64,000 nt of DNA from Antedon mediterranea (Eukaryota > Echinodermata > Crinoidea > Comatulida > Antedonidae): contig NC_092678.1 in NCBI RefSeq assembly GCF_964355755.1, positions 21,610,922 to 21,674,921 on the forward strand, written 5' to 3'. Below, piece after piece: positions 1-64,000 of this stretch. The translations under genes were made by a program, and so were the position numbers. How positions within the stretch are numbered: position 1 is the first letter of the stretch; every line of letters starts with the position of its first letter. The notes under the pieces are model-generated. The model saw only the letters and a program-made list of their open reading frames with translations, was not told the origin of the DNA and did not search any database.

Positions 1-210
1 AATACATTGTTTGTTTGCATTGTCCATGCTTCTAAAGGCGATGACAATACAATGGTGTTTACTAACCCTACGAACCACCCTACGATCGACGCGTATTTAG
101 ATAATTATCATAACAATACATCGTAGACTAAGTTCAGAGAACAATGACCTACGATGAATTTTACGTGCGAGAGTACCATTTCCGGCCATCTAGAGGTGTC
201 ATTTATCAAA

Positions 211-302
211 ATTCGGCTCGCCGCAGGCCCAACCATGGTGGGCCTGTGCCTCGGATACTTAATCAAAATAATGGCTCTCCTCAACATATTGAGGAGAGCC
301 AT
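211..302. repeat. Hairpin-forming inverted repeats
   Basis: Two nested fold-backs are visible. One is centred on a near-palindrome GGCCCAACCATGGTGGGCC, and the second is a clean stem pairing GGCTCTCCTCAA with TTGAGGAGAGCC across a short loop (about 271-300). Similar peptides are read from both strands, as expected for an imperfect palindrome. It is probably the end of a fold-back transposon; no coding function is supported. Confidence 0.45.
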
Positions 303-949
303 TAGGAGCTCTCCTCTTATATTTATAAATCAAGGTCTGATAATTATTGGTTTGAAAGAAAGGCTAGTCTCCTTTTCATCCTCTCGTTGGGTAACAACAT
401 TCAGACGATCGCAATCATAGTCTTTAGTAGTCTTTAGACATAATTGAATAGCTTTGTTACTATTATTCAGGCTCCATCTACCGTTCTATAGAGGATGTAT
501 AAGAACATGTGACTTGTAGTATGTCAGTTGATTGGTTGTCATTGTTTGACACGTTCCAGCTGTGTCTCTAACTGTTTGATTATAACGATCTCCGTTTAAA
601 GCATCATGTCCAGTACAGGTAGTAGGTATTTGTTATCAAATCCAAATTTGTTATTAGGATCATTTTTTAATTATTATTATGTATTACGTTTACCATGTTT
701 GCTATTTATTATCTGATTTTAAAGTATTTTATTTACTACATTACTGTACAGATTAGTTTTAATTTTTATTCATATATTTTAGATTTTTTTGCTTTTTACT
801 ACTGTATAAAATATACTTTAAGTTCCCAAGGTATTTATTTAAATAAGATCTTTTTCTTATAAAGTGTAAAACTGTACAGTATTTTTGGCATATTTAAATT
901 GTTATATTGGTAATAATTGATATTATCATGTGTTACTATAGGGACATGT

Positions 950-1003
950 CAAAATAATTTACAGTACTGCAGGTACTGCAGTAGAATCATTTTGACCTGG
1001 TAA
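950..1003. repeat. Short inverted-repeat element, family F
   Basis: The left half (CATGTCAAAATAATTTACAG) and the right half (GCAGTAGAATCATTTTGACC) are imperfect reverse complements meeting at CTGCAG-type words. The same arms recur around 7857-8031, with halves near 4010-4048 and 5371-5414, so this looks like a tiny dispersed fold-back element. The family grouping is by eye. Confidence 0.4.
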
Positions 1004-3337
1004 TTTTTAATTTGAATATTAGGATGTAAATTATCATTACTTTTAAATGATACATACAGTACAGTATCATTATTTTGCATATGTTAGATTTATAGTAGAC
1101 TAATTTTTTTTGTAAAATATCAAATATCAGCAATAAATATTAAATAATTTATTTTTATCTACATTGTTTATTTAGAGAGGAAATACAGGATCTAAACTAA
1201 TTAGTTCAGTTTAAAGTCTAAAGTAATTATAATTAATATAGCCATAATAATAATAATAATAATGAATAATAATAATATTAATAATAACAACTTTATTTAA
1301 AAACGGATGCAACACTTGAATCACCAGATTGTTGTTTTTCACAAGGCCGTTACTTACTATAAAATAATTTACACAAGTTATCATTTACAGTACATATGAA
1401 TATGATTAAAAAAACTATACAAAAAAAACCCCCAAAAAACAAAAACAAAAAATATAAAATGATATACTGTAGCTGGATGAAAATATGGATATTTATTAAA
1501 TAGTTCATCCATTAAGCTTCCTTGTCAGTGAACCACTGTCGTCTGCATTATCATGCACGATTACTTCCTAACTGCATACACTGAATTTTGTTAATATTTA
1601 ACTACTACAGTAATATTGTATAAAATATGTCTGCAAATTATTTTCTCTGACAGCAAAATTACAAGGTTACTCAAGTTCAACAGCACATGATTTTAATAAT
1701 TCACAAACCTCATTTTACTTTTCGTTTTATTTACAGTATCGTTAGATTTTGATTCAAATTATATGAGTTTTATTATTAACAAAGAAATCAAATACGCGAA
1801 TGTTCCCACATAAAAATGGAATGTTCTAAAGACGACCTTGTCTTGTTTTTGCATGAAATGTGAACATGTACAATCTAATGATATTGTCTGCAAGAAATCA
1901 CAAATCAAAAAGATTTTTTAAAAATTGCCGGAATAGAAATATTATGGTAAAGTTATTTTTATTGCACAATTTATTGTTTATATCATACTGTACCACTTAT
2001 GCATTCTTTTATAATACTGTCTTTTGTAAAAAAAAAAGTATATTAGATTTAGAACACGTTTATTGATTATTTTGTAATGGTTATATTTATACTCAAATTA
2101 TCAATTTTATTTTAGAATTATTTTTTTTTATCAGTACTGTAGAGTAAAAATAACTGCTTGATTTTAGATAGGTGTGTCTTACTGTATTAATTATGGTCTA
2201 GCATTGTCTGCAATATTCTTCAAAATGTCCTTAATTGATATTCATTAAAGAAATATAATATATATAAATATTATCTATAGTAGACAATACATTCTACAGT
2301 ATACAGTAGTAAAACACTATTTTTTTATTTTAACCTATTTTAATTTTGGTGAAAAAAGTATTTCTTTTCTGCATAATTTAATGAACTGATGCATTTAAAT
2401 TGTTTCTATCAGGATCTTTTTTTTTTATATTCTAGAAGATTCTTTCGGTATACAGTACAGTTAATAAGAATTTGTGTGTACATGAGAGGTGTGGGTGTGG
2501 AATACAGTAGGCAGTTATAATGGCAGTGTCTCAAAATAACTAATATCATTTTTGGTGTGGTGTGGTATTGCATTTTCACCCATCCAAGTTTTTTGTTTTT
2601 TAAATGTTATTGTTTGTACAATTTTGACATATTTAGTGCTATGTACTACTGTACAGTGTTGTATAGAACTGTAAAGTGGAAAGAGGATGTAAACTTGAAT
2701 AGGGAGAGGAGTGGTTAAAGTTAATTGTTAAAACATAAAAACTTTTAGATTTGGTTTGTAATCATGTCCACCGTTTCTTTTGTTTTACACTACTCTGTAT
2801 TACAGTTTAATAATACAACATTTAATGAATCTGGACATAGATGCTATGTATAGGTAATTGGAGAAAGTGGGTGGACATGAGTTTACTGTATGGTCAAGTT
2901 ATCGGTTTAATGGTATTCACATATCAACTGTTGAAAATCATGTGTTAAAACTGCATGTAATATGAATTTGTATTCATAATGTGTCGGATTTTAATTTATT
3001 AATCTATTTCGTGCCTGCTGTAGCTTACTGGGATAAACCTAGATGTTTAACAGCTACAGTATATTATGATGCAAAAGATAAAACATCCCTTTCAGTAATG
3101 AACTAACCACGCCCTCACATGGGCCTGGCTTAAAGTACCACCATAATCATTTCTTTTCGTAAGAAAGTTTATTTTTCAGATTTATGTGCAATGTTATTTT
3201 CTATTTTAATATTTCATTGTACATTCTTTTTTCTTCTGTACAAACAGTTTTAATTTGCATTAACTTTATCCATAACTTGCATATTTTTCAGCCTGGTTTT
3301 TTTGTATTAATTTATTTCATTTTTTTTTATTCTGCAG

Positions 3338-6300
3338 TGGCAATGTTTCTGAATACGTTGACTCCCAAGTTTTATGTCGCCTTAACTGGAACGTCGTCTT
3401 TGATATCAGGTCTTATATTGGTGAGTATCTTGAAGGACCAGATGTAAAACACAAAATGTCCTTCAGTCCTCTTACTGTGTAAGCTTGCCATACAGTAAAA
3501 TAAAGAAATAAATCTGTAATATCCTGGAATCCTCTAAAGCGTGGTTCCCACTAGCGACGCAACGCAAGGACGTAATGCAACGTAATATTCGCTTGTGATT
3601 GCTAACTGTCTATAACTTCGCTTGTCATTGGTTAAAACACTTGCGTTGCAATTACGTCCTTGCGTTACGTTTTAGTGGGAACCAAGCTTAAGCGCTGTAC
3701 AGTATATTTTAAAAAAATAAAAGATGTACTGTCGTAAATTGACTGCGCCCCTATATGATTGCAAGTTTTGATTACCGAGGAATCAAATATTAACTATTAA
3801 AAGCTGTCTAAAAAAAGAAAACTTGAGAGAAGTTCTCTTCTTATATAATTTTGTTTAATTCATAAAATTATCACTGCTGATTAACATCCGTCGCTTGTTA
3901 ACTTTACTGTGAATAATTATGAAGTGAATATATGGTGATTATGCATTGCCAATTTTCCATTTTTATAAAATGATAACGTGTTGTTAATTACAGTAGGTTA
4001 GTATGTAAAACTAATGTACTGCAGTAGCTGCAGTAGACATGGTCCCTAATTTTTAAAGCAAGTTTTTTTAACGAACTTGAGCTATTATATTACTATACAG
4101 TACAGTAGTGTTTTTTTTATTAAAACATTTCATTAATTTGTTCATTTTTCTACAATACAAGTAGTTTAGCATATTCTTCCATAAATTGTTTCATTAGTAT
4201 TATTTGACCTGACATTTAATATACATTACTAAGTTAAACTTGCTAGCAGTCAATTTGACATGATCTGTAATTCTGTGTCATCGTTCAGCTCCTCATATCT
4301 CAAGAAGGCATCTACAGCATAGATGATCAGGTATAATTATTATGTTTTATCAAAGGCCGTCGTATCACTCAGGAGACTTTGATGTTTTTTGATTTGACGT
4401 CAGAATGGGTTTATATAGTATTATAAAGCATTCACATTGTTGATTAATAGTAAAGAATTCACATTGTTTACCTGTATATGAAATGTCCACTACTATTATA
4501 AACAGTTAATTATAACACTACTTAAAGCTCTGAATACAATATCATTATCAAACTAGTTAAATTACAAAAAAAGTGTGATATGCCCAAATATGATAGTGAT
4601 ATGCCCAAATAAGGTAGTGATATGCCCAAATAAGGTAGTGATATGACACCATCACATAAAGTTTGATAGTGTAGACAGAGGGAAAAACGAATATGATATA
4701 ATGGGTTAACATCCAAACAAACAGTACAGTATGCACCTTTTTATCTTTGAAAACAGGCAATTCCTTAAATCCATTGATGCTTGACTCGTACGTAGTGTAT
4801 TATTATTTCCTCTGAAGATCATCTTAAAAATTAAATTTGTTGTTTGTGAATCAAAAATACCATTAAGTATAAAAATCACATCATTGCAAACTCCTATTGT
4901 CTTCCTTGTTTAATCTAACCATAGTGAAGCTTAGTGAAGTTAGACATTACAAACGGACAATTACAATTAAAATTTATTGCCAATTACAACACACTGCAGT
5001 AGTCCGATTGTATTGTGATTCCTACTGTAACTGTACTTCACACAATCATACATCTGTCTTTACGCATAAATTATTAGATGTACCGTACCAATTAATATCA
5101 CTTTGACTGCAAATAAAGTGCTGTGTGTTTTGTAAACTAAAGCTCTGTCTACACTATCAAACTTTATGTTACAAAATGTGATGTGCCCATATATGGACAT
5201 GATGACGATGATCTCTACCATATTTAGGCATACTGTATCACTACCATATTTGGGTACAGTACATCACTCTTTTTGTCAGTAGATAGTATAGACAGAGCTT
5301 AAGTATTCATACAGTTACTCCAGCAACTTTTAAAGCTACTTCCACCGCACATTAAAACTTTTGAACAAAAATCAGTACTGCAGTAACTTTCTATATTTTT
5401 GACATGATCCTTCAAAACAGAGGAAATTCGCGGTTGAATGATTTGACGACGATTTGAAATCATATTCAGTGCATGTATGCATTTAAGTATTTGAATTAAA
5501 CTACAACATAAAATATTTTCTACTTAATGTTGATACAGTATTTTGGCGACAAGAATATCAAAATAGTGCAGTTGGGTTTGAGCAACATGTACAGTAAAAG
5601 TTGCTTGTTGCTACCTCACCCCTATTTTCCCATTTATGGAAACAGTACAGTTTATTTCGTTTAAAAAAATAATTATATATTTTAGAGAAAAATAATACAT
5701 GGATCTCTCTAAATTGTTTTTTCTGACTTTGTTAACAATTATTCTGGAAGCTTTGCCATTCAAAGTTTAAGTTTACTCTACTGTAAGTAAGTTGTCCATT
5801 TTGTACAGTACATCCCATCTGAAGGACGAGGCAATGAGAAAGCATCGGTACAGTACATCACATCACATAATTATTTACTTTTCCAAAACTGCACCTACAG
5901 TACTGTACTGCAGTACACATTAGTAGTACCTGTATATTCCTTTGCGTCCACTGTTATATGTTTTTACAACAATTAATTATTTAATGTTACATTAATGTTG
6001 AAATTATAAATGGCCATTAATGTGTACATTAATGCATAATGCTAGCATTTTACATACATTAATGTTAGCATTAATTCCATAGAAAGATACTAAATGTACT
6101 TCCAAATCCTGATAGCTTTTCATGTTCTTTTCATGTCCTTTAAATATTATAATTTTGATAAAAAGTCGACCGATTAAAAAAGGCCACATGAAGAAAACTC
6201 ATTTATTTACATTGACAACTGACATAGTAGTATGTAATATGTATGATGTTTGTTCAATGTTTTATCAAGCTTTATAATGTTCATTTGTTTTGCGTCATTC

Positions 6301-9300
6301 TATCATCTCTCATGCAGACCTTATTTGTTTTACTTTTTTAAACTATACTATTCTATCCTAAGGGTCACGTCATGTCAGTGCAGGCAATTTAGCCAATCTC
6401 TCATCGGTCTACAGCAGTGGCCGCTCTGAGTGACCTACTGTATTAAACTGGGATAAGCCTTTCCTACTCATCAAAGGATGCGTCTATTTCGAGCCTAGCT
6501 TACATGGATAAACCGACACTAGCCCATGCTCTCCAGATGGAGAGCTTAGATAGAAAAAAGATCATAGAATACTCCTGAACCATAATGGACCACGCCCTCA
6601 TGTGGTAACGGTCCAATGTGATATTTTGTATTCAGTTGGATAGAAGTTCCTAGTAAAATGAAGTGAGTGAATGAATAAAATGAGAAAATTAAGTTTATCT
6701 GTATTACCGTACCCTTGCCTACATGTATATTACGGTTCAGCTAGTTCAAGGTTTTAAATTTTAAATAATCTTTTTTTTTATAGATCTTTGAATGGTGGTA
6801 CTTTCGAAAATATGGAACCTCGTTTATAGAACAAGTGTCATTGAACCATCTGTCTCCGTGGCTAGGAGGGGGTGAAAACACTAACAGTAACAATTCTGGA
6901 CAGAACACTGCTCCAGGTAAGTTTCTATCATCTGTTATTGACTATCAGTGACACAATGTACAGTAGGAGGGAGTAAGAAAACTAAATAAAAGATTCTAGA
7001 GGACACTTGGGATTAGATTATTTCCTACAGATCTTCTGTTTTCTAACTATCGCCGCCATGGCCAAGTCAATATTGGCTCCTTCATACTGTACATGCAATA
7101 TTTATTGACATCCGAAACATTAATTGTATATTTAAATACCTTTTCGTATACAGTAACAGACTTGTGAGTTCACATAGTGACATAGTTTCTGACAATAATT
7201 AATGTACAGTAAATGTTATTTTTTCCTTATAATACTTTACTGTAGGTTGTTTTGACATAATGCCATTCAAAATCTTACATAAGCCCCAAGACATCTGTAA
7301 TTCAAATTATATGTTCAGTTTTTTTTTTTTAATCTCGCATCCATAAATTTGGAAACGTCTGTTGAAAATGTTGCGTTAGCTGACAAAAATTTGGGTGGAA
7401 AAATAGAGGATGTAGTTGAAGGAAAGATGTGTTGACAAGAGTGGAGACAAGTAGACAGCCATGAAATCTTTAGTAGAATTCCTCATTTGGGACATCTGTA
7501 TTTTAAAGGGGACATCCCTGTTAAGGAGACACACATTCCAATATGTTGGGCCTAACTGTATTCAGAGGAAACTTCTATTAAAAGACACTTTCCAATGAAA
7601 TGAACAAGAGCAATGGACAACCTGTATTCTGAAAAAATGTATTTAATCTTCAAAGTATTTAATTTCACTTTAATAGTTATGAATTATTGTATCTAAATTT
7701 ACCTTGTTGTGTTCTCTACGAATTTGCCTACTGAATTTTAAGTAGTAATTTAATAATTTCGTAGTTCATTGTGTTAAATGCGGCAATGGTTATGTAATAT
7801 TAATGGTAGCCAAATTGTATGACTTTACACCTGTACTAAACTATGATAAGGTACCGGGTCAAAATGATTCTACTCCAGTACTGTAAATCTACATTTTGTT
7901 TTTTAACTTGTTTATTCAAATCATACACATTGTTTATTGTGGTGACTGTCTTATAAACTTTTACATTCAAGCATGTTTATTGCAGTAGTTACTCCAGTAA
8001 CTGCAGTATAATAATTTTGACATGATCCTATAACAATATGTATTTTTAATACTACGGACATATTGTCAAATGTCATAAAACAACAATTTGAATAATAATT
8101 CTATATTTAATATTGTTTGTATAGAATGCAAGACGTGGCGGAATCCGCTGAATCTGTTTCGTGGGTCCGAGTATAATCGCTACGTTTGGGTAACCGGTAA
8201 AGATCCGTTAACGTACTACGATATGAACCAGTCGGCCCAAGACCACCAGACGCTGTTTACTTGTGAAGTTGATAACACAAAACCAGCGGAAGAAAGTAAG
8301 AAAAATGTTTCTAGCTCTAGTTGACCCATGACCTAGAGGATCGTAGGGGCGTAACAGATAAGATACAGTGCACCAATTCCTTCTTCTCATCATGATAATG
8401 ATACATAGGCATTTAAGCTGTATCTCCTAGTGGTGCCTATCTCCAATCCGGGCTGGCGGGGATTTGCTATATGGCCTCTATGAATGGATGACTACTGTAG
8501 TTGGGAGATAGAACGTAAGTAGACCAATCCCAGTACTGATCATTCGGGAATGATGATAATATTAATATTTAATACTTTCTATGACTTGTTTTTCTTCTTT
8601 GTCATCAGTAATGTTGAGAGCATGGAGAGAGAGAAATCCACAGAACCGAATAAAAGCTGCCAAAGAAGCTTTGGAGATTGCTCCAGAGTAAGTAATTATT
8701 CTAATCATTATCGGGATCTAAATACAGACAGATAATAGCAAGATTGTAGACGACAAAGACAATAATTTAACAGATCATGGCTTAGGGGCGGATCTACCAT
8801 TATAAATTAGAGGGGGAGGGTCTAAATATTTCATAAATAATAAAAACGATAAAAATAGTCATTATTTTATTTTAAAAGTTAAGTTTTAGGGGGTGGGGGG
8901 GGGGAGCTAAAGCCTGTTTAGCCCGCCAAAATCTGTGCCTGTGACGGTCGTGGATCATGGACGGAATCCACTTTCTAGTGATCACACTTTTAAAAAGTAC
9001 AATATTTTTTAATAAAGATAAAACAAACAAACAAACAAACAAACAAATAGCCGTATGTTGTATCGTATTAAAAGAAGTTCATAGTTCAGTATTAGTCATG
9101 ACGAACTTTGACATTAATACGTTACAACATACACCTACACACCACGTTATCGCATTTGTACTTGCTAAATTTAGCTAGCATTTATGTTAAAAGGCTGGCG
9201 GCTGGCAGTCAATATGCAAAGTAGAATTAATGTGAACATTAGCCATGTAATACTAATACATTCACTCAATGGATAAACTTGATATGGTAACATGACCAAT

Positions 9301-12300
9301 TAACATCTGTCTGTGATGAAATGCGCTTGAAATGACCAAAAATGGGATTATTTTCACGCATTAAATGTTCGTCATTATGCTAAAACATATTTTGATAGTA
9401 TAACACTGTGCGAATGTTAAAATTCCTTAAGAATTATGTAAAAATTATTCTACTGTTTACTACTATTCTACATTTTTACAGCAATAACTGATATTTTTTT
9501 TTTTCAATTGAGGTAGAAGTTTATGAGGCAGTAGCTGCTATAATCAGAGTGTATGATAACCAAAAAATTTATAAATAATTGTATCATGAGTAAACAAAAT
9601 GTAATTATGCAGTAACTGCAGTAAAATAATATATAGCATATTGATATTTATTTTATTTCTTTTTAAGCACAACACAATAAAGTAAAATTGTAACATTGTA
9701 AAACTAAGAAATGAAACAGAGACAACCACAAAACAACTCCAAATGTCATGTAAATTAAAGATGGAAAATGTATCTTTAAAAGTGTAAACAAAATTACAAA
9801 TATAAATAAAATATTTTTAGATGGTACAGAAATGAAAATAATATACTGTACATAAAGGAGTATGTGAGTAGAATACAGTCCAAAGATTGATTAGTTAATA
9901 TCAAAATATTCCTACTGCTTTGTTCAAAGTCTTCTCTCAACATTATCAAATGTGTTTAATAATGTTTTGTTACAAAATAAACAGATATTAAAATCATCAG
10001 CAGGAAGAAAATTATACACAAACCTCTAAAATCAATAAATAATTCTCGAAAAAAACAAGATTCAATTTCAGAATCGATTTTCTTGCATAAGTGAAGACCA
10101 CAGTGATTGATTAAAGTAATAAATCTAAAACTGCCGTAACATTTGTAGATTAGATTAATATGAAATGTTATCTTTTCTTTTAATCGATAACTTTACGTAA
10201 AGGTCAGATTTAATACATGCATTGTGCCGATGAAAAACAAATCCATGCTCTCTCAGATAACTTTCTTAATTGAGGCAGTGTAGGGAAGGTAGTTGGCCTG
10301 TTTTTAGCCTTTTTTAAACAGTGTGTAGCATTGAAATCCAATGGCTGTTTTTACCATTTACAGTCACTTGGTTTAACAGAAATGCCCTAATTGGTTTAAA
10401 TACTCCTATCTACGTGAATTCCACTTAAGAAAAATATTTGGCTTAAGTGAAATACTTGGTATTTAAGGGAAATATCTCCCTTAGGTGTAATTTTCAAATT
10501 TGGAGAATGGTACAATTACAGTGCAAGAATTGACTCCCTTACTTAAAAGAATACTATTTTAGAATTACTCTGTTAATACCACTCAAGTGGAATTGACTTT
10601 AGTGAAATACTTAGTATTTAAAGGAAATATCTCGCGTGTAATTATCAAATTGGACCACTGGTACAATTACAGTAAAAGAATCGAATCCATACTTATAGTA
10701 GACTAAAGAGTTATTATACTATTTTATGTAAATTTATTTAAGGGAAATGCTTCATATTTAAGAGAAATACCTCACTACAATCTTGATAAAGAAGATACAT
10801 GTTTACATTAAATTATATATTCAAATTCACCCTTTTCAACCAGGACTAATAAGAAAATTAAAAATGATGCCAAATAAATCTGGATGATCATTTATCGTTA
10901 AGATTATTCTTCTTAAAGTTTAACAAATGTTTCATTAATAATTAATAATAAACTTAACATTTAAAATGTTTGTTTCCAAGTAACAAAACCAATATGCATC
11001 TATTATTAATGAAAACACTGTTTTTAACATCAGACTGATTAATTATTTCATGTACGTTAAGACTTAACATGCAATATTGCCGATAGCAGACTTGATATGA
11101 TTAAACGATGCATCAAAAGATTAATTTTGTAGCAAATTTTAAAATACAATATATCTCATTATGTTGAGTGGTTAGTAAGTGATAAGAGTTTCTGAGAAAT
11201 ATACATAGCATTAGCAGGTAGTTATTAGATTTTATCATAGGAAATGTAGACAGTTGTTAAATATTAAAGATTTTTTTTTTTATCTCGAAGGCTTTTGTAC
11301 TTCCTTCAATACAATAGGAAGGAAAAAATGCAACAAAAATAACATATATTTCAATGAACATTTTTATAATTATGATAATCCGAGGAAAAAAGGCACTCCT
11401 CCCTCTATCCGTGAACAGTAAAATTGAAAGGTTTTGGGTATACTAATATTGTTATTTCTTTATACTGGGTAGCCTCTTCAGTCAAAGATAACCCAGTTAT
11501 GATCAGTGGCTGTGCGTGGCAGTGGCTGTGTGTGTGTACTAGTACACCGGGATAATACCCTACTCATCTCGAAAGATGTAATACATTCTTTAAAGTGCAC
11601 ATGAGCTATTGTACAACTGGATCTACGGTTTATAGTCCTTATCTGAAAATACTCGTTTTACCACCAGAACCATGGAGCAAGTGAGCATTGAACCCCTGCC
11701 GATGTTATGGCTACGTAATTACAGTTGCACTGTCTTAACCACTCGGCCACTCACTAGCCATTTTTTTTGGTTCATGTCCATGGGCCAAGATATTAGAACC
11801 CCTCTCCTTCAGAACTATTAAGGGAACACATTCAGGGAACACCCAAATTAAAGGAACTCTTTGATGGGTCATAAAAGTTCTGTTCTTCTTCTTACTGTTC
11901 CTCAGTTTAGAAGATTTTTTTTGTTTCAGGTAAGTCCAAAGAATGTATATCACAAGAATGAGTATTCCGCGATTTTTGCATGAGAAATTTGTAACAGAGA
12001 GCTCCAGTGAGTGATGCCCGCCCTCACAAGGGCGGATGTATACATTAATAAATAAGACTTGATTTAATAGACATGATACATGTCACATTAAATAGAATTA
12101 TGAAGATTGTTTTTGCAAATTGTAAACTATTTTATAATACATATTTATTAACAAACTAGTGTTTATTCACTTTTACAGACAATTATTTACTAACATGCTA
12201 AGTTAGTTCACAAAAAAGGCCTAACACAGCAACACCAAAAATCAACGAATATTACTCAGCACGGCCTATTATTTACCATTGCCGTGTACTACTGTACGCC

Positions 12301-15300
12301 CGGTAAATTATGTATTGTTTTTATGATATAAATTAGTATAAAACACATGTTATTAATAGGAGAAAATGTTAAATGTCATTAACATTTATTTGTTTTACCA
12401 GAAACAAGTTAAATATAAGAATATTATTAAACTATCCTGCGTGAAAACGCGTAAACAGCAACACGCCCGGTCACGCTATCGTAGCGCCCGGTTGGTAAAG
12501 CAAACTGTTTATACGGCAGTTTTTACTAAATAAATTGCATAAAACGAACAATTAAATATCCAAATAGTATTTAACATGATGTTGGCATGTAGTTGATAAC
12601 ATTTTTTATCATGAAAATACTACCGGTGGTCCAGCCTTTGATTAGTGAAACCGTCACAAAAAGTTGTATACATCCCAGATACATCCACACTTATGGCGGC
12701 GTCCTACCACATGGACAATATTACTGTTACAGGGAAAATCGCGGATTACTCATTTTTGTGATATATATTCTTTGGTAAGTCCCATATGCAGAAAAAAAAA
12801 ACGAAAAAAAAAAAAATTAAATTTGATCATTTTTTCTTCACAGTTGTTCAACGGCACTGATAATGCTCGCAGAAGAAGAGGCAACCACAATTTTAGAAGT
12901 TGAAAAATTACTTAAACAATCGTTAAAAGTCGCAGAAGCGAATTATCGGAAAAGTCTTGGTTTACAACATCACAGCTCAAGTCATGAGAAAATACATCGT
13001 AGGTTTTTAGTTGAAATTATTTTGATGATGTGTCTTACGACTCTGAGGCTGTCAAGTTGAAAAGTCATTCTTCTGTGCATGCTCAGAGTCATGTAGCCAG
13101 CCGAGAAACCAAAAGGTCGCTTATATCTAACAGTGTACTCTATTAAATGAAGTTTTAAATGTTGGAAAAATACACATTTTGAAAATGTGTTGTAATAAGA
13201 GAGATTGAGTTTATTAACTAGTTTGACAAAAAAGTTTGATGTACCCAAATATGGTAGTGACATGCCCATATATGGTAGTGATATGACATCGCTTTTTTTA
13301 CATAAAGTTTGATAGTGTAGACAGGGCTTAGGTATATTTTAATGCCGCCTTCTTGGATGAATATTGAATAATGTATTGCTTGATTATTTCTCAAATGTCC
13401 ATTTTAATTTCTGTCTTGACAGGGCGAGATACGAATGTCCTTGTTTACATAAAGCGTCGTCTGGCAATGTGTGCTCGCAAACTAGGTCGCGTGAAAGAAG
13501 CCGTCAAAATGATGCGAGATGTAAGTTGTTTATCGGTAAAATCAGGTTTTTGTTTTTGTTTTTTCTTGAAATGTGTTTCAATTGACCATTACTTGTGTTC
13601 AGAAGAAAATAGAATTTCCTCATCTCTACCATTTCTAAATTAATTAATTAATTTTCAGTATATCACTGAACTGCTAAGAAAGAATTTCTTCTGTGCCTAT
13701 TAAGAGTAAATAATTTATGCGGGAACACAGGCTTTAAATTTAATGAATTTCTTGTTTTATAAAGAAAATAAAAAATCGGATTAAAAAAAATCCATAAATT
13801 AATATTTAAAAATATGTAAATATAAGCAAATGAATAATTTAATTGTGATGAATTTGTTTTATGTTTTTTTTTTTTCCAAATTAAATATTCATAATTATAG
13901 TAATGAATACTTTTAAGTCTGCTCTAAAAAAATATTTGATGCTGAAAGAAAAAGCATTTTATATAGTGTATTGTATGTTTTTGTATAGTTGTATAGTTTA
14001 TATATATTTTCACGCTGCTGCTCTAGCCCGCTACGTCCCATTAGTACTACTCAATCAGAAGCTAAAGCAAGCAGCAGTTTTAGTTCTAAGGACGACAGTT
14101 TTGCGAAAATCAAAACTCCACTATAATTTATTGATGCCAGCTGCTACAGTAGACGCAAAAAACGTCTGGGAAAAGAGTCTATTAGGACATGTCATGCTAA
14201 AATTGCAAATCCCAAAGCATTTCTGGTATATTCACAGTCAGATATATTCATTGAATTATTATCGAAACAGTCCATTAAAGTTTGTGTTTGTAATAGGATA
14301 CTTCACACTTGAAATATCTAGGGTGATGAAGTGACCCCCAGACTTGACCTTAGCAATAAAATTAACTAAAGTGACAGAAATTGAGTATTCACTTCTGTAA
14401 CAAAAAAAAATAATATTTATTCACATATAAAAAGAGAAAAGAAACCCAAAAACCATTGTCTGATAGACAATTTAAGTATTTGTTGCTTTAAAATATTTTT
14501 CAATAAAGCGAGCAGCGTTTTTTGTAAGAAATATTTCTTGTTTAATATAGTCCTTTGTTTTTTTCATATACATTTGTTTTATATATTTATATGATGGTCT
14601 CTTGATTGTCAGCATATGCTGGTAAGGGCAACCCTCTTTAAACAAGGTTTAATTTAAAATTTAAAAAATTCTTTTCTTTCTTACACAAGTATATAAAATC
14701 CTGCTTGTGAATCTTGTTCCATGACACTAATCATCTTATGTGTTTATAATGAGTATTGATGGCCAATCACAAATCATGTACGTCATTTCGAAAGGGTAAT
14801 TAAAATTGTTTGAATTAGAGTTAAAGAGGCATCAGCTACCGATTGAATGGCGCAATCGCCAAATCAATATACAATTTAACTAAATACATGTTACACGTTG
14901 TTTCCGCTACCCACTCTTTACTACATTCAATTAAAGGTCAAAGGTCTATTGTGATGAATACTTATGCGTAGTAAACTGTAGAAATATGTGTAGATACTTT
15001 TTAAATAATTTGTTTATGTAATGTAATCACTGCCGTAACTCATTAGTGTCTGCAACCCCTGTAACATACTACACAGTATGCCTGGTCCCTTTAATGTTTT
15101 ACATAACATAATTATAACTGCATTGTACTGTTACATCTAACATGGTCCCTCACCATAATGCTCAGTTGTTAAATTCTTTGTGCTCTAAAGGCTGTTATAC
15201 AAATGTATTATACCTTTCATCATTCCTTACATACCTTTTATGGTATACCTTTGCTATACCTTTGCTATAGATTTAAAATGCTAACAAAACAAACAATAAC

Positions 15301-18103
15301 AACTTCGTTTTTTTTGCAGTTAATAAAAGAATATCCTATGGTAAGCGTATTCCAGATACACGAGAATTTAATAGAAACGTTATTGGAGATGCAGGCGTAT
15401 GCTGATGTACAAGCTGTGTTGGCCAAGTATGATGATATAACACTACCTAAGTCGGCTACAATATGTTATACAGCGGCATTGCTAAAGGCTAGAGCAGTCA
15501 GTGATAAGTAAGTTGGGGATCTTAAGCTCGGTTCCCACTAGGAGGCAATGCAAGGATGTAATCGCTAGACAAGTGCTTTGACTAATCACAAGCAATGGAT
15601 TATTCAAACTGTCGCTTGTCTTTTGTCAATGCACTTGCATTGCATCTATGTCTTTGCGTTGCGTCCTAGTGTCCAAGTGTTAGTAAACATATTTATCTTT
15701 TACATATATCGTGTACGCTTTACCCCTTTTACAGGTGGTGTTTTTAGGCTGATAACGTGATTAAGTTTGTTTCCAACAAGGGCGGATCTTTACGCAAAAT
15801 TATGATTATTAACTATTACTTTTTTTGCAGGTTTTCGCCTGAAGCTGCGTCTAAAAGAGGGCTTAGCACGGCGGAGATGAATGCGGTAGAAGCTATTCAT
15901 AGAGCTGTAGAGTTCAATCCACATGTTCCAAAGGTACTATAATGCTCTGTTACCAAATGTTTATTACCAAAAGGCTTTGAATTTGCTCAGTGGATTTCGA
16001 TATTAAATTCTTATGATATTTCTTATTGGTATTTTTATATATTTGTTATTATTATTATTATTATTTTAATTCAGCCTTGTTCTACAATCATGACATTGTA
16101 AAAATGGTCACAGCCTTGCCATATTTGGGTCGTATTACGTTATAATAAGTTTGAACTTAAATTTTAGGAAGTTAATTTTTATTAAAGAGTGCAATTAATT
16201 TTTTTTTGATATTACAGGATTTTGTCAAATTTAATGTTGGCTTTTATAAGTAGGTCGTCTACGCCATGAACTGTCACAGAAGACTAATGTTGTTTATCGC
16301 TTTTAAATGTCATCTCTCAGCCGTCATTAATCGTTAATTCACTTACGCTGAATGTTCGTCTCTGACTTTGTGGCTATTGGCTAATTATATTTTTATATGT
16401 TGAGGTCAATAGAGATTTGTTAACTCATATTGGTTTCACTATTTTCCTGGAATTTTAAAATTAACATTTCTTATCATCATCGTGTATTCAAGACGATTTA
16501 AATAGTGAATAAATTGAAAATCCAAATTCCAATTTATTTCAGTCACAATTTATTTTTATTATTTATCTAAATGTTGTAAAAAAATATTTTAAGCCAATAA
16601 TATCGGACTAGCATGTGATAGGCATGGATTTGAGCTTATCTGTACTATACTAATTGCATCCTTTAAGCAAGATGCTTAAACTCTCATTGCCTCATCCTTC
16701 GGATGGAATGTAAAGCCGTTTGGTCCTGTGTACTTAACAGTGCATGTTAAAGAACTTGGTACACTATTTGAAAAGAGTAGAAGTTTCTAGTTAAACTTGA
16801 GGACCAGAATAATACAGTTAACATTTAATAATTTAATAAGATTTTTTAAACACGCATATCCACCAAAGTGCTCAGGCGGAAAACTAATCCATAAACCTAA
16901 AAAATAAATCTAGACAAAAACCCACATAACTGCATTCCATTTACCAGCAATTTAAAGTGGTGCTAGTATATAACTCTATTTATTATTATTTAGTATTTGT
17001 TAGAAATGCGAAGTCTGATCTTGCCTCCGGAACACATCCTTAAACGTGGAGACAGCGAAGCGATAGCGTATTCTTTCTTCCATCTACAGCACTGGAAACG
17101 AGTTGAGGGCGCTCTGAATCTCCTGCACTGCACATGGGAGGGTACATTTCGTATGATTCCGTACCCACTGGAGAAGGGTCATCTTTTTTACCCTTACCCA
17201 AGTTGTACTGAGAGTGTTGATCGTGAATTGTTACCAGGTAATTTTTAAGTTAAGTTATACTTATGGCCTATGATACAGTTATGACATGTGATACAAATGT
17301 AACACTATATCACAGAATGTGCCTATGATACAATTATCGCATGTGATACAAATGTAACACTGTATCACAGAATGTGCCTATGATACAGTTATCACATGTG
17401 ATACAAATGTAACACTGTATCACAGAATGTGCCTATGATACAGTTATCACATGTGATACAAATGTAACACTGTATCACAGAATGTGCCTATGATACAATT
17501 ATCACATGTGATACCTATGAGAATGTGCCTTTGATACAGTTTTTTTTAAAATAGAAATCTAAATCATTGTTTTTGTGTTTTAGCTGCCTTCCATGAAGTA
17601 TCTGTCTACCCTAAGAAAGAGCTGCCGTTCTTCATCTTGTTTACAGCTGGTCTGTGCACGTTTACAGCGCTTCTAGCTCTACTTACTCACCAGTTTCCAG
17701 ATCCAATGGGATTTCTAGCAAAAGCAGTGAGTTTTAGAGAATTTAGAGGACGTCTTTGTGACACAACAATGTGTCCACTACTAAGCCTTAATCTTTGAAA
17801 AGTGTCCCCATAAAGGTGTGTCCCAACGGAAGGATTCTAATAAATAAAAAAGTACTGATGAAGAAAGCTTCTGGTACTTGAGATCTGACTTTCGTTAACA
17901 GAAAATTAAAAATATTAGAGATAAAGCTATAAGATATGTTTTTAAAATGTGTAGTAGTGATGATTGGTTTTGTTGATAATTTTTTTATTTGTGTTTTTTT
18001 TTTTCAGTTCCTTTCCTCTGTATCTGTTCCATTCAGTTACTTGGTGGATAAACTAGAAACAGTCATTCCTTCCAGCCTACTTCAGCAGCTGACAAAGCTC
18101 TAA
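3338..18103 (+). CDS. ST7: ST7 (suppressor of tumorigenicity 7) protein, lacking first exon
   Basis: Eleven coding exons: 3338-3420, 6784-6916, 8125-8295, 8609-8687, 12844-12998, 13423-13520, 15320-15507, 15831-15933, 16994-17237, 17584-17726, 18008-18103 (TAA at 18101). Phases agree at every junction, giving about 497 residues. The product matches the ST7/ST7L family almost end to end: the membrane-proximal [18 protein letters not shown] segment, [43 protein letters not shown], the helical AEEEATT...[10 protein letters not shown] repeats, [38 protein letters not shown], the [11 protein letters not shown] block, and a C-terminal hydrophobic segment ([20 protein letters not shown]). ST7 is a multi-pass membrane protein studied as a candidate tumour suppressor; its biochemical role is poorly defined. 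The first exon is expected upstream of the window, since exon 3338 begins with the last two bases of a codon. The optional exon of about 23 residues known in some vertebrate isoforms (between exons 8609 and 12844) was not found. Introns carry several MITEs. Confidence 0.97.
3537..3692. mobile_element. MITE, family A (GTTCCCACTAG termini)
   Basis: Long terminal inverted repeats: the left end reads GGTTCCCACTAGCGACGCAA and the right end TTAGTGGGAACCAAGC, with CTTGCGTTACG/CGTAACGCAAG-type subterminal arms and a central CTTGTGATTG / CTTGTCATTGG region. No ORF. It sits just downstream of the 3338-3420 exon of ST7. Related copies lie near 15.5, 21.5, 35.6 and 43.1 kb. Confidence 0.8.
4524..4681. 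mobile_element. MITE, family B (CTCTGTCTACACTATCAAA termini) with internal 21-bp repeats
   Basis: The right end TTTGATAGTGTAGACAGAG is the reverse complement of the left terminus seen in sister copies at 5.14, 25.76 and 41.2 kb. Here the left end has decayed to AAAGCTCTGAATAC. The interior carries about three head-to-tail units of period 21 (TGATATGCCCAAATAAGGTAG), an expansion within the element. It is intronic in ST7. Confidence 0.65.
5139..5301. mobile_element. MITE, family B
   Basis: The left terminus AAAGCTCTGTCTACACTATC is mirrored by a right end reading TAGTATAGACAGAGCTT. The interior holds the family words TGTGATGTGCCCATATATGG and TATCACTACCATATTTGGG. No ORF; it lies inside an ST7 intron. 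Confidence 0.75.
6400..6660 (+). mobile_element. SINE-like element remnant
   Basis: The text shares words with copies near 3005-3180 and 11.5 kb: a 'ctgggataa(a/g)cct' block, 'cctactcatc', and 'ccacgccctca'. It ends in a short GTGAGTGAATGAATAAAATG tail like the simple-repeat tails of SINEs. There is no clear tRNA-like head in this copy. Boundaries are approximate. Confidence 0.4.
7857..8031. mobile_element. Inverted-repeat element, family F
   Basis: The left arm GGTCAAAATGATTCTACTCC and the right arm, ending CAGTATAATAATTTTGACAT, are imperfect reverse complements, enclosing AT-rich DNA. The same arms form the compact element near 950. It lies just upstream of the 8125 ST7 exon. Confidence 0.5.
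11480..11765 (-). mobile_element. tRNA-derived SINE, minus strand
   Basis: Read on the minus strand from about 11765, the element starts with a tRNA-Ser/Leu-like head: an A-box-like TGGCCGAGTGGTTAAGAC, then CGTAGCCATAACATCGGC, then a B-box-like GGGGTTCAATGC. The spacing is right for an internal pol III promoter. A tRNA-unrelated body follows, including ATCTTTCGAGATGAGTAGGG, down to about 11480. A related head recurs in the 183-bp repeats at 31.9-32.3 kb. It is intronic in ST7. Confidence 0.7.
13210..13331. mobile_element. MITE, family B (short copy)
   Basis: It begins around TTTATTAACTAGTTTGACAA and ends AAGTTTGATAGTGTAGACAG followed by GGCTTA. The interior words TGCCCATATATGGTAGTG and ATATGGTAGTGATATGACAT match the family B core. 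It lies between the 12844 and 13423 ST7 exons. Confidence 0.65.
14022..14330 (+). pseudogene. Possible decayed coding fragment in ST7 intron
   Basis: One frame gives a protein-like segment opening [19 protein letters not shown], broken by a TAA at 14124, then continuing with Lys/Arg-rich text and two short Cys-containing patches ([15 protein letters not shown] and SIKVCVCN). The local base composition is richer in G+C than the surrounding AT-rich intron. It could be a relic of a transposon ORF or a retrocopy. I do not recognise the family, and a chance reading is not excluded. Confidence 0.2.
15529..15680. mobile_element. MITE, family A (diverged copy)
   Basis: The left end CGGTTCCCACTAGGAGGCAA and the right end TTGCGTTGCGTCCTAGTGTC are the family A inverted termini, with the CTAATCACAAGCAATGGAT core word. 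It starts only about 20 bp after the donor of the 15320-15507 ST7 exon. Confidence 0.7.
16620..16795 (+). mobile_element. SINE-type conserved tail remnant
   Basis: It contains CATCCTTCGGATGGAATGTA, AAAGCCGTTTGGTCC and TTGAAAAGAGTAGAAG in order. From general knowledge this resembles a conserved body segment seen in many invertebrate SINEs (cttcggatgg...aaagccg...ggtccc...gaaaagagtag). No tRNA-like head is visible, so this is a 5'-truncated or old copy. It lies in the ST7 intron before the 16994 exon. Confidence 0.5.
17267..17522. repeat. 55-bp tandem repeat with internal palindrome
   Basis: Units beginning CCTATGATACA start at 17267, 17322, 17377, 17432 and 17487, an exact 55-bp spacing, followed by a partial unit. 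Each unit carries TATCACATGTGATA (perfectly palindromic in most copies, with an E-box-like CACATGTG centre) and CTGTATCACAG. It is intronic in ST7, starting about 30 bp after the donor at 17238. Confidence 0.9.
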
Positions 18104-18110
18104 CACACCA

Positions 18111-18197
18111 AGAGGGCAGCAGACAACAAATGTTACCCAAATGCATGAGGGCAGCAGATAACATGTTACCCAAATGCAAGAGGGCAGCAGACAACCT
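18111..18197 (+). repeat. Short tandem repeat in ST7 3' UTR
   Basis: About 2.5 copies of GAGGGCAGCAGA(C/T)AAC followed by ATGTTACCCAAATGCA, with a period of about 33 bp. It begins within 10 bases of the ST7 stop codon. No function can be read from it. Confidence 0.7.
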
Positions 18198-18810
18198 AAA
18201 TGTGACTAAGTTTACAGGTGCTAGTGTGTGTTTAAACAAAAAACTTTTGTTTAATTTATTTTCATTGAGGGTACTTAACTGCAGAATGAAACAAATATTT
18301 CACAAGGCATTAATTTTGCTTTTATCCAGATGTTCTGTTTTGTGTGATTTGCTAAGCACCAAATTCTAGAGGGACTAACATACATGGAGTTTTTTTATCA
18401 ATGTTTATGGCATATTTAGAGCGAGATTTGTGCTCTGTTGGTTTGACTAAGACAACTTGAGCGATCGGTAGTATAGTTATTGAAAAAAGCTGGAATTGCT
18501 TTATGCTAAAGAGCTCCAGAATTACGAGAAAGTGATACGTGAGTATGTAACGTGGACTTTATCCAGATTTTCTTATTTTAGTGTTTTTTTCTTGTGGATG
18601 AAGGACTTTTGTTTTGGTAGTTCTTTTATTTACAACAAACAGTAATAAGATGCCATTATCATTCTTCGCAATATAAATGTTGAAAGAAACAGATCAATTA
18701 ATACTGCAGTACATGCAGTAGTTCACGTTCATATTATTTTTACTGGACTTGGCTAAGTGGTATCGCAATGATGGCTATCCATTTAGGTGCTACAATTTTT
18801 GTTACGCTAA

Positions 18811-19495
18811 TATCATGACATTGGATCAAAAGGAATCGTACAGAGTCGCTGTTTTGCTGAGACTTGCCGCTGCATACAACACCGACGTTGTATATAAAGC
18901 TTGTTTTCACTAGAAAGCAACGTGATAACGTACGCGAGTTAATTTATTCAATTGCAAACAACAGTTCATCCAAACTGTAGTTTGTGATTGGTTAAATTAT
19001 TGTGATGCGTGTGCTGCCCTAGTTGGACCAAGCTTTATCTTCGTTTATGCTAAATCAACATGACATTGGATCGTAAGGAATCGTACACAACAAAAGAACG
19101 TACTCGCAACTGAAGTTAATTTGTCCAATCACAAATGACAGTTCATTTAAACTGTAGCTTGTGATTGGTTAAATTATTGTGATGCGTGTGCTTCCCCAGT
19201 TGCGTCCTAGTGGGAACACAGCTTTATCTTTGTTTATGCTAATATTAACATGACATTGGATCGCAAGAAATTGTACATACGTTGTTTAGCCAAGACTTGC
19301 GATGCAAATTACACAAACATCGTCATATATAAAGCTTCCTTCCGCTTGAATGCAACTAAGAACGAACACTCAACTCAAGTTAATTTATCCAATTGCAAAT
19401 GACAGCACATCTAAACTGTAACTTTTGATTTCTTAAATTATTGTGATGCATGTGTGTTCCTAGTTGTGTCCTAGTGGGAACCCAGCTTTATTGCG
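18811..19495. repeat. Three tandem copies of a family-A-like MITE plus flank
   Basis: A unit of about 170-250 bp is repeated three times. Each has ATGACATTGGATC, an AAGCTT(G/C)-type word, AGTTAATTTATTCAATTGCA-like text, CTGTAGTTTGTGATTGGTTA-like text, GTGATGCGTGTG and a right end such as CCTAGTGGGAACACAGCTTT. Termini resemble family A (TTTTCACTAG / CTAGTGGGAAC), so this is a diverged element that was duplicated in place with its flanking DNA. Confidence 0.65.
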
Positions 19496-20737
19496 TGTCT
19501 GAGGGTTGCGAGTAAGAGTAAGGAGAAGCGACAATTCTTTGCATCACTGATCACATTGCAACTAGACACAGTACTCCGCTTTATAGGGTATTTTGAAATG
19601 TTTAAAAACATTGATATTTGATAACAACCAACGGTTTCCAGATACAGTGCTCCAGAAGAGGGTTTTTTTTTAAACGTTAACAAATAAACAGGACAGGAAA
19701 ACAACAAAAATGACAGTTTTCTAAATTTATTTTATTTCAAAAATGTATTTTATTGATGTTGCAGAGAGATAACAATTTTCTGATTTTTGCAAGTAATATT
19801 AAAACCTTTTGAAATTTGTTGCGTTTGCGCTGAAAACTAAAGTGTGTTTGCTCGTTTATTTCATCATTAAAAAAAAAATGTTAATGTAAAACATACCGGT
19901 TAATAGTTTTACCATAAAAAAGTTGAGTGCAATCCGTAAATTGACTTGCGCTCGGGTCCAAGTATGGTGATACAAGCATAAAAGTATCTGTGATCAATCT
20001 TTTTGCAATTGAGCGTGTACAAATGTTCATGATACATTGAAATATATTGTTTAAGTCCACATTTATTGATACATAGTAGGTTGTTTAACAAATATTGATG
20101 GAATGTTAAAAAGTAGAGTTAAAATCATAAATTTTATCACTATACAGTGGCATAACACAGGTGTCCGAGGCCCCTGGTTTAACTCTCCTAAGGGGCCCTC
20201 TAACGCTGGGTAGTTGCTCTGGGGCCTCTCATGCTCTGCGGCCTCTGGGACTATATTTTTACATGGATGCTATGTTCAACAACAACAATAAAAGATAATT
20301 TTACTGTTCAGACATACAGTACTATTCTTTAAAGGGAAAAATATACATTATATATATATATATATACATTTTAACAAGTTAGCCACTCACTTCCACCCCC
20401 CCCCCCCCCCCAACTCCAACAAATTGTGAATTTTTAAATCATTTAACAATAAGAATTAAAACTAATCATCTAGTAACAAGTTTTCCTTTTATAGTAAAAA
20501 GAAAATATCATTTCACGAGTTCCACATATCTCCTTTGTGATCAATAACAAAATAAATATAATTAAATTCAATTTAATCATGAAATGTACAGTAATTGTAA
20601 CAAAAATACATTTGTATAAAAATAGTCAAAAATCATATTCAAAATAAACAAAATTGGTATATAAAAATATATTAGAAAATAGTTTAAAACATTTGATGAT
20701 TAGTATAGACTTATAGAAAAATATTCTGTACGGAAGT

Positions 20738-23700
20738 CTATTCTGGCTCGTTACCTATAGTTATTAAGGTACGAGGGGGAGGTAAACTTGAATTGCCTGA
20801 ATTATTTCCGTTAAGTTCATTAATTGTAACGGGAGCAGTGGCGACCGTTTGCTCGGGTCTTCTGAGTTTATAGCTCCCTTCTGGTAAAGAACAACCGTTC
20901 GTATAATAGTCCTGAGGAACGTCGTTTGCGCTAAACGAAGTTTTAGGGCGCTTTTCTAATGTTTCAATAGTTTCGTTTACAACCGGTCCACGATACCAGT
21001 TTAAGCAATCTGCGACCGTCGTTCTTGAAAACGGTGCAGACTTGACACGAGAACGACGTAGATTCGTCAATCCCTCGGACGGTCGATCATAAATAGATTT
21101 ATGTTTGGGGTTGACATAGTTGAACGATTTTTCAAATGGTACCGAACCATCGACCTTTCCAGTGTTCATATTCGTGTTGACTTTTGGATTCGGTTGTTGA
21201 TGTTGGTAAACGAACCTGTACGTCGTTAACGGAGCAACCTCTTTTTCAATTGGTTCAGAATATGAGTTGTATATAATATTTGTGTTGGAAGATTCGGGAT
21301 TAACAGTGCTTCGAACGAGAATCTGCGGTACATCGCCTCTCTTTGAACGGAAGTCATTACGATATGAAGAAAATGCGGGACCACTCTCTTTTAACTCGGT
21401 TTTATGAGGTACCCACGAAATGAAGTCTGGAAGAAATTTGCTTTTGTACGAACTGTGAACTTTCTTCTTGCCTAAACCCTACAATGAAAAAAGAAATATT
21501 GATCAAATGAAGGTAATAAAGCGTGGTTCCCACTAGCGACGCAACGCAAGGACGTAACGCAACGCAAGTGAATTGACCAATCACAAGCGATGGCTTATTC
21601 GCTTGTGATTGCTAACTGTCTATAACTTCGCATGTCATTGGTTAAAACGCTTGCGTTGCGTTTACGTCCTTGCGTTACGTTCTAGTGGGAACCAAGCATA
21701 AAGAGTAAAGTATTTTATGAAATCTAACGGGAAAGTGTAAATAGGAGAGTGTAAATAGGAAATTGTAAATAGGAGAGTGTAAATAGAAGTATCACTATCA
21801 GATAGACAAATTATTCAATAAGCAATCCATGTATGCAAAATTTTAATTTACTAGGAAAAAAAAATTTAATTTTACAAAATATTATTTTTTTTAAAATGTT
21901 TTCTGATTTATGTGGTTTTCATAACAATTTTATATAAATAATTTACGACCATCAATTTGAAGAGTCCCCGCCCTGTTGGCATCACTTTTGCTGTTGCCAA
22001 GCTGACTCTTGATGTATAACACCTTAACACATTTCAATAAATGAATTCACTTAACATCATGCAATATTTGAAACACATTATTGGATGCAGGTGGTTTATG
22101 TAATCTAAAATCCTTATTTAAGCCCGACTACACCAGAAAGTCTAGTCAGCCAATCTACTAATTATTCAGCATCAATACATAATGGTTATACATCATTGAC
22201 ACACCTCAAACACGCGCAAGTATCCATTTTAATAATAAATAGGTAAATCTAATGAACAATAGGGAGGATACGTCACACACACGTATTCGTTTTTCGTAAG
22301 TCTGTAAAAATGTGTTTCGCATGGCAACGAAATATTGAGGGCGCCATCCAAAATATAACTGCGGTAAATTTGAGCGAAGCGCAGGTACGTGTTGCTTGGT
22401 GCTTGGCTGCCAAGGCCTAGCGTAACATCAAAGCGAGTGAGAACTTTAAAAACTGCTATTTATCAAAATTGACCCGACATTTTAGTAAATTACTTAGTAA
22501 ATTACTTTCAATAAAAGTATAATTATATTATAATCGGGAATCATTCCTGATTCAAATGCAAAATGTGCAAAATAGATCAAAACCTATACTCGTTTTGTAG
22601 TTACGAGTATGACTGGTGATATTTGTCAACACGAATACGCTTTACGAATATGAAATGGGGATCAGCTCAAAAGTTTCACAAATGTGTGACGTATCCGTTT
22701 TCGTTATCGTATTCGTAAGGTTGCGAAACCTCCCTAATAATAATATGTCAACAAATTAATTTATATACTGTATGTGTTATGATCTACTTTGAAATCCAAT
22801 TGAAAATTACAAACAAAGACCAATTTAAGACCTAGTTAATTGCAGAGCTCAACAAAGAGCGTGCTGTTTAATATTTCGGCCCATATTGATCATCTATACT
22901 ATCAAATTGTATGCGACAAAAAAATGTGATGATGTCATATCACTACCATATTATTTGTTGTCATATCACTACATCATATTTTTCTTTGTCAAACTAGTTT
23001 GATTAAATATGTTGAGTTGAGAAGGAAAGAACACATGTTTTGTATCTAAAAGCTTGTCTGGCGAAATCGTGTGGCTCATTAATCAATAAACAAAAAAAGC
23101 AGTCCAAAACTGAGCAGAATACGAAAAAGAGCATATGACTAGATAGAGGGCATTCTATTTGATATTTATTAAAATTTCCTCAATATAGTGCTGCTTTCTT
23201 GAAAATTAATAAGCATGCCATATACCTATTTACAAAAAGAAAATTCAGGATAATATTTGTGGACGTTATCATGCAAACAAACAAACAAACAAACAAACAA
23301 AGCAAAGTAAAAATAACAATACTCACATCTTGAAAGGAATCCACTGTGTTGAGAAACGAAAACCTGTTATCATGCTTTGAGAAATGATGTACCGTCGGTC
23401 TTTCCTGAAAAAATAAAACATAAACACAACATGTATTATAATTATTGCATTGTATAGTGCTGGTTGTTGCATTTTAGTACTGTTTCCAATATTTAGTTCT
23501 AAAAAAGCAGTAAAAAATATTTCGAAGGTAAATTATGTCAAATAAATAGCATTAAGTTAAATTAACATTAGGCCTAGGATGCATACTTAGAATGGTATAC
23601 TAGGGCCTAGTCAAAAAAATAAATAAATTGACAAACCTGTAATAATTTTGAAAACTTTTGAGGAGGACTTGGTTTGGCTTGGCGTCTATATTCATTCACA

Positions 23701-24053
23701 AAATCATTTCTACTTTGACTTCTGAAATGTCCATGGTATCCTGAGGAAAACTGGAAAAAAAATTACATATTATTTATTATTAGTCTGCAAGGAGTACTAG
23801 GCCTAGACCTATCCTTCAGTACTGGAATGCCTAGTAAAGAGGGTAGTAGTAGGCATAACCTAGACTCACAGTACAGGCCTGCTATTACTACAGACGGGCC
23901 ACACTGTATTGTTTGTAGGCCTCTAGGCTCTAGTCATAATTAATAGTTGCACCCACAAACGACGACAGCAGAGAGTGGGGAGAGAGAGGATCGACATGGA
24001 ATCAGATTAATGATGCTACTTACCCAGCTTCCTTGAGTTTTCGCCGCCGCCAT
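20738..24053 (-). CDS. Uncharacterised 320-residue protein, four exons
   Basis: Minus-strand exons: 24024-24053 (ATG), 23637-23750, 23327-23404 and 20738-21478 (TAG at 20738). All introns are phase 0 with GT..AG ends, giving 320 residues. I do not recognise the family. There is no signal peptide or membrane segment. The N-terminal half is rich in Ser, Arg, Lys, His and Phe, with short motifs such as SSGYHGHFRSQSRNDF (about 12-27), ERPTVHHFSKHDN and SSYKSKFLPDFISWVP. The middle has RPSEGLTNLRRSR and DCLNWYRGP; the C-terminus is low complexity. Basic, Tyr/Phe/Pro-punctuated proteins of this sort include microtubule inner proteins of cilia and sperm tails, but that is only a resemblance in style. 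The start codon has a good context in a GCCGCCGCCATGG-type sequence. It is divergent from the IHO1-like gene, 742 bp away. Confidence 0.8.
21520..21702. mobile_element. MITE, family A (well preserved)
   Basis: Near-perfect inverted ends: GTGGTTCCCACTAGCGACGC on the left and TTCTAGTGGGAACCAAGC on the right, with GCAACGCAAGGACGTAACG / CGTCCTTGCGTTACG arms. An internal GACCAATCACAAGCGATGG faces TTCGCTTGTGATTG. It lies in the last intron of the uncharacterised minus-strand gene, about 40 bp beyond the exon boundary at 21478. Confidence 0.85.
22252..22738. mobile_element. Terminal-inverted-repeat element, family C
   Basis: The left end (AGGGAGGATACGTCACACAC then ACGTATTCGTTTTTCGTAAG) is mirrored by the right end (GTGTGACGTATCCGTTTTCG, then CGTATTCGTAAGGTTGCG and AACCTCCCTAAT). 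Internal CGAATACG words occur on both strands. There is no coding capacity in about 490 bp, so it is non-autonomous. It sits in the last intron of the uncharacterised minus-strand gene. Confidence 0.65.
22893..22998. mobile_element. MITE, family B (diverged short copy)
   Basis: It runs from CATCTATACTATCAAATTGT through GTGATGATGTCATATCACTA to GTCAAACTAGTTTGAT. Termini are degraded relative to the other family B copies. Confidence 0.5.
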
Positions 24054-24795
24054 GGTTTAAAACCTTGTTTAATATCAATTAATGGAAATCATAAATAGTT
24101 TTAACTTAACATCCAAACAAAATGTTATAATCACTGCTCTGCTGCTGCTGTGATTACATACAAAACACTCGTGCTGTTTCTAAGTAGCAAGAAACGTCGA
24201 CTTCCGTAAACACGATCTGTATCCAGGTAACTTATAAATATTCATAGATTAAGCTCCGCCTCTTTTGATGGTGGCGGGCTTCTTAAAATTTTCTAAAAAG
24301 ATCTTTAAACTTTTTTTGGAGCTCGTGTGACATGGGCAGACGATCAATTTTTTGGTAATAATTTAGGCTCATTAATAGACTATAATATTTGACTGTTTTA
24401 TAGAATATTTTAGAAATATAACTAATTTAAGAATGGGTGTCTTTTTCTAACCGAATTAAAGTCCTCTTCCTTTAGAAATTAATGAGGCTAGGTCCCCCTC
24501 TCACCGGGCCTCTCGCACTCAATGCTGCTGGCAACCTATATAGAGGGGCCTAGCCTAGGCTAGGCCTACTAGGCTAGCTATTATTAGGCTAGCTATGCCT
24601 ACTCTACTAGGCTAGACCTAGCTAGGCATTCAGGCTAGTGGGCTAGCCTAGGCCCTAGCTAGTGTACCAACTAGAAAAGCCTAATTTATTTAGTAGCGCT
24701 AGGCTAGGCTAAGTACTTTTCTTGGTGGTAAAGTGTCCGAATGTTTTGTGAATTTATAATTATAGGCCTATTTCTTTTAATTTTTGTATAGAAAC
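24054..24795. promoter_or_regulatory. Putative bidirectional promoter
   Basis: 742 bp separate the start codons of two divergently oriented genes. The minus-strand gene side has short CG-containing text around the ATG and AAACGTCGACTTCCG near 24200. The plus-strand side includes a CTAGGC-rich low-complexity tract at about 24535-24720. A TATAG just before the plus-strand ATG could be a splice acceptor, so a non-coding first exon may also lie here. No clear TATA box or named factor site can be asserted. Confidence 0.45.
24535..24720. repeat. CTAGGC-rich low-complexity tract
   Basis: It is composed mostly of overlapping words such as GGCTAGGCCTA, AGGCTAGC and CCTAGGC, many self-complementary around CTAG or AGGCCT. 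It lies in the spacer between the divergent genes. No longer unit is apparent. Confidence 0.7.
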
Positions 24796-27700
24796 ATGTT
24801 TAACAACAAAGTTAGTCGAAAGGAATTGTTTACATCAAATCCTGGGTAAGTGATATGAACATTTTTTTGTACACCACCAACATTCATCTCATAATATGAC
24901 ATGATTGATTGACCAATTAAAATCAAATCAACTTGCCAAGTAAAAATTAATGATATTTATCTGTTTAGCTATTATTAATCTAGCTAATACTAAATATAAA
25001 GTAATTAACAATATTTTGCAAGTTTTGCAGTTATTCCACATAAAACCATTGGCAGCATGTTGCTAGTGTAACACTCTGACCATCAGGTCAACAACCCCTT
25101 TTCACTATTTCTCCCTACTCCATCTATTAACATTCCTAGTGGTTTCTTCCTATCCCTAGGTACTCTTTGTTCACTCTCCTATAAACCACATCCTTAATCA
25201 ATTACTGTTTCCTCATCATCATGGAATGTTCTCGTTACTAAATAATCCCCTCCCAGTACATGCATATTAGGACCTTTCCTTAAATATAGATGTACTGCTA
25301 AGAGGAGAAAAAAAGAAAAAGCAGGTTCACTAAAAATACTACCGTTACACTAGAATCAACTATAGTATAATATTGTTTTATTTTCAGACAAATTCTACAA
25401 CAAGTCTACCGCAAAGATTTCAATGATTCAGCTTTTCAGTCAAGTGAACAAAGTGAAAATAGTTCACAAATAGACAACTCTCAAGGATCATATGATGTGT
25501 ACTCACAAAAGTTTTCACAGTCTTGCTCCCAGCCATCAGAAGTATGTACATTTATTATCCAAACTAGACAGAATAATAACTTGTTCTATGGTACAATAGC
25601 TGTATTCAATATAATATAATGTCAAACCCCTGCTATGGGACACCCTAATCAGGGCACCTCATGAAATAAGCAAGGAGTAAACATTTAGAAGACACTTCTA
25701 CTCAGGGAACATCGCCATTTAGAGGAAACGTTGTTTGATCCCTTGCATTTTTTTTGCCTAAAGCTCTGTCTACACTATCAAACTAGTTAGACAAAAAAAG
25801 TGTGATATGCCCAAATATGGTAGTGATATGCTCAAATATTATAGTGATATAACATTATCATGTATTGTCCATCACATTTTTTGTCATATAAAGTTTGATA
25901 GTGTAGACAGGACTTCAGTATGAATGGTGAATAATGCCAGTGAAGTATTGCCGCAATCGTAACATTTCTTGCCAAACTATAATAACTGTTTACGATTTTT
26001 AATCTTTTAATTTTGTATATTTATGTAGCGACCCCTTATACTAATTTTGTGTATTAAGAAACTTTTTTATAAGCTTGTACAAATGTTTTACTTGGTGCAA
26101 TATTTTTTGTATTTCAATGTTTTTAAGGGGCAACAGACTCTTTGAGTTATAGTAATTGTTTTGCTTTCGTTGCCCCTGACCATTTTGCTTTTTTTCTGTT
26201 CTGTATCTGTTTATTGGTCAAATAAATGAATGAAACATATAAAATATATAAGAATCGTAAGTTTTTATAATAATAATAGTGTATCTAATCTCCTTTGCAG
26301 AATTCTTCTAGTCAGAGATATTACAAAAAATACATGTCTAAGGGTCCTTTATTTCAAAGAGATGCACCTTACAATAATGAAAGGCCTAAGTCATCGAAAC
26401 GAGCAACAGATTATCTTGAACACTTAGAGGTTAACAAACAAAAAGCAAAAGAAAAAGACAACAGGTAAGTCCTGAAGGTATATATATATACCTAAATACA
26501 AAATGTTGTTTTAGGTATACTTATAATAGCAAATGATAATAATATAGCAGTTGAAGACAAGCCTTGTCTCACTGAGAAGAGAGTATATAATTTGGTTATT
26601 CAGACTTATTATTTTGTTTTTTAGAGACCTACTAAATACGTTTGTATCACTTGTTAAGGATTGTTCAGATGATGTCAAGTCAGCCGTACAGATTATTAAA
26701 GACAGCGTCAATAGAAACTTGTCGGACAGTGCTGACCAATCAGCCATGCTTATTGATAAAAGTAGGTATTTAAATTTTCTATTGGGAACTATATATAATA
26801 TGTACATATAACCCCCAGTGTTGTTGGACAGGCAGCGCTTGCAGAAATGTCTAGATAAGTATATGAGTTTATAAGTTTCTTTTTTTTAGTAATTAAAATT
26901 CATCAACACAAATAAAAAATATTTTTAATCACCCCTTTTTTTTGCAGTCAATGAAGGTCTGACTTTGCATTATCAACGGCTACTTGAGGCTATTCAGACT
27001 GACCATAAGCAGCGACTGACCACATCTGAGCTGAGAGAGATTATTGCAACTGTAAGTTTAGTTATTACTTATTCTCAATGTATATAATAATAAATTAAAA
27101 ATTCTTTTATTGCAATCAATTATTTGTGGTTGGATATAACAATATTTAAACATCAATATCAATTATAATTTATTTGTAATGTAATATTATATATATTATT
27201 ATTATAAACAGGTATTTAATTTTATGTTTGACTTCTTTGTATTTTAAACACAGCGTGATGCTAAGATTGAGCTTTTGGAGTTCCAGTTGGAGACCGCTCA
27301 GAAGGCAAGAGATGAGAAGGTCATGCTATTCCTAAAAGAAGCTTATAATGAACAGAAACAGACAACAAAGAACCAGCTGGATCAACTTCAAAAGAACCAA
27401 CAACTGTCCAATGAAGAGCATTTAAAAACCCTACAACAGCAACAAGAACAGTTCAACAAAGAAAAGAATGTTGATGTGGATAAACAGTGTAAACATTGTG
27501 ACGGCAAAGATGTGCCTTCAGATCCGACGGTGCCATCTTCAATCCCTCAAGTGCCATCAGAAAGAGGTCAACCAGTTGCAAGAGGAGTTTATCCATATTC
27601 TTTACAACAAGGAATTCAACAACCTCAACCACTCTGTACAGCATTACCACCTGCGCTCTACCATACAAACCCAGTCGCCCAATCATGTTGGCCTACGCAG

Positions 27701-30700
27701 CCTCCATTAGCTCCAAATATGCACGGTAGCATGAACCATCCTCTGACTAACCAGCAACTGTATAGTAGTTTGTATCAGCGTGAGCATACCAGTTCAGTAC
27801 CACTATCATCATCTACTCCTTCAATCTCTCCTATTGTGTCGGCATCATTTGCCAGATGGTCAAAGGAATCGATTATAAAGAAACCCTCACCAATTGCGAC
27901 CATTGTTCCGCTCATTAAATCTAGTAGTCAGGATGGTCATAGACAAGAGGGTAGTAGAGAAGATGTCCATAGACAAGATAGTGGTAGAGAAGATGTCCGT
28001 AGACAAGATAGTGGTAGAGAAGATGTCCGTAGACAAGATAGTGGTAGAGAAGATGTCCGTAGACAAGACAGTGGTAGAGAAGATGTCTGTAGACAAGATA
28101 GTTGTAGAAAAGATGTCTGTAGACAAGATAGTGATAGAGAAGATGTCCGTAGACAAGACAGTGGTAGAGAAGATGTCTGTAGACAAGATAGTTGTAGAAA
28201 AGATGTCTGTAGACAAGATAGTTGTAGAAAAGATGTCCGTAGACAAGATAGTGGTAGAGAAGATGTCTGTAGACAAGATAGTGGTAGAAAAGATGTCCAT
28301 AGACAAGATAGTGGTTGGGAAGATGTCCGTAGACAAGACAGTGGTAGAAAAGATGTCCGTAGACAAGGCACTAGTAGATATGATACCGATACAAATGCTG
28401 ATTTGACTAAAAACCAACAAAGAAGATTGGATCTTCCTGTGAGACAATCTCAGAGGCTTCGACCTGTTAAAGAGAGTCATAATGCAAGATCCTCTAATAT
28501 GGGTTACTACGCAAAAGATAAACATTCCCAAAAAGTGGAGATATTACAGTTTAGAAGAAAAAAAAGAAAATCACCAGTAGCGGAGAAGTCGCATCCAGAA
28601 AATGTGGACATGGTCGTTTCACAACAACGTGCAAGAAATCAAAATAAAAAGAACACTTCTGCAGATAGATCTAATGTGAGGAAAAACTTCAAAAGCAATA
28701 AGGCAAAACCGAAGAGAAAATCCTTCAGAGGCCTGTCAAAAAGTTTATCTTATTCTGACCTAAGCACTGCCACTCATGCAGCTAATACAACTGGTACATT
28801 GAAGAGACATCACAGCCTTACTACTAACCCTGATACCACCAGCTCAGAAGATGAAGATGGAATTTTTCTAAGCTTTTTAGATGAAAACTCACCGGAGATA
28901 TGTACATCAACACAAGGTCAGTAAACATTTTAGTTTATTCAAAAGGTTAGCAGAATGCTATTTATGTCATTAGAGAACTAACATTTAAAGATGTATTGTC
29001 CCTTTGACTAATTCCTAAAAAAATAAAAGATTTCGAAAAAAGGTGGGTCAATTTGAATTATCATAATAGTTATTAACTATCACCAACAATTTTTCAAAAA
29101 AAAAATCATTTAACTGAAATACAGATGTTTTTTTTGTTGTTTTTTTTTACTTCCAGTCAAAGTTTTCAATCAAAACATATCCCATAATGAAACGCGCTTG
29201 TTTGGCTACTCTGTATGCATAATCATAAAACTTCCTCATGATATGTGTGAAAATACCTTCTTAACCGTGACGAGTTGTAAACAATCCTAATTTAGCATAT
29301 GCATAATGCATACTCATGGTTTGAAATCTTTGTTTACTTAATTCGCTCGCGACGATTTTCCAGATGAAATGTAATCAAACTAATTTACCTGTTAATTACC
29401 TAAACTTGTTGTTTTTGGCTCGAATTTTCGACTTAAAGTGAATAACTTTAATATTACTTTGATATGGCCACTTTAAATTTAGAATATTTTGACCGCAACT
29501 ACACCAAATCCACAAATTTGGCCTAGTCACAGGGAGTTGTCACAATTTTCTTCCTGCTGCACAGTGCACTTTTAAAAGCTTTGTACCAAATGCTAAAGTT
29601 CACAGCATTGTCTATTACCATATTAATAATGTTAAATGCATGACTTTCAATTTATGAATCAACTTGAAATTAAGTGATTGTAATTAAAGTTACAAGTTAC
29701 TTTAAAATGTCATGCACGCTTTAATTAAAATATGGCAGCTCAATTTTCTTTATTAATAAGATATGATGGTTAAGTGAAGTTAATGAATAACCTCTATACA
29801 CCTAAAACATTATATATTTCCAACAATTGTTAACTTCGACCTAGTCATTTGTTGAGTACTTGCACTCTTTGTATATTAGCAGTGTGTGTTTAATTTACTA
29901 CAAATCACTTTAATCATTGCCATTGTCTTGTTTGGCAACATAGGCATCTTCCTTGATTAATGCACGTTATTAAAAGATGGCTCTAAGCTGTAATTAACAC
30001 ACTTTAGTTTTAGGCTCCAACAAACAAATTGTTGTAAAAGGAAGCCTTTTAAAAGAAATATTTCGTTACAGAGGCCTAATTTTGTTGAAATTTAATAATG
30101 ATTTTCTATAATGTATAATATTCAAATAGTACAGTACTATAACCCTTCCTTTGGTACACCCCTATAAACAAACGAGTGGCAATATATGTCTTAATACTAT
30201 GGCTAACCCATGTCAAGGAACACCACCATTAAGGTCAATTTACAAACACGAGCAGTAACGGTCAAGCGTAAAATCGCGTAGCTTGTCCCACAAGAAACCC
30301 TTCCTCCGCTCTGTGTAAAGGAGTAACATAGATTCTATATTTTTATTACTGTTACCACTCGTTGGTGTGAATTGACCTTTAGGGGGACACTTTTTTAGGT
30401 CCCAAGGGTGTCCCTTTTTTATGGGTTCTATCATATTATGAATAAAATAAAGTTTTTTTTTGTTTTTAATATAGATTTATTTTTAATAACAATGTTTATT
30501 TTTCAAATAGGTGAAAAACTGATGTCGGGCAATATTATCTTAAAGTACCCTGATACTGATGACTCACAGCTAGAGAGCTCTCAAGGAAGTATTGACGTTT
30601 CAAAACTGCAACTTGAACGTACGTGTAAACAAACAAAATTCAATAAATAGATAAATTCTATGATTAAATATTTTTCTGAAAATCTCATGATTTCCAGAAA

Positions 30701-32528
30701 ATTATAATATATAAAAATATAATACAAAAAGCAGCAAACTAAATATAATACATATTATGGGCAGCATACACAAGGAAAATAAAAAGTCTGTACAGCCTCG
30801 TGGGATTACATAGAACTATCAGCCTTTTACTGGTACTAATAATATGGATTGTTACTGACCTATCACCTAATCTTCAGACATTATAGATTTTAAAGAAATC
30901 GTGTTTCTTGTTATGTTACCCATCAGGTAATTCTTCCTACAAATTAATTTAAAAATTATTTGCTGTACTTCGTCAATTTGGTTATTTATTTATCATATGC
31001 CATCTAGAACACTCTGCCAGAGTTAGAGATTAAATGTTTATATTATATATTAGTAAACATTAGAAAAACAGATGCATTTTATAAACATGTGTTGTTTATT
31101 GCATCAAACCAGGTACATTATGATATTAATATTGATTTCTGTCCATGATTATTATACCAACATAGTATCAAAGTAGTTTTATGATAAAACTACTTTGAAG
31201 TAAACAACAGATCAAAATTTTAACAAAAACAAAATGATAAATTTTATGTTGAAAATCTAAGCAAGAATTTTCCAATACTTGATTGTGTTTATATTTTCAA
31301 ACGCCATCAAAAAAGTTGAATCACTCGCCATATTCAAGCAACAAATCTCATCTTTTTAATTGCTTTTCTTAATAAATAGTTTCTGTTGATGGTTCAGTGC
31401 TTAAAGAGCCCTGTGTATTTTGAGCTATATTAAATTGAACACTATTATTATCATTATATTTGGAAATTTTTATGTGAGAAAACAAACTTTTCCTTTTTTA
31501 TTATTGTGTATTTAATTTGTACTATAGTACACTCAATGTGTTATTTTATAGGAAACGCAGAAAGCGAGAAATTTGAAAGAATGGAACAAGATTGTTCAGT
31601 AGATGAAAATGATGATTATGACGATAATGATGATGATGATGGTGATAATGATAATGAAGATGATATCTTTAGTGTTGGTGAGAAAAACACCCAAGAAATT
31701 TCTCATTCTAGACGAGATATCAAGGTAAATAACAGTGGTGTAAGGCAGTGGGGAAAGCTTATTGTGTTGCACTTCTAAAGGGCTGGATAACTGTATTGGG
31801 GCTTGTCATGGTTTGGGACCCATGGGGTTAGCCAGTAGGCATTCATAGCCGTTGCGCTGCTGTAAATATAATAAGTAGTTTATTGTTGTGAGTGAGTGAC
31901 CAAGCGGTTAAGAAAGTGGAACAGTAATTACGTAGCCATAATATCGGCAAGGGATCAAACCTATATTGATTGAATGTATAATAGTAGTGCACCGTTTGTA
32001 TGCTGATATTAATTAATTGTTGTGTTATGTACATAGATATCAAGGCAGGGTCAGTGTCCTTTTTTTGTGAGTGAGTGAATGACCGAGCGGTTAAGACAGT
32101 GGAACCGTAATTACGTAGCCATAATATCGGCAAGGGATCAAACCTATATTGATTGAATGTATAATAGTAGTGCACCGTTTGTATGCTGATATTAATTAAT
32201 TGTTGTGTTATGTACATAGATATCAAGGCAGGGTCAGTGTCCTTTTTTTGTGAGTGAGTGAATGACCGAGCGGTTAAGACAGTGGAACCGTAATTACGTA
32301 GCCATAATATCGGCAACGGATCAAACCTATATTGATTGAATATATAATAGTAGTGTACCGTTTGTATGCTGATATTAATTAATTATTGTATTATTATATA
32401 CATAGATATCAAGGCGGCATCAATGTCCTAGCAGTCGACGACAACTTCTAAACATGTCCGATACGAACATTCTGGAAATCTCTAAATATATTCGTCAACA
32501 GAAATCAAGGAGACAAGATGGTAGGTAA
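24796..32528 (+). CDS. IHO1/CCDC36-like meiotic coiled-coil protein (tentative)
   Basis: Nine coding exons: 24796-24845, 25388-25541, 26301-26464, 26625-26761, 26948-27051, 27254-28916, 30511-30618, 31552-31724, 32406-32528 (TAA at 32526); all phases fit, 891 residues. Residues 43-73 hold six SQ motifs. A KKYMSKGPLF block follows, then a helical segment (LEHLEVNKQKAKEKDNRDLL, then FVSLVKDCSDDVKSAVQI) and a coiled coil to about residue 270 (Gln/Lys/Glu rich). Residues 436-579 are a decapeptide repeat, followed by Lys/Arg-rich text and an acidic run (about 810-835). SQ cluster, LLEQFEEKKKRAKDK-like block, helix and disordered tail are the order in IHO1 (CCDC36), which binds HORMAD1 and supports meiotic double-strand-break machinery; this is family resemblance from memory. 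In the last exon, GT at 32521 is an alternative donor, so the C-terminus is less certain. Confidence 0.62.
25760..25917. mobile_element. MITE, family B
   Basis: The left end AAGCTCTGTCTACACTATCA and the right end TTTGATAGTGTAGACAGGAC are inverted repeats. The interior contains AGTGTGATATGCCCAAATAT. It lies in the intron between the 25388 and 26301 exons of the IHO1-like gene. Confidence 0.8.
26026..26234 (+). mobile_element. Probable 3' end of a non-LTR retrotransposon
   Basis: The stretch ends GTTTATTGGTCAAATAAATG followed by a short TGAA-type tail, after a moderately pyrimidine-rich run (GCCCCTGACCATTTTGC, CTGTTCTGTATCTG). This is the style of LINE 3' untranslated ends with an AATAAA and simple-repeat tail. 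No reverse transcriptase is present; the copy would be strongly 5'-truncated. Confidence 0.35.
27957..28379 (+). repeat. Coding 30-bp minisatellite (decapeptide EDVRRQDSGR)
   Basis: About 14 head-to-tail units of 30 bp inside the largest exon of the IHO1-like gene, encoding variants of EDVRRQDSGR (HRQDSGREDV, CRQDSCRKDV and so on). Variation is mostly single-base. Because the period is a multiple of three and the units are similar, several other frames on both strands are also open across the array; those are shadows. The array alternates acidic and basic residues with a Ser, suggesting a flexible charged linker. Confidence 0.95.
28917..30510. other. Intron of the IHO1-like gene
   Basis: AT-rich; apart from the family D element at 30.2-30.4 kb, nothing but simple A/T runs is seen. 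The next intron (30619-31551) also shows no feature beyond a short self-complementary ATCAAAGTAGTTTTATGATA hairpin near 31170. Confidence 0.6.
30233..30385. mobile_element. MITE, family D (GGTCAATTTACA termini)
   Basis: The left end GGTCAATTTACAAACACGAG and the right end, reading CTCGTTGGTGTGAATTGACC, are imperfect inverted repeats, with GTAACGGTCAAGCG-type subterminal text. It matches the longer element at 39.06-39.25 kb. Confidence 0.65.
31895..32420 (+). repeat. 183-bp tandem duplication carrying SINE-like head and splice acceptor
   Basis: The word CGAGCGGTTA (CAAGCGGTTA in copy 1) occurs at 31901, 32084 and 32267, an exact 183-bp period. Each unit has a tRNA-like head (TGACCGAGCGGTTAAGAC, CGTAGCCATAATATCGGC, GGATCAAACC), then AT-rich DNA ending TACATAG followed by ATATCAAGGC. 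In the third copy that ATATCAAGGC is the start of the last exon of the IHO1-like gene, so the first two copies carry decoy acceptors at 32036/32037 and 32219/32220. Confidence 0.9.
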
Positions 32529-32540
32529 ATAAAACGATTC

Positions 32541-33535
32541 CATTATATCAAAAATGGTTTAGGAATTGCACTATATAACACCAACCTACTAACAAAATCA
32601 TCACATTATATCACAAATGGTTTAGGAATTGCACTATATAACACCAACCTACTAACAAAATCATCACATTATATCACAAATGGTTTAGGAATTGCACTAT
32701 ATAACACCAACCTACTAACAAAATCATCACATTATATCACAAATGGTTTAGGAATTGCACTATATAACACCAACCTACTAACAAAATCATCACATTATAT
32801 CACAAATGGTTTAGGAATTGCACTATATAACACCAACCTACTAACAAAATCATCACATTATATCACAAATGGTTTAGGAATTGCACTATATAACACCAAC
32901 CTACTAACAAAATCATCACATTATATCACAAATGGTTTAGGAATTGCACTATATAACACCAACCTACTAACAAAATCATCACATTATATCACAAATGGTT
33001 TAGGAATTGCACTATATAACACCAACCTACTAACAAAATCATCACATTATATCACAAATGGTTTAGGAATTGCACTATATAACACCAACCTACTAACAAA
33101 ATCATCACATTATATCACAAATGGTTTAGGAATTGCACTATATAACACCAACCTACTAACAAAATCATCACATTATATCACAAATGGTTTAGGAATTGCA
33201 CTATATAACACCAACCTACTAACAAAATCATCACATTATATCACAAATGGTTTAGGAATTGCACTATATAACACCAACCTACTAACAAAATCATCACATT
33301 ATATCACAAATGGTTTAGGAATTGCACTATATAACACCAACCTACTAACAAAATCATCACATTATATCACAAATGGTTTAGGAATTGCACTATATAACAC
33401 CAACCTACTAACAAAATCATCACATTATATCACAAATGGTTTAGGAATTGCACTATATAACACCAACCTACTAACAAAATCATCACATTATATCACAAAT
33501 GATGTAGAATTACATCCCCAAAAAATATTGCACTA
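32541..33535. repeat. 63-bp minisatellite, 15 near-identical copies
   Basis: The word TTTAGGAATTGCACTATATA starts at 32558 and recurs every 63 bp through 33440, giving 15 units with almost no differences between interior copies; edge units are diverged. It begins about 13 bp after the presumed stop of the IHO1-like gene. One frame has no stop across the array but has no in-frame ATG either. Homogeneity implies recent expansion or ongoing gene-conversion-like turnover. Confidence 0.97.
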
Positions 33536-34217
33536 ATGTTGATACAAAACCTACTAACAAAATCATTACATGTTACAAATAAAGTTTTTTTTCCTTACAA
33601 TTTATGATTTTCTAAAAATATAAATTAAAATATATTGGAAACCCCTATTAAGGGGACACCTTTTGGAACCAAACAAAGTCCCTCCTGGATAGGTTTGACT
33701 GTAATGTTAAATCATAATATAATAATAGTATTGGCCTATGTATCCCCTTAATAGGGAATGATAGTCCCCTTAATATAAGGATGATACTGTAATACTATTT
33801 TTACCGCCATTATTACATCTCTCCACTGCTTCCCTTCTTGTTCATCATTTACCTTTTCTTTTAAATCTTAAAATTGAAAATCAACTAGTCATGAAGGCCT
33901 AATATATGCTGTAAATGATTTTTTACGATACAATTATTTATTTTCGCGTACAAATTTATTACTTTTTAGCACAGTTTTAAAAGCATTTGAAGGAAGAAAC
34001 AAAATATTGTGCAATGTTTAAAATAAAAAATATATAGAAAATATTATTTTCAATTATAAAAAATATGTGCAATTTAAAAATAGCTATATAAAGGAAATAC
34101 AGACATATAACTATAACATTAGTTGTTAATGCTAAGTTACATAATGTTTTTTTGAAAATGAAATTGTTAGTTTTGTTGATAAGGATGCAGATTTAATAAT
34201 ATAAAATATATACAACA

Positions 34218-35340
34218 GTGTAATATCAACAACGTCGTCATCTTCAATGTCGTCGTCCTTAAATAAATGCGTCTTCGAATTCAACGTTGTCTACGTCGAC
34301 AACCTCGTCTATGTGACCGTTTTTATAAATTAACATTATATTTCGTCGTCTTCGTTATCAATAGATAGATAGATCAATCAATAGATTTAATAATATACAA
34401 ATATTTATAATAAATAAAATATATATGATTGTTTTTAGTTCCATTGTTCCATAATTGTTTAAAGAAAAAAAACATATTTTTGTTAGTATGATTTACTACC
34501 TAGGAGATATGTTGAATGTTATAAATTAAAATAATAATTAAAATGATTTTCTTAAGCAAGTCAACGTATCAGCATAATTTGTTTAGTAAATAATAAATAA
34601 TTAAATTTATAATAATATTTTGATATAGAAATATTAGATTCATTTTTAAATCGATTTTTATGCAGGAAACAGGAAAAAATAAATAATAAATGTTGTCGTT
34701 GGTATAAACATGTATTTTAAATTTTAATTTTTATTTCTTGGATTTATGTATACAAAGAAAAATACTGTTATCAGATGACTGTGCTTGGTTGAATAAATAA
34801 ATAAATGTTTTTTGTGAAGTGAACTTCGTCGTGGACGCATGCAATAGAGTCGTCGTCGTTGTCGTCGACAGCAGCTCTTCTTTGATGACGTCAATATCTT
34901 TCATCGTCAGTATCGTCGTGGTTAATATCGTCATATTTGTTTTACAACAGTGTAATATCAACAACGTCGTCGTCCTTAAATAAATGCGTCTTCGACTGTC
35001 TACGTCGGAAACCTCGTCTATGTGACCGTTTTTTTAAATTAACATTATATTTCGTCGTCTTCGTTATCAATAGCGGCGTTGTTTTCGGTAAAAGTAATTG
35101 TCTTCAACGAAAACATGTCTTCGTCCTTAACTGCACCTCGACTTCAACGTTTTCTACGTCGACAACTTCGTCGTCTATGTTACCGTTTTTGTAAGGTAAC
35201 ATTATATTTCGTCGTCTTCGTTAGCAGTAGTGTCGTTGTCTTTGGTAAGGGTCGTTGCATCTTCAACGAAAACGTATCGTCGTTTTTAACTGCGTCTACG
35301 ATTTCAACATCGACAACTTCGTCGTCGAGATAGCTGTTTT
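34218..35340 (+). repeat. Degenerate GTCGTC-rich tandem repeat
   Basis: About four copies of a roughly 130-150 bp unit with the words CCTTAAATAAATGCGTCTTC, TCTACGTCGACAAC(C/T)TCGTC, TATGT(G/T)ACCGTTTTT and AACATTATATTTCGTCGTCT. One copy lies at 34.22-34.37 kb and three are joined head to tail at 34.95-35.34 kb. Similar words appear near 55.64-55.86 kb. Open frames across it are products of the repeat. Confidence 0.7.
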
Positions 35341-35594
35341 GTAGTATTAATATTTTTTAATAATCGTTCAGTTTCATATCTCTAAGCTCTCTTCTGTAGC
35401 TATAGTATTATAAAATAAATCAATATTTAGGCCGGTTATATATTACCTGTACACAGCTGTACACGGGATTCATACAGACAAAAACATTTTTATCTAATCT
35501 GTATTGTAACATTTTTCGTCAGTAACAGCGTTTAAATCGTATCATCGAAGGGCGTATGTCGCAACGCAAGTTGCGCTTACGTCATTTTCGCGTC

Positions 35595-35784
35595 TTAAGC
35601 GTGGTTCCCACTAGAACGCAACGTAGCGACCTATTGACGCAAAGTGATGTATTATTGCGTAATCACAAGTGGGATCGCAGGTTTTATTTCACGCTGGCGG
35701 GGGCAAACACAATTATTGGAAGGGCATTTTCTTACGTTGCGAAGGTTGCATTATGTTACGTCGCTATTGCGAACCAAGCTTTAG
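35595..35784. mobile_element. MITE, family A
   Basis: The left end GTGGTTCCCACTAGAACGCA and the right end CGAACCAAGCTTTA share family A termini; arms contain GCAACGTAGCGAC and TTACGTCGCTATTGC. Interior text differs from the other copies. It lies in the spacer downstream of the 63-bp array. Confidence 0.6.
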
Positions 35785-37429
35785 TGATCGGATTTGTCAC
35801 CATCAAAAGCTCTCATCCTGACGTCATCATCGCTCCAATCATTATTATTATTATTATTATTTTTATTTATAAAACCTCGCATAAGATATCGTAGAAAATC
35901 TCCAGAAAAAATAAAAACACCAGATTGTTTTAGTTGTGCATAAAATATGTAATTGAAAATTCAGTTACAGTAATTGTACTTTCCTACGATTATAATAGCT
36001 GAGCACCAAGAAATGAAATATATTACACGATGATCTTATAAAATATTGATAATTCTTAATGGTAACAATTATATAAACACTTGTTATTAATAATAATAAT
36101 CGCTGTCCAATATGAGGATGCCTAATTCCCGGTGGTAAAACTATTAGTAAAGTAAAGTGAACTCATCCCTGGTAAACTTATAACAACTTGTTCACTAAAG
36201 TATGTACTACTTACAGAAATGATTGTTCTGGTTACTAAATCAACTTAGGCCTACAGTGATAAATAACTTACATACATAAATAAATTATCTTACTTCTAGT
36301 ACAATTATAACACGTACAGTTAAAACAGATATGTACTTCTAAAAAAAATATGACTACACGTACGTCCAGTTAAACGTTTTAGTTACCAAATATTACCATA
36401 TCAAACTCCTTTCTTCGTTTACTCTTTAGAAAACAATACTATAAAAGCATTCCATACGAAAAAAAAAGGGATTTGTTTGTTAAATTTTTACGAGATTGTC
36501 CTAAATTAATTAACATATTACCAGGATTTTTATTTAACCTGGTGCCTATAGTAAACGCAATTAAACAATTGTGATCCAAAAGGCAATATATCTATATCTA
36601 ACTATTCATTTAAAATTATCCATTGTGTTGGGTGTGGCGTTAACACCATATTTTCATTTAGAAATGTTAGTCATATCGTCTAGCATACATTAACTAGTGC
36701 TTCTTGTATATAGACAATACCTCTACAAATGTGAGGCAGTGAAACGCATCAATATACACAGAATTGCACGTATAAAAACTGTACCATAATTATGAGCTTT
36801 TTACGCGCCGAGGAGTGAAGTGCATTTTTTGTTACAATTATGAAAACATTTTCTTTTGTCATATTTCACTACTTTTAATTTGGTTTCAATCATAAAAATA
36901 TATCATAATAATTATCAGAACTCGCTCTATTATAAACAAAGCATTTTAAAAACATTTTTTTTCTTTTGAGTAAACGTTCTATTGTTCTCATAATTAGTAT
37001 TAAAAACATCCAAAAATCGTCTAAATCTACAAAACAATCTATATTTCACATTCAAAATTACTTGTTGTATTTTATACAATATATTGCACTTTTCACTCCC
37101 AGTGGCCTGTTCCTCTGCGTGTGATCGCAGACAAAAATGTCAAGGAAAAACGAACTTTTCACAACAAATAGGGTACAGTTAACATTAAGTGAAAAAGAGG
37201 ACATTCATATTTTGTTTACAATTTTAATAAAAATCTATTTTAATATTTACATAGTGTGTAAATTATTCATCGTTTCGTCACGCTTCGCCGAATACAGCAG
37301 CAGAATGTGTTGAATCGAGAAAAGTGACGACACGCGGCAAATCCGTGAACCGTGTACAGAGTGCTGCGTTAAGTTCTGTAATGAAAAATTAAAATGAATG
37401 CAATAATCGTAATATACACTTCATCATCG

Positions 37430-37680
37430 TCATAATCATTGTCGTCATCATCTTCGTCAATCATCGTCACCATCATCATCGTCATCATTTTCGTCAATCA
37501 TCGCCGTCACCATCATCGTCATCATCGTTATGATCATCATTGTCGATCGTCATCATCATCATCATTGTCATCATCATCATCGTTATCATCATCATCGTTA
37601 TCATCATCGTCGTCGTCATCATCGTTGTCGTCATCATCATCGTTGTCATCAACCATCACCATCATCATGATCATCATCAC
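37430..37680. repeat. TCA/TCG trinucleotide microsatellite
   Basis: A compound microsatellite built of ATC, GTC and TCG triplets (CATCATCATCGTTATCATC and similar), about 250 bp. It ends roughly 60 bp beyond the stop codon of the peptide-precursor gene, so it may lie in that gene's 3' untranslated region. All frames are open through it, which explains the Ser- and Ile-rich ORFs. Confidence 0.9.
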
Positions 37681-37742
37681 ATCAATATTATTACAGCTTA
37701 TTATTACATTATTCTCAATTTGTTAGTCCCCACCTGTTATAT

Positions 37743-40025
37743 TCAAATGAGGTCCATCTTCTTAATCCTCTTCATCTTTGCATCCCTTTCAAGTTCGGCC
37801 ATTGAATGAATACTTCGTTTGAATAAGGCCGGATCCTCCACCATGCGACGTTCACGGTTGCTTCGTTGGTTTTTCCGTTGGTTTTTCATGAATTCTTCAA
37901 TCAATGGGCCTAATTCAGGGTGATCATCGATGAAAAGAAGCGGATGCAATCTTTTAGCGCGGTTCAGCTCCTGATTGTCCGCCGCTGCCATTTCCATTTC
38001 ATCATCCACCATGCGACGTTCACGGTTGTTTCGTTGGTTTTTCATGAATTCTTCAATCAATGGGCCTAATTCAGGGTGATCATCGATGAAAAGAAGCGGA
38101 TGCAATCTTTTAGCGCGGTTCAGCTCCTGATTGTCCGCCGCTGCCATTTCCATTTCATCGTCCACCATGCGACGTTCACGGTTGTTTCGTTGGTTTTTCA
38201 TGAATTCTTCAATCAATGGGCCTAATTTAGGGTGCTGATCGAGGAAAAGAATCGGATCCAATCTTTTAACGCGGTTCAGCTCCTGGTTGTCCGCCGCGGC
38301 CATTACTACTTCATCCATTCGTTTCTCCCGAAGCAAACCACCGCCGCCGTCGCTCCCTCTGCGCTCTCTATTAACCAACTCATCTTTATTCTATAAATAA
38401 ATAAAATTATGTATTAGGCCGCCTACAACCCATAGAGAATCATTGTTCTCAAAATAAACATTACCTGCCCTATACAACTGTAACCATTCTTATTTTGTGT
38501 AAACATTATTTTAAGAAATATTGTCTAATAATAAAATGTCAGTGTTGTTAAATAAACATAATAATACTGTATTCCAAATTTGTTCGTCCACTATATACTA
38601 AATTGCAATGCTTTCCATGAACTGGGAATTTATTTAATGGTTTAAAAAAAAATCAATTTCTGAGATCAATATAATTAATGTATTTGCCGCAGTACATTGA
38701 CATTAACATACAAAACCTCGAGTCGGTAAAACTAATTAACGTGGCCATCATCATGAATCGTGTTGTTCATTATTAAACCTTGTTCTGACTGCTGTCTGCT
38801 GTAAGCGGGAAAACAGAGACCACGTTCTCTCTACACAATGCAAAATGTACTTAAGACCGCGAGCCCACAACAGAACAATTAAATTTCGATTTTTCATTTA
38901 AACACAAGAGCATGGCCTTGTGTCAAATTACAATTCTATTAAATTGAGAAGAATTAATGCTTTGCAATTACTGTGTATTTTAATAGGTCTGTTTCTCAGT
39001 GACACCATCATAGAGATATCATTGTAGGCCTACACGCGTGTTTAAATGTTGATGGTAAAGGCCAATTTACACAGACGAGCGGTAGGGCCTAACGGTAAGC
39101 GGAAAATAAAACTAACATGGAATCTGCTATTTCTTATGACGATTTATACTAAACGTGGGCGGCAGTCGAGCGGGAACCCGCGCTCGGATAGTAGATACAA
39201 ATTCACGTGGGACAATCTACGCGGTTTCCGCTCGTCTGTGTAAATTGGCCATGATAATACAGTGGCTTTTGGACCGTACACCATGCGCGACTTTGCCGGG
39301 TCCGTTACTTGCCGGATAAGTTGGCTTCATTGCCAAATTACAATATCGCACTTTGGTTGAGTAGTGAACCATTTTACTGGGGTAGGCCTATAACGTAACT
39401 TGGGCCTCCTATCGTCACGTATAACGATATAAGTTAACAGAACCTCACGCATCTTGTTCTTACTACCTTTTTGAGATGCTTTGATCTTGTATTTTTCATG
39501 AATGGCGCGCCATACTATTATTGAGAGCAATACTATATATTTATCATACATAGGCCTATCTCTGCGAATCTTCATTTATACAACGGTTTTTTTATTAAGT
39601 ATTTCATAAATTTATATCTAAATCCATGTAATAGAAACATTACCTTGCGTTTAATATTATTTTGTAAAAGAAAACAGGTATCTTATCGAAGTGGGCCAAC
39701 GCATGCGCATTGTGTGGTTTTCACAGATTATTATAGGTTATCTATATCACAAAATTACACTTTTAAACATATAGAAGCGTTTGTACTTGTACATATTATA
39801 TACATATTAGGCCTATGCCTATACAGTTACTTAACAAATTGTAACATTATGAATGTATTAATGATTAATAATATTAAAGATATTGTCGTGAATTCTCTAT
39901 GTTCAATTGATCATTGCACTACCTGCAAAAATCATAATAATAAAAAGAATACATACCACTGGGATGGCTTCGGACGTCACTAAAATGACAACGATCCCGT
40001 ACACAAATAACAGCTTAGAATACAT
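37743..40025 (-). CDS. Secreted multi-copy peptide precursor (candidate neuropeptide/hormone)
   Basis: Minus-strand exons: 39957-40025 (ATG at 40025) and 37743-38390, joined in phase 0 by a GTATGT...TATAG intron, 238 residues. Exon 1 encodes a classic signal peptide (MYSKLLFVYGIVVILVTSEA). Exon 2 has no Cys and three tandem units, each an acidic spacer (MAAADNQELN) ending RVKR or RAKR, then a core of about 30 residues patterned L-H/D-P-x-L-F-x-D-x-H-P-x-L-G-P-L-I-E-E-F-M-K-N-Q-R, ending RERR. RxKR and RxRR are furin-type sites, so three similar peptides would be released. A final segment has KR sites flanking SIHSMAELERDAKM. No C-terminal Gly for amidation is seen. Signal peptide, dibasic sites and repeated peptides are the hallmark of neuropeptide precursors; I do not recognise the peptide family. 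Units are 156-168 bp and nearly identical in DNA, suggesting recent or concerted duplication. Confidence 0.8.
39055..39253. mobile_element. MITE, family D (well preserved)
   Basis: The left end AAAGGCCAATTTACACAGAC followed by GAGCGG is the reverse complement of the right end, CCGCTCGTCTGTGTAAATTG followed by GCC. The interior has AACGGTAAGCGGAAA and its partner TACGCGGTTTCCGC. It lies inside the intron of the peptide-precursor gene. Confidence 0.85.
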
Positions 40026-41049
40026 TTTTAATATACAGTACCGTATACGTATAAAACGTTGACAAAATAACGTGCTTCGTTTTCAAGCTTAAAGCGTGTT
40101 CACATGTCGCTTTCCCGACCCTTTCTGCTGATTATATATCCGTGTGCAGGGTTGTTACTGCGCATCTCAGTAATTAATTATCATTTTGCAAATGATATGT
40201 CCGTCGCACAAAGCCTTTGATAGATCGTTGCTATGGTTTTCGTCAGACGAAAAGCTGATTATGTATAATTTATGCGCATATCGCATTGGTCGTAATTTCA
40301 GTCGCTCATTCCCATGAGACTTACTGTGTCAAACGGTATAATGTTGATATTTAATATTAATAACTCATCGTACGCTGATAAAATATTCATTTATTGAAAA
40401 AACGTTTTATTTTATATTTACCAATACATGTTCATAATTTAATATTTCTTCACTGTCCTATAATGAAATATTACAAATTAATTTTAGGTGAATATTATTA
40501 AACTACTACTGTATATAATATTAATTATTATTTTTAGGCAAAATTATTTTTACATTGTTTATTTTAGTGATTGTTATGGTAGCAACACACATAAGTGTTG
40601 TCTGTTATTTTAATTTGTAGTCTACAAAAACGTTTTGTAAAAAGACAAATAAATAAAAATATCAAAATAAGATTATGCCAATACTTTTGATTCAAATAAT
40701 TGTATATTAAAATATTATACTAATGTTTTCATTGAAAAAAAGGAAAACATTTAGTGTCTTACATATAGTATTAGGCCTATATGCGGTGTAAGCTATAACT
40801 GGTACAAGTGATAACACTTAATTTTCAAAAATCCGCAGCCATGAAACAGCGGACTTAAACTTATTTAACGTACAAACTTATATCGTATGCATTTGAGTAC
40901 GCGTGCGCAAACTTGGTGTCTATTGCGTGATTCCATCGAGTTATTATAGATTGACTAGAGGGCGTACTCCTACGGCAATTAAATAATAATACCTCGAATG
41001 GTTATTTCTCATAATGATATTATAGATGGCGCTATATCGCTAACTTTTT

Positions 41050-43741
41050 TCACCAGTCTGCTCCATTTGAAATGCCAATAACACAACAAGCCAAACGCAT
41101 ACCAGCGTTTCCTGTAGTGTGGCTACCAACATTGTCCTCGGTACCCAAGTCGTCTCGTCCCATGTGTAGCTTCGGTGTAAAAAAAAAGACAACTAAAATC
41201 ACTCTACTCTACACTATCAAATTTTATGTGACCAAAAAATGTGATGTGCCCATGTATGGACATGATGATGTCATATCACTACCAATACCATATGTGGGTA
41301 TATCACAGACTTCCATATTTGTGCACATCACACTTTGTCAAAATAGTTTGATAGTGTAGAGCAATTATTATTTAAAATATTGAATTTTCAAATTAATTTC
41401 AACAATACTGATCGTCTTTTAGTGGAAATTCCAGAAAAAATTCATAGATATGTTGTGACTTTGTTCATACGTAATACTTGTATATTGTAAAAATAAGATA
41501 TTTACCACAATTCCTCGGCCAATGATCGAATTATCTCCCGTTAATTTAGCTATCGATTCTTCCATACTGATATTAATAGTTCCTTTACCGCTCACATCAA
41601 CGTTACCCAAGTCACCTACGTGTCTTGAAATATAATAACAAAAAGCTAGGACACAATTACAATATCTAATGTCGATGCAAATTAGAAAAATTATTTTTTT
41701 TTAAACACGCACTACGACCGGCCTCATGTAACACCTCTATTTAAGGTACAGTTTGTGGGTGTCTCCTCAATTCGATCTCACCTTTCTTTTGCATTTCTTG
41801 GCCCATGGGCTTTTCCGAGAGGATTGTAGTGGCCGCCCATTGAATTACAACCATGCGTCATGTCTCCTAGTTCGTGCACGTGAAATCCGTGTCGTGAATA
41901 ATAATGTTGAAATCCATAAAGATATCCTTTTATTTCAAGAGCTGAAGTTGATGTCTAAAAAAATATCAACATTAACAATTGTGACGTAATCAATCTAGTG
42001 GTAAACAACGATCAGAGTTTTGTTTTTACAAATTTTTAATACAAAGCCAAAGAGTAACTTTAAATGACGTACATTTTGTCGAAGATTAATCGAGCCGGTG
42101 ATTGGTTGGTAGTAACGAATTCCTAGCGCTACGTTCGGCATCATTCGGCAATTTCCGTAAACCGGCTGTTCGGTTAAACCTAAACCTTTAAAAGAAATTT
42201 TGAAAATGCACCAACTTTCTAATTTGATTTAATATTCATTTCACTATATATCAACGAAGAACAAGCACAACAAAAATAAAATAACTCACTATGGTAGAAC
42301 TGTTGAGGGGGACCCTTGATTGAATTTTAACATTAAAATAATCTATTAGGAAGGGCGGAGGGTGGGTATATAGAAACAGAAGATAAGTGAGAAAAAAGGA
42401 GTTTTGTAGGACCACCTCCCGGCCAAATCTGACCAACACTTTTTAATCATTTTTTATGAAGCAAATAAACACGAAAATAGTTTGTTCAACCCCGTATAAA
42501 AGTTGACAAAACACTGTCAAGGTTAGCTATTCTCGACAAGGAGTTACTTTAGGCCTAGAGTTAAAATATGAATGACAGTTTATCAAAGTAATTTGAAAGG
42601 AGGTCAATGATTTAAAAATTCCGATCAATTGATTTCGGAAATGTACTCGCTCATCCCAATTACTTACTTAGCAGATTCCAAAATAAATTGGCCAGTCATG
42701 CGTTATAATCGATGTTTGGATTACTACTCCAAAGTTTAAAGTGACAAAAAATTAAGTTTACTTAATAAAATCCAAACAATGTTTTCGTTAATTTGTGACG
42801 GTTTGTTCGCGGGGATGATGAATATGGGTCAAATTGCCTTAATTTGAATCCATTTTATTTATGTTTAATTACAATATTGTCATACTGTTATATGTAGGGT
42901 ATAACGAAGGGATTACCGTGCACCCCCATGATGTATTGTTGAAGAATTAAGTTTCCGTTGTTGAATAAATGAGTTCTTTTACTTTTTTATTTTTTTATTT
43001 TTAACGCAAGGAATTTGACCAATCAATGAATTTTAATCGAACTGCGTTCTAGTGATGATTTGACCAATCACAAGTGATGGATCATCCGAAGCTTGTCATT
43101 GGTCAACTCGCTTGCGTTGTGTTTACGTCCTTTTTACGGGAACTATGGGTTTATGACGACACAATCCAATGATGTACGCGCAGCGTAATTTTACCAATCA
43201 CAAGTGATGGTTACAATGATTGAACATGTTGCGTTGCACGTGTTTTGTTGCGTTCTAGGAACCATGTTTAAACTACTAGCAGACATCAGGCCATTAGTTG
43301 ATAAATGTCTTTAGAGTGTAAATTTACTAATGTCTAGGGGGCAAGTAATATGATATTATTTCAGCTTCCTTACCTTGCGTTTCTGAGAGTAAATTATGAA
43401 CCTCTAACAACCGATCCACATCGTATCGAAGCTTAATCATTTCTTCTTCAACCAAAGTCATACGATCTATAAAGAAAACAGTTGTTACAATCGTGACAAA
43501 ATATATTCATATTTAAAATGTGTTTGGCGTATCGTGCCAGGAATTCCATTGTATATACCCATTGTGTAATGGAATTATCTTTCTATATTACGACCTATAT
43601 ATTTTAAATAATTAGGCCTACATGCATCAATCAAAGTTGATACTAAGTGATCTAGCTCTTACCTGGCATTACTTGGGTATCTGCAGAAGTTGAAAAAATC
43701 ATCACCATGGCAGCCAGAAGCGCACGATTTATAAAATGCAT
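41050..43741 (-). CDS. Extracellular Cu/Zn superoxide dismutase
   Basis: Six minus-strand exons: 43663-43741 (ATG), 43374-43466, 42073-42185, 41782-41954, 41506-41623, 41050-41169 (TGA); all phases agree, 231 residues. It converts superoxide to oxygen and hydrogen peroxide outside the cell. Residues 1-20 are a signal peptide ([20 protein letters not shown]). Residues 28-57 form a charged helix with heptad-like spacing ([20 protein letters not shown]), likely for oligomerisation as in vertebrate SOD3. The catalytic domain (about 67-231) has every expected ligand: Cu by His120, His122 and His194; bridging His137; Zn by His145, His154 and Asp157, with the 8-9-3 spacing of the family. Cys131 can pair with a Cys of the C-terminal CC (220-221), and Arg217 matches the active-site Arg. 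[12 protein letters not shown] near the end resembles SOD3 more than cytosolic SOD1. A family B MITE sits in the last intron. Confidence 0.96.
41205..41360. mobile_element. MITE, family B
   Basis: The left end CTCTACACTATCAAATTTTA faces the right end TTTGATAGTGTAGAGCA. The core has TGTGATGTGCCCATGTATGG and TCATATCACTACCA. It is inserted in the last SOD intron, about 35 bp from the final exon's acceptor. Confidence 0.75.
43000..43270. mobile_element. Family-A-related MITE cluster (decayed)
   Basis: It shows the family A internal words TTGACCAATCACAAGTGATG (twice), GTCATTGGTCAACTCGCTTG and GTTTACGTCC, with a right end CGTTCTAGGAACCATG. The termini are worn, and it may be one element duplicated or two overlapping ones. 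It lies in the SOD intron between 42185 and 43374. Confidence 0.55.
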
Positions 43742-46250
43742 CGTGAGAGAAGAAATCGTCAACTCTTGTGTAGATGCAAACCACATAACACTTTAGAATT
43801 TGGAAGACCAATACGGGGCTTTTATAGATCCACACACGGAAATTGTCGTCGTATTCTCTTCGCGTTGATAGGTCCGGGGTAAACAAACCTATTAATAATT
43901 GTAATATAAAACTTCCTAGTCTCCGAAAACTTTTAATAATAATTTCACAAAACGAAATGTTTTGGAGGTGGTTCACTTTACAGGTCTTATTCAAAGACTA
44001 GTACTCTACAACATGAATCGATCAAGCTTTATAAACTTTTTTATTGGCATAACTTTTTAACTTTGTAGCAAGAATATGTTTATACATTTTAAAACTCATT
44101 GTCGCATTCTTTTGATTTCATAATTGTAACGAAATACTCATTTTACCAGGAATGTTGAATGATTCTATTGACGTTACACATACTTTTTTTGTATGTTGTG
44201 TTGTCTTATTTATTTATCATTTTAATCAAGTCGTCCAAACGTCTTGATAGAGAGATGAAGCAAAAAGAGCACCGCTAGTGTAGTGATGCAGAGAGAAAGG
44301 TTTTTCCCAAACATCCTTAAAACACGACAACCACAACCATGCCAACTTGTGACAAATCCGTCCAGATGATTTTCATATGGAACTGATTGACGTCTAACAA
44401 TGTATGCAAGAAGCCCTCTATCGAATGTATTCTTTTAAATTGTTTTTTAAAAAGAAATATTTTTTTTTTAGTGTCCGATACACGAATTTAACTATATTAA
44501 ATTTATATTTTAACCATACACCAATTAAATGGAGGCTTACAATTACATCTTGGCCTACCTGTATCTTATGTATCTCTGTATCCGTAACGTACAAACACAT
44601 CTCTGGCGTCTTCGAAATTGAAGTATTTAAAGTGTAGTTTTATTGTAATACAGTTATTTTGGTATTTGTTCACTCATAACTTTTAATTAGTGTTTTTGTT
44701 GAAAAACGTATTGTCGGGACGAACCCCATGACGTCATCGAATTATACGCTTGATTTCACTCAAGGTCAACGCCAGCCAATCCGCGGCCTGTAGGCGCTCC
44801 CCATCACCACACACGCGATCGTCTACCATCAACTATTCCTTCACTACGAAAAGTTTTGAATAAAACCAGGTCGTTGATTTTCAAAAACAAGTCCGATTGG
44901 TGAGTATTCTTTTATTATCTACGCTTTAACCGTAAACTAGACAAACATTTATAGATCAAGGTTTGCTCTAAATGCCTAATTAAGTACTGTTTGATGTATG
45001 ATTTCTAAGTCTATATTTTCCCCTGTCTCCCAGATATACCATCCTTTTCACTTTGGGACGGAAACACCGTGCACACGCCCTTTTCGCCGGTTGTTTTGCT
45101 GGCACGCCAGCGGAAAAATCTAAACTGTTAACCCTGGAAATAATATTCGGAAGGAAGTTTGTAAACTGGATATTTCTGCATATATTGCACAGTATTTATT
45201 TTCCAGTTTGTGAATATATGAATAATCATATTCAATAGTTGATTTGCTGTGAATTTTTGTTTCAATTTGTATGAATAAGTAAGCTACTAGGCTAGACCTT
45301 TATTTTAGGCTAAACGGGGGCTAAACAATATATTTGAAAAGCCGGCTGTAAAATAGACTGTCGTGATCTACTTCATTGTATTGGAACAAACAGATGGTAT
45401 CGTCATTGTCATAACGTCTGAATCGTTTGATTGTGTCCATGCTAGGCTATGTTGATTAGATAAAAAAAAACAAAACAATTCCTAGCATGAAATTGTCAAA
45501 CATTTGATTTTAGTTTAAAAATTAATGAGTACTGTAAGTGTAAAAAAAATACACTAACCAATGAACCCCCCAAATTGATGAATTCCTGCAGTAGATGCAA
45601 TTAAATTAATTAATTATGTAGGCCTATATTGATTAGGTATATTATTCATAAACATCCATCTCGGTCTGTGTAGTTATTTAACACCTTTGGGGAATTGACT
45701 GAGATGATGGCTGTGTTAAGCCGTCCTTCAGCTCTCTACACAGTAATATCATCAAGTTCATTTCTATATTAAGTGACTACAGTATTGATTATGGATGTCC
45801 CCACCATCTCAATCTGTTTTGTCAGTGTATTGTGTATCAGCAAATTCCACAACTTTATGCATATTAATTCAGGGACTGAATTTTAACAGTAGATTTCATA
45901 GTAAATTAACAAATCATGTGAAATCACTTATTAAATATTAAATTGTATCATAACAATAGGAAGGTCATGTACATAGTCTTTCTTAAGCTCTGTCCACACT
46001 AGTTTGACAAAAAAGCTACTACTAACTAGCATAAGTAGGCCTACATGTATTTCTCTGGTTATCATAAGTAAAGGAATGCTAGGCCTCAAAAAGAGATTAC
46101 AAAACGTTATACTGCAGTTATACAGTAGTACATGATTATCAGGCTGTAAAAATATGTTATACAGTAACACATTAAGTAATATAAACTGTTTTTCTATCAT
46201 AGTGTGAATAGCTTTTCAACTTCTTGCTTTTAGATAAACAATTTTTAGCC
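43742..46250. other. Divergent spacer between SOD and calcyphosin genes
   Basis: It holds the SOD upstream region on the minus strand and the calcyphosin upstream region on the plus strand. CATTGACGT- and GTGACGTCA-like words are scattered, including ATGACGTCATCG near 44730. A fragment of family B (CTCTGTCCACACTAGTTTGA) is at about 45990. No additional gene is supported. Confidence 0.5.
44830..44899 (+). other. Possible non-coding first exon of calcyphosin
   Basis: A good donor (CCGATTG then GTGAGT) at 44900 follows a stretch that is less AT-rich than its surroundings, about 1.3 kb before an acceptor (CTTTTAG) at 46231-46233. The coding exon then starts with a 17-base leader before ATG 46251. 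The 5' limit is not visible; the assignment is inference from splice words alone. Confidence 0.3.
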
Positions 46251-53877
<7,627 letters not shown>

Positions 53878-55463
53878 ATGACCACCAATGACCATCAATG
53901 ATGACCAATGACCATTGTTTGTTGTGCTTCTGAGGAAGTTTTGATTCCATTATCTTGGCAACTTGTTGCTTTTCTTGCTTTAAAGGCAGCTATTAATGTT
54001 TTTATTATTTCGCATTTAAAAAAAAATGGCATTCCTTTAACTACATTGTGCTATTCTCAAGATAAATTTTAGTGGATTTTATTATTAAGCGAACTTAAAG
54101 CCCTGTTAACATTGAACATTTTTTAAGTAGTTTATTTTAGCCATAAAACGTTTACAAAAGAAACTTTTACTAAAAATAAAAAAATGATGTAATACCTGTG
54201 GTTAGCATCCTTGTTATTCCTGGTTTTGGGTTTGAATCATACACAGTATCAAATACTGTTCACATGGCAGCTTCCAAGAATGGTGATAGAATTTAGTGTT
54301 GATAGAGTTCCGAAAAACTTGCTTTGTGAACAGGGCTTTAGTCAAATAAATTAGTAGGGTTTTAGTTCGATTGTCTGTGAATATTTCAGCATTTATTAGG
54401 TGCAATCATCATAATACTTAAATAATTATAATAATACGATGTATAATAATCCCACCATCTATATTGTATGGTAGAGTAGTTAGTTTTAGAATACATATTT
54501 TAATTGATTTTGTATGTGAAACAACAATTATCTATGTAGGCTTTTTCTTGGTGTGAAACTTTATTAAAATACATAATTATGGTGTCAGTAATACTATAAT
54601 GTATAATTAATTTACATACAATATTTGTTTTTTTTTTAGGTGTTTGCTCATGCGTACAGTACATTCCGAACAATTTGACTGTATTCATTTGAGCTTCTGA
54701 TAAAATTTGAAACCATATACCCGATTCACACATACAAAATCGTTTAATTGTTGTGAACATGACAGTAGATCATTTATTTTTTCGTAATTTTGAACTAACT
54801 CAACAAGGACCGTAAAGAATGCCATTAAAAACCCTCGCACACAAATTTCAAACCTAAACTATATGCATAGAATTATCTCAGACGATTTTCTTGCATGTGT
54901 CAATCGGGTATTTTGCATTATGTCACAATGGGTGTCATTTATAAAAACAGTAATAATAATTATATATCCTATGGTAATGAGTTTAGAACTGTGTAGTTTA
55001 TATTTCTATGGCAATGAATGCATTAGGAATTGTTTAAATGTATGATTAAATCCCCAAATAATTTTTATCACCAGAAATCGGTTCTTGCCATAAATTTTTC
55101 TACAGTAAAATCATGCGTAAATTTTTCCAAATTTACGCATTCCTTCTATAAATTTTTCAAATGAAAAAAAACAAATTGTAATGTATCTTATAATAATATT
55201 AGTACTGTATTGTTTTAATATAGTCTTTCCAATCATCTTGTGATTTTAATAAGAATAATTGAGAATTTTTAGGACCAATTAGCATAAATAACTTGATATT
55301 GAAGAATATACTATTGTAATAATAAAGAGAATTTTACACAGCATTATATTCAGTCTTGTTGAAGACTTGGTAAAATCACTGTTGCAAGCTCTGTACCATT
55401 TTGGATAGCGCCCCCAATAGCTGGTTTTATTTAAAAACTTTTTACAGAAACCTAACTATGAAA

Positions 55464-55646
55464 CGCCACAGAGCGATATAGTAGTTATGGTGCGCTTATA
55501 AATTAGTATGATTCTCTGCCGTCACGCCACAGAGCGATATAGTAGTTATGGTGCGCTTATAAATTAGTATGATTCTCTGCCGTCACGCCACAGAGCGATA
55601 TAGTAGTTATGGTGCGCTTATAAATTAGTATGATTCTCTGCCGTCA
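55464..55646. repeat. 61-bp tandem repeat, three copies
   Basis: CGCCACAGAGCGATATAGTA starts at 55464, 55525 and 55586, an exact 61-bp period with essentially identical units ending TTCTCTGCCGTCA. Confidence 0.95.
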
Positions 55647-56249
55647 TGGTAATCGTCGTCACAATTTCTCGTTTTCAAAATATTCGCAATCGCCCTCATT
55701 GTAGTTGTCGCAATCGGTCTCGTTTTTATCTTCGAATTCACTATTTTCTAGTCGACGTCTTCATTTATCTTCGTTATCGTTTTTTTTTTAACATTTTCTT
55801 CGTCGTAATATCGTCGTTCTCATTAGTTTTAGTTTCATCGTCCTCGGTGACTTTATTCAGAAACAAGTTTTTGAACTACATTATTCTTTTGTCTCGTTTC
55901 CAATCAAGTCTGATTTGCCTTTTTTCTTAAATAATTTGCATATAATTATCTGGTATTCACCTTTCATTTTGCAGCCGGGTACATGCCGGTACCGAGTACG
56001 CTTTACCAACTGAGAAAAACCAAGAAAAGGACAACATTTTCGGTGAGTTTAGGAACTTTAATTCTCATTTTATTACCGACAATGAGGACAACGACGTATA
56101 TAGACCAATACTTATTGGAGTGTACCACCATGTTTTACCTGTATCTGGCATTTAAAGGATTTTATTTTTGTTCAAACGACAGTTATAACAAGCATCATCA
56201 AAACAACCAAACACAAAATGCAGAAATGCAAACGTCTTTTAACTGTCTT

Positions 56250-56400
56250 GTGAATGCGATAGAGGGCGCGATTTTAACAAGACTTAAGCCCAATTAAAGT
56301 TACAAGAAATGTGAATGTGATAGAGGGCGCGATGTTACCAAGACGTAAGCCCAATTAAAGTTACAAGAAATGTGAATCTGATGAGGGCGCACGTTTGCGA
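56250..56400. repeat. 61-bp tandem repeat, about 2.5 copies
   Basis: TGAATG(C/T)GATAGAGGGCGCG starts at 56251 and 56312, with a truncated third unit at 56373, again a 61-bp period. Units carry AAGCCCAATTAAAGTTACAA. The sequence is unrelated to the 61-bp array 0.7 kb upstream. Confidence 0.85.
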
Positions 56401-56511
56401 AATACATTTTTTTTGCCAATCGTTCAGTCTAGTACGAAAAATGCTATAAATTAGTGTTTTACTATTCATAATATATAATAGCAAGAATATAATATTTCAT
56501 TTGTACAGTCA

Positions 56512-56735
56512 CCCGATATCGAATCGGAAAACGGACGAAATACTACAGGCCTACAATATAGATTTAGCCTACAATATAGATTTAGCTTATAAAGCGCTTT
56601 TCCAAAAAATGACCAAACCGATCTGTCAAAATCACTAAATTTACAAATGACATATAGCTAGCAAAGTTATTTCTGGTGAAAAATTCGTGTCTAGTGCACA
56701 ATTCGTGTCTAGTGCAAAATTCGTAACAATGTAGG
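56512..56735 (-). pseudogene. Decayed GPCR fragment
   Basis: On the plus strand, ACCCGATATCGAATCGGAAA, ACCGATCTC/ACCGATCTGTCA and GCTAGCAAAGTTATTTCTGG occur in the same order as in the third receptor gene (about 61068-61190), where they encode the TM3 to second intracellular loop region on the minus strand. Here the frame is broken by a 20-base TACAATATAGATTTAGC-type duplication and a repeated ATTCGTGTCTAGTGCA insertion. It is a relic of a fourth family member at the 3' edge of the cluster. Confidence 0.75.
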
Positions 56736-57133
56736 CTTTATTTATGTTGCACGATCATTTTTACATAATTTATATCAGTATGTATTCACATCATGCGATT
56801 GACATTATTAATTATTAATAATTTATTATTATTATTACATTTTCTAACCCACCTTAAGTCATGTTTACATACAATACATTATTGATTCCAGTAGAATATA
56901 CCTGAATGACAAAAGATATTAGTTGTTGTACTTTGTCAACAATAGACTAATAACGCTAAATTACCATCAATCAGTCAAAGAGAGACGATACAACCTTACA
57001 TAATGATACACCATACATCTTTCTAATACGTTGGCCGCTCGAATGAAACACGAGAACCAAATTACCTAGCCTACGTCGCATACTTTGCCACTCGATTAAA
57101 ACTCGATAGCTAAATTTCTAATTTTAAAGTTTT

Positions 57134-58066
57134 TCATGTCTTAACGTTGCATCTACAGTTAATGATGGTATGAATCGAATTTTTGTATTCCTTTCTTAAG
57201 TTAGAATTTCCTAAGCTGTAAATGATCGGGTTCATCATTGAATTCGAAAACAATAGTACGTCTGAAAACGTACCAAACCAGGCTGACCATAACGCACCGC
57301 TATATTTCAATACATAATATACTGCTCTCGGTGAAATACATACAATAAACACTGCAGTAACTGCAGCAGTTATCTTAGACGCTTTCATGTTTAAAGTGTT
57401 GACGGGTTGACCGAGACGCGATGCTCTCTCTTTATTGTGCCTTCTCGCAATTATGAAAATATAGAAATGCGTGATCGAAATAATTGGTACAATAAGCAAT
57501 AAAACCGTCGTATTTAAGTAAAGGAATACAAAATCTCCATATATGGAATAAAGTTGGTCAAATCCGTCGCAGTAATTGTTGTTCGAGTCTGTGTAGTTAA
57601 AGTTGATGATGATGCCCGCGACAAATGTTACATTGTACGAAAGAATACCCGCGATAAAGCCTATAACATTACAAATGATGCTGATCCGAACTGCTCTCCC
57701 AGGTGTCATCCACACCTTATATCGGAGCGGGAACCGGACGGCACAAAACCTTTCCGCTGTCATGGTCATTATATTCACAAGTGACATACAAAGCAAGATT
57801 TTCACGGGTGCAAAATACAATTCTGTACAATATCTTGTTATGAATGCAATCGTTGCCAGTGGAACGCCAATCAATCCGGTTAGAAAATCTACAACAGCTA
57901 AAGATCCGGCAAAAATATTAACAGGTTTCTTAGCCATTGCCGAATTTCGGTATAACGTAAAAAGAAAAATGGAGTTTGCCAGCAAAATCAGCAACACAAT
58001 TGGAGCATAAATGTATATTAGAAACACATTGTTATTACCAGTTGTAGTCTCGTTAGCGGATTCCAT
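57134..58066 (-). CDS. Class A (rhodopsin-like) GPCR, cluster copy 1
   Basis: Single exon, 310 residues, seven hydrophobic segments. Landmarks: N-glycosylation sequon NET at residue 5; TM1 with Asn31 (ANSIFLF); TM2 LAVVD with Asp60; Cys80 before TM3 and a Cys in the second extracellular loop (NNNYCDG) for the usual disulphide; ERF (105-107) in place of DRY; TM6 FIVCISP, lacking the common Trp after Cys; TM7 NSMMNPIIYSL carrying NPxxY. The position of the amine-binding Asp in TM3 appears to be non-acidic, so an amine ligand is unlikely. The ligand is unknown. It is about 1.67 kb from, and over 90% alike in protein to, the next copy, and the 5' and 3' flanks are also shared, indicating recent tandem duplication. 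The ATG is followed by the same ESANETTTGNNN/ETANETTTGNNN start in both. Confidence 0.93.
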   Translation of the reverse strand: MESANETTTGNNNVFLIYIYAPIVLLILLANSIFLFTLYRNSAMAKKPVNIFAGSLAVVDFLTGLIGVPLATIAFITRYCTELYFAPVKILLCMSLVNIMTMTAERFCAVRFPLRYKVWMTPGRAVRISIICNVIGFIAGILSYNVTFVAGIIINFNYTDSNNNYCDGFDQLYSIYGDFVFLYLNTTVLLLIVPIISITHFYIFIIARRHNKERASRLGQPVNTLNMKASKITAAVTAVFIVCISPRAVYYVLKYSGALWSAWFGTFSDVLLFSNSMMNPIIYSLGNSNLRKEYKNSIHTIINCRCNVKT

Positions 58067-58310
58067 TCTGTAATTTATCTGTATAGGCCTATCCGTATGA
58101 GATAAATCTGAATTTTTAATTTATATTATACCCGAGAGATGACAGGTTGTTCATCAAATCAAATATTTTCAAGATTACCAGTACAATGCATTTAAAAGAA
58201 CTGGTTTCGTAATAATAGAGTGCGCACTTTATTTCTGTTTTTAATACACGATGATAACTCGACCGAACTTTATTTATGTTGCATAATTGAGTCATTTTCT
58301 CTACACTTGG

Positions 58311-58318
58311 TGACGTCA
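58311..58318. promoter_or_regulatory. CRE-like palindrome upstream of GPCR copy 1
   Basis: TGACGTCA, a perfect full-site cAMP response element word, about 245 bp upstream of the start codon, next to TGATGACATCAG and a TATATATAA stretch (58337-58345). The TATA run reads plausibly on either strand. A binding function is inferred only from the word. Confidence 0.3.
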
Positions 58319-58808
58319 CATGATTGATGACATCAGTGTATATATAACCAAACTGTCTGATGTACTATGTTAGCGATTGACATATTGTTATTAAATTTCA
58401 CTAACCACTTAAGTCACTATTAATAATTACATTATTAATTAGAATATACTTTAATGATTGACAATTATGACATAATAGCCTTAATTGTTATACTTTGTCA
58501 ATAATAGTTGACACTATAATTATTACCATCATTCAATAAATGAGAGAGAGAGAGAGAGATACAAAGGTTTTAAAACTGCTTTACATTACCAATATATCCT
58601 CTAATATGTCTAAGTTGGTCACTCGAATTAAACTCGAGAACTAAATTACTTAGCCATATACGTACATCCTAAAACGTTAAACCGCTCGAATTAAACTCGA
58701 GGAATAAGCATGTCTAACCTTTGTATCCTGTTCACTCAAATAAAACTCAAGTGCGAACTTAATCAATGTACAAAACAACAATTTGTGAAACTACTACGAT
58801 ATATTTTC

Positions 58809-59738
58809 TTATATCTTAAAGTTGCATCTACAGGTAATAATGGTACGAATCGACTTTTTGTATTCCTTTCTTAAGTTAGAATTTCCTAAGCTGTAAATGA
58901 TCGGGTTCATCATTGAATTCGAAAACAATAGTACGTCTGAAAATGTACCAAACCAGGCTGACCATAACTCGTCGCTATATGTTAATAATCCATTATATAC
59001 TGCTTTCGGTGAAATACATACAATAAACACTGCAGTAACTGCAGCAGTTATCTTAGACGCCTTCATGTTTAAAGTGCTGACGGGCTGACCGAGACGCGAC
59101 GCTCTCTCTTTCATGTGTCTTCTCGCAATTATGAAAATATAAAAATGTGTGATCGAAATGATTGGTACAATAAGCAATAAAACCGTCGTATTTAAGTAAA
59201 GGAATACAAAATCTCCATATATGGAATAAAGTTGTTCAAGTCGGTCGCAGTCATTCGAGGTTGTGTAGTTAAAGTTGACGAAAATACCCGCGACAAGTGT
59301 CACACTGTACGAAAGACTACCCGCGATAAAGCCTATGACATTGCAAATTATGCTGATCCGAACTGCTCTTCCAGGTGTCATCCACACCTTATATCGGATC
59401 GGGAACCGGACGGCATAAAACCTTTCCGCTGTCATGGTCATTATATTCACAAGTGACATACAAAGCAAGATTTTCACGGGTGCAAAATACAATTCTGTAC
59501 AATATCTTGTTATGAATGCAATCGTTGCCAGTGGAACGCCAATCAATCCTGTTAGAAAATCTACAACAGCTAAAGATCCGGCAAAAATATTAACCGGTTT
59601 CTTAGCCATTGCCGAATTTCTGTATAACGTGAAAAGAACAATGGAGTTTGCCAGCAAAATCAGCAACACAATTGGAGCATAAATGTATATTAGAAACATA
59701 TTGTTATTACCAGTTGTAGTCTCGTTAGCGGTTTCCAT
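58809..59738 (-). CDS. Class A GPCR, cluster copy 2
   Basis: Single exon, 309 residues, a close paralogue of copy 1. The same landmarks are kept: NET sequon at residue 5, ANSIVLF in TM1, LAVVD in TM2, ERF motif, CISP in TM6, NPIIY in TM7. Differences concentrate in the second extracellular loop (TTSNDCDRLEQL versus a longer Asn-rich version), the third extracellular loop (a residue inserted around YNGLLTYSDELW) and the extreme C-terminus, i.e. ligand-facing and tail regions. The 5' flank to about 59810 matches the copy 1 flank almost base for base, then diverges where the 92-bp array begins. The ligand is unknown. Confidence 0.93.
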   Translation of the reverse strand: METANETTTGNNNMFLIYIYAPIVLLILLANSIVLFTLYRNSAMAKKPVNIFAGSLAVVDFLTGLIGVPLATIAFITRYCTELYFAPVKILLCMSLVNIMTMTAERFYAVRFPIRYKVWMTPGRAVRISIICNVIGFIAGSLSYSVTLVAGIFVNFNYTTSNDCDRLEQLYSIYGDFVFLYLNTTVLLLIVPIISITHFYIFIIARRHMKERASRLGQPVSTLNMKASKITAAVTAVFIVCISPKAVYNGLLTYSDELWSAWFGTFSDVLLFSNSMMNPIIYSLGNSNLRKEYKKSIRTIITCRCNFKI

Positions 59739-59850
59739 TCTGTAATTTATTTCTGTATCCGTATGAGATAAATCTGAATTTTTAATTTATATTATACCTG
59801 AGATGACAGGTTGTTCATCATATCAACGTTTTCAAGTTTACCTTCCTATA

Positions 59851-60455
59851 GAGTGCGCACTTTATTAGTTTATATCCACAGTGATGACTCGAGAGAAAAT
59901 TATAAAGTTTCTGTTAGGCCCTTATTGTAAAGAACCAGTTCATAGAGTGCGCACTTTATTAGTTTATACACGATGATGACTCGAGCGAAAATTATAAAGT
60001 TACTGTTAGGCCCTATTGTAAAGTACCAGTTCATAGAGTGCGCACTTTATTAGTGTATACACGATGATGACTCGAGCGAAAAGTGTTAAGTTACTGTTAG
60101 GCCCTTATTGTAAAGTACCAGTTCATAGAGTGCGCACTTTATTAGTTTATACACGATGGTGACTCGAGCGATAAGTGTTAAGTTACTGTTAGGCCCTTAT
60201 TGTAAAGTACCAGTTCATAGAGTGGGCACTTTATTAGTTTATACACGATGATGACTCGAGCGAAAATTCTAAAGTTACTGTTAGGCCCTTATTGTAAAGT
60301 ACCAGTTCATAGAGTGGGCACTTTATTAGTTTATACACGATGATGACTCAAGCGAAAATTATAAAGTTACTGTTAGGCCCTTATTGTAAAGTACCAGTTC
60401 ATAGAGTGCGCACTTTATTAGTTTATACACGATGGTGACTCGAGCGAAAGTGTTA
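59851..60455. repeat. 92-bp tandem array upstream of GPCR copy 2
   Basis: GAGTGCGCACTTTATTAG (GAGTGGGCAC in two copies) starts at 59851, 59945, 60036, 60128, 60220, 60312 and 60404: seven units of 91-94 bp. Each carries CACGATG(A/G)TGACTCGAGCG (an AP-1-like half TGACTC overlapping an E-box CTCGAG) and TTACTGTTAGGCCC(T)TATTG. A single diverged unit stands upstream of copy 1 at about 58217. The array fills the gap between the copy 2 promoter and the 3' end of copy 3. Confidence 0.95.
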
Positions 60456-60474
60456 AGTATTTATTGTTATTGTG

Positions 60475-61431
60475 TTACTCTCTACATTTACAGATATTCC
60501 GGGTCAGGATCCGGGTACAAAATAACTTTTTGAAATTTTTCCTGAAGGTGGAGTTTCCCAAACTATAAATTAACGGGTTTATCATTGAATTTGAACATAT
60601 TAATATTTCTGAAATAGCGCCGAACCAGAACGACCAAAAGTGATTGTTATACGAGTTAAAATCACCCAACAGGTAAACACCTTCTGGTATGATACATATA
60701 AGAAACATAATAATAATGGTTGTAGTAATTCTCGACGCTTTCATATCAAACGTATTAATCTTCTGTCCAATACGCAGTGCTCTCCCCTTCATGTGTCTTC
60801 TGGCTATTAGAAAAATATACACATTCACAAACAACATTATTGTTATTATAACTGATATTGATAGTGTGTTGAAATAAAAGAATACGAATTCTCCATATAT
60901 GGGATAGAGATTGTCAAATTGTTCGCAGTTATGTGTCAATGTCGAATGGTTGAAGTTCATTATTATTCCGGCTACAAATGTTACACTAAACGAAATACTA
61001 CCTATGATGAAACCTATAAAATTACCAAAAATACTGATCTGAACTGCTCTTCCTGTCGTCATCCACACCCGATATCGAATCGGAAACCGGACGGCATAAA
61101 ACCGATCTCCTGTCATGATCACTATATTTATCAAAGACATGGCTAGCAAAGTTATTTCTGGTGCAAAATACAATTCGTAACAAGGTAGGTTTGAATCTTG
61201 TTTTATAAAACCGACGATCGCGAACGGAACGCCAAACAATCCGGTTAGAAAATCAACAACTGCTAAAGATCCGACAAAAATATTAACAGGTTTCTTAACC
61301 GAACTTCGGTAAATCGTGAAAAGAACGATAAAGTTGCTGAATAAAATTAGTAACATAATTGGAGAATAAATATATATAAAATAGAAAGGAATTGAAGGCT
61401 GGATGTTGTCAGTCTCATTGGTGTTGTCCAT
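60475..61431 (-). CDS. Class A GPCR, cluster copy 3 (diverged)
   Basis: Single exon, 318 residues from the ATG at 61431. That start (MDNTNETDN) aligns with the ME(S/T)ANETTT start of the other copies; an in-frame ATG at 61479 would add 16 residues without counterparts. Landmarks: NET sequon, FSNFIVLF in TM1, LAVVDFLTG in TM2, DRF (closer to DRY than the ERF of copies 1 and 2), TM6 FLICIIPEGVY, TM7 NSMINPLIYSLGNS. It is clearly the older branch of the cluster: same order of loops, many substitutions. The relic at 56.5 kb resembles this copy most. The ligand is unknown. Confidence 0.92.
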   Translation of the reverse strand: MDNTNETDNIQPSIPFYFIYIYSPIMLLILFSNFIVLFTIYRSSVKKPVNIFVGSLAVVDFLTGLFGVPFAIVGFIKQDSNLPCYELYFAPEITLLAMSLINIVIMTGDRFYAVRFPIRYRVWMTTGRAVQISIFGNFIGFIIGSISFSVTFVAGIIMNFNHSTLTHNCEQFDNLYPIYGEFVFFYFNTLSISVIITIMLFVNVYIFLIARRHMKGRALRIGQKINTFDMKASRITTTIIIMFLICIIPEGVYLLGDFNSYNNHFWSFWFGAISEILICSNSMINPLIYSLGNSTFRKNFKKLFCTRILTRNICKCRE

Positions 61432-61479
61432 TTCTGCCGCTTCTTCTAGCCACACGGCAATTTTGTGTAATATCATCAC

Positions 61480-62356
61480 CGTAGTGTGTGTAATTGAGTT
61501 TTTCTGATTAGGTTATCAAATATATAATACTAACATCAACATTGAATGACAATTAATTATTGATCAACTCTATCGGCAGTGAGGAGAGCAAGAGAATGAC
61601 AACTGCCGGCGGTGAAGTTAGCCGTCTGAGCATCCAAACGATAATTTAAATTAGCTAGGCCTTACGATGGTTAGACATATATCATCTTCCAATGATACTT
61701 CATTGATAGCTAACTACAATATTTCATAAATCATGCGACCATCTTATATAATATACATATATAAAGTATAATTGTGTGCACGTACTATGAATCATTATAT
61801 TTATGATTTTAACAATTAATTTTTCAAATCCAATCTACTTTTTTGGATATTGATATTTTTGATTTGTATAGCAGTGATAGAATTTGCTGATCTAGTATTA
61901 ATTCAAATGATTATTGTACAAGTATACTGATTTTAATTGTCTAAATTACAAGTTGATTCACGTATTTTTTGCGTTTGTTTATTATTATTATTGGTATATA
62001 GATGTTGTTTTTAATTATTCATTAGTAATGTATGTCCTCTCGGCCCAGGTGAACACAAAAAAAGATAGGAGATAAACAAACTATAACAAAATACGTGCTG
62101 GTTTTTTTACATCTTATTTCATTGTCAAATGTTACAGCTGCTTACAATACGTTTCTGAATCATCGTTATGTAGGTTGTGATCTGTATATGTATTTAGATG
62201 TCATTTTTTATTTGAAATTCGAGGACGCAAGTACCAGTCAAAAATATTGATTATTGGATTTCACTCCAAAGTTAACATAAGTGTTTACGTAACCCAATAT
62301 ATTTAGTCAGATTTTTGAAGTTACAGCACAAGTCGTTATTGTTGGTAATCATCAGA
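61480..62356. other. Spacer between GPCR copy 3 and lectin gene
   Basis: AT-rich, with nothing recognisable apart from simple TTATTATTATTAT and ATATATAA runs. It would contain the divergent upstream regions of both genes. Confidence 0.6.
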
Positions 62357-63526
62357 ATGAAGATCATAATAACGTTTACGTTTATGATTATTTTTACGTT
62401 TGGCACTTTTCTTGTATCGAGCAGCAGCACAAACGGTGAGTAGCCTACGTTAAGACCATCCAAAAGATCAAGTGTTATTGCGAATCATTATTTCAAAACA
62501 GTACCAGTAGGCCTATTTTACAAGACTCTTGTAAAAAAAAAAATGTTTTAATCAAACCACACAGGTGCTGTTTGTCCAGATCTGTGGCAACCTTTTGGTC
62601 GCAGCTGCTACAGATTATTTGAGAACCATCTCAACTGGGTTGATTCTCTTGAAGTGTGTAAAGGCTATCAGGGAAGTTTAGCGACTGTGAATACAGTAGA
62701 AAAACAGACGTTTATAGTTGAAATGTGCCGCGGTATCTCTGAAGTCTGGATCGGGTTTAACGACATAGACGTTGAAGGTGTTTGAAAGTGGGTATCTGGA
62801 GCTGAAGATAACGATTTTAATAGTACGTACGGTATTTTTCTAAATAATAATATGTATTTTTTGTTTTTACACAACAAGTTCTAAAACAACCAGCCCAAAT
62901 ACCATTCTATCAAATTATTAATTAAATTCATAATCATCTTTTATTTATATATATATTATGTTAATAATGTTGAGACTGCGTACTACACCAACATTCATGT
63001 GTTAAAGTAGGCCCAATTAAAGATGTATTGTCTCCTTAAAACATTTTCCTTACAATTCACATAATAGTTATTCTATTTGACCAAAAGTTTGGATCGGAAA
63101 AAACATTATTTACCTGAAAAACTGTAATTTAAAGCAATAATTAAATTGGCTGCCAGTGGGTTTTTTTGGTTGAATGTAACCATTTATGTTGTCATTTTAT
63201 AAGTGAAAACAATATATTTTCTCGTTTTTTCTACGGAAATGATTAAATTTATTAAAGCTACAAAATAACTTACCTAAAGTCTGATTTAATTAATCTTCAT
63301 TTTCATGTTTTTTGGGGGACAATACATCTCTAACTAATATTTTTTCAAATTTGTAACCCTGTTTTTTTTACAGTGTGGTTTTCCACTGAGCCAAACGACC
63401 GTGATTGGGGCATGGTAAATATACAAGATCAGTATTCTGGAGATTGCGGCACCGTGTTTGATTCACTTGATTCATTATGGGTGGATCGTAACTGCGTTCG
63501 ATTCAACCAATTTATTTGTGAGAAAG
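62357..63526 (+). pseudogene. Secreted C-type lectin with in-frame stop (pseudogene or null allele)
   Basis: Three exons: 62357-62435, 62565-62822, 63374-63526, with GT..AG borders and matching phases. Exon 1 is a signal peptide (MKIIITFTFMIIFTFGTFLV then SSSS). Exon 2 begins the lectin fold: AVCPDLWQPFGRSCYRLFEN, then NWVDSLEVCKGYQGSLATVN and EVWIGFNDIDVEGV. At 62783-62785 a TGA replaces the aromatic residue that normally precedes KWVSG. Exon 3 resumes in frame with WFSTEPNDRDWG (EPN, the mannose-type calcium site motif), DCGTVF and WVDRNCVRFNQFICEK. So all Cys of a normal domain are present and only the stop is wrong. An intact donor (GTACAG) at 63527 suggests the gene may continue past 63.53 kb. 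A base-call error or a polymorphic null allele would look the same. Confidence 0.85.
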
Positions 63527-63597
63527 GTACAGAAATAATAATTTTTTTTGTTAAACTTATTGCCTACTCTTCATTTAGTGCGTTACTATTAAAGTAG

Positions 63598-64000
63598 AGG
63601 GGATCCCCCCCCCCCCAATCCCCATTTTCCCACAAGGGCCCACCGGAGGTGCTGACCGGTCGTTGGGGACCCAGAATTTTTGTTCGTACATAATTTTTGG
63701 TTTGTTTGTTTTTGTTTATTGCATGTATGTACTGTACATTATATGGTTACCAAACTGACAAGACGCTTCTTTTGGAATACTATTGAATATTGTAAATGTA
63801 ATTGTGAATAAATCTAGTATAACGCTAATGATTTAGACCTATTGTTAGACCTGAAAGATCTTAAATTTCGAAAAACATGATAGGTCACCTACGATACTGG
63901 AAACATGGTTATAGGGAACATGTTTTATGCCGATACACAGCTAGGTAATCATTACCTTTTTAATTTACCTCCGCCGAGGAGGTATGTGTAATCGATCGCG
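63598..64000. other. Distal spacer or intron
   Basis: It opens with a poly-C run (about 63605-63616), then AT-rich DNA. A palindrome-like GCCGAGGAGG / CCTCCGCC word is near the end. No exon is identified. Confidence 0.4.

Follow-up and report, generated by a model that had tools for sequence, protein, structure and literature searches.

What does the minus strand encode between positions 37743 and 40025 of the window, that is, of the whole 64,000-nt stretch of Antedon mediterranea DNA analyzed here, and, if the product is a secreted precursor, what kind of peptide would it release? Very probably the locus is a genuine gene of a familiar class, that of multi-copy precursors of secreted peptides, and its peptide could be assigned to no family. 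We infer from the anatomy of the sequence a splice, processing, secretion and a signaling role, and we consider it likely that this single-copy crinoid gene specifies a precursor that undergoes furin-type processing and serves most probably as a source of a neuropeptide or hormone acting via some receptor.

The predicted two-exon gene and its surroundings

The spliced precursor would be 238 aa long, encoded by two coding exons on the minus strand that are joined at a predicted GT-AG junction in phase 0. The coding part of exon 1 (39957..40025, 69 nt, 23 codons) encodes MYSKLLFVYGIVVILVTSEAIPV, read from 40025 to 39957, and ends at the donor GTG/GTATGT. The predicted intron (38391..39956, 1566 nt) conforms to the splice consensus and closes with the acceptor ...TTATTTATAG/AAT, again in phase 0, and the coding part of exon 2, stop included, covers 37743..38390 (648 nt, 215 codons plus the stop). 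Exon 1 comprises a signal peptide, MYSKLLFVYGIVVILVTSEA, followed by IPV. The signal peptide is called by hydropathy, with a maximum of 3.14 in an 11-residue window, and by the -3/-1 rule, with S-x-A ahead of the cleavage point; it is probably 20 residues long and cleaved at SEA/IPV, which would leave three further residues coded by exon 1. Since an in-frame TAG lies immediately 5′ of exon 2, secretion of the precursor would depend on the splice.

GC content reaches 43% in exon 1 and 47% in exon 2; the intron has 34% and the flanks 30–36%. The ATG is preceded, at a distance of about 113 nt, by a putative TATA box, TATATAAT (40131..40138, minus strand), and two ATTAAA hexamers (37223..37244, minus strand, starting at 37244 and 37228), about 500 nt past the stop codon of the precursor, are candidate poly(A) signals; both kinds of element are identified by their match to the consensus. 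A genome-wide paralogue search (354 Mb, 18 contigs) places the gene at a single locus. Within what is probably its 3′ UTR, a long, imperfect GAT-type trinucleotide tract (37411-37691) begins about 50 nt past the stop.

Other parts of the window have features of their own. Exons of ST7 (PF04184) occupy 3331-17729 on the plus strand, with one upstream exon outside the window, and nesting of the precursor gene within an ST7 intron was considered and rejected, as the ST7 matches stop near 17.7 kb of the window. An ORF at 27924-28367 (plus strand) contains a 30-nt repeat (GREDVRRQDS) in about 14 copies; the predicted protein is charged and matches nothing in Pfam. A 63-nt minisatellite at 32541-33501 has 15 copies, 99% alike, one frame of which is free of stops and gives a 335-aa repeat ORF. 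Three tandem single-exon genes for rhodopsin-class GPCRs, all matching Pfam 7tm_1, lie at 57134-61512 on the minus strand; genes 1 and 2 are 91% identical and gene 3 is 56–57% identical to these, and the closest solved relatives of gene 2 are the adenosine A2a and histamine H2 receptors. The cluster was set aside as a source of the peptide's receptor, since proximity is all that links the two and the closest receptors of solved structure are those for adenosine and histamine.

Repeat units and predicted peptides

Exon 2 contains three direct repeats at 37868-38335, each of 156 nt, or 52 codons; the copy boundaries given here follow the register of the repeat search. Copy 3 (37868..38023), used as the reference, has the core LHPLLFIDDHPELGPLIEEFMKNQR from 37949 and then an additional KNQR. 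Copy 2 (38024..38179), 98% identical to the reference, has the same core, LHPLLFIDDHPELGPLIEEFMKNQR, from 38105, and copy 1 (38180..38335), with 80% DNA identity to the reference, has the core LDPILFLDQHPKLGPLIEEFMKNQR from 38261; all are on the minus strand. Each unit has an acidic spacer (AAADNQELN), a tetrabasic site, the core and a second tetrabasic site: RVKR, RAKR and RAKR precede the cores of units 1 to 3, and RERR follows all three. The additional KNQR of unit 3 results from a 12-nt in-frame duplication that gives KNQRKNQR, and the repeat lengths and this insert are all multiples of three. Additional tetrabasic sites are RERR and REKR, upstream of unit 1, and KMKR, close to the C-terminus. 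Both this description of three near-identical units and the in-phase joining of a 23-residue signal-peptide exon (40025-39957 to 38390-37743) had been given in the earlier note, and both agree with the sequence, the joining as a predicted splice.

Could this anatomy be a product of chance? The protein has nine [RK]x[RK]R sites, among them those that bound its three repeated peptide segments, where shuffles have 0.96 on average, and in 20000 shuffles that number is never attained; with one unit counted, there are 5 sites where shuffles have 0.62 (p=0.00015). When the 2.5 kb upstream was shuffled 1000 times by dinucleotides, two shuffles contained a signal-peptide exon that ends in a consensus donor of phase 0, and when the surrounding 10 kb was shuffled 200 times, an open run of 215 codons never appeared. 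Chance is not an adequate account of the anatomy of the precursor. The signal exon and the excess of cleavage sites support the proposal, made in the same note, of a secreted multi-copy peptide precursor.

The predicted products, all from the minus strand, are LDPILFLDQHPKLGPLIEEFMKNQRNN(RERR) at 38169..38261, with RVKR before and RERR after; LHPLLFIDDHPELGPLIEEFMKNQRNN(RERR) at 38013..38105, bounded by its flanking sites; and LHPLLFIDDHPELGPLIEEFMKNQRKNQRSN(RERR) at 37845..37949, for which the search gave 37863-37949 and the low end was carried on to RERR, beyond the KNQR insert, by counting codons. The peptides have no Cys and no amidation Gly. AlphaFold, run without an alignment, predicts a helix at residues 11-30 of product 2 (pLDDT 86–93 over the block of residues 11-31), and the amphipathic moment of the helix is mildly above that of shuffles (p=0.065). 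The net charge of the cores is -1 to -5, and an antimicrobial role was rejected on this ground, as it sets them apart from cationic antimicrobial peptides.

We propose that the signal peptide routes the precursor into the secretory pathway. There, furin or a furin-like convertase would cleave on the C-terminal side of the RVKR/RAKR and RERR sites, and the basic ends would be removed by a carboxypeptidase. The three cores, about 29 residues long, would in this way be separated from the acidic spacers (MVDDEMEMAAADNQELN), and the products would be 29-residue peptides (LHPLLFIDDHPELGPLIEEFMKNQRNNRE) and, from unit 3, a longer form. A second cut is possible at the K-x-x-R site KNQR, of a type typical for granule convertases, and would yield 24-mers ending in KNQ, namely LHPLLFIDDHPELGPLIEEFMKNQ (two copies) and LDPILFLDQHPKLGPLIEEFMKNQ (one copy). 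The calculated MH+ values are 2835.511 and 2845.459 for the 24-mers, 3504.842 and 3514.790 for the 29-mers, which end in RE, and 1925.756 for the spacer. This two-step scheme is proposed because the site types match those worked out for proSAAS, in which RxKR/RxRR are furin sites and basic pairs spaced by two residues are granule-convertase sites (PMC4141687). The released peptides would be acidic, non-amidated and about 24–29 residues long, with a predicted C-terminal helix, and it is natural to infer from the model a helical, non-amidated ligand of a G-protein-coupled receptor, no particular receptor being indicated.

It had also been claimed that the Pro/Gly residues and the Leu-rich hydrophobic face of the core are under constraint, and the acidic spacer had been called conserved too and a possible second product. 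The comparison of the copies does not bear this out. Over the 38 comparable codons (114 bases), a single base separates copies 2 and 3. Between copies 1 and 2 there are two synonymous differences in 23.7 sites and seven nonsynonymous differences in 90.3 sites, which puts dN/dS at about 0.9 (Fisher p=1); in the core, these copies differ by six changes, all nonsynonymous and mostly in the N-terminal half. The copies are young, by recent duplication or conversion. Because such recent duplicates are too young to show selection, their similarity is no evidence of constraint, in the spacer as in the core.

Neuropeptide, other secreted product or class-B ligand

In favor of the precursor are its anatomy, the splice signals, the rise in GC that is confined to the exons, the excess over shuffles, the candidate promoter and polyadenylation elements, the repeat and insert lengths in multiples of three, the single locus, the predicted helix, the furin-type sites, an intron placed as in crinoid SALMFamide genes and the presence of known crinoid neuropeptides in the same genome. 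Two points count against a neuropeptide. The peptides are without amidation, unlike most predicted crinoid neuropeptides, which carry it according to the main text of a 2022 crinoid survey (PMC9793003), and the sites are of the furin type, not plain KR, which fits constitutive, non-neural secretion equally well.

The main alternative is a secreted multi-copy precursor from egg coat, epidermis or gland, processed constitutively by furin, whose product would be a local or gamete signal and no neuropeptide. This reading agrees with the sequence almost as closely as the favored one does: every site flanking a core is an R-x-K/R-R furin site, the amidation glycine is absent, and echinoderm egg peptides (speract and asterosap) are likewise made from multi-copy precursors. 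However, the precursor has no sequence link to any egg-coat, epidermal or gland peptide, and the layout with a phase-0 signal exon is equally typical of neuropeptide genes, as described in the survey's main text (PMC9793003). We regard a non-neural product as rather unlikely.

It is distinctly improbable that the peptide is a highly divergent crinoid CRH, PDF or other class-B ligand, that is, a helical peptide of about 25–30 residues. The length and the C-terminal helix predicted by AlphaFold fit, CRH- and PDF-type echinoderm precursors contain peptides of similar length (29–41 aa) with basic sites at both ends, and ArPDF2 of starfish has 29 residues and is described without mention of amidation (PMC4772807). 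Moreover, CRH and PDF types are missing from the crinoid families that the survey lists (PMC9793003), and in the Antedon genome itself no match to CRF exceeds the cut-off and Pigment_DH has none at all, a weak test given the shortness of these models. Against this, the isolated core has no Pfam match at E=10. For the CRH type, defined by a single amidated peptide of about 41 aa, the core matches no CRF profile (E up to 10), its alignment to peptides from outside the echinoderms is no better than shuffles and it has no amidation Gly; for the PDF type, it has no Pigment_DH match, and alignment to PDF peptides from outside the echinoderms is no better than shuffles. Three near-identical copies also contrast with the single-copy CRH and paired PDF layouts described in papers including PMC4772807, and CRH differs in amidation as well. 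The least probable reading, to which we give little credence, is a non-functional one, in which the repeats have expanded in an open frame that no spliced transcript carries, or the gene is decaying; the tandem duplication is recent and the between-copy dN/dS is near 1, but the signal exon, the cleavage-site excess and the open frame are all far above shuffle expectation, stops and frameshifts are absent and the insertion is in frame.

Relatives and comparison with known systems

The neuropeptide or hormone precursor that we favor would have no recognizable relatives among the families searched. Neither the isolated core nor single units matched any Pfam family, even at E=10. The full protein gave Terminase_3C (E=2.7e-5) and DUF2853 (E=1.2e-4), both under the curated cut-offs, and since single units give no match, these weak matches are read as sums over the three repeats and are set aside. 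No match was found in the PDB for the precursor protein or for a profile of the three units, nothing of substance in NCBIfam for the precursor, and no occurrence of the peptide or core strings in a text search across 5.39 million papers. In local alignments to 25 known peptides, none exceeded shuffles (p at least 0.07, uncorrected for 25 tests). The statement in the earlier note that the family cannot be named stands.

It is tempting to propose, if only tentatively and at somewhat short of even chances, that this gene is the founder of a crinoid-specific family (or an echinoderm-wide one that has gone unrecognized) of non-amidated helical peptides with their own receptor, cut out by furin and occurring in big and little forms through KxxR cleavage. 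Among living echinoderms, crinoids are the sister group to all the rest, and catalogues of the peptides they use for signaling rest mainly on transcriptomes. Because it is non-amidated and bounded by furin-type sites, the present peptide would be easily missed by searches for Gly-Lys-Arg. The gene adds one orphan peptide to the crinoid repertoire within a known kind of gene, and no new kind of biology; it supplies exact sequences and masses to seek in Antedon data that already exist, as well as a ligand that could be tried on orphan receptors.

Other neuropeptide genes can be read in the same genome. At the neurophysin locus, an upstream exon encodes CFWRTCPVG-GKR, which is, letter for letter, the synthesized A. 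mediterranea crinotocin, whose Trp-Arg at positions 3-4 is given as a crinoid signature in the survey's main text (PMC9793003). Two more peptides reported from A. mediterranea, GLFPTGGMDPLGASYFT of PCNP4 and GHPKSNFILMP of PCNP5, are likewise encoded exactly. These matches mark the genome as that of Antedon or a very close crinoid; a COX1 search of it found no mitochondrial DNA. The ORF with PCNP4, GLFPTGGMDPLGASYFT-G (G000:C3, about 158.2–159.4 kb, minus strand), runs into about 16 copies of [A/S/G]FPGSGGMDTLGNGYF[TK]GKR, and these repeated peptides have the hallmarks that the survey's main text lists for pedal peptide/orcokinin (PP/OK) peptides, namely Phe near the N-terminus, a D-[P/T]-L core and an aromatic residue near the C-terminus (PMC9793003). 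Since its ORF continues into PP/OK-type repeats, PCNP4 is probably part of the Antedon PP/OK precursor, a precursor reported in the same text as not found in A. mediterranea (PMC9793003). Alignment to starfish SMP gives p=0.018 for the PCNP4 peptide and p=0.12 for the repeated peptide. This PP/OK-like gene is separate from the three-copy precursor gene.

How, then, does the three-copy precursor compare with known systems? Crinoid PCNP-type precursors, as presented in the survey's main text, resemble it in coming from crinoids, in having a signal peptide and peptides bounded by basic sites and in being mostly without relatives outside crinoids, and differ from it in that most of their peptides are amidated (PMC9793003). 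None of the PCNP1-20 peptides spelled out in that main text equals the core, and PCNP3, 6, 7, 9, 11, 17, 18 and 19, which it presents by description only, are amidated and partly Cys-bearing, unlike the core (PMC9793003). PP/OK-type precursors are likewise multi-copy and can include non-amidated peptides, whereas the core LHPLLFIDDHPELGPLIEEFMKNQ is without D-[P/T]-L, N-terminal Phe and C-terminal aromatic residue and falls outside that type. Crinoid SALMFamide genes have, by the same account, a phase-0 intron between a signal-peptide exon and a multi-peptide exon (PMC9793003). The present gene shares this arrangement, but its peptides have neither an LxFamide or FxFamide ending nor an amidation Gly, which places them outside the SALMFamides. 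With mouse and rat proSAAS, the comparison is one of how the precursors would work, with no claim of sequence similarity: both have furin sites of the form RxKR/RxRR, and proSAAS, a precursor of neuroendocrine cells, gives rise to peptides in big and little forms.
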